Assembly (NCBI GenBank): GCA_900472785.1
Contig: UCJH01000021.1
Span: 786-49,206, forward strand
From: Hyphomicrobiales bacterium
GTDB lineage: Bacteria > Pseudomonadota > Alphaproteobacteria > Rhizobiales > Rhizobiaceae
DNA: 48,421 bases
Direction of reading: 5' to 3'
The notes beneath the pieces were generated by a model. It made no database searches. It was not told the DNA's origin and saw nothing but the letters and a program-made list of their open reading frames with translations. The first letter of the stretch is position 1; each line of letters starts with the position of its first letter. The position numbers and the translations under genes were made by a program. Below, piece after piece: positions 1-48,421 of this stretch.

Positions 1-127
1 CGGTCATGCGGCCGATCGCCGATTTGCCCGCACCCATCAGGCCGACGAACACAAGGTTCTTCCGGCCCAATGCAGCCTTGGCCCGCTCCACCAGCGTTTC
101 CGAAACAGGCTCGATGACGTCGTTCAT
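1..127 (-). CDS. aroK: Shikimate kinase, N-terminal part (runs off the window)
   Basis: Only the first 42 codons are present; the gene continues past the left edge. The protein starts MNDVIEPVSETLVERAKAAL and then reads NLVFVGLMGAGKSAIGRM, which contains a P-loop (GLMGAGKS) of the shikimate kinase type. Shikimate kinase phosphorylates shikimate at O3 in the cytoplasmic aromatic amino-acid pathway. The ATG at 125-127 is the first in frame. In rhizobia aroK lies divergent from xerD, as here, which supports the call. The identification rests on the P-loop context and gene order, because the rest of the enzyme is not visible. Confidence 0.85.
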   Translation of the reverse strand, partial: MNDVIEPVSETLVERAKAALGRKNLVFVGLMGAGKSAIGRMT

Positions 128-275
128 GCCGTTTGATATTCCCCGTTTCGCAACGGTATCGACAAAACGGCAGGAAGCGTCAAGACGGACGGGCCGCAAA
201 GGCCAAGCAAACGCGACTGTTCTTGCGCTTGGCAACAGGCATGGTCATATAGTCGGCACGTCCAAGGAGTTTGAA

Positions 276-425
276 ATGCCAAGCCTGTTCCGCTTCCTGT
301 TCATCTGCGCGCTGATCGCCGGGAGCATCTATGGAACCATGCTGGCGCTGGTCACCTTCGTCAATCCCGTCGAACGCGACGTGACGATCCGTATTCCCTC
401 GGAACGGATCAATACGCCACAATGA
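276..425 (+). CDS. Small single-pass membrane protein upstream of xerD
   Basis: A 49-residue protein starting [17 protein letters not shown], with one hydrophobic segment at about residues 5-28 and a short polar tail ([15 protein letters not shown]). An AAGGAG ribosome-binding site at 264-269 precedes the ATG at 276. Its stop codon overlaps the xerD start (ATGA at 422-425), so the two are probably translationally coupled. The longer reading frame that begins at position 6 runs through the aroK promoter and is not credible. No function is known to me. The tail after the membrane segment probably lies in the periplasm, but the topology is not certain. Confidence 0.7.
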
Positions 426-1378
426 TGGATCTTTCCGCCGCCCATCTCGAATCCTTCCTGGAAATGATGAGCGCCGAGCGCGGCGCGGCCAACAACACGC
501 TCATCTCCTACGAGCGTGATCTGGACGATGTACATTCCTTTTTGAAAGGACGCAGCGTCAGGCTGAACGAAGCCGGAAGCGACGATCTGCGCGCCTATCT
601 CAGCCATCTCGCGGGACAGGGCTTCAAGCCCTCGTCACAGGCACGCCGGCTGTCGGCATTGCGCCAGTTCTACAAGTTCCTTTATGCCGAGGGCCTGCGC
701 CCCGACGATCCGACCGGCGTTCTCGATGCCCCGAAAAAGGCGCGGCCGCTGCCGAAAGTGCTCAGCGTCGACGATGTCTCGCGCCTTATCGATCAGGCGG
801 AACGGGAGGCAGGGCAAAGCGCCGGCGATACGCTCGCGCGGATGCGCATGCACGCGCTGATCGAGCTTCTTTATGCAACCGGCATGCGGGTGAGCGAACT
901 CGTCTCGCTTCCCGCCTCGGTTCTCTCCCAGAACGGCCGGTTTCTGGTGGTGCGCGGTAAAGGCAACAAGGAACGGCTGGTGCCGTTGTCGCACAGTGCG
1001 ATCCGCGCCATGCAGGCCTATGGACAGGCGCTGGCGCAGGATGTGGCCGGCCGGAAGGAGCCGCAACCGGACAGCCCCTGGCTCTTCCCGTCTTCGGGCA
1101 AAGCCGGCTTCCTGCCGCGTCAGGTCTTCGCCCGTGATCTCAAGGATCTGGCCGCGCGTGCGGGCATCCGTGTCGCCGCCATTTCCCCGCATGTGCTGCG
1201 CCACGCCTTTGCAAGCCATCTGCTGGCCAATGGCGCGGATCTGCGCGCCGTGCAGGAACTGCTTGGCCATTCGGACATTTCAACGACACAAATCTATACC
1301 CATGTGCTGGAAGAACGACTGCATCAGCTGGTTCAAAACCATCACCCTCTTGCCAAACAGGCAAAAAAACAGGATTAG
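422..1378 (+). CDS. xerD: Site-specific tyrosine recombinase XerD
   Basis: XerD acts with XerC at dif to resolve chromosome dimers at division. The 318-residue protein has the N-terminal SAM-like core-binding domain (about 8-95) and a C-terminal catalytic domain. All expected catalytic residues are visible: R156 (TGMRVSEL), K180 (RGKGNKER), H257 and R260 ([13 protein letters not shown]), H283 (LGHSDIST) and the nucleophile Y292 (QIYTHV). Length is usual for the family. There are two ATGs in tandem (422 and 425); the first overlaps the stop of the upstream small ORF. The position between aroK and accA favours XerD over XerC or an integrase. Confidence 0.93.
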
Positions 1379-1458
1379 GAGCGCCATAACCCTTGGCCGG
1401 AAACACTGGGATCACAGAGTAGACGACCACAGGCGCTATAGGATCGGAAACGTAGACC

Positions 1459-2412
1459 ATGCATCATTATCTCGATTTCGAAAAACCAATCTCCGATCTC
1501 GAAGGCAAGATTCACGAGTTGAAGAAGATTGCCACCGAGGACGAGAGCATCGATACCGCCGACGAGATCGAGCGGCTGGAAGTACGCGCCCGCGATGCCA
1601 TGGCCGAAATCTATTCCAAACTCAATCCCTGGCAGAAGACCCAGGTCGCGCGGCATCCGCAGCGTCCGCACTTCACCGACTACGCCTCGGCTCTTTTCAC
1701 CGAGTTCACGCCGCTCGCCGGCGACCGCAAGTTCGGGAACGATGAAGCGATCCAGACCGGGTTCGCGCGCTTCCGCGGTACCCCGGTCGCTGTCATCGGC
1801 CAGGAAAAGGGCAACGACACCAAGTCGCGCATCAAGCACAATTTCGGCAGCGCCCGGCCGGAAGGCTACCGCAAGGCAATCCGCATCATGGAAATGGCCG
1901 ACCGCTTCGGCCTGCCGCTGATCACCCTGATCGACACAGCCGGCGCCTATCCGGGCATCGGCGCTGAAGAACGCGGCCAGGCGGAAGCCATCGCGCGTTC
2001 GACCGAGATGTGCCTGAACATCCGCGTGCCGATCATCTCCGTCGTGCTCGGCGAAGGCGGCTCGGGCGGCGCGATCGCCATTGCCACCGGCAATCGCGTC
2101 TACATGCTCGAACATGCGATCTACAGCGTCATTTCGCCGGAAGGGGCCGCCTCCATCCTCTGGCGCGATTCCACGCGGGCCAAGGAAGCTGCGACCAACA
2201 TGAAGATCACGGCGGAGGATCTGAAATCCCTGGGCGTCATCGACGGCATCATCGCCGAACCAGCGGGCGGCGCCCATCGCGATCCACAAAGTGTCATCAA
2301 CAGCACCGGCACGATCATCGCCGACACGCTGAAGGAACTTTCGGCGCGTACCGGCGATCAGCTACGCTCAGACCGCCGCCAGAAATACCTGAGCATCGGC
2401 CGCCAGCTCTAG
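1459..2412 (+). CDS. accA: Acetyl-CoA carboxylase carboxyltransferase, alpha subunit
   Basis: AccA with AccD transfers the carboxyl group from biotin to acetyl-CoA to make malonyl-CoA, the first step of fatty-acid synthesis. The 317-residue protein starts [18 protein letters not shown], which is the usual AccA N-terminus. It carries the crotonase-like core motifs [16 protein letters not shown] and [11 protein letters not shown], with [13 protein letters not shown] further on. Length is normal. An 80-bp gap separates it from xerD. An inverted repeat CCGCCAG-N8-CTGGCGG spans the stop codon (2400-2421), followed by a smaller hairpin at 2426-2440. These may end the transcript, although no T-tract follows. 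Confidence 0.96.
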
Positions 2413-2621
2413 CTCTGGCGGTGCGTGCCGCAAAACGGCATATCGCGAAATTCGGGAATGGCCAAATCTTGGCCATATTCCTGCGCTCTGGAAACGGCTT
2501 GGGGTAAGGCTGGACTGCCAGGGTAACTTTTTGTGAAGTATAAACACGATAATGATTCCCCGGCCTACCCTTTTGCGGGCACACGCCGTATCCGAATGTT
2601 CTGCTTGATGGGCTTTTGCTG

Positions 2622-4085
2622 ATGCGCCTGACACATCTCTTCGCCGTTTCGATCATAGTTGCGAGCCTTGCAGGCTGCACGGCCAATGAGGCGATGGATT
2701 CGGTCGATGTCGATCTCGCCAAGGTCTCCAGCAAGGTCAACTACCAGCTTTCCGGCAAGATCGTCCAGAAGATGCAGGCCATGAGCATGGCCAAGACATC
2801 TCCGATCCTGCTGCGCATCTTCAAGGAAGAGGGCGTGCTGGAGGTCTGGAAGGCCAACACCAACAACCGATTCGAGATGCTTCGCCAGTACAAGATCTGT
2901 GCCTGGTCGGGCAAGCTCGGACCGAAGGTGAAGGAAGGCGACCGCCAGGCACCGGAAGGTTTCTATCCGATCTCGCCCGGGCAGATGAATCCCAATTCCA
3001 GCTACTACCTCGCCATCAACACCGGCTATCCCAATCGCTACGACCAGGCGAACGGCCGGCATGGCTCCAACCTGATGATCCACGGCGCCTGCTCGTCATC
3101 CGGCTGCTATTCGATGACCGACGAGCAGATGCAGGAAATCTTTGCGCTGGCCCGCGATGCCTACAAGGGCGGCCAGCAGTCCATCCAGCTTCAGTCCCTC
3201 CCGTTTCGCATGACGGCAGAGAACATGGCACGTCACCGCAACAGCCCGCATATCGAATTCTGGAACATGCTGAAGCCCGGCTACGACCAGTTCGAAATCT
3301 CCAAGCGCCCGCCGGAAGTGAACATCTGCGAGAAGAAATACGTCTTCAACCAGCAGACGGACGGAAAATTTTCGCCCACCGGGCAGTGCCCCGCCATGTC
3401 GACGCCGGCCGCGATGCAGTCGGCGCTGGCTACCTACAACAAGAAATATGATGCCGACTACGCCAAGGCGATGTCCAAATACGAGGGCATGGTCTGGTAC
3501 GAGCCGTCCGAGGCCGAGCGCAAGGCGATCGTCGCCAAGCAGCGCGTCGGCAAGGAACTCGCCTACGCGCCGACGGGTTCGTCGTTTGACGCTGGCAAGC
3601 TGATGAAGGTCGCCGATCTCGAAAAACAGATGGCCCGTCGTGCCGAACTGGAAGAAGCCAAGAAGGCGATCGAGCTTCAGAAGGCCGAACTCGAAAAGAC
3701 TACGCGCAACGGCAAAAACGTGCCGGTACCGCAGGAAAACCCCATTGCCCGGCCCGTCGAACAGGCAGTGGTAGACCCGGCGCCGGCAAAGAAGGGTTTC
3801 TTTGGCAGCCTGTTCTCACGAAAGGCGGCCGAGGAGCCGCAGGCAGCAGCGCAGGCGCCGATCGATGTCGCGCCGGCAGACGCGGCTGCGATGGACACTG
3901 ATGCCGAAAAGCCTGTCCAAAATGTGAACGCCGCCAAGGCAAAGCCGATGACCGCCCAACCGGAAGCAGACGCGACGAAGACGGCCGCTGAGAATGGCGA
4001 AGCCGCATCCACCGCACCGCTTGAACAGGCGGCAACCGAACAGCAGCCGAAGAAGAAGCCCTTCTGGAAGCTCTGGGGCAATTGA
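2622..4085 (+). CDS. Lipoprotein L,D-transpeptidase, YafK-like
   Basis: A 487-residue envelope enzyme of the YafK/COG3034 murein L,D-transpeptidase family. The signal peptide ends in a lipobox (SLAGC, lipidated C19). The catalytic region has H154 (LMIHGACSSS) and the nucleophile C162 in SSSGCYSMTD. In E. coli, YafK (DpaA) detaches Braun lipoprotein from peptidoglycan, so a role in wall-protein linkage is possible but unproven. Residues after about 335 are charged, Ala/Lys/Glu-rich and low in complexity, probably partly coiled coil, so the protein is longer than the bare family domain. I chose the ATG at 2622 over a TTG two codons upstream. The stop overlaps the start of the next gene. Confidence 0.85.
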   Translation: MRLTHLFAVSIIVASLAGCTANEAMDSVDVDLAKVSSKVNYQLSGKIVQKMQAMSMAKTSPILLRIFKEEGVLEVWKANTNNRFEMLRQYKICAWSGKLGPKVKEGDRQAPEGFYPISPGQMNPNSSYYLAINTGYPNRYDQANGRHGSNLMIHGACSSSGCYSMTDEQMQEIFALARDAYKGGQQSIQLQSLPFRMTAENMARHRNSPHIEFWNMLKPGYDQFEISKRPPEVNICEKKYVFNQQTDGKFSPTGQCPAMSTPAAMQSALATYNKKYDADYAKAMSKYEGMVWYEPSEAERKAIVAKQRVGKELAYAPTGSSFDAGKLMKVADLEKQMARRAELEEAKKAIELQKAELEKTTRNGKNVPVPQENPIARPVEQAVVDPAPAKKGFFGSLFSRKAAEEPQAAAQAPIDVAPADAAAMDTDAEKPVQNVNAAKAKPMTAQPEADATKTAAENGEAASTAPLEQAATEQQPKKKPFWKLWGN

Positions 4086-4321
4086 TGCCCGATACCATCG
4101 TCGCGACCTACGATCTCAGGGGACTGAAATGTCCGCTTCCGGTCCTGAAAACCCGTCGGCGCATGCAGTCCGTCGCCGCCGGCAGTCTTATCGCCGTCGA
4201 AACGACGGACCCGCTGGCGGTGATCGACATTCCGCATTTCTGCAATGAAGATGGCCACACGATGGAACGATCGGAAACGATCCCCGGCGGGCACAGATTT
4301 CTGATCAGAAAAAAGCGTTAG
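4085..4321 (+). CDS. TusA-family sulfur carrier protein
   Basis: A 78-residue SirA/TusA-fold protein. The family signature CPxP is present: GLKCPLPVLKTRR, with the sulfur-accepting cysteine at C16. TusA proteins carry persulfide sulfur from cysteine desulfurases to tRNA thiolation or other acceptors. The ATG overlaps the stop of the L,D-transpeptidase gene (TGATG), so the two are translationally coupled. The C-terminus (PGGHRFLIRKKR) is typical. Whether it is a true TusA or one of the paralogous TusA-like proteins cannot be settled from the sequence. Confidence 0.88.
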   Translation: MPDTIVATYDLRGLKCPLPVLKTRRRMQSVAAGSLIAVETTDPLAVIDIPHFCNEDGHTMERSETIPGGHRFLIRKKR

Positions 4322-4668
4322 AGATTTCCACCTCGCGTATCGCCACGTGGATATGCCAAGCCTGAAAGACCAGGCGATCAGCATACAGTCGACCAATTTC
4401 GGCCGCTCACCCAGTCTCCATGACGGCGCGTGAAACATGGCTGGCGTCCAATCGCAGCCCCCAATCCCTGCCTGCATTTCTGATTTCCACCGGAACTCGC
4501 AAATCTGTTCGCGCCTGCATCCAAACTAAGCAATTCAATTTCTCTACAAAATTCATAGATAAAGTAGCGTTGATTTGAAGCGCCGCATCCTGCGTTGCGG
4601 GGAGCCGGACGAGCTGCCGGAAAGCCGGCCGTCTCAGGGTTGTCGATCGAAAAAAGAGAGGTCTCGCA
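4322..4668. other. Gene-free leader of the first monooxygenase operon
   Basis: This 347-bp stretch has no convincing gene. It holds an AT-rich promoter zone (about 4527-4565) with the palindrome listed separately. A transcribed leader probably follows, with stems CCGCA/TGCGG (4583-4587 with 4596-4600) and GCCGG/CCGGC around an AAAG loop (4616-4629). A possible short reading frame starts at the TTG at 4575 (MKRRILRCGEPDELPESR...), contains two cysteine codons and runs past the start of the next gene in another frame. No T-tract follows the hairpins. An AGAGAGG ribosome-binding site precedes the ATG at 4669. Confidence 0.5.
4543..4559. promoter_or_regulatory. TCTA-N9-TAGA palindrome, candidate LysR-type operator
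   Basis: The site reads TCTA, nine bases, TAGA. It contains T-N11-A, the core pattern of LysR-type regulator sites. It lies about 110 bp upstream of the monooxygenase start. A second site of the same form, with 12 of 16 bases identical from the CTA onward, occurs at 40033-40049 in front of the other organosulfur operon. The regulator is not encoded in this window. Confidence 0.5.
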
Positions 4669-6021
4669 ATGACACGCAAAATCAGACTTGGCGCGTTTCT
4701 TCCCGGTGGCGGACAGCATGTCGCCTCCTGGCGGCATCCCGATCAGCCGGCCGATGGCGCCACAAGCTTCGAGTTTCACAAGCAGCTGGCACAAACAGCT
4801 GAACGCGGCCTGTTCGATGCATATTTCCTTGCAGATGGCTTGGCGATCGGCTTCGGCGGTGCGCGCGAAGGTGGAAATGCGCGCGTGGCAGGGTTCGAGC
4901 CGGTCACGCTGTTTTCGGCGCTGGCACCGTTCACAACCCATCTCGGCTTCATAGCGACAGCATCGACAACTTATGAGGAACCCTACGGCACGGCGCGCAA
5001 ATTCGCCTCCCTCGACCTTATTTCCAACGGCCGCGCCGGATGGAACGTCGTCACGACGACGGGCGACCAGACCGCGCAGAATTTCAATCGCGAGACCCAG
5101 CTGCCCCATGCCGAACGCTACCGGCGTGCCGCAGAGCATGTCGACGTGGTCAAGAAGCTGTGGGACAGCTTCGAGGACGACGCCTTCATTCGCGACAAGG
5201 AAACCGGCGTCTTTTTCGATCCGGCCAAGCTGCACGACACGGACCATCGCGGCGAGCATTTCAAGGTCCGCGGCCCGCTGAATATCTCCCGTTCCGCGCA
5301 AGGGCACCCGGTGATCGTGCAGGCGGGCCAGTCGGACGATGGACGCGGTCTTGCTGCCGCAACCGCCGAAGTAATCTTCACCGCACACCAGCATATCGAG
5401 ACCGCGCAGGAATTCTACCGCGACATCAAGGCTCGCGCCCGCGGCCAGGGCCGCAATCCGGATCACGTCCTGATCATGCCCGGCGTTTCGCCCTTCATCG
5501 GTCGCACGGAAGCCGAAGCGCGTGAAAAATACGACCGGCTGACGTCGCTGATCCTCGAGGAGGACGGCATCGGCCTGTTGAACGGCCTGACGGGCGGCGA
5601 TCTCGACCTGCATGGCTACGATCTCGACGGACCATTGCCTCCGGCGCCGCCGACCGAAGGCATGAAGAGCCGCCAAGCGCTCATTCGCCAGATCGCCGAT
5701 GAAAACAATTTTTCCATTCGCCAGCTCTATCAGTGGGTCGCCTCGGCACGCGGTCACTTCACCATTGTCGGCACACCGGAAACGATCGTCGATACGCTGC
5801 AGGAATGGTTCGAAAACGAGGCCGCCGACGGCTTCAACATTCTGCCCCCATGGCTTCCGACGGGGCTTGACGACTTCGTCGAGCTGGTCGTGCCGGAGTT
5901 GCAGCGGCGCGGCCTGTTCCGCACGGCCTATGAAGGCAAGACGCTTCGGGAAAATCTCGGCCTCCCCTTCCCGATCAACCGTTGGACCGCCGACCGCTCG
6001 GTTGTCCAGGCTGCCGAGTGA
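4669..6021 (+). CDS. LLM-class flavin monooxygenase, NtaA/SnaA/DszA family
   Basis: A 450-residue luciferase-like FMNH2-dependent oxygenase. It starts KIRLGAFLPGGGQHVASWRH and keeps the subfamily segments FDAYFLADGL, STTYEEPYGTARKFASLD, SNGRAGWNVVTT and GPLNISRSAQGHPV. Family members cleave C-N or C-S bonds (nitrilotriacetate, sulfur heterocycles) using reduced flavin from a separate reductase. No reductase is encoded nearby. It is first in an operon with a sulfonate-type ABC importer, so its substrate is probably an imported organosulfur compound. It resembles the enzyme at 37631-38980 in length and overall layout, so the two are paralogues. The exact substrate is unknown. Confidence 0.85.
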   Translation: MTRKIRLGAFLPGGGQHVASWRHPDQPADGATSFEFHKQLAQTAERGLFDAYFLADGLAIGFGGAREGGNARVAGFEPVTLFSALAPFTTHLGFIATASTTYEEPYGTARKFASLDLISNGRAGWNVVTTTGDQTAQNFNRETQLPHAERYRRAAEHVDVVKKLWDSFEDDAFIRDKETGVFFDPAKLHDTDHRGEHFKVRGPLNISRSAQGHPVIVQAGQSDDGRGLAAATAEVIFTAHQHIETAQEFYRDIKARARGQGRNPDHVLIMPGVSPFIGRTEAEAREKYDRLTSLILEEDGIGLLNGLTGGDLDLHGYDLDGPLPPAPPTEGMKSRQALIRQIADENNFSIRQLYQWVASARGHFTIVGTPETIVDTLQEWFENEAADGFNILPPWLPTGLDDFVELVVPELQRRGLFRTAYEGKTLRENLGLPFPINRWTADRSVVQAAE

Positions 6022-6030
6022 GGAGCGATC

Positions 6031-6882
6031 ATGTCCTTTGAAACTCTCAATTCGCCGCTGGCGACCAGTTTCGACCTTCCGGGCCGCAACCGTCGACCCT
6101 CAACCCTTGGCCCCTGGATCGCCGGGCGGCTCGGTCCGCTTGTGTCCCGCTATGGCCTGATTGTCGGCTTTCTCGTCCTTTGGCAGATATCGAGCAAGCT
6201 CGGCTGGGTCAATCCGACGATCTTCCCACCGCTCGACCTGATCATCGCGGCTCTCTGGGAAGGCATTTCGAGCGGCGCGCTTCTCGACGACATCGCCATC
6301 AGCCTGCAGCGCTCCGGCCTCGCCTTTGCATCCGCGGTCGCTATCGGCATCCCGCTCGGCCTGTTCATGGGGCAAATCAGAGCCGTCGAACAGGCGCTCG
6401 ACCCGCTCCTGCAATTTTTCCGCCAAACCTCGGCGCTCGCACTCTATCCGGTTTTCATTCTGCTTCTGGGGCTGGGCGAGGCGTCCAAGGTCTTCGTGAT
6501 CTTCTGGGCAACGCTGTTTCCGCTGCTTTTGGCGACGATCGGCGGCGTCAAGGAAGTGGATACGAAACTCATCGAAATGGCGCGGACGTATGGCGCAGGA
6601 CCGGTGACAATCTTCCGCCGGATCGTTCTTCCCGCGTCCGTCCCCGCCATCTTCGTCGGCTTGAGGTTGTCCGCCACCACGGCACTGCTTCTGCTGATCG
6701 CCGCCGAGATGATCGGCGCCAACAAGGGTATCGGCTTCCAGGTCATGAACGCCCAGTACAATTTCCAGGTTCCACTGATGTTCGCGGCCATCCTGCTGCT
6801 CGCTCTCCTGGGGCTCGCAGCCAACGCCGTCCTCGTGCTGTTGCAGCGCAAGCTTTGCCGTTGGTCGCAGATCAACGCCTGA
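6031..6882 (+). CDS. ABC transporter permease, SsuC/TauC family
   Basis: A 283-residue inner-membrane permease with about six hydrophobic segments. The ATPase-contacting EAA-type loop is visible in EMARTYGAGPVTIFRRIVLP. The C-terminal part (AEMIGANKGIGFQVMNAQ) is characteristic of the sulfonate/taurine/nitrate permease group. It starts nine bases after the monooxygenase and is followed by the binding protein and ATPase of the same system. Substrate, by family and context: an alkanesulfonate or related organosulfur compound. This remains inference. Confidence 0.88.
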   Translation: MSFETLNSPLATSFDLPGRNRRPSTLGPWIAGRLGPLVSRYGLIVGFLVLWQISSKLGWVNPTIFPPLDLIIAALWEGISSGALLDDIAISLQRSGLAFASAVAIGIPLGLFMGQIRAVEQALDPLLQFFRQTSALALYPVFILLLGLGEASKVFVIFWATLFPLLLATIGGVKEVDTKLIEMARTYGAGPVTIFRRIVLPASVPAIFVGLRLSATTALLLLIAAEMIGANKGIGFQVMNAQYNFQVPLMFAAILLLALLGLAANAVLVLLQRKLCRWSQINA

Positions 6883-6920
6883 CACACCTCACCGAATTTT
6901 CCGTCTGAAAGGAAACGACC

Positions 6921-7898
6921 ATGACATTTCATTCCCGCAAGGTCCTGCTCTCCGCGGTCCTTCTTCTTGGCTTGAGCAGTGCCGCCTCAGCGGCGGACGA
7001 GGTCAAGCTGCGATACCTCGCCAGCCAGGGCGGCCTCGCCGCCCATGAACTGGCGGCGGAACTCGGCTATTTCAAGGATACCGGCATTACCATCGAGAAT
7101 ATCGGGTATGCGGCCGGCGGACCGGCCTCGCTGATCGCTCTCGCATCCGGCGACGTCGAGATCGGCAGCGCCGCAACCTCGGCGGTCTTGAACTCGATCA
7201 TCAGCGGCAACGACTTCGTCGCGGCCTATCCCTCGAACGGCATCAACAACGAAGTCCAGTCGATCTTCTACGTGCTGAACGACAGCCCGATCAAGGAAAT
7301 CAAGGACATTGCCGGCAAGAGCGTCGCGGTCAACACGCTCGGCGCGCATCTCGACTACACGATCCGCGAGGCTCTTCATTCCGTCGGCCTCCCGACGGAT
7401 GCCGCAAACCAGGTCGTCGTCCCGGGCCCACAGCTGGAACAGGTCCTTCGTTCGAACCAGGTCGATGTCGCAGCCTTCGGCTATTGGCAGACGACGTTTG
7501 AAGGTGCGGCCAAGAAGAATGGCGGCCTGCGCGCGATCTTCGACGATACCGACGTACTCGGCGAAATCGCCGGCGGCTTCGTCGTCCTGCGTCGCGATTT
7601 CGTCAAGGAACATCCGCAAGCAGCCAAAATCTTCGTCGAGCAGTCGCAGCGCGCGCTCGACTATGCCCGCGAAAATCCGGAGGAAACCAAAAAGGTCTTC
7701 GCAAAGACACTGCAGGAACGCGGCGAAAATCCGGACATCGCCCAGTATTTCCGGGGCTACGGCGTGCGCGCCGGCGGCCAGGCGATCGATCGCGACCTGC
7801 AATTCTGGATCGACGTTCTGGTTCGCGAGGGCAAGCTCAAGGAAGGGCAATTCGCGGCCAAGGACATCCTTTATTCGGCCGATACCGCCAGCAACTGA
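6921..7898 (+). CDS. ABC transporter substrate-binding protein, SsuA-like
   Basis: A 325-residue periplasmic binding protein. A Sec signal peptide covers residues 1-24 (VLLSAVLLLGLSSAASA) with cleavage before ADEVKL. The mature part has the NMT1/SsuA pattern: HELAAELGYFKDTGITIE, then GGPASLIALASGDVEIGSAA, and IAGKSVAVNTLGAHLDY. It delivers the substrate to the permease encoded just upstream. It sits between permease and ATPase in one operon. A GAAAGGAAACGACC ribosome-binding site precedes the ATG. Confidence 0.87.
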   Translation: MTFHSRKVLLSAVLLLGLSSAASAADEVKLRYLASQGGLAAHELAAELGYFKDTGITIENIGYAAGGPASLIALASGDVEIGSAATSAVLNSIISGNDFVAAYPSNGINNEVQSIFYVLNDSPIKEIKDIAGKSVAVNTLGAHLDYTIREALHSVGLPTDAANQVVVPGPQLEQVLRSNQVDVAAFGYWQTTFEGAAKKNGGLRAIFDDTDVLGEIAGGFVVLRRDFVKEHPQAAKIFVEQSQRALDYARENPEETKKVFAKTLQERGENPDIAQYFRGYGVRAGGQAIDRDLQFWIDVLVREGKLKEGQFAAKDILYSADTASN

Positions 7899-7907
7899 GG
7901 AATCATC

Positions 7908-8675
7908 ATGAGCATCGCGCACGCTGTTCGCGGAGAGGTGACGATCCGTCATCTCTCCAAGTCCTTCGTCCTGAACGGCAAGCCGCTGCCGGTTCTGAGG
8001 GATCTCAATTTCAAGATACGTCCGGGCGAAAGCCTGGCGATCGTCGGCGCCAGCGGTTCCGGCAAGACGACGCTGCTCAGGGTCCTTGCCGGTCTGGAGG
8101 AGGCGGATTCCGGCGAGGTGCTCATCGAAGGCAAGGTCATCCGGGGCGTCGGCACGGAACGGGCGGTGATTTTCCAGGAGCCCCGCCTCCTGCCCTGGCT
8201 GACCGTCATCGACAATGTCGGTTTCGGCCTCGAGACGCAGGGTCTTTCTCGCGAGGAAGCCAGGACGCGGGCCCGCCGCTATGTGCAGCTCGTCGGGTTG
8301 CAGTCGTTCGAGAATGCTTATCCACGACAGCTCTCGGGCGGCATGGCGCAGCGCGTGGGCATTGCGCGCGCGCTGGCGGTCCAGCCTGAAATCCTGCTGC
8401 TTGACGAACCGCTTGGCGCTTTGGACGCCATGACCAAGATCAGCATGCAGCAGGAGCTCGCCCGCATCTGGCGCGACGAGGATGTGACGACCGTTCTCGT
8501 CACCCACGACCTGGAGGAGGCCATCTACCTTGCCGACCGCATTCTTATTCTTCCCAAGGACAAGGGGGGCGAACCGCGGCTGATCGAGATCGATCTTCCG
8601 CGCCCCCGCGACCGCAGCACACCGGCCTTCGTTCGCCACCGCGAGGAATTGCTGAACCTGTTCGGATTGCACTGA
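7908..8675 (+). CDS. ABC transporter ATP-binding protein, SsuB/TauB-like
   Basis: A 255-residue ATPase that powers the preceding permease. Walker A is GASGSGKTT (residues 47-55), the signature is LSGGMAQR, and Walker B is LLLDEPLGALD, followed by the switch histidine in LVTHDLEEA. The LSGGM signature and the FQEPRLLPWLTV Q-loop are typical of the sulfonate/nitrate/taurine subfamily. It starts nine bases after the binding-protein gene and is the last gene of the operon. Confidence 0.92.
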   Translation: MSIAHAVRGEVTIRHLSKSFVLNGKPLPVLRDLNFKIRPGESLAIVGASGSGKTTLLRVLAGLEEADSGEVLIEGKVIRGVGTERAVIFQEPRLLPWLTVIDNVGFGLETQGLSREEARTRARRYVQLVGLQSFENAYPRQLSGGMAQRVGIARALAVQPEILLLDEPLGALDAMTKISMQQELARIWRDEDVTTVLVTHDLEEAIYLADRILILPKDKGGEPRLIEIDLPRPRDRSTPAFVRHREELLNLFGLH

Positions 8676-8684
8676 CGCCCGGTG

Positions 8685-8696
8685 ACGTTCGAACGT
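8685..8696. promoter_or_regulatory. Perfect 12-bp palindrome ACGTTCGAACGT
   Basis: The palindrome lies ten bases after the ATPase stop, in the 155-bp gap before the carbonic anhydrase. It is too short and unspaced to be a terminator stem and could be a regulator site. A TTGACA hexamer follows at 8756-8761 with no good -10 match. Function is unknown. Confidence 0.3.
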
Positions 8697-8830
8697 GTTT
8701 ACCGTCAGTGCTATCCGATTAACGAAGCAAACCTGAGTCACGTCATCCGGTCAAATTGACAGCGTAAAACCCCTCTGAAAAACCTGCCGCCAGGGTGCTG
8801 TGGCAAGCGTCATTTTGGAAGGATTTCACA

Positions 8831-9583
8831 TTGGAACGGCGTGATTTTATCAGGGGCCTGGCGTTGCTGGCCGCGTGCCCGCTTTGCGTCAAAACAGCCT
8901 ATGCTGCCGAAAGTGTCCATTGGAGCTACAATGGTGAAGAGGGCCCCGATCATTGGGGCACCTTGGGCAAGGAAAACAGCGCCTGTTCGGCAGGCGCGCA
9001 GCAATCGCCAGTCGATATCAAAGGGGCGATCAGGGCCGATATTCCGGACCTCTCGGTGGAATGGAAAAAAGGCGGCACGATCGTCAATAACGGCCACACG
9101 ATCCAGATCAAGGTGCCGGCCGGCAGCATGCTTCGTCGTGGCGAAAAGACCTATGAACTGGTGCAGTATCATTTTCATGCCCCGAGCGAACACCTTGTCG
9201 AGGGAAAGCATTTCCCGATGGAAGTGCATTTCGTTCACAAGCATGCCGAAACGGGCATGCTCGGCGTACTGGGCGTGTTTCTGGTCCCCGGCGCCGTCAA
9301 CAGGGATTTTTCCACACTCGCCGCTGCCTTTCCGGGCAAGGCGGGCGAGGAGGCTTCGGCCGAAGCCGCTGATCCAAGCGGCCTGTTGCCCTCCTCGCTG
9401 CGCTACTGGGCGTATGAAGGGTCGCTGACCACGCCGCCTTGCAGCGAAATCGTCGATTGGATGGTGGCCATGGACCCGATCGAGGTCGACGCCGCCGATA
9501 TCGGCAAGTTCACGGCACTTTACTCGATGAACGCGCGACCGGCGCTCATCACCAATCGTCGCTACATCTTGAGTTCGAGCTAG
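8831..9583 (+). CDS. Periplasmic alpha-type carbonic anhydrase with Tat signal
   Basis: The enzyme interconverts CO2 and bicarbonate. I chose the TTG at 8831, preceded by GGAAGGA seven bases away, over a GTG 36 bases upstream with no such site. This gives 250 residues starting MERRDFIRGLALLAACPLC, a twin-arginine signal peptide (RRDFI), with cleavage probably near YAAES. The zinc ligands of alpha-carbonic anhydrases are visible as H114 and H116 (QYHFHAPSEH) and H133 (MEVHFVH). GSLTTPPCSE near the C-terminus is the conserved substrate-pocket segment. It stands alone, with a hairpin after it and no obvious operon partner. Confidence 0.92.
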   Translation: MERRDFIRGLALLAACPLCVKTAYAAESVHWSYNGEEGPDHWGTLGKENSACSAGAQQSPVDIKGAIRADIPDLSVEWKKGGTIVNNGHTIQIKVPAGSMLRRGEKTYELVQYHFHAPSEHLVEGKHFPMEVHFVHKHAETGMLGVLGVFLVPGAVNRDFSTLAAAFPGKAGEEASAEAADPSGLLPSSLRYWAYEGSLTTPPCSEIVDWMVAMDPIEVDAADIGKFTALYSMNARPALITNRRYILSSS

Positions 9584-9623
9584 CGTCGAAGCGTTAGGAC
9601 GCTCTCGGATAACCGCACCATTG

Positions 9624-9652
9624 TCCCAGAAGTGCCAATGGGCCTTCTGGGA
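9624..9652. terminator. Hairpin between convergent genes
   Basis: TCCCAGAAG (9624-9632) pairs perfectly with CTTCTGGGA (9644-9652). An inner GCC/GGC pairing extends the stem across one unpaired base. It lies between the carbonic anhydrase and the convergent methyltransferase. No T-tract follows on either strand, so termination is likely but not certain. Confidence 0.5.
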
Positions 9653-9697
9653 TATCCCGTCGCACGAGCAATGCTGCGCAAGGAACCCGTGTTCGGC

Positions 9698-10516
9698 TCA
9701 GGACGAGGGCCGTGCCGGTTTCACCGCGCGGATGGCATATCGATGTTGTGATTTGCGGACCATGCCCTTCAGGACATTCCAGTTCCTGGCCTGGGTTTTG
9801 TGGATGTCGCCGAGATGCGTATCAACGGCAATGGACTCGAACCCCGCGCCCGCCAGCAGGCCGGAGACGGCATCTGCGCGCGCGCCATCCTTGAAATAAA
9901 CCCTCGAGAGGATGCTGCGATGGATTGCCATCATCTCCGGCTGCATCTGCACCGGGTCGCCCCTTAACCAGCCGAGGCGTTGTCCCCATGCGGCCAATCT
10001 CGACAAAATGCGTTCGCGAAACGTCGAGTTGACGAAGTCGCCATCGACGACCAGAAGGACCCCGCCGGGTTTCAGCACGCGGAACCACTCCGCAAAGGCG
10101 CTGGGTGGATCGACCAACGTCCAGACGAGATGCCGGTTGACGACAACGTCGTAATGATCGTCCGGCTCCATGGTGTGTTCCGCGTCTCCCATGCGGAAGG
10201 ATATAGCGCGCGCCCGCGCGTTTGCCTTGGTGCGCGCCAGGGCAAGCATGGTTTCCGACCAGTCGAGCCCGGTCACCTTGAAGCCCAGATCATCCATCAG
10301 GTGTGAAATCACCCCTGTGCCGCTGGCAAGGTCGAGCGCCGAGCGGCCCTCGCCCGATCCGAGGTGCTGCGTGAACAACCGATGCCAGGCGGCGCGCTCC
10401 TCCTCGGAAAATATCTCGTGGCCGGGCGACAGGTCGAAGGTTGCGGCGCGTTCAGACCAATAGGCCTTGATCTCGTCACGCAAACCATAATTCGGGATTT
10501 CAGAAACGTCGCTCAT
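9698..10516 (-). CDS. Class I SAM-dependent methyltransferase
   Basis: A 272-residue cytoplasmic methyltransferase. Motif I for SAM binding is LDLASGTGVISHL (about residues 61-73), followed by VTGLDWSETMLALARTKA and FRMGDAEHTMEPDDHYDVVV. The start is placed at the ATG in GCAATTCACATGAGC, which has an AAGG site eight bases upstream; an upstream start 33 bases away is less likely. It diverges from an iron-chelate ABC importer and shares its upstream region, including an Irr box. It may modify or release the metal ligand brought in by that importer. The substrate is not known. Confidence 0.8.
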   Translation of the reverse strand: MSDVSEIPNYGLRDEIKAYWSERAATFDLSPGHEIFSEEERAAWHRLFTQHLGSGEGRSALDLASGTGVISHLMDDLGFKVTGLDWSETMLALARTKANARARAISFRMGDAEHTMEPDDHYDVVVNRHLVWTLVDPPSAFAEWFRVLKPGGVLLVVDGDFVNSTFRERILSRLAAWGQRLGWLRGDPVQMQPEMMAIHRSILSRVYFKDGARADAVSGLLAGAGFESIAVDTHLGDIHKTQARNWNVLKGMVRKSQHRYAIRAVKPARPSS

Positions 10517-10549
10517 GTGAATTGCCTTGAAGATCGTACGCTGCACCAA

Positions 10550-10566
10550 TGTAGAAGTCTTCTAAA
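10550..10566. promoter_or_regulatory. Iron-control element (Irr box)
   Basis: The sequence TGTAGAA-GTC-TTCTAAA matches the rhizobial iron-control element TTTAGAA-N3-TTCTAAA at every defined position but one. It lies 34 bp before the methyltransferase start and 68 bp before the iron binding-protein start, so it could control both divergent units. Irr is the heme-responsive iron regulator of Rhizobiales. A TTGACT hexamer at 10576-10581 may be the -35 element of the transporter promoter. Irr can act negatively or positively, so the direction of control is not shown. Confidence 0.72.
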
Positions 10567-10633
10567 AGATAAAACTTGACTGTCAACATCAAGAAATTTA
10601 GGAACCGCTCAGTTTCCGAGATGGAGTTCAGTC

Positions 10634-11767
10634 ATGAATATGTTTTGCAAAGCGACCTTGGTCGCTGCGGGTTTCTGCGCGCTTTTTTCCGGCACCGCAT
10701 TGGCGGGCGAGAAGGTCGTCATCAAGGATGTGACCGGTCGCGACGTTGAAGTCAGCGTGCCGGTCGAGCACGTGATTCTCGGTGAAGGCAGGCAGATCTA
10801 TTTCGTTGCAGCCCTGGACCGCGAGGCGCCGTTCAAGCGGATCGTCGGCTGGCGGGAAGACCTGCCGAAGGCCGATCCGGAAAGCTATGCAGCCTATCTC
10901 GAAAAATATCCCGACATCGCCAAACTGCCGACATTCGGCGGCATGAAAGACGGCACGTTCGATGTCGAACAGGCCGTGTCGCTGAAGCCCGACGTCATCA
11001 TCATGAACCTTGACGCCAAGACGGCGACCGAAGAAGCCGGCTATATCGAGAAGCTCGGCAAGGTCGGAATCCCGCTCGTCTATATCGATTTCCGCGAAAA
11101 GCCGATGGAAAACACCGAAGCCAGCATGCGCATCATGGGCAAGCTTCTCGGCCAGGAAACCAAGGCCGAGGACTTCATCAAATTCCGCGCCGAAAGCATT
11201 GCCAAGGTCACCGACGTGCTGGCCAAGCAGCAGCCGGTCCAGCCGGTTGTCTTCGTCGAGCGCGCCGGCGGCTATTCCGACGATTGCTGCATGTCCTTCG
11301 GGGACGAGAATTTCGGCAAGATGGTCGAGATCGCCGGCGGGAAGAACATGGCCAAGGACATCATTCCCGGCACGTTCGGCACCGTCAATCCCGAGCAGAT
11401 CATCGCGGCCAATCCGGATCAGATCATCATCACCGGCGGCAACTGGCAGGGTTATGTTCCCGGGGGCAACTGGGTCGGCGTCGGCTACGGCGCCGACATC
11501 AAGGAAGCGCACCGCAAACTGGAAAACCTGACCAAGCGCCCGGCATTCACCGGCGTAAAGGCCGTCAAGGACGGAAACGTCCATGCCATCTGGCACCAGT
11601 TCTACAACAATCCGTACCAGTTCGTAGCAATCCAGGAGATCGCGAAATGGCTGCATCCGGACCTGTTCAAGGACCTTGACCCGGAGGCCACATTCAAGGA
11701 GCTGCATGCGCGCTTCCTGCCGCTCGACTACAAGCCCGGCTATTTCGTATCGCTGACGGATCAATAA
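10634..11767 (+). CDS. Iron-chelate ABC transporter substrate-binding protein, FecB/BtuF-like
   Basis: A 377-residue periplasmic binding protein. The signal peptide is residues 1-24 (CKATLVAAGFCALFSGTALA). The mature start VVIKDVTGRDVEV is typical of class III binding proteins for siderophores, heme and B12. QAVSLKPDVIIMNL and GTVNPEQIIAANPDQIII are the family segments. The operon order binding protein / permease / ATPase and the Irr box upstream point to iron. The exact chelate is unknown. The segment GGYSDDCCMSFGDENFGK has adjacent cysteines that may be specific to the ligand. GGAG (10623-10626) lies seven bases before the ATG. Confidence 0.87.
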   Translation: MNMFCKATLVAAGFCALFSGTALAGEKVVIKDVTGRDVEVSVPVEHVILGEGRQIYFVAALDREAPFKRIVGWREDLPKADPESYAAYLEKYPDIAKLPTFGGMKDGTFDVEQAVSLKPDVIIMNLDAKTATEEAGYIEKLGKVGIPLVYIDFREKPMENTEASMRIMGKLLGQETKAEDFIKFRAESIAKVTDVLAKQQPVQPVVFVERAGGYSDDCCMSFGDENFGKMVEIAGGKNMAKDIIPGTFGTVNPEQIIAANPDQIIITGGNWQGYVPGGNWVGVGYGADIKEAHRKLENLTKRPAFTGVKAVKDGNVHAIWHQFYNNPYQFVAIQEIAKWLHPDLFKDLDPEATFKELHARFLPLDYKPGYFVSLTDQ

Positions 11768-11770
11768 TCG

Positions 11771-12838
11771 ATGGCTGTCGCCACAGAACCACTCGAGACG
11801 ATGTCAGGGCGCGGTCAATACCGCGCCCTGGCCTTGCGTCGTATCGCCATGATCTGCGCATTGCTGGTCGCGCTCTGTTTCAGCCTGTCCGTCGACATGG
11901 CGCTCGGCCCGGCCAACTACACCTTGAAGGAAGTACTGGCATCGCTGTTTAACGCCGAATCGGTCGGGGATCAGTTGCGTGTCGTCATCTGGGATATCCG
12001 CATGCCGATTGCACTGATGGCGATCACGGTCGGTGCGTCGCTTTCGCTTGCGGGCGCGCAGATGCAGACGATCCTCGCCAATCCCCTGGCCAGCCCTTTC
12101 ACGCTCGGCATCTCGGCCGCGGCCGGATTTGGGGCGGCCCTCGGTCTGGTCGGCGGCGTGGCCATCTTTCCGGCAGCCGTGCAGTACATGATCCCGATCA
12201 ACGCGTTCCTGATGGCAATGGCGGCCGCCCTGTTCATCCATTTCGCGTCGACCATGCGCGGCGTTACCGTCGAAACCATCGTGCTGCTCGGCATCGCGCT
12301 AGTCTTCACGTTCAACGCGCTTCTGTCGCTGCTGGAATACCTGGCATCCGAGCAGGCGCTGGCCGCCGTCGTCTTCTGGACGATGGGCAGCCTTACCAAG
12401 GCAACCTGGCCGAAGGTGTGGATCACCGGTGCCGTCCTCGTCGTCGCCATTCCCGTGTTTGCGCGTCAGGCCTGGGCGTTGACGGCCCTGAGGCTTGGGG
12501 AGGACAAGGCCGCAAGCCTCGGCATCAATGTGCGCCGGCTGCGGCTTCATACCATGCTCACCGTCAGCCTTCTCGCCGCCATCCCCGTATCCTTCGTCGG
12601 CACGATCGGTTTCGTTGGTCTCGTTGGCCCCCACATCGCGCGCATGCTTGTCGGCGAGGACCAGCGGTTCTTTCTGCCGGCCTCGGTGATCTGCGGCGCC
12701 CTTTTGCTTTCGACAACCTCCGTCGTCTCGAAAGTTCTCATTCCGGGTGCCATCCTGCCCATCGGCGTCATCACGGCGCTTGTCGGCGTGCCGTTCTTCT
12801 TCGTGCTGATCTTCACCAATCGGAGGCGGGCATGGTAG
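11771..12838 (+). CDS. Iron-chelate ABC transporter permease, FecCD family
   Basis: A 355-residue permease with about nine or ten transmembrane segments. Family motifs are visible: LSLAGAQMQTILANPLASPFTLG near the first third, LGEDKAASLGINVRRLR for ATPase contact, and GTIGFVGLVGPHIARMLVGE near the C-terminus. It starts three bases after the binding protein and overlaps the ATPase gene by seven bases, so the three form one operon. There is only one permease gene, so the transporter probably works as a homodimer. Confidence 0.93.
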   Translation: MAVATEPLETMSGRGQYRALALRRIAMICALLVALCFSLSVDMALGPANYTLKEVLASLFNAESVGDQLRVVIWDIRMPIALMAITVGASLSLAGAQMQTILANPLASPFTLGISAAAGFGAALGLVGGVAIFPAAVQYMIPINAFLMAMAAALFIHFASTMRGVTVETIVLLGIALVFTFNALLSLLEYLASEQALAAVVFWTMGSLTKATWPKVWITGAVLVVAIPVFARQAWALTALRLGEDKAASLGINVRRLRLHTMLTVSLLAAIPVSFVGTIGFVGLVGPHIARMLVGEDQRFFLPASVICGALLLSTTSVVSKVLIPGAILPIGVITALVGVPFFFVLIFTNRRRAW

Positions 12839-13587
12839 CTCTGGCGCTCAAAGGCCTCGGCGCGAAATATGGACGGCATACGGTGCTGTCGGACGTGAAC
12901 ACCGACATCATGGCCGGCGGCGGCATGACGGCGGTGATCGGTCCGAACGCGGCGGGAAAGTCCACGCTGTTCAAGCGCATTTCAGGTCTTGCTTCCGGTC
13001 CGGGAACCGTTCTGCTCTCCGATACGCTGAGGGGTCAGGAGACCATCTGCTACATGCCGCAGGACACCGGCGCCAATGCCGTGCTGACCGTGTACGAATC
13101 CGTGCTTTTGGCCTCGAAACAGGGGTCCGGCTGGCGGGTCAGCGATGGCGAACTGAACGAGATCGATCAGACGTTGAAGGCTCTGCGGATCGAAGATCTT
13201 GCTTTTCGCGGGCTGGGCGAACTGTCCGGCGGACAACGCCAGCTGGTTTCGATTGCCCAGGCCCTGATCCGCAAGCCTGAAGTGCTTTTGATGGACGAGC
13301 CGACCTCGGCATTGGATCTGTTTCGACAGATCGAAGTGCTGAGTTTCATGAAGGCTCTCGCAGCCAAATCCGGCATGTCGGTTCTGATCGCCTTGCACGA
13401 CCTCAATCATGCGCTTCGCTATTGCGAAAACACCATCGTCATTGCCGATGGTGCAATGGCCGCGAGCGGCCCCACGAACGACGTCATCACGGCCGACATG
13501 CTGCGCGAGGTGTATCGCGTCGAGGCGCGGGTCGAAGCCTGCTCGCTTGGAAAAGCAATCGTGATCGTTGATCATTCGATCGTTTAA
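12832..13587 (+). CDS. Iron-chelate ABC transporter ATPase, FepC/FecE-like
   Basis: A 251-residue ATPase. Walker A is GPNAAGKST (37-45), the signature is ELSGGQRQLVSIAQAL, Walker B is VLLMDEPTSALD, and the switch histidine lies in IALHDLNHALRYC. The start is the ATG at 12832, which has GGAGG seven bases upstream and overlaps the permease stop; a much longer frame upstream is a shadow of the permease. At the position after Walker A where family members carry a basic patch, the sequence is ordinary, so nothing looks broken. Confidence 0.93.
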   Translation: MVALALKGLGAKYGRHTVLSDVNTDIMAGGGMTAVIGPNAAGKSTLFKRISGLASGPGTVLLSDTLRGQETICYMPQDTGANAVLTVYESVLLASKQGSGWRVSDGELNEIDQTLKALRIEDLAFRGLGELSGGQRQLVSIAQALIRKPEVLLMDEPTSALDLFRQIEVLSFMKALAAKSGMSVLIALHDLNHALRYCENTIVIADGAMAASGPTNDVITADMLREVYRVEARVEACSLGKAIVIVDHSIV

Positions 13588-13647
13588 GCATCGGCCGTCG
13601 CAGCGTTTGCAACAACAGCATCCGCTTGCCGAATCCGTTGCGGGCGA

Positions 13648-14796
13648 TCAAATCTTCAAACCCGGCACTGCAAGCGGATTGTCGAACAACGCGGCAGCAT
13701 CGGGTCGGTCGATGCGGGGGCGGCCGGTGAAGGCATCGAACAGGTCGCGCACGAAGGATTCCGGCAGGCCCTTGGTGATCAGCACCATGCGGGTGCGGCG
13801 ATCGGCAGGGTCCGGCCATGCGGCGAGCCGTTGCGGCGCATGGAAAACGCTCTGCACCCCATGCAGGATCAGCGGTCGATCGGGATTGTCGGACATCGAG
13901 ACGACGGCCTTCATCCGCAGCAGCTTTTCACCATGGGCGGAGCGCAGCAGGTCGATGAACATGTCGAGCGCGTGCCGGTCGATCGGCCGGTCGTGGACGA
14001 TCGAGAAGGAACGAATATCGGCGTCGTGCCGGTTTGCGTCGTGATGGTGGTGATGTCCATGCTCGTGACCGCAATGGGCATGATCATGATCATGGTGGTG
14101 GTCATGATGATGCCCGCTGCTTGCCTCGTCCTGGAGCCAGCGGCCGACATCTGCGATTTTTGTCGCCGGATCGTAGAGCCCGCAGTGAAACAGTTCTGCC
14201 TTGCCCGTTTCCGGCAGATCGCCATCGACCATTTCGGCGCGTGGGTTGAGTTGCCGCAGGCGGGTTTTCAGGCTTTCCAGTTCTTCCGGCGCGGCCAGCG
14301 TCGACTTGCTGATGACCAGCCGGTCGGCGACGGCCACCTGCTTTACGGCTTCCTCGTGATTGCCAAGCGTCGCCAGCCCATTGACCGCATCGACGACCGT
14401 AACCACGCCGTCGAGCCTGTAGTTCTGGGCGATGATCGGATTGCCCATGACGGACTGCAGCACCGGTGCCGGATCGGCAAGACCCGTGGTCTCGATGACG
14501 ACGCGCTTCAACGGCCTGATTTTCCCCGTCTGCATCCGGTCCATCAGATCGGCCAGCGTATCCACCAGCTCGCCGCGCACCGTGCAGCAGAGACATCCAT
14601 CCGCCAGTTCGATCACACCGTCGCTGGACGCTTCCACCAGCAGATGGTCGATCGATACGTCGCCGAACTCGTTGATGATCACGGCGGTATCGGTGAGGTC
14701 CGGATCCTTCAGGAGCCGGTTGAGCAGCGTCGTCTTGCCCGCACCGAGAAACCCGGTGAGGATCGAGACCGGAACGGCCGATGGTGTCAGGCTCAT
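13648..14796 (-). CDS. COG0523 (CobW/ZnG-type) GTP-dependent metallochaperone
   Basis: A 382-residue G3E GTPase. Walker A is GFLGAGKTT (15-23), the metal site CxCC is GCLCCTVRGE (C68, C70, C71), and a very histidine-rich segment lies at about residues 229-257. The C-terminal CobW_C domain follows (FSIVHDRPIDRHALDMF...). The histidine tract suggests zinc, cobalt or nickel handling. It is not next to cobalamin genes, so a zinc role is more likely than cobalt. The DD-carboxypeptidase gene lies 59 bp upstream on the same strand. It converges with the iron importer. I see no Zur-type site near it. Confidence 0.9.
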   Translation of the reverse strand: MSLTPSAVPVSILTGFLGAGKTTLLNRLLKDPDLTDTAVIINEFGDVSIDHLLVEASSDGVIELADGCLCCTVRGELVDTLADLMDRMQTGKIRPLKRVVIETTGLADPAPVLQSVMGNPIIAQNYRLDGVVTVVDAVNGLATLGNHEEAVKQVAVADRLVISKSTLAAPEELESLKTRLRQLNPRAEMVDGDLPETGKAELFHCGLYDPATKIADVGRWLQDEASSGHHHDHHHDHDHAHCGHEHGHHHHHDANRHDADIRSFSIVHDRPIDRHALDMFIDLLRSAHGEKLLRMKAVVSMSDNPDRPLILHGVQSVFHAPQRLAAWPDPADRRTRMVLITKGLPESFVRDLFDAFTGRPRIDRPDAAALFDNPLAVPGLKI

Positions 14797-14855
14797 GATG
14801 CTATCCGATGAAAAGACGGCCGATCAGGAGATCGCCGATGAAAAACGAGCGCCGC

Positions 14856-15983
14856 TCAATAAGCCGGCCGCGGAACGGGAATCGGCACATTGGCAACGTC
14901 CCCCTGCCCTTCGACCGATTGCCCCTGAGCGTTTTTCCCTCCCTTGACGTCTGTTCCCGGAATGAGACCGGCATAGACGAGCTTCAGCGGACGGTTGATC
15001 TCATGGATAAAGGGCGACAACAGCTTTTGGCGTCCGACTTCGTCGCGGCCTTCGCTGCGGACCTTGGCGGCTTCCTTCGAGCAAATCTGCTTGCTGACAT
15101 CGGCCACCATGTCACGCGTTTCGCCATAGGGCGCGATCTGGCCAAGTCCGGGCTTGCCCGTGCCACCCGTCGTCAATCCCATCTGCAAAAGGCGAGCCGA
15201 TTCGTCGGCACGGCCGCCCAGGCTGTTTTCACCCAAGACGACGGAGACGACGCTGCGGCCGTTGCGGGTCGCCGAGGAAACCTGGTTGAATCCCGAAGCG
15301 CAGATGAAGCCGGTTTTCATGCCGTCGGCGCCATCGAAGCGGCCGATTAGCATGTTGTAGTTGGGGAAGTTCTTCTTTCCGGTCGTGAAACCTTCAAGTG
15401 CGAAATAACCGGCATATTCCGGAAACTCCCGCTTGATGGTGATCGCCAGCACCGCGAGGTCGCGGGCCGTCGTATATTGGCCGGGACCTGGCAGACCATT
15501 GGCATTGATGAAGTGCGAGGAGCCCATGCCTATCCGCAGGGCTTCGGCATTCATCTGCTGGATGAAGGCGGCCTCCGAGCCGCCGACCGTTTCACCGATC
15601 GCCACCGCCACGTCGTTGGCCGATTTGACGAGCATGATCTTCAACGCGCTGTCGAGCGTCAGGGCCTGGCCCGGCTTGAAATACATCTTGCTCGCGGGTT
15701 CCGCGGCGGCGTTCTTGGTCATGACGACCGGCGTATCGAGCGTCACGCGTCCGGACTTGATGGCGCGAAACGTCGTATAGGCGGTCATCAGCTTGGTCAG
15801 CGAGGCCGGATACCATTTCTGGAAGATCTCCTGATGCTCCAGAACCTTCAGCGTATTGACGTCCACCACCAAGCGCGGATTGGCGCCAGCCGGCACGATC
15901 GCCACCAGAAGCGACGCGCAGGCGCCGGTCAGAACGCCCAGACCCTTGAGCTTACCACCCGTCCAAATTCGACTTATCACCAC
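14856..15983 (-). CDS. D-alanyl-D-alanine carboxypeptidase, PBP5 family
   Basis: A 375-residue periplasmic serine peptidase that removes the terminal D-alanine of peptidoglycan stem peptides. A signal/anchor covers residues 10-35 (VLTGACASLLVAIVPAGA). The three active-site motifs are S61-x-x-K64 (PASLTKLM), SAN at 121-123 and KTG at 223-225 (GMKTGFICAS). The start is GTG at 15983, with AAGG seven bases upstream. The proline-rich tail (VPIPVPRPAY) is short; I see no clear C-terminal amphipathic anchor like that of E. coli PBP5. The metallochaperone follows on the same strand. Confidence 0.92.
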   Translation of the reverse strand: MVISRIWTGGKLKGLGVLTGACASLLVAIVPAGANPRLVVDVNTLKVLEHQEIFQKWYPASLTKLMTAYTTFRAIKSGRVTLDTPVVMTKNAAAEPASKMYFKPGQALTLDSALKIMLVKSANDVAVAIGETVGGSEAAFIQQMNAEALRIGMGSSHFINANGLPGPGQYTTARDLAVLAITIKREFPEYAGYFALEGFTTGKKNFPNYNMLIGRFDGADGMKTGFICASGFNQVSSATRNGRSVVSVVLGENSLGGRADESARLLQMGLTTGGTGKPGLGQIAPYGETRDMVADVSKQICSKEAAKVRSEGRDEVGRQKLLSPFIHEINRPLKLVYAGLIPGTDVKGGKNAQGQSVEGQGDVANVPIPVPRPAY

Positions 15984-16130
15984 AATCCAACCTTCAAATT
16001 TCGGGAATTGCCTCGTATCGTCCGGCTATTTACCTTATATGGCAGGGTGATGGCAAAGACCATTCTATCCATGCCTACGGCAAAATCACGCTCAACAACC
16101 CTGACCGCACCGGATTCACAGGAACGAAAC

Positions 16131-17294
16131 ATGCCCATTTTGAACAGAGCCGCCGAACTCCAGGGCGAAGTCGCCGAATGGCGCCGCCATCTGCATACCA
16201 GGCCCGAACTGTTGTTCGCGGTCGAAAATACGGCAGCTTTCGTCGAAATGAAACTGCGCGAATTCGGTATTGACGAAATCGTGACCGGTTTGGGACGCAC
16301 CGGCGTCGTCGGTCTCATCCGCGGCAATCTCGGCGAAGGCCGCACCATCGGCCTGCGTGCCGATATGGATGCCCTGCCGATGACGGAGACAAGCGGCGTG
16401 CCATGGGCCTCGACGACATCAGGCAAGATGCATGCCTGCGGCCATGACGGACATACCGCCATGCTGCTTGGTGCCGCCAAATATCTCTCCGAAACCCGCA
16501 ATTTCAGGGGTGCGGTCGCGGTCATCTTCCAGCCGGCGGAAGAAGGCGGCGGCGGCGGCAACGAAATGGTCAAGGACGGCATGATGGAGCGCTTCGCCAT
16601 CGAGGAAGTCTACGGCATGCATAACATGCCGGGCATGCCCGTCGGCGAATTCGGAACCCGCGTCGGCGCGATCATGGCATCCACCGACGAGTTCACCATC
16701 ACGCTGCAGGGCCGCGGCGGCCACGCAGCGCAACCGCACAAGACGATCGACCCGATCGTCATCGGCGCACAGATCGTCGGCGCGCTGCAGACCATTCCGT
16801 CGCGCACCGCTGATCCTCTCGCCTCCGTCGTCGTGTCCGTCACCAAATTCAATGCGGGATTTGCGCACAACGTCATCCCGGAACAGGCGGTTCTGGCCGG
16901 TACGGTGCGGACGCTGCGTCCCGACGTGCGCGACATGGCGGAACTCCGCATTCGCGAGATTTCTCAGAACATTGCAGCCGCATTCGGCGCGACCGCGCAG
17001 GTGCGTTATGGCCGAAATTACCCGGTCACGGTCAACCACCCTGCCGAAACGGCACACGCGATCGACGCTGCATCCATCATCGCCGGTGAAGCGAAGGTGA
17101 CGGCCGACATCGAACCGATGATGGGTGGCGAGGATTTTTCCTACATGCTGCTGTCGCGCCCTGGCGCCTTCATCTTCCTGGGCAATGGCGAGACCGCTGG
17201 GCTGCACAATCCCAACTACGACTTCAACGACGAGGCGATCCCGCATGGCATCTCCTATTGGGTGAAGCTCGCCGAAACGCGCCTCGCGGCCTGA
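16131..17294 (+). CDS. M20-family amidohydrolase (hippurate hydrolase-like)
   Basis: A 387-residue zinc amidohydrolase of the peptidase M20D group, which removes N-acyl groups from amino acids. It starts MPILNRAAELQGEVAEWRRH. Metal-binding motifs HACGHDGHTAM, QPAEEGGGGG and YGMHNMPG are all present, as is EPMMGGEDFSYML near the C-terminus. AGGAACGAAAC before the ATG supports this start rather than the much longer frame that runs through the divergent DD-carboxypeptidase. An Lrp-type regulator follows 19 bases later and probably controls it. A similar enzyme occurs at 36427-37614. Confidence 0.9.
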   Translation: MPILNRAAELQGEVAEWRRHLHTRPELLFAVENTAAFVEMKLREFGIDEIVTGLGRTGVVGLIRGNLGEGRTIGLRADMDALPMTETSGVPWASTTSGKMHACGHDGHTAMLLGAAKYLSETRNFRGAVAVIFQPAEEGGGGGNEMVKDGMMERFAIEEVYGMHNMPGMPVGEFGTRVGAIMASTDEFTITLQGRGGHAAQPHKTIDPIVIGAQIVGALQTIPSRTADPLASVVVSVTKFNAGFAHNVIPEQAVLAGTVRTLRPDVRDMAELRIREISQNIAAAFGATAQVRYGRNYPVTVNHPAETAHAIDAASIIAGEAKVTADIEPMMGGEDFSYMLLSRPGAFIFLGNGETAGLHNPNYDFNDEAIPHGISYWVKLAETRLAA

Positions 17295-17313
17295 ACACAA
17301 CAAGGGAGGCGGC

Positions 17314-17819
<506 letters not shown>

Positions 17820-17888
17820 ACAGGATTGCCTGTGCATTCGAAGTGCAGTCAATCCTTTCCTAACTCCTATTGCCCACTGCCTAATTGC

Positions 17889-18929
17889 TTACAACGTCGC
17901 CATGTCGATGACGAAGCGGTAGCGGACGTCGCTCTTGATGACGCGCTCATAGGCTTCGTTGACCTGATCCATGCGGATCAGTTCGATTTCCGAGACGATG
18001 TTGTGCTTGCCGCAGAAATCCAGCATTTCCTGGGTTTCCTTGATCGAGCCGATCATCGATCCCGACAGGCTCTTGCGGCCCGGCACCAGCGAGAAGGCAT
18101 GCACCGGCACGGCATTTTCCGGGATACCGAGCAACACCAGCGAACCATCGACCTTCAGCAGGCCGAGATAGGCGTTCCAGTCGATCTCGGCGGATACCGT
18201 ACACAGGATCAGGTCGAACGTGCCGGCCAGCGTCTTGAAGGTTTCCGCATCGCTGGTGGCGTAGTAGTGATCGGCACCGAGCTTCAGCCCATCTTCTTTC
18301 TTCGACAGGGACTGGCTGAGAACCGTCACATCCGCGCCCATGGCGTGGGCGAGCTTGACGCCCATATGGCCGAGGCCGCCCATGCCGACGATGGCGACCT
18401 TCTTGCCGGGGCCGGCCTTCCAGTGCACCAGCGGCGAATAGAGCGTGATGCCGGCGCACAGCAGCGGCGCGGCCGCATCGAGAGCCAGATTTTCCGGGAT
18501 CGAAAGGGCATAGCCTTCCTTGACGACGATGCTGTCGGAATAGCCGCCATAAGTCGGCGTCGTGCCATCGGCTTCAAAGCCGTTATAGGTCGGGATCAGG
18601 CCCGGCATATAGTGTTCGATGTCGAGATCACGGGTCGCGCACTGGGTGCAACTGTTGACGAAGCAGCCGACGCCGGCACGGTCGCCGACCTTGAACTTGG
18701 TAACCTTGGCGCCGACGGCCGTGACGATGCCTGCGATCTCATGGCCAGGCACCATGGGATAGCTGGAATTGCCCCATTCGTTGCGGACCTGGTGGATGTC
18801 CGAATGGCAGATGCCGGAGAACTTGATGTCGATGACGATATCGTCATCATTGGGTTCGCGCCGTTCGAAGGTGAAGGGCTGGAGCGGTTTCGACGCGTCG
18901 GTCGCCGCATATCCTCTTGCCTGGGCCAT
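17889..18929 (-). CDS. Zinc-type NAD(P)-dependent alcohol dehydrogenase, YahK-like
   Basis: A 346-residue cytoplasmic MDR oxidoreductase of the cinnamyl-alcohol/YahK group, which interconverts aldehydes and alcohols. The catalytic zinc ligands C41 (SGICHSDIH) and H63-E64 (PGHEIAG) are present, and the nucleotide fold is [17 protein letters not shown]. The start at 18929 has AAAGGAAG upstream; an earlier in-frame start is less likely. The structural zinc lobe is degenerate: the usual C-x2-C-x2-C-x7-C reads C94, C97, R100, M108, so only two of four cysteines remain. It diverges from an AraC regulator that probably controls it. Confidence 0.9.
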
Positions 18930-19032
18930 TGTGTCTTCCTTTGATGTTGGATCGGGGTCTTGCAAAACGAGGCACAGGTGGTGCCTCTCCCCGGACGCAC
19001 TATGCGCAGGATGCCGGGCAAGCGTTAGTTCG

Positions 19033-19064
19033 ATCCTGCAAGATTTTTGCACAATCCTGCAAAA
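19033..19064. promoter_or_regulatory. Direct and inverted repeats, candidate AraC-type operator
   Basis: ATCCTGCAA occurs at 19033-19041 and again at 19054-19062, exactly 21 bp apart, which is two helical turns. TTTTGCA-N6-TGCAAAA forms a perfect inverted repeat at 19045-19064. A further TTTTGCAAATCC lies at 19078-19089. The site sits between the alcohol dehydrogenase and the AraC-family gene, in the place expected for an operator serving both. Confidence 0.5.
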
Positions 19065-19152
19065 TGACTATCGTCGCTTTTGCAAATCCTCAAAAAACCT
19101 CTACCTTGGGATCAGCAAGATTTTATCTAAATCACTGGAAAGACGGTTCAAT

Positions 19153-20094
19153 ATGACGGAAACAGGACATTCCCGCCAGCAGGAGCTGATTGATCTCATT
19201 GCCCGTTTCGCCGAAACGGATGGAGACCACGAAACGGCCATCGCAGGATTGACGGTTCATCGGCGCTCGACGCTGGATATGCCCGCCTGCGGTTCCTACA
19301 AGCCAAGCCTGGCGCTGATCGCGCAGGGCTCCAAGCAAGTAACGCTGGCTGACGAAACCTATCGCTACAGCGGCTCGGACTATCTGTTGACCGCCGTCGA
19401 TCTTCCGGTGACAACCAGGATCGTCGAGGCCTCGGCGGACCGGCCCTATCTCAGCATGTCCTACCACATCGACACAGGGCGTCTTCCGGGGCTGATCGCG
19501 CAGACGGGCGTCACCGGTCCTCTGCCTGGATCCGCCGCACGCGGCATGACGGTCAGCCCCGTCACCGCCGATTTGCAGGATGCGGCAATTCGGCTTTTGC
19601 GCCTGCTTGAGCGGCCAAAGGATATTCCGGCACTTCTGCCGCTGATCGAGCAGGAGCTGGTCTACCGGCTCCTGACCGGCCCGCAGGGGGCACGGCTGCG
19701 GCACATGGCGGTCGCCGAAAGCCAGTCGCATCAGGTAAGCCGTGCCTGCATCTGGCTGAAGGAGCATTACGCGCTGCCATTGCGCGTCGAGGAATTGGCG
19801 CACCGCGTCAGCATGAGCGTGTCTTCGCTGCACCATCATTTCAAGGCGATCACGGCCATGAGCCCGGTTCAGTACCAAAAACAGCTGCGTCTGCAGGAAG
19901 CGCGCAGACTGATGCTGGAAGATATGCTCGACGCCGGTTCGGCCGGACACCAGGTGGGGTATGAGAGCCAGTCGCAGTTCAGCCGCGAATATGCCCGACA
20001 ATTCGGCGCCCCGCCCCTGCGCGATGTCGGTCGTGTCCGCCAAAGCCTCATGGAGCGGCTGACCGGCGGCATGGAGATGCTGAGCGAGGGATAG
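19153..20094 (+). CDS. AraC-family transcriptional regulator
   Basis: A 313-residue activator with an N-terminal AraC_N-type sensor domain (about 30-190, containing ALIAQGSKQVTLADETYRY) and a C-terminal double helix-turn-helix (about 200-300: LPLRVEELAHRVSMSVSSLH, then FKAITAMSPVQYQKQLRLQE). This combination is common for regulators of neighbouring alcohol dehydrogenases. The ATG at 19153 is chosen because the longer frame runs into the divergent dehydrogenase and its promoter. The ribosome-binding site (GGAAAGACGG) is weak. Confidence 0.88.
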   Translation: MTETGHSRQQELIDLIARFAETDGDHETAIAGLTVHRRSTLDMPACGSYKPSLALIAQGSKQVTLADETYRYSGSDYLLTAVDLPVTTRIVEASADRPYLSMSYHIDTGRLPGLIAQTGVTGPLPGSAARGMTVSPVTADLQDAAIRLLRLLERPKDIPALLPLIEQELVYRLLTGPQGARLRHMAVAESQSHQVSRACIWLKEHYALPLRVEELAHRVSMSVSSLHHHFKAITAMSPVQYQKQLRLQEARRLMLEDMLDAGSAGHQVGYESQSQFSREYARQFGAPPLRDVGRVRQSLMERLTGGMEMLSEG

Positions 20095-20103
20095 GCTCGC
20101 GAA

Positions 20104-20135
20104 GGGCATTGCCGCGCCAATGATCGGCAATGCCC
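20104..20135. terminator. 11-bp perfect hairpin after the AraC gene
   Basis: GGGCATTGCCG (20104-20114) and CGGCAATGCCC (20125-20135) pair perfectly around a ten-base loop, starting nine bases after the AraC stop. No T-tract follows. It probably ends the regulator transcript before the RTX gene. Confidence 0.55.
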
Positions 20136-20233
20136 CCAGGAATGGCCGCTTTGCCTGTTCCATCCGACACAGCGCCTCAAGAGACAGCCGGCTATCTTCC
20201 CCTCAAGTTTAAAGCGAAACGAGGATGAAGATC

Positions 20234-21793
20234 ATGGGCGTACTGATCACCGGCAACGACAACCTGAACGAGATCATCCAGGGCAACAGATCCGAAATCA
20301 TCGTGGATGCGCGCGGCGGCAACGATAGAATTATCCTTAACCTTGTCGGCAATCTCGGCGGCGGCAATATCGTCGATGCGGGCAGCGGCGACGACTTCGT
20401 CGACAACCGTTTCGAAGGCGGCAATGAAATCCGTCTCGGTGCCAACAACGACACTTATGTAGGGACCGGTTTTGCGCTGAGCGGCGAAGGCTTCGACCGC
20501 GTCTTCGGCGGCGGCGGCAATGACACGATCGCCGTGACGACTTTTCACAGCAGCTATTTCGGTGAAGCCGACAACGACACCTTCGTTTCCGAAGGCTGGC
20601 AGAATTTCTTCGACGGCGGTGCAGGCACGGATACGCTGAGCTACGAATTGCGCGACGACAGCAGCACGCTCGGCGGAACCGGCGTCGCTATTGACCTGAC
20701 GCAGAATTTCACCAGGACCGGTGCCGCTCGCATTGAGGAGTTTTCCAGTATCGAAAACGCCACGGGCACCAATGTCGGCGACGACATCTTCGGATCATCA
20801 GTCAGCAACGTGCTCAAGGGTCGCGGCGGCAACGACCTCATTGTCGGGCGCGCGGGCAACGACACCCTCGACGGCGGAGTGGGAGGCGACGAGATGGTCG
20901 GCGGCGCCAATAATGACACTTACATTGTCGATAACGCCGGCGACATCGTCGATGAACTGAACGACGGCGGGAACGGCATCGATACGGTGAAGTCCTCGAT
21001 TTCCTTTAGCCTCGTCCAAAGCGCCAAGCTCGGTGGAGTGGTGGAAAACCTGACGCTGACGGGTGCAGCCGCAATCAATGCAACCGGCAACAGCATTGCC
21101 AATAAGCTGATCGGCAATTCCGCCAACAATGTACTCGATGGCGGCGGTGCGGCCGACACCATGGCCGGTGGCGCCGGAAACGACACCTACGTCATCCAGG
21201 ACAGCAACGACATCGTCGATGAGACCACCAACGGCGGTGCAGGCATCGATACGGTAAAATCGTCGATCAGCTTTAACCTTACCGCCAGTGCGAAGGTTCT
21301 CGGCAATGTCGAAAAACTCGTCCTGACCGGTTCGGCTAATATCAGCGGCGGCGGTAACAGCAGCGCCAACACCTTGTTCGGCAACACTGGCAACAACACG
21401 CTGAACGGCGGCGCCAATGCCGATACGCTGGGCGGCGGCCTCGGCAACGATGTCCTGACGGGCGGCACCGGGACGGACAAGTTCCTGTTCAATACTGTCC
21501 TCAATGCCGCCACCAATGTCGATCGCATTGCCGATTTCAATGCCGTCGATGATACGATCCAGATCGACAACGCCATCTTCACGACGATCGCCGGGACCGG
21601 CACGTTGACCTCGGCCCAGTTTGTCAAGAACATCACGGGCCTTGCCGGCGACGGCGATGACCGGATCATCTACGAAAGCGATACGGGGAAGATTTTCTTC
21701 GACAGCAATGGCAGCACCGCCGGCGGGAGCGTGCATTTCGCAACGATCGGGACCAATCTCCAGGTGACAAGCGCCGACTTCTTCGTCGTTTAA
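20234..21793 (+). CDS. RTX calcium-binding protein, type I secreted
   Basis: A 519-residue acidic repeat protein with no signal peptide and no recognisable enzyme domain. Glycine-rich nonapeptides GGxGxDxxx recur (GGGNDTIAV, GAGTDTLSY, GRGGNDLIVGRAGNDTLDGG, GGLGNDVLTGG). Two modules of about 88 residues repeat in tandem from about residues 227 and 315, each with NDTY, then IDTVKSSISF, then a LTLTG or LVLTG strand. The C-terminus, ending ADFFVV, is the serralysin-type type I secretion signal region. The ATG at 20234 is preferred because GAGG lies nine bases upstream; the ATG at 20225 directly abuts it. No type I export genes are in the window. Role unknown, possibly matrix or adhesion. Confidence 0.86.
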   Translation: MGVLITGNDNLNEIIQGNRSEIIVDARGGNDRIILNLVGNLGGGNIVDAGSGDDFVDNRFEGGNEIRLGANNDTYVGTGFALSGEGFDRVFGGGGNDTIAVTTFHSSYFGEADNDTFVSEGWQNFFDGGAGTDTLSYELRDDSSTLGGTGVAIDLTQNFTRTGAARIEEFSSIENATGTNVGDDIFGSSVSNVLKGRGGNDLIVGRAGNDTLDGGVGGDEMVGGANNDTYIVDNAGDIVDELNDGGNGIDTVKSSISFSLVQSAKLGGVVENLTLTGAAAINATGNSIANKLIGNSANNVLDGGGAADTMAGGAGNDTYVIQDSNDIVDETTNGGAGIDTVKSSISFNLTASAKVLGNVEKLVLTGSANISGGGNSSANTLFGNTGNNTLNGGANADTLGGGLGNDVLTGGTGTDKFLFNTVLNAATNVDRIADFNAVDDTIQIDNAIFTTIAGTGTLTSAQFVKNITGLAGDGDDRIIYESDTGKIFFDSNGSTAGGSVHFATIGTNLQVTSADFFVV

Positions 21794-21879
21794 AACGATA
21801 CGCGCCACTTTAAGCATACGGATGTCACAGACAGCTTGCTGACAGGTCGACTATGCGATGGTGACGGCTCCAGGGGACA

Positions 21880-22023
21880 ATGCTGCGAATGAAATCAAGA
21901 ACCATGCCGGTCGGCATTATTTTTATCGGCTTGCTGATCGCCACAATCTGCAGCATTGCTCTCGTCCCGCACAGGCCATCCGGACATGCGGTTGCCAGTA
22001 TTCCGGTTCCAAATCGCACCTGA
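21880..22023 (+). CDS. Possible small membrane protein
   Basis: A 47-codon frame with one hydrophobic segment, PVGIIFIGLLIATICSIALV, near its N-terminus and a short polar tail. A second in-frame ATG at 21889 has AGGGGAC about twelve bases upstream. It is not recognised, and could be a real single-pass protein or the stump of a larger lost gene. It is the only open frame in this gap with protein-like composition. Confidence 0.3.
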   Translation: MLRMKSRTMPVGIIFIGLLIATICSIALVPHRPSGHAVASIPVPNRT

Positions 22024-22081
22024 CGACAGGTTCAAATTCCCAACAATCACCTGTCCAAAGGTGGTGACCGGCTATTTGCAG

Positions 22082-22100
22082 TATCCTCTCCAGGAGGATA
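22082..22100. promoter_or_regulatory. TATCCTC-N5-GAGGATA operator-like inverted repeat
   Basis: A perfect 7-bp inverted repeat lies 12 bp upstream of the start codon of the CsoR/RcnR-type gene. C/G-rich tracts flanked by TAT/ATA are typical of operators of this repressor family, which usually repress their own genes. The right half includes the Shine-Dalgarno-like AGGAGG. Confidence 0.5.
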
Positions 22101-22111
22101 GGTTATGCCCT

Positions 22112-22371
22112 ATGACTGAACATCGGCACGCGACCCATCCGGACATCATCAAGCGGCGCAATCGGGCGGAATGTCACCTGAAAAGCGTGATCGCCTCGAT
22201 CGAAAACGGCAAATACTGCCTCGATATCGCCCACAACTCCGGGCCGTTGGAACAGCCATCACGCAGGCGAAGCGAACCGTGATCCAGGATCATCTCGATC
22301 CTTGCCTCGAGGAGAGCGTGGGTGCGCTGCCAAGGGCATCCGCACTGCCGGCCGTCATCGCGACGCCCTGA
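22112..22371 (+). pseudogene. Frameshifted CsoR/RcnR-family metal-sensing repressor
   Basis: The first frame reads MTEHRHATHPDIIKRRNRAE, then CHLKSVIASIENGKYCLDIA, the N-terminus of a rhizobial DUF156 repressor (RcnR/DmeR-like). It then loses the family pattern. In the next frame, from 22237, LRAVGTAITQAKRTVIQDHL continues the family sequence through HLDPCLEESVGAL to a stop at 22369-22371. One missing base at about 22235-22236 explains the switch. The expected metal-ligand histidine near the N-terminus and the cysteine in the NGKYCLDIA segment are both upstream of the break. As written the gene cannot make a full repressor. The second-frame stop overlaps the start of the next gene (TGATG). 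Confidence 0.75.
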
Positions 22372-22808
22372 TGGTTGATATCGCCACCTATGCCGGACTA
22401 TTCCTGTCCGCCCTCATTGCAGCAACCATCCTGCCGATGCAATCGGAAGCCGTGCTGGTGGCGCTACTGGCCGGCGGCGGCCATTCGCCGGCCCTGTTGA
22501 TCGCCATCGCCAGTCTCGGCAATATTCTCGGCGCCGTCGTCAACTGGCTCCTTGGCCGCGGCATCGAACGCTTCAGAGACCGACAATGGTTTCCGGTTGC
22601 GCCAGAGAAGCTGGAGCAGGCGCAGATCTGGTATCGCCGCTACGGCAAATGGTCCCTGCTTGGAAGCTGGTTGCCAATTGTCGGCGATCCCCTGACCATC
22701 ATAGCCGGCGTATTGAAGGAGCCGTTCCCCATGTTTCTGCTTCTTGTCTCGATCGCGAAGATCGGTCGCTATCTGGCACTGGCTGCCGTGACCGCCAGCA
22801 TGCTCTAG
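22371..22808 (+). CDS. YqaA-type (DedA-related) membrane protein
   Basis: A 145-residue inner-membrane protein with about four hydrophobic segments. The segments LPMQSEAVLVALLAGG, SLGNILGAVVNWLLGRGIER and WSLLGSWLPIVGDPLTIIAG are characteristic of the YqaA branch of SNARE-associated/DedA proteins. DedA-superfamily members are linked to phospholipid transport and envelope integrity. The YqaA branch is not well understood. The start overlaps the stop of the broken repressor, so it was probably in one operon with that metal sensor. Confidence 0.85.
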   Translation: MVDIATYAGLFLSALIAATILPMQSEAVLVALLAGGGHSPALLIAIASLGNILGAVVNWLLGRGIERFRDRQWFPVAPEKLEQAQIWYRRYGKWSLLGSWLPIVGDPLTIIAGVLKEPFPMFLLLVSIAKIGRYLALAAVTASML

Positions 22809-22873
22809 CAACCGTCCGGAATTTATTTTCAAAACGATGGAATGGGATACGGCCGGGCCTCGTATACTCTAGC

Positions 22874-23404
22874 ATGGACTTAAAACAGCGCCCCTTCGAT
22901 GTGCTCGGCCAGCTCACTGCCCTTCGGCGGTATGCGCGCTCGCTGGTGCGCAATCCAAGCGATGCCGAGGACCTCGTCCATGATACGCTGGTCAAGGCCT
23001 ATGAACGGCGCGTAACCTTCCGGACCGGCGCCGATCTGCGCAGCTGGTTGCTCTCCATTCTCCACAACACCCATGTCGACGGCCGCCGCTCGGCGCGCGC
23101 GCAACAGCGCCGCGACGACGCCGTGCTACAGGAAGTCGAACTATCAAAGCCGGCCGATCAGGAGAGCGTGGTCCGGCTTGGCCAGATTCGCGACGCCTTC
23201 TTCGATCTGCCGGACGAGCAGCGCGAGGCCCTGCACCTCGTCGCCATCGAAGATCTGTCTTACCAGGACGCCGCCGATGCGCTGGGTATCCCCGTCGGCA
23301 CCTTGATGTCGCGGGTCTCCCGCGCCCGTGCAAAGCTCCGCGCCTTTGAAAACACACCCGCATCGCAAGCGCATCTGAAGCTTGTCGGAGGCAACAATGA
23401 CTAA
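22874..23404 (+). CDS. ECF-type RNA polymerase sigma factor
   Basis: A 176-residue sigma factor with region 2 (LRRYARSLVRNPSDAEDLVH, then DTLVKAYER) and region 4 (LPDEQREALHLVAIEDLSYQ, then DAADALGIPVGTLMSRVSRA). It directs RNA polymerase to a set of stress promoters. The next gene, overlapping by eight bases, is its probable anti-sigma factor. It is not flanked by phyR or nepR genes, so it is not the master EcfG of the general stress response. The upstream region (22809-22873) has no GGAAC promoter element. Confidence 0.9.
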   Translation: MDLKQRPFDVLGQLTALRRYARSLVRNPSDAEDLVHDTLVKAYERRVTFRTGADLRSWLLSILHNTHVDGRRSARAQQRRDDAVLQEVELSKPADQESVVRLGQIRDAFFDLPDEQREALHLVAIEDLSYQDAADALGIPVGTLMSRVSRARAKLRAFENTPASQAHLKLVGGNND

Positions 23405-24167
23405 TCCGGACCCCGTCCTCGAAAGCGATTTCGACGCCTATGTCGATAACAGATTGACGCCGGATGCGCGTATCCGCGTCGAAAGCTACCTATCGAGACA
23501 TCCGGAGGATGCCGCCCGCGTCATGGCCGATCTCGAGATTCGCAGTTCGCTTCGTCTTGCAATCCATGAACACGACGCCCCGCATCGTCCCGAAACCCGC
23601 GAGGCAGCCCGCCGCCTTGAGGCCAGCCTGTCGATGCGCCGGACCTGGGCGACGATCCAGCGGATCGCTGCCGTCGGCGCCCTCGTTGCCACCGGCTGGG
23701 TCGCCAGTTCGCAGATCGGCCCTTTCAACGCAACGGAAGTCAATGCCTCCGTGCATCCGCCGGCCTATGTGGAGGAAGCCGTGCGGGCACATCAAACCAG
23801 CCTTGTGCGCGCCGGGATGGCCTCGCAGCGCGAAGCGCCCGGTTACGACCCCGAGGAGATCCGCGCTGCGACCGCAATCGTCATGCCGAAATTGCCGAAG
23901 GACTGGAAGGTCTCGGATGTACAGATTTTCCCCTCCGACTTCGGCCCGAGCGTCGAAATGTCGATTGCGGCGGCGGATGGCGCGCGGCTTTCGCTTTTTG
24001 CCGTCCGCCCGGGATTTTTCGCGGTCGAGACGGTGATCGACGTCAACCTTTCCGATGCCGAAGCGGCCTACTGGCAGATCGGTGAAGTCGCCTATGCGCT
24101 CGTTTCGAGCGCACCCGATACGAAGCTCGCGGCAGAAGCCCGCGCGCTGTCGAAAACCCTTTACTGA
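23397..24167 (+). CDS. Probable membrane anti-sigma factor
   Basis: A 256-residue protein with a cytoplasmic N-terminus (DFDAYVDNRLTPDARIRVES) that resembles anti-sigma N-terminal domains but lacks a zinc-finger HxxxCxxC motif. One transmembrane segment lies at about residues 87-105 (IAAVGALVATGWVASSQIG), followed by a periplasmic domain of about 150 residues with no recognised fold. The start is the ATG inside the end of the sigma gene; GGAGG lies seven bases upstream. The overlap and topology support the pairing. What the periplasmic part senses is unknown. Confidence 0.78.
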   Translation: MTNPDPVLESDFDAYVDNRLTPDARIRVESYLSRHPEDAARVMADLEIRSSLRLAIHEHDAPHRPETREAARRLEASLSMRRTWATIQRIAAVGALVATGWVASSQIGPFNATEVNASVHPPAYVEEAVRAHQTSLVRAGMASQREAPGYDPEEIRAATAIVMPKLPKDWKVSDVQIFPSDFGPSVEMSIAAADGARLSLFAVRPGFFAVETVIDVNLSDAEAAYWQIGEVAYALVSSAPDTKLAAEARALSKTLY

Positions 24168-24187
24168 GTTTAACAAAGGAGACCTTC

Positions 24188-24901
24188 ATGTACCCGAACG
24201 AACAGCGCTTCGGCGCAACGACCGCCCAGTCGGGCGCCCTCTTCGACGAGGGCCTGCGCAAGCACATGCTGCGCGTCTACAACTACATGGGTGCCGGCTT
24301 GCTGATCACCGGCATCGTCGCCTTCGTCATCGGCAACACCCCGGCCCTTTATGTGCCGATCTTCTCGTCTCCCCTCAAATGGGTGGTAATGCTTGCGCCG
24401 CTCGCCTTCGTGATGTTCTTCTCGTTCAAGATCCAGACCATGTCTGCCGCAACCGCACAGACGATGTTCTGGGCCTTCTGCGCGGTGATGGGCCTGTCGC
24501 TCGCCTCCGTCTTCCTCGTCTTCACGGGCGCCAGCATCGCACGCACCTTCTTTATCGCCGCGACCATGTTCGGCGCGACCAGCCTCTATGGCTACGTCAC
24601 CAAGCGTGATCTCGCCCAGTTCGGTTCGTTCTTGATGATGGGCCTGATCGGAGTCGTCATCGCTTCGGTCGTCAACATCTTCCTCGGCTCGTCCGCGCTG
24701 CAGTTTGCGATTTCGCTGATCGGCATCGCCGTCTTCGTCGGTCTGACCGCCTGGGACACCCAGAACATCAAGCAGCAGTATGCGGAGAATTTCGACCAGG
24801 AATCGCAGCAGAAAATCGCCGTGTTCGGTGCGCTTTCGCTGTTCCTCAACTTCGTCAACATCTTCCAGCTTTTGCTGCATTTCACCGGCGAACGCGAATA
24901 G
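24188..24901 (+). CDS. Bax inhibitor-1/YccA family membrane protein (YbhL-like)
   Basis: A 237-residue inner-membrane protein with seven predicted hydrophobic segments, typical of the BI-1 family. The N-terminus ends in LRKHMLRVYNYMGAGLLITG. The C-terminal FVGLTAWDTQNIKQQY contains the conserved aspartate segment of the pH-sensitive calcium-leak centre. Bacterial members are thought to modulate ion leak or membrane protein quality; the role is not settled. It follows the anti-sigma gene by 20 bp, so it may be a target of, or in an operon with, that sigma system. A strong terminator follows. Confidence 0.92.
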   Translation: MYPNEQRFGATTAQSGALFDEGLRKHMLRVYNYMGAGLLITGIVAFVIGNTPALYVPIFSSPLKWVVMLAPLAFVMFFSFKIQTMSAATAQTMFWAFCAVMGLSLASVFLVFTGASIARTFFIAATMFGATSLYGYVTKRDLAQFGSFLMMGLIGVVIASVVNIFLGSSALQFAISLIGIAVFVGLTAWDTQNIKQQYAENFDQESQQKIAVFGALSLFLNFVNIFQLLLHFTGERE

Positions 24902-24930
24902 TCCAAAAACATAATCCGTCTGAAATAAGT

Positions 24931-24958
24931 GGCCGCAGCGCAAGCTGCGGCCTTTTTT
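24931..24958 (+). terminator. Rho-independent terminator
   Basis: GGCCGCAGC and GCTGCGGCC form a perfect 9-bp stem around GCAA, followed by six T residues (24953-24958). It ends the transcript of the BI-1 family gene. Confidence 0.93.
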
Positions 24959-25031
24959 CTTACTCGACGTGCTTGGCTCGGAACTATCCGGCGACTTCGG
25001 TGTTTTTCCGTGCGTCAACGCGGAGCTGGTC

Positions 25032-25181
25032 ATGAATACGCAAGCCTTGCTTTTTACCGCAATAAATCTCACGGCCGGTCTTTGCGCCCTCGCCATCGCG
25101 CACTTCTATTATCTGCCGCAGTTGCAGAACGGTGCGACAAGCATGCTCCAAAGCTATCAGATCGCCGAAACGGCTGAGTGA
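25032..25181 (+). CDS. Small membrane protein
   Basis: A 49-residue frame starting MNTQALLFTAINLTAGLCAL, with one hydrophobic segment (about 6-27) and a polar C-terminus ending QSYQIAETAE. GGAG lies six bases before the ATG at 25032. A longer in-frame start at 24969 is inside the terminator-proximal region and is less likely. Function not recognised. It lies between a terminator and two further very small genes on the same strand. Confidence 0.5.
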   Translation: MNTQALLFTAINLTAGLCALAIAHFYYLPQLQNGATSMLQSYQIAETAE

Positions 25182-25267
25182 CCCCAGATTTTTTTGCAAT
25201 CCCGAGAATTCCGCGGAACCGGAAAGCCCCCTTGCGCATTGTGGTGTCGGGTCAAAAGGGGAGCGCC

Positions 25268-25447
25268 ATGGAAATCGACGTCGCCATCAATCTCGAAGCC
25301 GTCAGGGAAGTCTGGAGCGTGCACGATTTCTGCAAACGCTACCGATTGGACGAGACCGAAGAGAAACGCCTCAAAGCGTTGTTTGGAGATTATGCGACGC
25401 AGGTCGAATTGCTGACAAATGCGAGACGCAGGCCGATTTTCCGGTAA
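25268..25447 (+). CDS. Small hypothetical protein
   Basis: A 59-residue soluble protein starting MEIDVAINLEAVREVWSVHD, followed by FCKRYRLDETEEKRLKALFG, which looks helical. It resembles small hypothetical proteins common in rhizobia, with no assigned function. GGGGAG lies just upstream of the ATG. The composition is that of a real, helical protein, unlike the overlapping frames. Confidence 0.6.
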   Translation: MEIDVAINLEAVREVWSVHDFCKRYRLDETEEKRLKALFGDYATQVELLTNARRRPIFR

Positions 25448-25504
25448 AAGCAAGTGCGCGTCGCCACCCGCCAGCGATTCGACCGATCCGAAATGGAGAC
25501 AACC

Positions 25505-25645
25505 ATGACCTTGAAAATTCTTGCTATCGCCATCGCTGCAAGCCTTCCCATGCTTTCGGGCTGCGCCAGCACGGCTTCCAGCAACACGACCTATGCGCAG
25601 ATCGGCAATTCCAGCCCGAGCACTGTCAGCGTGCCGCTGAATTGA
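25505..25645 (+). CDS. Very small lipoprotein
   Basis: A 46-residue precursor: the signal peptide MTLKILAIAIAASLPMLSGC ends in a lipobox (LSGC, lipidated C20) and leaves a mature peptide of only 27 residues, rich in Ser, Thr and Asn (STASSNTTYAQIGN...). The start at 25505 has GGAG seven bases upstream; the ATG at 25493 is less well placed. An entericidin-like or structural outer-membrane role is possible but not shown. Confidence 0.65.
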   Translation: MTLKILAIAIAASLPMLSGCASTASSNTTYAQIGNSSPSTVSVPLN

Positions 25646-26072
25646 TACAGGCGCTTCGCGTCTGTTGTCGCTTCCTCAAGCCGGACTGCTAAAGAAAACA
25701 ACAAAAAAGGTCGGGGCGAAACCGCACCGACCTTCGTGTCCGTCGCTTTATCACTTGTGCCAGTACATCCGTGGTCAAAAGGCTCAAGCGACGAAGGCAC
25801 TGCGAACATCCGCGATGTTATGGGACGCTCACCAGCAATGCCGATAGCGGTGATATAGGGGCCGACTGTGTTCAAATCAAGGTGAGCGGCGAAATGATGA
25901 ATGAGGCAGGCACGATCCATCCGATTTGTGCCAGCTTCAGCACAAAAGAGATGCCGGAATTGATCTTCTGTGAAGTATCCTGAAAAATGTGATGGCTTCC
26001 TGCTGGTAAATTTCCGATAAAACGATAGATTGCCGTCGCTCTCCTGGAAGAGCTTCGGTCGAAAGGTTTAAA
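25646..26072. other. 427-bp gap upstream of rpsU
   Basis: No convincing gene is seen; a 70-codon frame at 25771-25983 has no plausible start or composition. The left part holds the hairpin listed at 25707-25734. The right part must contain the rpsU promoter; a GAAAGG site lies seven bases before its ATG. Confidence 0.5.
25707..25734 (-). terminator. AAGGTCGG/CCGACCTT hairpin
   Basis: An 8-bp perfect stem with a 12-base loop. On the minus strand it is followed by TTTT, because six A residues (25703-25708) precede and overlap the left arm on the plus strand. It therefore looks like a terminator for a minus-strand transcript, perhaps a small RNA from the gap to its right, or a weaker plus-strand terminator for the lipoprotein. 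Confidence 0.45.
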
Positions 26073-26306
26073 ATGCAGGTTTTGGTTCGGGACAACAATG
26101 TTGATCAGGCGCTTCGCGTGCTGAAGAAAAAGCTTCAGCGTGAAGGCATCTTTCGCGAAATGCGAATGCGGGAAGCCTATGAAAAACCGTCCGTGAAAAA
26201 AGCACGCCAGAAGTCCGAGGCCATCAGCCGTCAGCGCAAGCTTGCACGGAAGCAGCTGCAGCGCGAAGGTCTTCTGCCGGCTCCCAAGAAGAAGCCGGGC
26301 GCGTAA
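26073..26306 (+). CDS. rpsU: 30S ribosomal protein S21
   Basis: A 77-residue basic protein, [20 protein letters not shown] at the N-terminus, with the conserved [19 protein letters not shown] segment and a lysine-rich tail. S21 joins the 30S subunit late and helps messenger binding near the anti-Shine-Dalgarno site. Length fits alphaproteobacterial S21. A palindrome, GGGCGCGT-N5-ACGCGCCC, spans its stop codon. Confidence 0.97.
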
Positions 26307-26317
26307 TCGACGCGCCC
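26297..26317. terminator. Hairpin spanning the rpsU stop codon
   Basis: GGGCGCGT (26297-26304) pairs perfectly with ACGCGCCC (26310-26317) around AATCG. No T-tract follows, so it may stabilise the messenger 3' end rather than terminate. Confidence 0.4.
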
Positions 26318-26405
26318 AAGCTTGGGATCATCATCCCTTTGGGCGTAGCGAATCTGGTTTGCGGAGCTCTGACGAGCTCTGCCCACCCTACGATATTGGC
26401 GTTCC

Positions 26406-26852
26406 ATGGCCGTCTTCTTCAGAGCTTTCATTCCCGACGCCAAAGCCTTCGAGATGATCGAGGAGCGATTGTCGAGTGAGACCGATTTTGACGGGTATTT
26501 CAACGTATACGGCATAAAGGACGAGGTCACCATCTCCTGGACCCCTGCAATCAGTGCGGAGGAGTTTAAAGAGCAGGTGACGGATGCCTTGCGATCGACC
26601 TGGGAAAAGGCGCGTTTTTGGCTTGTCCATCAGCGTAGCGACAGCCGGAACGACCTCTGCATCAACGAAATCAGGAACGCAGCCATCAGATTGAGCCGCA
26701 ACTATCAGCAAACGATGGTCGCCACGCTCTGTCTGCTCGGCCGTTCCGACAACAAAAACGATCTCGAACTGATTTTTCTGTGCTTCAGGGAAGAGACCGA
26801 ATGCCGGAATTTTCGCGTTCGTTATGAAGGCAAGTTCGTGCCCGATGCGTGA
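26406..26852 (+). CDS. Hypothetical protein
   Basis: A 148-residue soluble protein starting MAVFFRAFIPDAKAFEMIEE. It has a mixed alpha/beta pattern and no signal peptide or membrane segment. I do not recognise the family. SWTPAISAEEFKEQVTDALR and FWLVHQRSDSRNDL are its most distinctive parts. The start lacks a strong ribosome-binding site. Codon use seems a little less GC-biased than in its neighbours, and there is no operon partner, so it may be an acquired orphan. Confidence 0.55.
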   Translation: MAVFFRAFIPDAKAFEMIEERLSSETDFDGYFNVYGIKDEVTISWTPAISAEEFKEQVTDALRSTWEKARFWLVHQRSDSRNDLCINEIRNAAIRLSRNYQQTMVATLCLLGRSDNKNDLELIFLCFREETECRNFRVRYEGKFVPDA

Positions 26853-27030
26853 TGTAAACGAACCACAAACGGGCTCAATCCGATGAACCGGCATGGTCTC
26901 ATGTGGATATTTTGGTCGCGTATTCGGATAACCAATCATCACCGGCACGGTCCAAGGCGGAATCAAAACGTTGATTGCGGAACATCGTTGATCAGAGGCT
27001 CAATCGCCGGTTCGGCCGAGGGAGGCCTCA

Positions 27031-27786
27031 TCAGCCCGCCAGCCATTTCCCAAGGAAATAGGACATCTGCGGACGCCACCATTGCCAATCATGGCTGACA
27101 TCCTCTCCCCAGTAATCGACCCATGCCGGGATGGCCTTCCGGTGAAGCACCGCTTCCAGCTCCCGGGTTTCCTCCAGCATTTCCTCTTCCCACGCGCCCT
27201 GCCCGCAACAGAACATCATGCGGAGACTGCGAATCTGTCGGAGGGCCTCTTCATCCTCAAGTCCGGCAAGATAGTGCAGCGGCGAGTTGAAATAAATCGA
27301 GCCATCGAGGTTGGAACCGAAAAAATGCTTGGTCGAATAGACACCGCTCAATGCGATGACGCCATCACCCAGCCAGGGAAAGCGCAAGAGAAAGTTGGTG
27401 GCATGAAACGCCCCCATCGAACATCCCGTCAACAACGGCCGGATGGCAACGCCGCCATTCGTCTCGCGACTGGCCCTTGCGATCTCGGGAAGAATTTCAT
27501 CGCTGACATAGCTGAAATAGGCCTGATGGCGCTCGATACGGTGTAGGACATTGTCGTCGTTGCTGAAGAACGTTTCTCCGTCGATCCCGTCAACTGTCCA
27601 GACCTGAATTTTCCCGGCATCGATGAAGCCCTGCAATTCGGCGATCATGCCGGAATCTTCATACTGGTAAAATCGGCCGTTGGATGTCGGGAACACGAGG
27701 ACGGGACGGCCCGCATGGCCGTAGACCTTGTATTCCATCGACCGGGCCAGGTGCCCGCTATAATCATTGCGGTATGAAATGCGCAT
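27031..27786 (-). CDS. Esterase-family alpha/beta hydrolase
   Basis: A 251-residue putative esterase. The nucleophile elbow is GCSMGAFHA with S123. The catalytic histidine is probably in EDVSHDWQWW near the C-terminus. The N-terminus (RNDYSGHLARSMEYKVYG, then PVLVFPTSNGRFYQYED) is that of an uncharacterised bacterial esterase subfamily (COG4947-like). It follows the ATP-grasp gene by three bases, so the pair is translationally linked. A hydrolase that acts on the amide or ester made by the ligase, or that prepares its substrate, is possible. The substrate is unknown. Confidence 0.8.
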   Translation of the reverse strand: MRISYRNDYSGHLARSMEYKVYGHAGRPVLVFPTSNGRFYQYEDSGMIAELQGFIDAGKIQVWTVDGIDGETFFSNDDNVLHRIERHQAYFSYVSDEILPEIARASRETNGGVAIRPLLTGCSMGAFHATNFLLRFPWLGDGVIALSGVYSTKHFFGSNLDGSIYFNSPLHYLAGLEDEEALRQIRSLRMMFCCGQGAWEEEMLEETRELEAVLHRKAIPAWVDYWGEDVSHDWQWWRPQMSYFLGKWLAG

Positions 27787-27789
27787 ATT

Positions 27790-28992
27790 TCAGACTTTGG
27801 TTTCCTGAATGAACGCCACGATCTCCCGCACTTCGTCGAGGCTCTCCGAGCGGAACTGATAGGCGAAATCACCCATAGCACGTCGGAATACCGTTTCCAC
27901 CTCCTGATATTTGACCAGCTTCACTCCCCATTTGCCGACGATCTCGTGATGGGTGTATTTGTAGTCCAACCGGTGTTTGCGGCTGGCGTAACCCGTAAAG
28001 TATCGACCCGGAAACGGTCCGCCGACGCGATTGAGCGCCACCATGCCCGCCCACTCGTGATAGACATCCATATCGTGGGTGTAGTTGATGGCATCCGTCA
28101 TCCAGGCGCCGGGCGGACGCATGTTGACTTCGAGCGCGATGATTTTTCCATCTCGCTTGCGCTGGAAAAGCTCGATGTGGAAGAAGCGCTCGCGAATATC
28201 CATCGCCTTCAGGATATTCCGTCCCGCCTCCTCGACCTCCGGGTCTATCGACGGAAGGCAGAAATAATAGAGGTGGGAATCGGTGTTCACCACGTCCATG
28301 ATGCTCTGCTCGAACCGATGGCTGGTGGCGAACTCGACATTGCCATACCGGTCGATCAGCCCGTCATAGGTGAGAATGATGCCATCGACATATTCCTCCA
28401 GGATGAAGGATATGTCCGACGGCTTGTTGCTGAAGAAGCTGTCGAACTCTCGCGCCGTCGAGATCTTATAGGTCATGCTGGCGCCGGATCCGAGATCCGG
28501 CTTGACGACGATCGGGTATCCGACCTCATCGATGAAGGCCTGGGCGCTCGCCTTGTCGGAGCTTTTCAGATGCGCGACCGTGGCGACGCCGCTGCGATTG
28601 AAATAGTCCTTCATGCGGGACTTCTGTTTCAGGTTGTCGATGAAATCCAGCTTCGTCCCGTAGATATTGAAATCGGTGCGAATGCGCGCCTCAAGCTCCA
28701 GCCAATGCTCGTTCAGGCTCTCGAAACGGTCGATCTTGCCGTATTGATGGATGAAATAACCAACGGCCCGAACGACCTCGTCATCATCCTCCATATCGCC
28801 GACACGATAGTACTCTGTCAGCGACGCCCGCAGCTTTTCCGATAGATTGTCATACGGGGTGTCTCCGATGCCCAGCACCCGGACGCCATTGCGGCTCAGA
28901 TGGTCGCAGAACTCTGCATTGTAGGCGGGAAAGTGGGGGGAGAAGAAAATAAAATTCAACGGTTCCACCTTATGCGTAGACTGGATGGACAA
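27790..28992 (-). CDS. ATP-grasp ligase of unknown substrate
   Basis: A 400-residue carboxylate-amine/thiol ligase-type enzyme. The N-terminal domain starts LNFIFFSPHFPAYNAEFCDH, and the ATP-grasp core contains IVVKPDLGSGASMTYKI, ILEEYVDGIILTYDGLID and the metal-binding EVNMRPPGAWM. Such enzymes activate a carboxylate as acyl phosphate and couple it to an amine or thiol. It is not a biotin carboxylase or purine enzyme by its flanking sequence. It is first in a two-gene operon with the esterase. The cystathionine-lyase-type gene upstream is 90 bp away on the same strand, so a shared transcript is not excluded. Confidence 0.8.
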   Translation of the reverse strand: MSIQSTHKVEPLNFIFFSPHFPAYNAEFCDHLSRNGVRVLGIGDTPYDNLSEKLRASLTEYYRVGDMEDDDEVVRAVGYFIHQYGKIDRFESLNEHWLELEARIRTDFNIYGTKLDFIDNLKQKSRMKDYFNRSGVATVAHLKSSDKASAQAFIDEVGYPIVVKPDLGSGASMTYKISTAREFDSFFSNKPSDISFILEEYVDGIILTYDGLIDRYGNVEFATSHRFEQSIMDVVNTDSHLYYFCLPSIDPEVEEAGRNILKAMDIRERFFHIELFQRKRDGKIIALEVNMRPPGAWMTDAINYTHDMDVYHEWAGMVALNRVGGPFPGRYFTGYASRKHRLDYKYTHHEIVGKWGVKLVKYQEVETVFRRAMGDFAYQFRSESLDEVREIVAFIQETKV

Positions 28993-29082
28993 TGCTTCAA
29001 GTATTTTCGACCCAAAGTCCAGAGAACCAAGATTTGTAGCTGATGCTCGCGCCGTCGCCGCTTCGGCACGACGCGCATGGCG

Positions 29083-30270
29083 TCATTTTTGGGAGGCGCG
29101 GAAACCTGAGTCCAGATCCGCCTTCAGATCAGCGACATCTTCAAGACCGATGTGAAGGCGCAGCAACGGGCCTTCGTCGGGAGCCTGAAGAATACGACGA
29201 TCGCTGAGATCGACATGAAGTGCCAGACTTGGAAACCCGCCCCAGGAATAGCCGAGGCCGAACAGCGAAAGGCCGTCGAGGAAGGCTTGTGCTTTCGTCT
29301 TGAAATCCTGATTGGGCTCGACCGTCAACACGAAGGAAAACACACCGCTCGCACCCTTGAAGTCCCGTTTCCAGATTTCATGACCCGGAAAGCTCGGCAG
29401 AGCAGGATATAGAACGCGCGCCACGTCATCCCTTTTCTCCAGCCACTCGGCGATCTCCAGCGCGCTTGTCCGATGGCGTTCAAGCCGGACACCCATGGTC
29501 CGCAGCCCGCGCAAAACCTGGTAGGAATCATCAGCCGCGCCGCATATGCCAAGCGCGCCATTCGCTTGCCGCAGGCGTTTCCAATGCTCGGCATTGGCTG
29601 AAATGGTACCCAGCAGGATATCCGCATGACCGGCCGGATATTTGGTCGATGCCTGGATGGAGATATCCACGCCGAAATCGAGGGGCCTGAAGTAGAGCGG
29701 CGTCGCCCAGGTGTTGTCCATCGTCACGACGGCGCCATGTCGGCGCGCGACAGCGGCTATTGCAGGAACGTCCTGAATTTCGAAGGTATTCGACCCCGGC
29801 GCTTCCAGGTGCACCAGCTTGGTGTTGGGTTTGATAAGCGCTTCGATCGCCACGCCGACAGACGGATCGTAATACTCGACCGTGATACCGAAGCGCGACA
29901 GCATCGTATCGCAGAAATGCCGGACATTGCCGTAGACGGAATCGACAACCAGCGCATGATCGCCGGGAGACAGATAAGTGAGGAACGCCAAGGTCACCGC
30001 CGCAAGCCCCGAAGGCACGATGATGGTTCCGGCCGCCCCTTCCAGTTCATTGACGGCCTGGCACAGGGCATCCGTCGTCGGCGTGCCGCGCGTCGCATAG
30101 GTGTATTTCTGGCCATGGGTTTCCATGGTCTTCGCATCCGGGAACAGCACCGTCGATGCCCGAACCGTCGGCGGATTGATGAAGCCGTGATAATCGAACG
30201 GGTCATATCCGGCCCTGACCAGCTGCGTGTTGGGTCCGATCGTCTTTGGTGTCTGGTCGTTGTCGTTCAT
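29083..30270 (-). CDS. Cystathionine beta-lyase-like PLP enzyme
   Basis: A 395-residue Cys/Met-metabolism PLP enzyme. The PLP lysine lies in QASTKYPAGHADI (K210) and the pocket segment VVTMDNTWATPLYF is present. The N-terminus (RAGYDPFDYHGFINPPTVRA) is typical of bacterial MetC-like lyases. Such enzymes cleave C-S bonds of cystathionine or of cysteine S-conjugates to thiol, pyruvate and ammonia. I chose the second ATG (30270), with AGGA five bases upstream, because the first is only one base from its site. As the last gene of a ten-gene sulfur operon it is more likely a cysteine-conjugate lyase than the biosynthetic MetC. Confidence 0.88.
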   Translation of the reverse strand: MNDNDQTPKTIGPNTQLVRAGYDPFDYHGFINPPTVRASTVLFPDAKTMETHGQKYTYATRGTPTTDALCQAVNELEGAAGTIIVPSGLAAVTLAFLTYLSPGDHALVVDSVYGNVRHFCDTMLSRFGITVEYYDPSVGVAIEALIKPNTKLVHLEAPGSNTFEIQDVPAIAAVARRHGAVVTMDNTWATPLYFRPLDFGVDISIQASTKYPAGHADILLGTISANAEHWKRLRQANGALGICGAADDSYQVLRGLRTMGVRLERHRTSALEIAEWLEKRDDVARVLYPALPSFPGHEIWKRDFKGASGVFSFVLTVEPNQDFKTKAQAFLDGLSLFGLGYSWGGFPSLALHVDLSDRRILQAPDEGPLLRLHIGLEDVADLKADLDSGFRASQK

Positions 30271-30327
30271 GATGTCCTGCATTTCCTTTGCGGATGCGAC
30301 GCCGTGACTGTATGCGCCTGGCCGGCT

Positions 30328-30924
30328 CTACGGCCTGTCACCGCGAAAATGGCGTTCGAGGAAGGGCAGATTGTCCTGTCCCCAGTAAATCTCGCCATCA
30401 TAGAAAAAGCTCGGAAAGCCGAAGACGCCGCTTTTGACGGCGTGTTCCCTGTCTGCGACCCATTTGCCCCTGACATCCTCGTCCGCCTGGCGGAGCAAAA
30501 GCTCCGCACCGTCAAGTCCGGCCGCATCGGCGATCGCGGCACGGACATGCGCCTGTCCGATATCCTTCGCCTCGCTCCAGAAAGCGTGCTGCAACGCCCG
30601 GGTCAGGCCAATCCAGTCCTTGCCGTCGAGATAGGCGGCGATGACGATGAGCGACGCGGGCGCGGGATCGCTGAGATCGGGGCGGTTCTCAAGAATCAAT
30701 TTCTTGCCGCGAACCGCTGCCCAGCGCTTCAGGTCCCGTGTCCAGTACCCCCGGCGGATTTCCGGGCGGTTCCGCGAAAAGATGCCACCATTCTCCTCCA
30801 CCACCGTGGTCAGATAGGGTTTGATTTCGACATTACGGTTCGCAGCAATATCAACGAAGGCATCGAAGCCGATATAGGACCACGGCGAGCCGATGGAGAA
30901 GAAGTAGTCAACGATTTTGGTCAC
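30328..30924 (-). CDS. DsbA-fold 2-hydroxychromene-2-carboxylate isomerase family
   Basis: A 198-residue thioredoxin-fold protein of the HCCA isomerase/kappa-GST group. The active-site serine replaces cysteine in FFSIGSPWSYIG. FGFPSFFYDGEIYWGQDNLP near the C-terminus is the conserved cis-proline and substrate region. Known members use glutathione to isomerise or conjugate aromatic acids. In this operon a role on glutathione or cysteine conjugates is plausible. It sits between the third monooxygenase and the lyase. Confidence 0.85.
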   Translation of the reverse strand: MTKIVDYFFSIGSPWSYIGFDAFVDIAANRNVEIKPYLTTVVEENGGIFSRNRPEIRRGYWTRDLKRWAAVRGKKLILENRPDLSDPAPASLIVIAAYLDGKDWIGLTRALQHAFWSEAKDIGQAHVRAAIADAAGLDGAELLLRQADEDVRGKWVADREHAVKSGVFGFPSFFYDGEIYWGQDNLPFLERHFRGDRP

Positions 30925-30950
30925 TGCCTGTCATTCCTGTAAGTCTGCGT

Positions 30951-31985
30951 TCACGCCGTTTTCCTGCCGCGGCTTTGGTCATTGAACCAGCCGAGTTGCG
31001 GGGCGATGCGTATGGAGAAATCGTGGAGGATCTGGCGGTACTCCTCATCCTCGAATTCATAAGGGAGTTCCAGTCGCAATTCGCCGACTTCAGCGACGAT
31101 GGGATCGGCAAACAGGCGTTCGAGAATCTGTTCCGATGTGCCCACGAGGTCGGGCGGATAGAGCGTGCGGCGTTCCCCCTGCGGCGACAGGGTGCGTTCA
31201 TGGCGCCCGGCCGCATAGTCGAGATAGCGCTTGCGGGTGATGCCGTCGGCGCTTTCGAGCGGGACGATGACGCGGCCTAGCGCAACGCGTTTGTCCACAC
31301 CACCGGCCTCGCGATAGGCGTTGAGCTGGCGCGACTGGGCGACATGGAAATCATCCGTGTCTTCACCGCTCGTGACATTGCCGATCAGGAGGTTGAAGCC
31401 GTTCTGCCCGGCCCAGCGCGCCGAACGCAGCGACCCGCCGCCATACCAGATGCGATCCGTCAACCCCTTCGCATGCGGCTGCAGTCGGGGCCGCTGCGGC
31501 CCGAACGGCGTCTTGATGAAGATCGTCTCATCGCCGATCGGCCTACTTTTCAGGTTATCGACGAAGCGCAAAACCATGTCATGGGAGAAATCGAAGCTTT
31601 CCCAGTCTCCGTCGAAGACCAGCGGGGCGATCAGATCGGCATGCAGCGGCAGGCCGGCGCTCAGGCCCACATTGAGACGCCCACGCGAGAGCACATCCAC
31701 CGTCGAAAGATCTTCGGCCAGACGATAGGGACTTTCATAACCGATCGGAATGACCGCCGTGCCGAGCTGGATAGTGCGGGTCCGCTGGGTCGCGGCGGCC
31801 AGGAAGGCGGTGGCGGAAGAGATGCCCGGCTCCAGATGCCGCTGGCGTGCCCAGGCGCTTTGAAAGCCCAATCCCTCGCCGTATTCCAGAAGCTGCAAGG
31901 TCTTTTCCAGACCGGACAGCGGGTCATCCGCCGGGTAATTTCCGGGTGTGAGAAAACCGATATGATGGATGGAAACGCTGCTCAT
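30951..31985 (-). CDS. LLM-class flavin monooxygenase
   Basis: A 344-residue luciferase-like protein. It starts VSIHHIGFLTPGNYPADDPL and has WARQRHLEPGISSATAFLAA, the barrel segment TIQLGTAVIPIGYESPYRLA and DLSTVDVLSRGRLNVGLSAG. It belongs to a different subfamily from the NtaA-like enzymes at 4669 and 37631. In this operon it probably acts on an intermediate of S-alkylcysteine breakdown. Reduced flavin must come from a reductase outside the window. Confidence 0.85.
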   Translation of the reverse strand: MSSVSIHHIGFLTPGNYPADDPLSGLEKTLQLLEYGEGLGFQSAWARQRHLEPGISSATAFLAAATQRTRTIQLGTAVIPIGYESPYRLAEDLSTVDVLSRGRLNVGLSAGLPLHADLIAPLVFDGDWESFDFSHDMVLRFVDNLKSRPIGDETIFIKTPFGPQRPRLQPHAKGLTDRIWYGGGSLRSARWAGQNGFNLLIGNVTSGEDTDDFHVAQSRQLNAYREAGGVDKRVALGRVIVPLESADGITRKRYLDYAAGRHERTLSPQGERRTLYPPDLVGTSEQILERLFADPIVAEVGELRLELPYEFEDEEYRQILHDFSIRIAPQLGWFNDQSRGRKTA

Positions 31986-31997
31986 GGCATTCGCACC

Positions 31998-32942
31998 TCA
32001 GGATCGCGGCAGGCCGGGGGGATTGGTCTGCGACTTCGGCAGAGCCTCCTCCGCGAGATGCCAGCGATCGAGAATCCTGGCGTAAACGCCGCTCTCGATC
32101 AGGCCGTTGGTGGCGATGGTCAGCGCCTCCGCCAGGCCGCTGTCCTTCTTCGTGGCGATCGCCACGTCGGAGCGATCCGGCCAGCCGGCGCTCAGCGTGC
32201 CGACACGCTTGATGTTGTGATCGCGGGCGGCGATGTAAACGAGCTGCGCATGCGGCTGGACGATGACATCGGCGCGGCCGGATGCGATCGCCAGAAGGCT
32301 GGCCGCCTCGTCGTCGTAATATTGCAGCTCCAGTGGCTTCAGCCCAGCCGCCACGTCTTCATCGCTCCAGCGCAGAAGAATGCGCTCCTGGTTGGTGCCG
32401 GCGCCGACGATGAACCTCAGGCCGGCAGCATCCTTCGGCTCCTTGATCGATGTGACCGGGCTGTCGGACTTGACGAAGAAGCCGTGCAGCCCCTGACGAT
32501 AGGTCGAGAAGTCGAACTTTTCCTTGCGCTGTTCGGTGACGCCGACATTGGAGATCACGGCATCATATTTGCGCGACGTCAGGCCGAGCGGCCAGTCGAT
32601 CCAGGCGACCGGAAGCAGTTCCAGCTCCAGCCCGAGGCTGTCGGCGATCGCAGACGCATAGTCCGGATCGGCACCGACAACCGTCCTGGCGTCCGTCGCA
32701 TAGGTGGCGAGCGGCGGCCCGCCCGGACTGACGGCCACCGTGAACTTGCCTGGGGTCACGAACTTGAAGTCCTTGGAGATCGCGGCGATGGCCGCATCGT
32801 TCTTTTCCGTCCGGATTCGCGCCGGCTGCTCGGGGCTCAGGTCGAAGGCATCGTCATCGGCGCGCGCGGCAGTGGAAAACGTGGCAAGGGTTGAAACGAG
32901 CACGGCGGTCAGGAAAGAACGGAAAACCGGTCGGTCAGTCAT
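31998..32942 (-). CDS. Amino-acid ABC transporter binding protein, second copy
   Basis: A 314-residue periplasmic protein of the family 3 solute-binding group. Signal peptide: residues 1-28 (FLTAVLVSTLATFSTAARA). The mature part contains DFKFVTPGKFTVAV, VVGADPDYASAIADSLGLEL and YDAVISNVGVTEQRKEKFDF. It is a clear paralogue of the protein encoded just upstream (33011-33955), with identical length and the same domain order. It is the TcyJ/TcyK-like half of a two-binding-protein importer. Substrate by context: an S-substituted or N-acyl cysteine or cystine. GGAG lies nine bases before the ATG. Confidence 0.88.
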   Translation of the reverse strand: MTDRPVFRSFLTAVLVSTLATFSTAARADDDAFDLSPEQPARIRTEKNDAAIAAISKDFKFVTPGKFTVAVSPGGPPLATYATDARTVVGADPDYASAIADSLGLELELLPVAWIDWPLGLTSRKYDAVISNVGVTEQRKEKFDFSTYRQGLHGFFVKSDSPVTSIKEPKDAAGLRFIVGAGTNQERILLRWSDEDVAAGLKPLELQYYDDEAASLLAIASGRADVIVQPHAQLVYIAARDHNIKRVGTLSAGWPDRSDVAIATKKDSGLAEALTIATNGLIESGVYARILDRWHLAEEALPKSQTNPPGLPRS

Positions 32943-33010
32943 GGTGATGATCTCCAGGAAAATAAGGGCGGGCAACCCGACGGACGATATCGGGTTGCCC
33001 TTGTTCAATG

Positions 33011-33955
33011 TCAGGAACCGCTCTTCGGCAGGCCTGCCGGGTTGGTCTGAGACTGGTCGATGCCTTCGGCCTCCAGGCTCCAGCGCTTCAGCACTTCGCC
33101 ATACTTGCTGCTCTTGATCAGATCGTTGATCGACACGGTGATCGCATCGGCAAGGCCCGCGCCCTTGCGGGTGGTGACGGCGATTTCGGCGGTCAGCGGC
33201 CAACCGCCGCTGACGATGCCGACGAGCTTGGTGTCGTGCTTGATCGATGCGCCATAGGCCCGGGTCGCGTTGGGATTGAACTCGACATCGGCGCGGCCCG
33301 ACTGCAGAGCAAGGTCGCTCGCCGCGCGGTCGTCATAATACTGCACCTCGATCGGCGCGAGGCCTGCGGCGACGTTCTGGCGATCCCATTCCAGAATGAT
33401 CTTCTCCTGGTTTGTGCCCGCACCGGTGATGACCTTCAACCCGGCAACGTCCTTGGGTTCCTTGATCTCGGTGATCTTGTTGTCAGCCTTGACGTAGAAG
33501 CCCAGCACGTCCTTGCGGTAGGTGGAGAAATCGAACTTCTCCTTGCGCTCCTCGGTCACGGTCACGTTGCTGATGACGGCATCGTACTTGCCGGATGCAA
33601 CACCCAGCGGCCAATCGGCCCAGGCGACAGAGACGATTTCCAGCTCGAGGCCGAGCGAATCCGCCAGCAGCGAGGCAAGATCGGGATCGGCGCCGACGAT
33701 GGTCTTCGCGTCGTTTGCGAAGGTCGCGATCGGCGGATCCCAGGCATTGATGGCCACGGTAAACTTGCCCGGTGTCACGAACTTGAAGTCGGACGAAAGC
33801 GCCTTGATCGCCGCTTCGCTCTTCTCCGCGCGCACCCGGTTCGAGGTGTCCGGGCTGAGATCGAATGTTTCGGCCGCCTGTGCAGTTCCCAATCCAAGCG
33901 CCGCAATAGTCACCGCGCCTGCCATCAGAAGTTTAGCCGTCTGAAGAATAGTCAT
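33011..33955 (-). CDS. Amino-acid ABC transporter binding protein, first copy
   Basis: A 314-residue periplasmic family 3 solute-binding protein. Signal peptide: residues 1-28 (LLMAGAVTIAALGLGTAQAA). FDLSPDTSNRVRAEKSEAAI, then SSDFKFVTPGKFTVAINAWD match the next gene's product almost segment for segment, so the two arose by tandem duplication. The longer upstream start is rejected because GGAG precedes the ATG at 33955. It lies directly after the permease-ATPase fusion in the operon. Confidence 0.88.
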   Translation of the reverse strand: MTILQTAKLLMAGAVTIAALGLGTAQAAETFDLSPDTSNRVRAEKSEAAIKALSSDFKFVTPGKFTVAINAWDPPIATFANDAKTIVGADPDLASLLADSLGLELEIVSVAWADWPLGVASGKYDAVISNVTVTEERKEKFDFSTYRKDVLGFYVKADNKITEIKEPKDVAGLKVITGAGTNQEKIILEWDRQNVAAGLAPIEVQYYDDRAASDLALQSGRADVEFNPNATRAYGASIKHDTKLVGIVSGGWPLTAEIAVTTRKGAGLADAITVSINDLIKSSKYGEVLKRWSLEAEGIDQSQTNPAGLPKSGS

Positions 33956-34033
33956 GTTTTCCCGTCTCCTTTTCATCTTTAAGTTGTAATTGTTGATAGT
34001 CCCATCCCGTCCGCTCAAGCGACCGGAAATCTG

Positions 34034-35815
34034 CTAGAGAACTTTTGCGAGGAATTCGCGCGTGCGCGGATGCTCCGGCTGGCTGAAAATGCGGCCCGGC
34101 GGTCCAACCTCCAGAATGTGCCCGCCCTCCATGAAGACGACGGTGTCGGCCACTTCCCGGGCAAATCCGATTTCATGGGTGACGATGACGAGGGTCGTGC
34201 CGGTGCGGGCCAGTTCCTTGATCACGTCGAGCACTTCGCCAACGAGTTCCGGATCAAGCGCCGACGTCGGCTCGTCGAACAAAAGCACCTTCGGCTTCAG
34301 GGCCAGCGCCCGGGCAATGGCGACGCGCTGTTGCTGGCCGCCCGAAAGCTGGCGCGGATAGGCGTCGATCTTGTCCGTGAGGCCGACGCGGGCGAGAAGC
34401 TCCCGCGCCAGCCCTACCGCTTCGCCACGGTCAGCCCCCCGGACCTGCATCGGCGCTTCGATGAGGTTTTCCAAAACCGTGAGATGCGGGAAGAGATTGA
34501 AATTCTGGAAGACCATGCCGATGTCGGCGCGGCGTTTCAAAATATCCTTCTCCTTCAGCTCGTAGAGCGTCTCGCCGCTCTGGCGATAACCGACCAGATG
34601 GCCGTCGACGGCGATGAAACCGCTGTCGACACGCTCCAGATGGTTGATCGATCGCAATAGCGTCGACTTGCCGGAACCCGACGGTCCAAGGATCGCCGTC
34701 ACGCTGCCGGCCGGCAGCGTCAGATCAACGGCATCAAGCACTTTCAGGGAACCGTAGCTCTTCGAAATCGCCTGGATGCGCACGGGTGCGCCGGCCCTCA
34801 GCAACGGGGCATCGCTGAAACCTGTTTTCCGGACGATCACCGAGTTTGCTCCAGCGACCGGTTGCGGCAACGGGCGGCGAAACCGCGAGAAGAATGCCTG
34901 AAAAGGCAGCGGCACTGGATTGCGCACCGCACCGCGTGAGAAATAGCGCTCAATATAGTGCTGGGCGATCGACAGGACGGTCATGATGACGAGGTACCAG
35001 GCCGTCGCGACCATCAGCAGCGGAATAACTTCGAGATTGCGGCGATAGATGACCTGAACTGTGTAGAAAAGTTCCGGCAGGGCGAGCACGTAGACCATTG
35101 ACGTGCTTTTCGCGAGGCCGATGATTTCGTTGAAACCGGTCGGGAGAATAGACCGCATGGCCTGCGGCAGGACGATGCGAAACACCTGGCGGCGGCGTGG
35201 CAGACCGAGGGCTGCCGCGGCTTCAAGCTGCCCCTGGTCGACCGACAGGATGCCGCCGCGGACGATTTCCGAGAAGAAGGCCGATTGATTGAGGGTCAGG
35301 CCGAGGAAGGCAGCGGCAAACGGGGTCAGCAATTGCACGGTCGGATAATCGACCAGCACCGTTCCGGTGAACGGCACGGCGATCCGGATCGTCTCATAGA
35401 GATAACCGAGATTGTTGAGCACCAGCAGGAGAACGATGAGTGGGATCGACCGCAGCAGCCAGACATAGCCCCAGGACAGTCCGGACAGAAGCGGCGACTT
35501 CGACACCCGCGCCAGCGCCAGAGCCGTTCCGAGGACCGAGCCGGATATCGTGGCAAGAGCCGTCAGGAGTAGCGTCCGGCCGAGGCCGGCCAGCACCGGC
35601 TCGGCAAAGAACCACTCCGCGAAGACGCTCCATCCCCAGCGTGGATTGGTGAACGTCGAATAGAGGACCGCGGCGATAATCACGGCTGCGAAAACCGTTC
35701 CGACCAGCTGGCCGGGATGACGCGCCGGCACGATCCGGTGGCGCGAATAGTCCTGGCTGTGATCGGTCGTCCTGCGGCTAGGTTCGATACCGGCAAAATC
35801 CGTGGTGAGTGCCAT
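34034..35815 (-). CDS. Fused amino-acid ABC permease and ATPase
   Basis: A 593-residue protein joins two subunits that are normally separate. Residues about 35-290 are a polar-amino-acid permease with several transmembrane segments and the EAA loop EAAAALGLPRRRQVFRIVLP (198-217). A linker of about 55 residues follows. Residues 345-593 are an ATPase: Walker A GPSGSGKST (377-385), FQNFNLFPHLT, signature LSGGQQQRVAIARAL (from 490), Walker B LLFDEPTSALD and VTHEIGFARE. There is a single permease domain, so the working transporter should be a homodimer of the fusion. It corresponds to TcyL/TcyM plus TcyN of Bacillus. There is no frameshift or stop between the halves. Confidence 0.93.
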   Translation of the reverse strand: MALTTDFAGIEPSRRTTDHSQDYSRHRIVPARHPGQLVGTVFAAVIIAAVLYSTFTNPRWGWSVFAEWFFAEPVLAGLGRTLLLTALATISGSVLGTALALARVSKSPLLSGLSWGYVWLLRSIPLIVLLLVLNNLGYLYETIRIAVPFTGTVLVDYPTVQLLTPFAAAFLGLTLNQSAFFSEIVRGGILSVDQGQLEAAAALGLPRRRQVFRIVLPQAMRSILPTGFNEIIGLAKSTSMVYVLALPELFYTVQVIYRRNLEVIPLLMVATAWYLVIMTVLSIAQHYIERYFSRGAVRNPVPLPFQAFFSRFRRPLPQPVAGANSVIVRKTGFSDAPLLRAGAPVRIQAISKSYGSLKVLDAVDLTLPAGSVTAILGPSGSGKSTLLRSINHLERVDSGFIAVDGHLVGYRQSGETLYELKEKDILKRRADIGMVFQNFNLFPHLTVLENLIEAPMQVRGADRGEAVGLARELLARVGLTDKIDAYPRQLSGGQQQRVAIARALALKPKVLLFDEPTSALDPELVGEVLDVIKELARTGTTLVIVTHEIGFAREVADTVVFMEGGHILEVGPPGRIFSQPEHPRTREFLAKVL

Positions 35816-35848
35816 GACGTTCCCCTGTTTGTGGTTATTGCCGAATGG

Positions 35849-36403
35849 TCAGCGGCGCCCCGTCGCGCGCTGAAGCGTTTGTTCAGAAAGGGCGATCACC
35901 GCCGCATCCGCGAGCGCCAGATGGCCGATCTGCTTTTCGAACGGCAGCGTCTTGTAGATTTCCGGGTCGGCCTCGACGTCGAAGAGAGCCGTGTAGCCGT
36001 ATTTCAGATAGAGCCCGACGGCCTCCGGCTGGCGAAAGCCGGTGGTCAGGTAGACGCGGGAATAGCCTTGGCGAGCGGCCTGCACTTCGAGTTCAAGCAG
36101 GACTTTCACAGCCAATCCCTGTCGACGCAGGTCGGAACGCGTCCAGATGCGTTTGAACTCGGCAGTGCTGTCGTCATAGTGCTTGAAAGCGCCGCCGCCG
36201 ATTGTTTCGCCATTGCGCTGAAGCAGCAGGAAATTGCCGTGCGGTGGCGCGAAGGCCTCGACGGGATAACGGTTCATTTCTTCCGATGCGCCAGCTGCGC
36301 TGAAATAGGAGCCGTAGCGCTTGTCGTACTCATAGGTCAGTTCATCGATCAATGGCTTTGCATGGGGATCGAGGGGTGTGGTGTAGAGAAACGTATCGCT
36401 CAT
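35849..36403 (-). CDS. GNAT-family N-acetyltransferase
   Basis: A 184-residue GNAT acetyltransferase. The acetyl-CoA pyrophosphate loop is in WTRSDLRRQGLAVKVLLELE, and VYLTTGFRQPEAVGLYLKYG is the C-terminal core. In the Bacillus ytm and yxe operons a GNAT enzyme (SnaA, SnaB) acetylates the amino group of S-substituted cysteine before oxidation. The same position beside an importer, an M20 deacylase and LLM oxygenases makes that the best guess here. The gap to the M20 gene is 23 bases. Confidence 0.87.
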   Translation of the reverse strand: MSDTFLYTTPLDPHAKPLIDELTYEYDKRYGSYFSAAGASEEMNRYPVEAFAPPHGNFLLLQRNGETIGGGAFKHYDDSTAEFKRIWTRSDLRRQGLAVKVLLELEVQAARQGYSRVYLTTGFRQPEAVGLYLKYGYTALFDVEADPEIYKTLPFEKQIGHLALADAAVIALSEQTLQRATGRR

Positions 36404-36426
36404 TTCGCTAAATCCTGTGGGTCTCT

Positions 36427-37614
36427 TCAGTTGAGAAAGGCTTCCACCAGCCGCACCCAGTAGCGGGCGGCGGGCGCAATGATCGCGTCGTTGAAATCGT
36501 AGTGGGCGCTGTGCAGCGGCGCGGTCTCGCCGTTCCCGACGAAGAGGTAGCTGCCGGGCTTGGCCTGCAGCATGAAGGCGAAATCCTCGCTCGCCGTGCG
36601 CGGTTTGAAGCCTTCCTCCACCCTCGCCGGGCCGAAGGTGTCGAGCGCCACTTTCCGTGCGAACTCCGTTTCGTCGCGATGGTTGATCAGTGCCGGGAAA
36701 CCCAGCCGGTAATCCACGTCCGCGAAAGCACCGAAACTTTCGGCCTGTGCCCGCGCCAAGGCGGGGATACGCTGTTGCAACTGCTGACGGACGCTTTCCG
36801 TGAAGGCCCGCATGGTCAGCTTCAGCTCGACGCTTTCCGGAATGACGTTCGAGGCCGAACCGGCATGGATCGATCCCACCGTCGCCACCGCCATGTCCTG
36901 CGGATCGACATTGCGCGAGACAACGCTTTGCAGTGCGGTGATGAACGAGGCTGACGCGAGCACGGGATCGACGGCACGGTGCGGCTCGGCCCCATGTCCG
37001 CCCTTGCCGACAATGCGGATCTTCGCCTGATCGACCGAGGCCATCGCCGGGCCGGTGACAAACCCGAATTGACCGGCCGGAACGGCTGGCCAGTTGTGCA
37101 GGCCGAAGACCGCATCGACCGGGAAGCGCTCGAACAACCCTTCCGAAATCATCTTGCGCGCGCCGGCGCCGATTTCCTCGGCCGGCTGGAAGATCAGGTG
37201 AAGGGTGCCGCTAAACGTTCCGCTCTCGGCAAGATAGCGCGCCGCCGCCAGAAGGATCGACGTGTGACCGTCATGGCCGCAGGCATGCATGACGCCGGGA
37301 TTGCTGCTGGCATAGGCAAGTCCGGTCGCCTCCTCGATCGGCAGCGCGTCAATGTCGGCGCGGATACCGATGCGGCGGTCGCCGGTGCCGCCTTTCAATG
37401 TCGCGACCAGTCCCGTTCCGGCGATGCCGGCGGCGACGTCATAGCCCCAGGACGTCAGATGCGAGGCGATGATCTTGCTGGTGCGGCGCTCCTGAAAGGC
37501 AAGTTCCGGATACCGGTGCAGGTCGTGGCGCAGCGCCACGAAATCATCGAGCGTGGCGGCGATGCCTTGCTCGACCGGATCGTTCAGGCGCGGTGTTTGA
37601 GCGATGATGTTCAT
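36427..37614 (-). CDS. M20-family amidohydrolase/deacetylase
   Basis: A 395-residue zinc amidohydrolase (M20D). It starts MNIIAQTPRLNDPVEQGIAA; metal motifs HACGHDGHTSI, QPAEEIGAGA and FGLHNWP are present, with RTASEDFAFML near the C-terminus. By analogy with SndA/SndB (YtnL, YxeP) of Bacillus it would remove the acetyl group after S-dealkylation, releasing cysteine. The start at 37614 is preferred over a much longer frame that overlaps the upstream oxygenase gene. It is related to, but not the same as, the enzyme at 16131-17294. Confidence 0.9.
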   Translation of the reverse strand: MNIIAQTPRLNDPVEQGIAATLDDFVALRHDLHRYPELAFQERRTSKIIASHLTSWGYDVAAGIAGTGLVATLKGGTGDRRIGIRADIDALPIEEATGLAYASSNPGVMHACGHDGHTSILLAAARYLAESGTFSGTLHLIFQPAEEIGAGARKMISEGLFERFPVDAVFGLHNWPAVPAGQFGFVTGPAMASVDQAKIRIVGKGGHGAEPHRAVDPVLASASFITALQSVVSRNVDPQDMAVATVGSIHAGSASNVIPESVELKLTMRAFTESVRQQLQQRIPALARAQAESFGAFADVDYRLGFPALINHRDETEFARKVALDTFGPARVEEGFKPRTASEDFAFMLQAKPGSYLFVGNGETAPLHSAHYDFNDAIIAPAARYWVRLVEAFLN

Positions 37615-37630
37615 GGCCGTTCCCGGCGCC

Positions 37631-38980
37631 TCAGGCGCCGACCGCCTTTCCGCGTTCGATTTCAGCGAGTGGAGCGGCGTACCGGCTCTCGCGATACGGC
37701 AACCCCAGCTGATCGCGCAGGGTCTCGCCTTCAAGTGCCGGGTTGAAATAGCCGCGCTTTTCCAGGATCGGCAGGACATAGGTTGCAAAATCGTCCAAGC
37801 CTTCGGCAATCACCGGGAAGCCGAGGATGAAGCCGTCGGCCGCCCCCTCCTCCACCCAGCGGATCAGCTCGTCGGCAATATGGTCCGCCGTGCCGATAAA
37901 GGCTGTGCGAGGCGTTGCGACATCCAGCGCGATCTCGCGCAAAGTGAGGTTCTGCTCGCGCGCCGTCTTCTTGATCCGGTCGGTGGTGGCGCGAAAACTG
38001 TTCTTGCCGATATCGCCGATGTCCGGAAAGGCCTCGTCCAGCGGATAGACGCCGAAATCATGGTGATCGAAGAAGCGGCCGAGATAGAGCAGCGCTTCCT
38101 CGATCGTGACGAGATTGCGGATCGCCTGGTATTTCTGCTCGGCTTGCTCGGTCGTCTTGCCGACGATCGGCCCGACGCCGGGGTAGAGACCGACATCGGC
38201 GGCGCAGCGCCCTTGCGCGATCGCGCTCTGCTTCACCTGCTTGTAGAAAACCTTGGCATCTTCGATCGGGCCGCCATTGGTGAAAACGGCATCGGCATGT
38301 TTGCCGGCCAATTTGATGCCGGAATCAGAGGCGCCGGCCTGGAAGACGACGGGCTGCCCCTGTTTCGAACGGCCAATATTCAGCGGGCCTTCGACCCGGA
38401 AGAACCGGCCTTTGTGATCGAGCTTGCGCAGCTTCGACGTGTCGGCATAGACGTGGGTTTCGCGATTTCGGACAAAGGCGTCGTCATCCCAGGAATCCCA
38501 CAGGCCCTTGATGACATCGAGATACTCGTCGGCGATCTCGTAGCGCAGTTCGTGTTCCGGGTGCTCGCGGCTGTAGTTGCGGCCGGATCCTTCAAGCGGA
38601 GTGGTGACGGCATTCCAGCCCGCCCGGCCGCCGCTGATCAGATCGATGGTTGCAAACTGGCGCGCGACCGTAAACGGATCGCTGTAGGAGGTGGAGACCG
38701 TGCCGACGAGGCCGATCTTTGCGGTCGATGCCGCAAGGGCCGACAGGATCGAGATCGGCTCGAAGCGGTTGAGAAAATGCGGAATCGACTGGGCGTTGAT
38801 GTAGAGGCCATCCGCCACGAAGGCAAAAGCGATGCCCGCCGCTTCGGCCCGGCGCGCCGTATCGACGAAGAATTCGAAATTGACGCTTGCATCGGCAGGT
38901 CCGCTTGGATGCTTCCAGGCATTCATGTGACCACCGGGGCCTTGCAGCATGATGCCGAACGGAATGTGTTTCTGAACCAT
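37631..38980 (-). CDS. LLM-class flavin monooxygenase, NtaA/SnaA/YtnJ-like
   Basis: A 449-residue FMNH2-dependent oxygenase. It starts KHIPFGIMLQGPGGHMNAWK and has FAFVADGLYINAQ, STSYSDPFTVARQFATIDLI, SGGRAGWNAVTTPL and GPLNIGRSKQGQPVVFQAGA. The Bacillus counterpart (CmoJ/YtnJ or YxeK) oxidises N-acetyl-S-alkylcysteine so that the alkyl group leaves. It has the same overall layout as the oxygenase at 4669-6021. It is the second gene of the operon and follows the smaller oxygenase by 23 bases. Confidence 0.87.
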   Translation of the reverse strand: MVQKHIPFGIMLQGPGGHMNAWKHPSGPADASVNFEFFVDTARRAEAAGIAFAFVADGLYINAQSIPHFLNRFEPISILSALAASTAKIGLVGTVSTSYSDPFTVARQFATIDLISGGRAGWNAVTTPLEGSGRNYSREHPEHELRYEIADEYLDVIKGLWDSWDDDAFVRNRETHVYADTSKLRKLDHKGRFFRVEGPLNIGRSKQGQPVVFQAGASDSGIKLAGKHADAVFTNGGPIEDAKVFYKQVKQSAIAQGRCAADVGLYPGVGPIVGKTTEQAEQKYQAIRNLVTIEEALLYLGRFFDHHDFGVYPLDEAFPDIGDIGKNSFRATTDRIKKTAREQNLTLREIALDVATPRTAFIGTADHIADELIRWVEEGAADGFILGFPVIAEGLDDFATYVLPILEKRGYFNPALEGETLRDQLGLPYRESRYAAPLAEIERGKAVGA

Positions 38981-39003
38981 CGGTAAAATCCTTTTGCAAG
39001 AGA

Positions 39004-39996
39004 TCAGGCGGCGAGCGAGAGCCGCTCCTTGGCGAGACGCTCGACGGAAGCGAGGCGCTCGGCCGCTCCAAGGGCAGGCGTTTCGATGATGAATTCCCCG
39101 ATGCCGTAGCTGCTATGCAGGTCGTCGAGCTGCCGACGGACCTCCACGGCGGTTCCATGCAGCACGCTCGGCGCCTTGGCTTCGAGACGGTCGATCTCGG
39201 CACCGGCCTGGCGTGCATATTCGGCCGCCTGCTCCTCGGTGCCGACATTGACGCTACGGCCGTCCTTCAAGAAAACCTTGACGATACGCAGATCGCCGAC
39301 GGCCTTCTTTGCAACGCTCGCCTCCTCGGCTGCATAGGCCGTCAGCGCCAGGATGGGCGTCTTGCCGCCGCTCGCCCGCTCATAGGCCTCGAAGGTGCAG
39401 CGCAGGTTTTCCGGATCGCCGTTCAGCTGGCCGGCAAAGACCAACCGCCAGCCCCTGGAGGCGGCGAGTTCGGCACTTTCGACGCTTGCGCCGAGCAGGA
39501 AGCGCTCCGGCGCCGTCGGCGGGAAGGGTGTTGCAAGCGCACCGTCACCACTGGCATCAGCGGCGAGATAACCGTTGATCTCGGAGAGCTGGGTTGCAAA
39601 ATCCGGTTTCCGCACCGGATCGAAGCCCGCCTGGAGAGCCCGCGTCGACAGCGGAAAGCCGCCCGGCGCCTTGCCGACGCCGAGATCGACACGATCCGGT
39701 GCGAGGGAGGCCAGGAGATTGAACGCTTCGGCCACCTTGTAGGCGCTGTAATGCTGCAGCATGACACCGCCCGATCCGATGCGGATCCGCGCCGTCTTGG
39801 CCAGCAGATGGGCAATCAGAACCTCCGGCGCCGAACTTGCAAGGCCGGGCATGCTGTGATGCTCGGCAACCCAGAACCGATGATACCCCAGTTCCTCCGC
39901 CCTTTGCGCCAGCCTGACCGTGGTGCGCAGGGCATCTGCCGCCGTCGCACCGTCGTCAAGGGGACTTTTATCCAGAAGACTGAGGAGGTAGGGCAT
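39004..39996 (-). CDS. LLM-class flavin monooxygenase, MsnO8-like
   Basis: A 330-residue LLM protein of the subfamily that includes Bacillus YtmO (CmoO). It starts PYLLSLLDKSPLDDGATAAD and contains RFWVAEHHSMPGLASSAPEV and IRIGSGGVMLQHYSAYKVAE. It is the first gene of the ten-gene operon. It may be a second oxygenase on the same pathway. The promoter-proximal palindrome at 40032-40050 lies 36 bp upstream. Confidence 0.87.
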   Translation of the reverse strand: MPYLLSLLDKSPLDDGATAADALRTTVRLAQRAEELGYHRFWVAEHHSMPGLASSAPEVLIAHLLAKTARIRIGSGGVMLQHYSAYKVAEAFNLLASLAPDRVDLGVGKAPGGFPLSTRALQAGFDPVRKPDFATQLSEINGYLAADASGDGALATPFPPTAPERFLLGASVESAELAASRGWRLVFAGQLNGDPENLRCTFEAYERASGGKTPILALTAYAAEEASVAKKAVGDLRIVKVFLKDGRSVNVGTEEQAAEYARQAGAEIDRLEAKAPSVLHGTAVEVRRQLDDLHSSYGIGEFIIETPALGAAERLASVERLAKERLSLAA

Positions 39997-40320
39997 ATGC
40001 CACCGATCCCTTCGCTAAGTTGCAACACTTAGTCTATAAAATCAGTAGACATTATGATTTATAAGAAACGGCATTCTCTTTGAGGCAAAAACCGGGAAAA
40101 ATTCACCTCGCCGTCAAGGTGCTGCGCCCAGGGCTTCAATCGCTATTGAGATCGAACACGCCCGGGCTAAACAAGGTGCGCAGAATGGGCACTGCCGAGG
40201 AAAACGTGCCACGCCGGAAATGCGTCAGGCGATCGCCCGACCGTCAGCGATGGCACTAACAAATTGCAAATCCCGGTCCTGCGATGCTAAACAGGAGGCC
40301 TCGCCAAACGAGGTTTTAAA
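39997..40320. other. Divergent promoter region of the S-alkylcysteine operon
   Basis: 324 bp without a gene, between the divergent monooxygenase and acyltransferase genes. It holds the AT-rich palindrome at 40032-40050 and a further AT-rich run to about 40080. The acyltransferase start has GAGG seven bases upstream; CCTCG-CCAAA-CGAGG (40297-40313) forms a small hairpin that would cover this site. Confidence 0.5.
40032..40050. promoter_or_regulatory. GTCTA-N9-TAGAC palindrome, candidate LysR-type operator
   Basis: A perfect 5-bp inverted repeat with a nine-base centre, 36 bp upstream of the first gene of the minus-strand operon. It has the T-N11-A pattern of LysR-type sites and is nearly the same as the site at 4543-4559. 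In Bacillus the equivalent operon is activated by a LysR-type protein (YtlI). The regulator here must lie outside the window. Confidence 0.55.
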
Positions 40321-41409
40321 ATGGATAATAAAATCAATAATTTCGGTTTTCTCCGACTGTTTTTTGCCACTCTGGTCATATTCGGACATTCTCCCGAAAT
40401 TATTGATGGGAACCGATCTCGAGAGCTTCTCACGCAAGTCTTCGGAACACTGTCGTTGGGCGAACTCTCGGTCGATGCATTTTTCATCATCAGTGGATTT
40501 CTGATTTCCAAGAGCTTTCGCACCTCTCCATCCGTGTGGAGCTATATCATCAAAAGATCGGCCCGGATTTTACCGGGTTTCATCGTCTGCTTTGCCCTGT
40601 GCCTTTTCGTTTTGGCGCCGCTGGTAGAAGGCCAATTTGGGCCGGGCGTGATCTCCACCAACGTGAAATCCTTCATTCGGATGACAACGCCCCTCGTTCC
40701 CGGGACTTTCCCGGGCTTGCCATATCCGTCCCTCAACGGATCGCTTTGGACGATCGGATACGAATTTAGATGCTATATGCTGGTTATCCTCATCGGACTG
40801 CTCGGCCTTTTGTCTGACCGGGGGCGGTGGCTGGTACTGGCCATCGCTGCAATCTGCCTTGCGATAAATGCGTTCTCGCTCGTTCAGGCGGCATTTCCGA
40901 ATTTTGGCCAAGCGCAAAATATGGCCATTACGGTCAGGTTCACGGGGCTGTTTCTGGCGGGCGCCTGCTTCTATTTGTTTGGCTCGCAAATCGCATACAA
41001 GTCGTCTATCGCCGTCATCATGGCGATCCTGTTGATCGCCGGCCTGTTTGTCCCGACACTTGCAGAGGCCGCGATCGCAACAGCCGGCGCCTATCTCATC
41101 TTCTACTTCGCCTTTGCGGTTCGCCCATTGCGGATCAGCCAATGGGCCGCCAAAAACGATATTTCCTATGGGCTTTATCTATACGCCTGGCCGATCCAGA
41201 TTTCGATCGTGTATGTCTTCGGAGTGAAAAACCACTGGCTGGTTTCGGTCGTAAGTCTCCTGATCGTTTCTGTCATCGCCGCGGCGAGCTGGCTGCTGAT
41301 TGAGAGACCATTCCAGAGATTATCCCACGGGAAAACCCGGCGCGCCGCTCCGCCGGTCGACTACTCGCAAATGCAGACGACCATCTCAAGCGAACGAAAC
41401 AAGCCCTAG
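40321..41409 (+). CDS. Membrane acyltransferase, family 3 (OafA/NodX-like)
   Basis: A 362-residue inner-membrane acyltransferase with about ten hydrophobic segments. NFGFLRLFFATLVIFGHSPE holds the conserved R and H of the family, and SVDAFFIISGFLISKSF, RILPGFIVCF and SLWTIGYEFRCYM are further family motifs. These enzymes add acetyl or similar groups to surface polysaccharides or lipo-oligosaccharides. The next gene, converging from the right, is O-antigen-ligase-like, which supports a surface-polysaccharide role. Confidence 0.88.
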   Translation: MDNKINNFGFLRLFFATLVIFGHSPEIIDGNRSRELLTQVFGTLSLGELSVDAFFIISGFLISKSFRTSPSVWSYIIKRSARILPGFIVCFALCLFVLAPLVEGQFGPGVISTNVKSFIRMTTPLVPGTFPGLPYPSLNGSLWTIGYEFRCYMLVILIGLLGLLSDRGRWLVLAIAAICLAINAFSLVQAAFPNFGQAQNMAITVRFTGLFLAGACFYLFGSQIAYKSSIAVIMAILLIAGLFVPTLAEAAIATAGAYLIFYFAFAVRPLRISQWAAKNDISYGLYLYAWPIQISIVYVFGVKNHWLVSVVSLLIVSVIAAASWLLIERPFQRLSHGKTRRAAPPVDYSQMQTTISSERNKP

Positions 41410-41467
41410 CAAAAGCGCCGGTATATCGGGTTGCATATCCGGGTCGGCGCGTTGGGAAAGAGCGCCA

Positions 41468-42784
41468 TTATCCCCGGCGCGGGGGCAGGTAAGGCGCTTC
41501 GGTCAGCGCTGCTTTCATGCCGAACAGAAAGCCGGCAAGGCTCCAGGTCGCGCCCCAGACGTGAACGGTGAAGGACAAAACAAAGAACTGAAAAATAAAG
41601 ATGTTAAGGCCAATGTTGGGTCTGTCCCAAGCCTTGTCCGGATATCTGCGCAGCTTGCGGGGCGTAACCACAAAGAAGCAACCGACGATGCAGCCGATGA
41701 AAATCGCAAGCCCGACATAGCCGTATTTCAAGGCAAGGTTCAACCAGAGTGAGTCGATACTGCTCAGCAGGTCGGTCGGCCGAAACCAGTCCTTATCGCC
41801 AATTCCCACCCAGGGAGATGTGACGAGGTTCTTCCCCACCCATTCCCAAATCGTCAAGCGCGCATAACCGGTCGCCGGATCGAGCGTTCCGACCTTGATG
41901 AACGTTCCGACGGGATCGTCGACAAGCAGAAAATAGGTCAGCGCCAGAATGCCGATCATCAGCATAAGAAACGTCCAGCGGATGCGGACGTTGCGGAACA
42001 GTGCGTCAAAGGCCGCAATCGCCAGAAACGCAAACAGAGTGAGAATGGGAGCCGAAGACAGGGCGATAACGACCCCCAGACCCGCCAGCAGAAATGACGC
42101 CGCCTTCGTTTTCGCATCGTTGGAGATGTACAGCATGACGGTCATCATCCAAGCCATGAAGCCGCCATACAGGATCGCATGGTCAAGGGGGCCGCGAACA
42201 CGAGGCAGGCCAAAGCGGTATTGCGTCGTGTAAGACAGCTGAATTGCTTCCTCGCCGTAGAACTTCACGCCCCGATTGGTCCCGAAAATGTCCGCAGCGA
42301 TGCTGCTGATGACGTTCTTGCCTGCGGCTATGTCACACAAACCCATGATCAGCAAAACGATCAGCAGCACCAGGAAGACGCGCGAGACAAAGTAGAGCAT
42401 CTGTTTGTCGCCGCAGAAACAGCGAGCGAGAAAATACGGGATCGCGATTTCGAGCCCCACAATGGCGGATACTTTCGAGATGGCCTGAACACCGGTGTTG
42501 ATTGCCATTGCGGCCATGCACCATGCAGCCAGGGCCAGAAAGAAAAAGTCGGCGACCACGGGAACGTATCGTTGATCGCTTATTTTCCTTGCTATGAGCG
42601 GAACCAACGCGACCAGGCAGCAAACAAGCGCAAACTTGCGCGCCGTCCAGGTGATGCCAATGTTGATGGACGCTTCAGGGGGCACGAGAAAGGAAAACAG
42701 CAACAGGCAGGTTGCGACAATTTCCAGTTTCGGCTGCTGCACTTCCGCCATGGAGGGAAAGGCGTGCTTCTGAATTTCCGCCAT
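41468..42784 (-). CDS. O-antigen ligase-like polysaccharide membrane protein
   Basis: A 438-residue integral membrane protein with about eleven hydrophobic segments and a larger periplasmic loop in the second half (YARLTIWEWVGKNLVTSPWV, then GIGDKDWF), which is the pattern of WaaL/Wzy-type O-antigen ligases and polymerases. The ATG at 42784 is preceded by AAGG. Longer starts upstream lack a site. It converges with the acyltransferase, with 58 bp between. Ligase and polymerase cannot be told apart from sequence alone. Confidence 0.8.
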   Translation of the reverse strand: MAEIQKHAFPSMAEVQQPKLEIVATCLLLFSFLVPPEASINIGITWTARKFALVCCLVALVPLIARKISDQRYVPVVADFFFLALAAWCMAAMAINTGVQAISKVSAIVGLEIAIPYFLARCFCGDKQMLYFVSRVFLVLLIVLLIMGLCDIAAGKNVISSIAADIFGTNRGVKFYGEEAIQLSYTTQYRFGLPRVRGPLDHAILYGGFMAWMMTVMLYISNDAKTKAASFLLAGLGVVIALSSAPILTLFAFLAIAAFDALFRNVRIRWTFLMLMIGILALTYFLLVDDPVGTFIKVGTLDPATGYARLTIWEWVGKNLVTSPWVGIGDKDWFRPTDLLSSIDSLWLNLALKYGYVGLAIFIGCIVGCFFVVTPRKLRRYPDKAWDRPNIGLNIFIFQFFVLSFTVHVWGATWSLAGFLFGMKAALTEAPYLPPRRG

Positions 42785-43307
42785 TTGACCTTGCCTTGAT
42801 AGTGCCTGAACCAGATCCAGAAAAGCGGTTGACCGCCGTCTTTCCGGTCTTTCCATAAACCAGTGGCGGCACCGAGGCAAACAATATCAAAATTGAGGTA
42901 TGTTGCAGCAAGAGCGTCGAAGGCTTACCGGTCCGTGGCGGCTTTATCACCTTCCAAGATTCCCGGCGATGCGAAGGCTGTGATTTGAGCTATTCAAATG
43001 CCGGTCGACCGGTGTAAGGCCGACCTGTCTCAGAAAAAGATGTCCCTAATTCATATACAGGGAAATTGAGAGCTGGAATCAATGGATAGTTTTCAGAACC
43101 AGCCCGTTATCGCTGGAAACCTAATTGTGATCTTCACGATATTGTCCAGTCTGTTTGGATATATCATTCACATACAATCTAGGGCGAACAGAGTTGGTTC
43201 ATTGTTCTCCCTCGCCACTAAAGCCTATTGTTCGCACTACAGTGCGCAAAGTGACGGGGCCTATTACTAGGCCCCGTTGCCTTCAATGGCGTTGCTGTCC
43301 GGCAAGT
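42785..43307. other. 523-bp gap without a confident gene
   Basis: The region is less GC-rich than its surroundings. The only notable frame (43082-43270, 62 codons, hydrophobic from about residue 10) has a weak start context and ends inside a hairpin, so I do not call it. The right part holds two hairpins, listed separately. No promoter match is strong enough to report. Confidence 0.5.
43233..43277 (-). terminator. Two adjacent hairpins after the stress-protein gene
   Basis: ACGGGGCCTA-TTAC-TAGGCCCCGT (43254-43277) is a perfect 10-bp stem, 31 bp past the stop of the minus-strand stress gene. Next to it CGCACT-AC-AGTGCG (43233-43246) forms a second stem. There is no T-tract. They probably end or stabilise the stress-operon messenger. 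Confidence 0.5.
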
Positions 43308-43928
43308 TTAGATTGACGAAGAACGGCGCGCATAACGTGCGCGTTCCTCTTCGATCTCCGCCTGCGAGTACGGATCGGCCTTGTCGTCGAAGCTGGTCCA
43401 ACCCTGGCCTTCGTAAGCCGTGCGGCGCGTGGGCAGATCGACCCAGTTGGAGCGCTGCAGGATTGCTTCAGCTTCGCTCGAGCGGGATTCGTCGACCTTA
43501 GCGGTCACCAGGGTGCCCCCACGGCGCACACCTTCCGCATAAACATGGGCGTCGCGCTCGTCGACGCCTGAATCCGTCAGCGCACCGACGATGCCGCCCG
43601 CCGCTCCACCGACCACGGCACCAGCAACAGCGCCGGCAGCGGTGGCTGCAAGCCAGCCTGCGGCAACGACCGGGCCAACGCCCGGGATTGCCATAATGCC
43701 GAGACCTGTCAGCAAACCGCCAACGCCACCGACCGCTGCGCCGATCCCGGCGCCTGTGCCCGCATCCTCGGCAACATCATTGTCGTTGTCCTTGTCCTTG
43801 TGACGGCCATCCGAATTGTTGGAGACGATGCTGATATCACTGTCGGAAATTCCTGCTGCCTTGAGCTGGTCGACCGCCGATGTCGCATCAGAGTAAGTAT
43901 CGAAAAGTCCTGTAACAGTCTTCGTCAT
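43308..43928 (-). CDS. General-stress-type protein with glycine-zipper segment
   Basis: A 206-residue protein. The N-terminal domain MTKTVTGLFDTYSDATSAVD, then LKAAGISDSDISIVSNN resembles the YflT/general stress protein 17M fold. The middle (about 55-125) is a Gly/Ala-rich hydrophobic stretch (AGTGAGIGAAVGGVGGLLTG...) that could insert in or bundle at a membrane. The C-terminus is charged. AAGGAAAAACACC precedes the ATG. It follows the PepSY-type gene by 34 bp and probably shares its EcfG-like promoter, which fits a general stress role. Confidence 0.82.
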   Translation of the reverse strand: MTKTVTGLFDTYSDATSAVDQLKAAGISDSDISIVSNNSDGRHKDKDNDNDVAEDAGTGAGIGAAVGGVGGLLTGLGIMAIPGVGPVVAAGWLAATAAGAVAGAVVGGAAGGIVGALTDSGVDERDAHVYAEGVRRGGTLVTAKVDESRSSEAEAILQRSNWVDLPTRRTAYEGQGWTSFDDKADPYSQAEIEEERARYARRSSSI

Positions 43929-43962
43929 GGTGTTTTTCCTTGTTGTTGTTGTTCTGGGGCGA

Positions 43963-44283
43963 TTACTTGGCGACGATGTTGCCCTGATAGTCGAGCGAGA
44001 CCGCAACGGCTTTGCCGTCCTTGGTCGCCTTCGCCTGCCAGATACCCTTGTCGTCAAGCTTCAACTCGGCGACATCAGCATAACCGGCTTCGACGATCCG
44101 ATCCTTGGCCTGGGTTTCGGTAAAGCTGTTGGCGCCTTCCACAGGCGCAGTGGCATTCTGGTCGGTCGGCGTTGCAACTGCCGGGGTATCGCCGTCAGGA
44201 TTGGCCGCTGGTGTCGTTGTCTGCGCAAATACGGATGACGCGAAAAAGGCGATGGCCGCCGCTGCGATGAGAAGATTCTTCAT
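43963..44283 (-). CDS. Small secreted PepSY-like protein
   Basis: A 106-residue secreted protein. The signal peptide is KNLLIAAAAIAFFASSVFAQ. After a Thr/Pro/Ala-rich linker comes a short beta-rich domain (FTETQAKDRIVEAGYADVAE, LKLDDKGIWQAKATKDGK) of the PepSY/PRC-like type common in rhizobial stress genes. It is the first gene of a two-gene operon. The promoter just upstream has the EcfG pattern. Confidence 0.8.
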   Translation of the reverse strand: MKNLLIAAAAIAFFASSVFAQTTTPAANPDGDTPAVATPTDQNATAPVEGANSFTETQAKDRIVEAGYADVAELKLDDKGIWQAKATKDGKAVAVSLDYQGNIVAK

Positions 44284-44601
44284 TGGGTCCTCCTATTGGG
44301 ATCGGTGAGTGATCCAGGCTCCCAGAACCCGTCAGTCCCCGGAAGGTTCCAAAATCAAATTTGAGCGAGCGCGAAAAACGTTGCAAAAACCATTCATTAG
44401 CAAAGACGCTTCGACTTTGTTTTAAGCTCCCGGTTTCAGCCGATCGCAATTCGACACTTTTAGCCGCCTCATCCGAGCGAACTGCCCGTAGAAACATTTC
44501 GCGGCAAAATCTTCGGAATTTATTTGTGCAGCGCAGCAACCAACGGTCCCATACAACGTTTGAAACACAGGCGGCGCCCGCCTTGGCCGAGGAGGCATAA
44601 G
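44284..44601. other. Divergent intergenic region
   Basis: 318 bp between the stress operon and the PHB-depolymerase-type gene. The left part holds the minus-strand EcfG-like promoter at 44326-44350. Toward the right gene, no GGAAC element is seen on the plus strand; the only clear signal is the GGAGG site at 44591-44595. Confidence 0.5.
44326..44350 (-). promoter_or_regulatory. EcfG-type general stress promoter
   Basis: On the minus strand GGAAC (44350-44346) is followed after 16 bases by GGTT (44329-44326). The alphaproteobacterial EcfG consensus is GGAAC-N16/17-CGTT, so eight of nine bases match. It lies 43 bp upstream of the PepSY-like gene start. Confidence 0.6.
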
Positions 44602-45699
44602 ATGCGATCCATTTCCGATACTATTGCAAGGTTGGCTAAGCTCCGATCAGCCAACACACAGCATCTTCCCGTCGATGAGCGATTGATGGATCTTGGCGCG
44701 TTCGGCTCCAATCCGGGAGCGCTGGAAGGCAGGCTTCATGTCCCAAAAGATCTCCCTCCTCGCTCGGCGCTGGTGATCGTGCTTCACGGATGCACACAGT
44801 CCGCTGCGGCCTACGATCACGGATCCGGATGGTCCCGTCTTGCCGACGAGTATCGGTTTGCCGTCCTGTTTCCCCAGCAGACGCGGGCCAACAATGCGAA
44901 TGGCTGCTTCAACTGGTTCGTACCCGGCGACATCCGGCGAAAGCAGGGTGAGGCATTGTCAATCCAGCAGATGATAAAAACCGCGGCGGACAAGTACGAC
45001 ATCGATCACAGCCGCATTTTTATAACCGGCTTGTCGGCCGGCGGCGCGATGGCCAACGTCATGCTTGCCACATATCCGGAACTCTTTGCCGGAGGCGCGA
45101 TCATCGCAGGTCTTGCTCATGGAACGGCCAGCACGGTGCCAGAGGCGTTTGATAGAATGCGGGGGCATGGCATACCCGACACAGTGGGACTTCAGTCCTT
45201 GTTGCGGAAGGCTTCCGACCACAACGGGCCATGGCCGACGGTCTCGGTCTGGCATGGAACGAAGGACGCGACCGTGGCCCCGGTCAACGCCCTCTCGATC
45301 GTTGACCAGTGGCGTGGCGTGCATGGCGTTTCGAAGAAACCCGACACGATCGAAGCGGTCGATGGACACACCCGGCACGCCTGGCGAACCGCCGATGGCA
45401 GGGACGCCATCGAGCATTACATCATTGGCGGCATGGGACATGGGACGCCGCTCGACATCAATTCCGACTATGGCCGCGCCGCGCCTTACATGCTTGAAGC
45501 TGGAATTTCCTCGACACTCCATATTGCCCGCGCCTGGGGCCTGATCGCTTCATTCGAGAAACGGACGCATGTCGATTTCGACTCGTCGCCTGAACCAACA
45601 CAACGGGTTCCACCGTCCTCGCCCAATCCTGAAAGGTCTCCAACCGGAATACAAAAAGTGATCGAAGATGCGTTGCGATCCGCCGGCCTGATGAAATGA
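44602..45699 (+). CDS. PHB-depolymerase-family esterase
   Basis: A 365-residue alpha/beta hydrolase of the extracellular PHB depolymerase/feruloyl esterase family. The oxyanion-hole segment is LVIVLHGCTQSAAAYDHGSG, the nucleophile is S145 in ITGLSAGGAMANVM, and WHGTKDATVAP and GGMGHGTPLD supply the likely acid and histidine. No clear signal peptide is visible, so it may act inside the cell or leave by an unusual route. GAGGAGG six bases before the ATG supports this start. The substrate may be short polyhydroxyalkanoates or esters. Confidence 0.88.
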   Translation: MRSISDTIARLAKLRSANTQHLPVDERLMDLGAFGSNPGALEGRLHVPKDLPPRSALVIVLHGCTQSAAAYDHGSGWSRLADEYRFAVLFPQQTRANNANGCFNWFVPGDIRRKQGEALSIQQMIKTAADKYDIDHSRIFITGLSAGGAMANVMLATYPELFAGGAIIAGLAHGTASTVPEAFDRMRGHGIPDTVGLQSLLRKASDHNGPWPTVSVWHGTKDATVAPVNALSIVDQWRGVHGVSKKPDTIEAVDGHTRHAWRTADGRDAIEHYIIGGMGHGTPLDINSDYGRAAPYMLEAGISSTLHIARAWGLIASFEKRTHVDFDSSPEPTQRVPPSSPNPERSPTGIQKVIEDALRSAGLMK

Positions 45700-45915
45700 A
45701 GGCGTTGATTCTCAAAGACGTTGGCAAGCGTCAGCATCTCGGCAACCTGGTGAGAGTTGGCCATCCGACAGAACGGCGATAGGTGCCCATACCCGGTCAC
45801 CATGTGCGCGCGGTCCCTTCTTCACAGGTGCCGACAACAATAGTTGAACGGTTCAGGAACCAAACCGCTCCTCACTGATTGTGGAAGAGTTGCCTTCCCA
45901 ATCTGGAGACCTTTC

Positions 45916-48033
45916 ATGGCCAAGAAGTCCAAAACGACCTCGTCTGCCAACACAGCGACTATTCACGACCAGAAACTTCATCGGGGCGAAGGCGGCGAGC
46001 TTCATCAGTTTGCCGAGGATGGCGCGCCGGTCCTGACCACCGCGCAAGGGGGACCAGTCGCCGACGACCAGAATTCCCTGCGTGTCGGACCTCGCGGACC
46101 GCTTGTCGTCGACGACTTCCATTTCCGTGAGAAGATGTTCCACTTCGACCACGAGCGCATTCCCGAGCGCGTCGTTCACGCCCGCGGCTATGCGGCGCAT
46201 GGCTTCTTCGAAACATATGATTCTCTGGCCGCTTATACCCGGGCCGACCTTTTCCAGCGCGCCGGCGAACGTACCCCGGTCTTCGTACGCTTCTCGACCG
46301 TTGCGGGCAGCAAGGGATCGGCCGATCTTGCCCGCGATGTCCGCGGTTTTGCCGTGAAGATGTATACCAAGGAAGGCAACTGGGACCTTGTCGGCAACAA
46401 TATTCCCGTCTTCTTCATTCAGGACGCCATAAAATTCCCCGACCTCATCCACGCCGCCAAACCCGAACCGGACCGCGCATTCCCGCAGGCGCAGACCGCG
46501 CACGATACATTCTGGGATTTCATCAGCCTGACGCCGGAAAGCATGAACATGGTCATGTGGATCATGTCGGACCGCACCATTCCGCGCTCCTTCCGATTCA
46601 TGGAAGGGTTTGGTGTGCATACGTTCCGCTTCATCAACGCGAAGGATGAATCGACCTTCGTGAAGTTTCACTGGAAGCCGAAACTGGGCTTGCAGTCGGT
46701 CGCCTGGAACGAGGCCGTCAAGATCAACGGCGCCGACCCGGACTTCCACCGGCGCGATCTGTGGCAATCGATCCAGTCCGGCAACTTTCCGGAGTGGGAA
46801 TTGCAGGTCCAGCTTTTCGATCAGGAATTCGCTGATAGCTTCGACTTTGACGTGCTCGATCCGACCAAGATCATTCCGGAGGAAATCCTGCCGCCGCAGC
46901 CGATCGGCCGTCTGGTGCTCGACCGGATGCCCGACAATTTCTTTGCCGAGACCGAACAGGTCGCCTTCATGACCCAGAACGTCCCACCGGGCATCGATTT
47001 CAGCAATGACCCGCTGCTGCAGGGCCGAAACTTTTCCTATCTCGACACGCAGCTCAAGCGCCTCGGCGGCCCAAACTTCACCCATCTGCCGATCAACGCT
47101 CCGAAGTGTCCGTTTGCGAATTTCCAACAGGACGGTCACATGGCCATGCGCAATCCTGTCGGTCGCGCGAACTACCAGCCGAACTCTTTCGGTGGAGGCC
47201 CAAGGGAATCCCCCGTGCGGGGATATCGCCATTTTCCGGCGGAGGAGCGCGGTCCGAAGGCGCGGCTGCGGCCCGAAAGCTTTGCCGACCACTACAGCCA
47301 GGCGCGCCAGTTCTTCATCAGCCAGTCGCCGCCGGAACAGCGTCACATCGCTGCCGCGCTGATCTTCGAACTGTCGAAGGTCGAGACGCCGGTCATCCGC
47401 GAGCGGATGGTTTCCCATCTTCTGAACATCGACGAGTCCCTCGCCGGCAAGGTCGCGAACGCTCTCGGGTTCAAGTCGATGCCGAAACCCGCCGATGCCG
47501 CCGTGCCGACACGACAGGACCTGGAGGCATCGCCGGCGCTCAGCATTGTCGAACGCGGTCCGAAGCGTTTCGAAGGCCGCAAGCTTGGCATTCTGGTCAC
47601 CGACGGTGCGAACACGGAGGTTTTCAAAGCCCTGCTCGACAACTTGACCAAGCAGAAGGCCGTCTTTGAAGTCATCGCACCCAAGGTCAGCGGCGTAACG
47701 ATGTCGGATGGAAGCTTTGTCGAAGCGCATCAGATAATCGATGGCGGCCCATCGGTGCTCTATGACGCGGTCGCACTCGTCGTCTCCGCGGAGGGCGCGG
47801 CCGACCTTCTCAAGGAAGCGTCGGCGCGCGACTTCGTTGCCGACGCGTTTGCGCACTGCAAGTACATCGGCTACGTCGCCGATGCCGTGCCGCTGCTCGA
47901 AAAGGCGGGTGTTGCCGGCGATCTCGACGAAGGCACGATCGCACTGAAGGACAAGAAGACTGTCGCTGCTTTCTTCGAAGAGATCGGAAAACTCCGCGTC
48001 TGGAGCCGGGAACCGTCGGTGAAGCTGAACTGA
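45916..48033 (+). CDS. katE: Large-subunit catalase (HPII/KatE type)
   Basis: A 705-residue monofunctional heme catalase that disproportionates hydrogen peroxide. Distal H88 ([12 protein letters not shown]) and N161 ([14 protein letters not shown]) and the proximal heme tyrosine Y375 (RNFSYLDTQ) are all present. A C-terminal flavodoxin/DJ-1-like domain (about 575-705, from [20 protein letters not shown]) marks the large-subunit class. The ATG at 45916 has GGAG seven bases upstream and starts [10 protein letters not shown]. It stands alone, with a terminator after it. A GGAAC at 45856-45860 lacks a good second half, so stress control is not shown. Confidence 0.95.
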
Positions 48034-48061
48034 CCATATCGGTCATATTCAGCGAAAAGAG

Positions 48062-48096
48062 AAGCCGGATGCATTGCGCATCCGGCTTTCGTTTTG
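48062..48096 (+). terminator. Rho-independent terminator of the catalase gene
   Basis: AAGCCGGATGC (48062-48072) and GCATCCGGCTT (48078-48088) form a perfect 11-bp stem with an ATTGC loop, followed by TCGTTTTG. It begins 28 bp after the catalase stop. Confidence 0.9.
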
Positions 48097-48171
48097 AGCA
48101 GGACAGCGGTGGAAACCGTGCAACCCTTTGCCGTACTTGCCCGTCCCCACGCCTATCCCGCACGCGTCTCG

Positions 48172-48312
48172 AATCCGGTTGAAAATACCCGGCCGGCTCC
48201 AGCGGATGAAGCATTTATGGCTTGTCTTGCGCGGGCCATATTCCTTCGGCGCGTCTTTCCATGGAAGCCCATGTTTTAACACAAATTATGCCACTCACGA
48301 CCTGCAATCATC
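48172..48312 (-). pseudogene. Remnant of an IS5-family transposase N-terminus
   Basis: On the minus strand, the frame from 48282 reads VLKHGLPWKDAPKEYGPRKT, then FIRWSRPGIFNRI, a part of the DUF4096-type N-terminal domain of IS5 transposases. Upstream, shifted frames give DDCR and VVSGII, the residues that normally precede it, so at least two frameshifts lie between 48283 and 48312. After FNRI (about 48172) the similarity ends abruptly. No catalytic DDE part and no terminal inverted repeat are seen. It is a decayed fragment. Confidence 0.7.
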
Positions 48313-48421
48313 ACGAAACATACTCAGCAGGGCCTGAGCCGCGCACCGCGGATTGGACGATAGATTGACGGTCGCTATCAAATGACAAAGAAATCCGCGG
48401 CGGTCAGGGCCAGCCCGGTGC

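Follow-up and report, generated by a model that had tools for sequence, protein, structure and literature searches.

A conserved rhizobial operon with three LLM monooxygenases is a predicted counterpart of the Bacillus S-alkylcysteine salvage system

The ytm/ytn genes of Bacillus subtilis are arranged in the order ytmI-tcyJKLMN-cmoO-cmoI-cmoJ-ribR-ytnL. Cysteine is lost when electrophiles alkylate cysteine or glutathione, and the pathways by which Bacillus regains the sulfur are established (PMC10863075, PMC12757645). The chemistry of S-alkylcysteine salvage in B. subtilis is described in PMC10863075, and its gene clusters are described in PMC12757645. CmoJ of B. subtilis converts the sulfoxide to N-acetylcysteine sulfenic acid and an aldehyde (PMC10863075). 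The M20 members of the scm, yha, and ytn clusters of B. subtilis deacetylate N-acetylcysteine (PMC12757645).

The window analysed in this work is a stretch of 48,421 nucleotides from a Hyphomicrobiales bacterium. It carries an operon that resembles ytm/ytn in having CmoO- and CmoJ-type LLMs, a GNAT protein, an M20 protein, a polar amino-acid importer, and two binding proteins. The operon differs from ytm/ytn in its permease-ATPase fusion, its third LLM, and its conserved upstream site that is common to other LLM operons. The accessories also differ, being a GST-kappa-like protein, MetC or FMN reductase in the rhizobial operon, and cmoI and ribR in B. subtilis. Judging from sequence, it is likely that this operon encodes an alphaproteobacterial form of the CmoO/CmoJ-type S-alkylcysteine salvage system of Bacillus. 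A first-pass annotation of this DNA had proposed a Bacillus-like salvage route, and this part of the proposal is supported at the level of homology (gene 2 resembles YtnJ/CmoJ, gene 3 resembles YxeP, and gene 1 falls in the MsnO8 family).

The features of the locus are listed in Table 1. The ten minus-strand genes that had been annotated from 39996 to 29083 were all recovered as open reading frames with their named domains and short gaps. The Pfam domains over the ten frames are Bac_luciferase (three times), Peptidase_M20, Acetyltransf_1, SBP_bac_3 (twice), DSBA, and Cys_Met_Meta_PP, with BPD_transp_1 and ABC_tran both in the single protein of gene 5. Genes 3 and 7 lie inside longer frames, and the first fitting ATG was taken as their start. 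The intergenic gaps are 10-59 bp with the slightly longer frames and below 80 bp with the chosen starts.

Table 1. Features of the operon and its surroundings in the window.
Feature	Position	Strand	Basis or remark
Conserved site TCTACTGATTTTATAGACTA, predicted regulator-binding site, just before gene 1	40030..40049	-	
Gene 1, CmoO-type LLM monooxygenase (MsnO8 family)	39004..39996	-	TIGR03558
Gene 2, CmoJ-type LLM monooxygenase (NtaA/DmoA family)	37631..38980	-	TIGR03860, PDB matches
Gene 3, M20 aminoacylase	36427..37614	-	PF01546, YxeP (ScmP)
Gene 4, GNAT acetyltransferase	35849..36403	-	PF00583
Gene 5, fused ABC permease-ATPase	34034..35815	-	PF00528 + PF00005
Gene 6, family-3 solute-binding protein 1	33011..33976	-	PF00497
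Gene 7, family-3 solute-binding protein 2	31998..32942	-	PF00497
Gene 8, third LLM monooxygenase (LLM3)	30951..31985	-	Best NCBIfam TIGR04027
Gene 9, GST-kappa/HCCA-isomerase-like DsbA-fold protein	30328..30924	-	PF01323
Gene 10, MetC cystathionine beta-lyase	29083..30282	-	NF004626
ATP-grasp gene, downstream	27790-28992	-	
Esterase gene, downstream	27031-27786	-	
Weaker palindromic site copy	4543..4562	+	Lies 110 bp ahead of a different group of LLM and ABC transporter genes (4669-8675)

The conservation of the operon was assessed by counting non-overlapping genes on one strand per locus. Among 80 named loci that had been retrieved using gene 8, all eight core genes were found on one strand in 78 loci and in the same order in 76 loci, so the eight-gene block is not a product of chance. 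Genes 1-8 are the core of the operon, and their order is nearly constant across rhizobia and their kin. The operon had been annotated as a ten-gene unit with the isomerase and the lyase as additions. Both of these genes are present here, and both are optional, gene 9 being found near the core in 40/80 loci, MetC in 15/80, and neither of them in 33/80, so the unit is not a fixed set of ten. In Terrarubrum, the core has genes for MalY/PatB, flavin reductase, and cysteine synthase as neighbours, and in R. johnstonii an FMN reductase named msuE follows gene 9. The ATP-grasp and esterase genes downstream were excluded from the operon because they had matches in none of the 80 loci (E 1e-10, 60% of query). 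An Rfam scan of positions 26000-41000 found no riboswitch upstream, and the counts of sigma-70-like promoters (2 against 3.7 in shuffles) and terminators (15 against 12.1) were within the shuffle level. The operon is often plasmid-borne and is found in many plant-associated rhizobia.

The 20-nt motif TCTAYNNDTTTTATAGAYTA was identified in 61 of the 80 named loci. A palindrome-like core of 17 nt was found before gene 1 in 65/78 upstream regions and was absent from 13/78, and none was found in 100 shuffle rounds. The weaker copy in the window has three mismatches to the 20-nt motif, and read on the opposite strand it departs from the 17-nt core at one position. The site, with at most one change, precedes 14 of the 22 FMN-reductase genes of the msuE cluster. 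The search of pRL10 gave three matches against none in the reversed control, and the third match lies 62 bp before a unit of an ABC transporter and two LLMs. In the genome of the window itself, five sites were identified with at most one mismatch, each of them inside or next to an LLM or Cys/Met-enzyme locus. The search of the operon-carrying Terrarubrum plasmid gave no sites. A wide regulon defined by a relaxed palindrome was not supported by its counts. Outside the cmoO promoter, the relaxed palindrome showed no enrichment across the 80 loci (64 sites, with 119 in the reversed control), and the genome of the window, with at most two mismatches, gives weak support (20 sites against 12 in the control). 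The regulon argument uses the strict site only. The operon resembles the sulfonate/sulfone operons (ssu, msu, and sfn), which combine an LLM with an FMN reductase and some of which are preceded by a similar site. However, it differs from them in substrate class and in the added acetylation and deacetylation steps. The upstream site, shared with other operons, points to sulfur supply. Sulfur limitation probably induces the operon through this predicted site, along with genes for FMN reductase and genes of the sulfonate type.

Gene 1 scored 326 bits against TIGR03558 (cut-off 167), the MsnO8 family, which we take to be the family to which CmoO belongs. It is a predicted S-oxygenase of N-acetyl-S-alkylcysteine. 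One further TIGR03558 member above the cut-off was identified in the same genome, on C39. Gene 2 scored 493 bits against TIGR03860 (cut-off 280), and it is predicted to perform the C-S cleavage of the sulfoxide. Its PDB matches are 3sdo (643 bits) and then YtnJ/MoxC (527), with 7e36 (293), DszA (254), EDTA monooxygenase (205), and DmoA (195) as further matches. The depositors of 3sdo named it nitrilotriacetate monooxygenase. The CmoO-type and CmoJ-type LLMs are both within one operon.

These genes might also form an S-(2-succino)cysteine operon of the scm (yxe) type, where gene 2 would be ScmK/YxeK-like and would release oxaloacetate and N-acetylcysteine. The B. subtilis scm (yxe) genes share the logic of GNAT, monooxygenase, M20, and ABC importer with the rhizobial operon, and the same acetylation-cleavage-deacetylation gene set appears in PMC9706529. 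YxeP is also the closest to gene 3 among solved structures, and YxeK is a CmoJ homologue (PMC10863075). However, gene 2 is near YtnJ (= CmoJ) among its PDB matches, and an adjoining CmoO-type partner completes a CmoO/CmoJ oxygenase pair. Such a partner is absent from the yxe genes listed (YxeK, L, MNO, P, Q) in PMC9706529. An scm/yxe-type operon is considered unlikely.

Gene 3 scored 153 bits against PF01546, and its top PDB match is YxeP (ScmP) with 246 bits. Its top NCBIfam equivalog is DoeB2 (353 bits, under the cut-off of 550), and it exceeds the cut-off only for the broad amidohydrolase family TIGR01891. Gene 3 is a predicted N-acetylcysteine deacetylase. Gene 4 scored 50 bits against PF00583 with weak PDB matches; it reached only general Pfam families and was above no NCBIfam cut-off. 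It is predicted to acetylate the amino group of S-alkylcysteine. Gene 5 is a predicted amino-acid importer with TcyN as its top NCBIfam match (309 bits, under the cut-off of 406). Genes 6 and 7 scored 82 and 79 bits (frame from 32951 for gene 7) against PF00497, and the top NCBIfam match of gene 6 is the cystine-binding PRK11260 (75 bits, under the cut-off of 312). The annotated resemblance of the importer to the Bacillus Tcy set is supported by the Tcy-like ATPase domain and the paired binding proteins.

The substrate class rests on the neighbouring genes, since the GNAT protein, importer, and binding proteins are under the curated subfamily cut-offs and the M20 protein is above that of TIGR01891 only. 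The M20 and GNAT families are broad, so the operon could perform the uptake and breakdown of another N-acylated or S-containing amino acid, where the LLM substrate would not be N-acetyl-S-alkylcysteine. Against this stand the CmoO-CmoJ pair and the Tcy-like importer in a single unit, and the site common to the FMN reductase and further LLM operons. We regard such a substrate as very improbable.

Gene 9 scored 81 bits against PF01323, and its profile matches are 2imd (48 bits) and GSTK1 (33 bits). The GSH-activating serine, S11 in 2imd and S16 in GSTK1, stands before the proline of SPxS. Both serines align with S13 of gene 9, which is invariant in 27/27 aligned sequences. CXXC was found in none of these 27, so gene 9 is not a DsbA-type disulfide oxidoreductase. 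With the serine kept and CXXC absent, gene 9 is a putative kappa-class GST/HCCA isomerase by sequence criteria, as had been annotated. Gene 10 scored 712 bits against NF004626 (equivalog cut-off 649). It is not the only MetC of its genome, where a second copy above the cut-off (780 bits) is located on C79.

The GSH-site serine of gene 9 would also suit the detoxification of glutathione conjugates by a bacterial mercapturate route, in which the conjugates become cysteine conjugates that are split by the oxygenases or a beta-lyase. The core also has beta-lyase-type neighbours from two families, MetC and MalY/PatB, and R. johnstonii has a ChaC gamma-glutamylcyclotransferase downstream. The glutathione-conjugate branch suggested in the first-pass annotation thus gains some contextual support from gene 9 and ChaC. 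However, ChaC is seven genes past gene 9, with six other genes between them. Gene 9 was not found by the core in 40/80 loci, MetC was not found there in 65/80, and the common upstream site indicates sulfur supply. A mercapturate route is quite unlikely to be the main function of the operon.

Under the favoured S-alkylcysteine salvage, the fused ABC importer and the two binding proteins (genes 5-7) would bring S-alkylated cysteine into the cell. The GNAT protein of gene 4 would acetylate the imported amino acid, and the CmoO-type enzyme of gene 1 would form the sulfoxide with reduced flavin. The CmoJ-type enzyme of gene 2, likewise with reduced flavin, would then convert the sulfoxide to N-acetylcysteine sulfenic acid and an aldehyde. 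The sulfenic acid would be reduced, perhaps by glutathione and the GST-kappa-like protein of gene 9, and deacetylation by the M20 protein of gene 3 would yield cysteine. MetC of gene 10 or another beta-lyase may provide an optional side branch with cysteine conjugates as its direct substrates. The operon may also matter for how S-alkylcysteines from plants are used in the rhizosphere. A literature search by title and abstract identified no report on the rhizobial operon or site, and subscription papers may show rhizobial members.

LLM3 scored 83.2 bits against its top NCBIfam match TIGR04027 (the KPN_01858 family, cut-off 413), 41.5 bits against the MsnO8 family (cut-off 167), and 21.4 bits against the NtaA/DmoA family (cut-off 280). 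LLM3 is, on these scores, a clade of its own outside every curated LLM family matched. Placing each LLM of the operon with YtmO, YtnJ or YxeK fails at LLM3, which is far under each matched cut-off. Among 297 order-level genomes, eight encode an LLM3 homologue with at least 58% identity. Each of these eight has the CmoJ core and is one of the nine genomes with a close CmoJ. This co-occurrence and the conservation of the core were counted for the explanation that LLM3 belongs to the operon unit. LLM3 is dispensable in G661, where the core and gene 9 are present without it. In G583, the operon is interrupted by two contig ends.

LLM3 would be one more FMNH2-dependent oxygenase of the pathway, with a role either in broadening the set of S-substituents that can be handled or in oxidising the aldehyde product of CmoJ. 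Bacterial luciferase (alkanal monooxygenase) has a catalytic histidine pair (EHH). The pair is not kept in LLM3, where residues 48-50 are Q-R-H with R49 and H50 invariant across 31 sequences. The AlphaFold2 model of LLM3 (pLDDT 86) has 8k74 as its top fold match (TM 0.72), with Q-H-H at the aligned positions. This nearest solved relative is taken as the structure of poly(acrylic acid) monooxygenase, following PMC11354265. The loss of the luciferase histidine weakens the aldehyde option. Given also the identity of 8k74, an aldehyde-oxidising luciferase was rejected as the sole reading of LLM3 and is kept as one of two options.

A three-oxygenase dealkylation line in which LLM3 has a new activity, joined to an undescribed organosulfur regulon with the site TCTAY-N2-DTTTTRTAGA that includes FMN reductase/LLM operons, is a tentative possibility. 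If this is true, CmoO and CmoJ remove the S-alkyl group, and LLM3 disposes of the aldehyde or opens further S-substituted cysteines. LLM3 as a core oxygenase is a defined assay target, the upstream site marks a candidate regulon, and R. johnstonii 3841 is a genetically workable strain. Among the curated families, that of the KPN_01858-type LLM clusters (TIGR04027/TIGR04028) is the nearest to LLM3, but these clusters differ from the rhizobial operon in importer type and by the low TIGR04027 score of LLM3. In Agrobacterium vitis, a TIGR04028 cluster with a KPN_01858-type LLM directly follows the operon.

The operon is real and conserved. All ten genes that the first-pass annotation had listed were found with the domains it had assigned, and they form the close-spaced run it described, with every gene on the minus strand and only short gaps between them. 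The genome they belong to is 5.38 Mb in 149 contigs. Gene 8 (LLM3, the third LLM monooxygenase) was used as the query, and the best 80 named loci were kept of the 233 stretches that encode a relative, a selection in which distant versions are under-represented. The closest named locus among these best 80 of 233 is Rhizobium giardinii H152 (90% identity in gene 8). Core genes were counted as non-overlapping matches on one strand with at least 45% identity over at least half of the query.

All eight core genes (genes 1 to 8) occur in 78 of the 80 named loci, and 76 loci exhibit the window's order. One locus (L021) has the core without CmoJ, and another (L023, on a short contig) has it without CmoO. 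In two Phyllobacterium loci (L072 and L079), gene 8 separates the two binding-protein genes, and a named Phyllobacterium plasmid has the same order. Neorhizobium galegae and Terrarubrum retain the core at lower identity. The neighbourhood comparison upholds the core of the proposed ten-gene operon but not its last two members, since the GST-kappa/HCCA-isomerase-like gene 9 lies within 1.5 kb after the core in only 40/80 named loci and MetC (gene 10) within 2.5 kb of it in only 15/80. Both are present in eight loci and neither in 33. The second binding-protein gene on a Neorhizobium galegae plasmid (L151) was matched as two overlapping, unannotated pieces, and the M20 gene of Rhizobium sp. RCAM05350 (L005) as two pieces (85% and 91%); each of these genes could be interrupted or misread. 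The two genes that follow MetC (ATP-grasp and esterase) were found in none of the 80 related named loci. The genes upstream of the operon (window 40321-42880) probably have a surface polysaccharide role.

Judged by sequence matches, the known CmoO/CmoJ route of cysteine salvage, in a rhizobial version, is the best reading of the operon. Among PDB entries, gene 2 scores highest with 3sdo (643 bits), followed by YtnJ (CmoJ; 527 bits); the others reach at most 293 bits. According to PMC10863075, CmoO carries out the sulfoxidation, and CmoJ cleaves the sulfoxide, yielding a sulfenic acid plus an aldehyde. The top match to gene 3 is YxeP (renamed ScmP), and PMC12757645 describes ScmP, YhaA, and YtnL as N-acetylcysteine deacetylases. 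Gene 5 is TcyN-like, and genes 6 and 7 resemble cystine- and polar-amino-acid-binding proteins, all three under the curated cut-offs. Gene 9 was aligned to HCCA isomerase and GSTK1 and retains the reactive serine. Gene 10 exceeds the MetC cut-off, and a second MetC copy lies on another contig (C79). The part already known makes the operon less surprising; what merits further work is the third oxygenase with its linkage, together with the shared upstream site.

The expected placing of the LLM genes in known subfamilies held for gene 1, which exceeds the MsnO8 cut-off, and for gene 2 (CmoJ), but not for LLM3, which falls under the cut-off of every curated LLM family it matched. The predicted LLM3 model has an LLM-type fold (pLDDT 86). 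Its best fold match is 8k74 (TM 0.72, identity 23%), described in part of PMC11354265 as a poly(acrylic acid) monooxygenase. A TIGR04028 cluster that includes a different LLM, of KPN_01858 type, was observed immediately after the salvage operon on an Agrobacterium vitis plasmid (L163).

Among 385 genomes sampled across the class (five from the same order), an LLM3 match at E 1e-40 was found in the own genome only. Within the order, 64 of 297 genomes have a match at E 1e-20; eight, own included, reach at least 58% identity, and the other matches show 27-35%. A close CmoJ (E 1e-120) is present in nine of the 297, which include all eight LLM3 genomes. In one genome (G583), the operon is cut by contig ends, with LLM3 and CmoJ on separate contigs. 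Another (G661) has the core and gene 9 but lacks LLM3, which makes it a natural test case for LLM3. A Tsukamurella (Actinomycetota) plasmid carries a 57% LLM3 after permease, ATPase, and binding-protein genes, with NtaA/DmoA-family and MsnO8-family genes nearby on the opposite strand. We regard this set as supporting context and not the same operon because the latter two reach only 37% against gene 2 and 33% against gene 1, and the region has no annotated GNAT or M20 gene. More distant LLM3 relatives occur in other gene sets in Ketogulonicigenium and Pantoea.

The upstream site, TCTACTGATTTTATAGACTA, is a predicted regulator-binding site. Of 78 upstream regions (from the window and the 77 of 80 loci with a placeable start), 65 contain its 17-nt core, TCTAYNNDTTTTATAGA, which ends 24-52 bases ahead of the start codon. 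It did not appear in 100 shuffle rounds of these regions, shuffles that ignore common descent. The own genome has five sites with at most one mismatch, gene 1's among them.

Upstream sites and neighbouring features
Feature	Location	Context
Upstream site		immediately before gene 1
Own-genome site (at most 1 mismatch)	window	110 bp before LLM at 4669
Own-genome site (at most 1 mismatch)	C59	75 bp before highest-scoring LLM gene
Own-genome site (at most 1 mismatch)		covers first codons of acyl-CoA-dehydrogenase-like frame, about 1 kb from C59 LLM
Own-genome site (at most 1 mismatch)	C50	between Cys/Met PLP-enzyme gene (330 bp off) and carbonic-anhydrase-like frame (165 bp off)
Site	pRL10	this operon
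Site	pRL10	msuE
Site (independent case)	pRL10	62 bp before SBP-permease-ATPase-LLM-LLM unit
Perfect TCTAY-N7-RTAGA palindrome	C50:13775 (L128 at 1501)	between 1-Cys peroxiredoxin and FAD-NAD(P)-binding genes
Second LLM monooxygenase, ABC permease, NMT1-like binding protein, ATPase	window 4669-8675 (+)	weaker upstream-site copy precedes
ATP-grasp and PF00756 esterase	window 27031-28992 (-)	3-bp gap between them; 90 bp after MetC
Acyltransferase-3 and O-antigen-ligase-like genes	window 40321-42880	upstream of operon
Second binding-protein gene	L151 9023-9896	Neorhizobium galegae plasmid
TIGR04028/LLM/alkylhydroperoxidase cluster	L163 10840-18353	Agrobacterium vitis plasmid
FMN-reductase gene	L076 1457-2056	Microvirga; before gene 1
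FMN-reductase gene	L078 1507-2106	Microvirga; before gene 1

The carbonic-anhydrase-like frame on C50 stands ahead of an LLM. With at most two mismatches, the own genome yields 20 sites and the reversed control 12. On pRL10, the R. johnstonii plasmid with the operon, the widened pattern gave three sites against none for the control, one of them an independent case, as R at position 13 was adopted once the msuE site was known. The relaxed palindrome is not enriched across the 80 loci (64 sites away from cmoO against 119 reversed-control sites), and the pattern search found no upstream site on the operon-bearing Terrarubrum plasmid; both results stand against a broad reading of the site. The Microvirga FMN-reductase genes, which lie before gene 1 and not after gene 9, are without the site and belong to the same cluster as the other FMN reductases here. 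The site, with up to one change, was found at 14 of the 22 FMN-reductase genes of one cluster.
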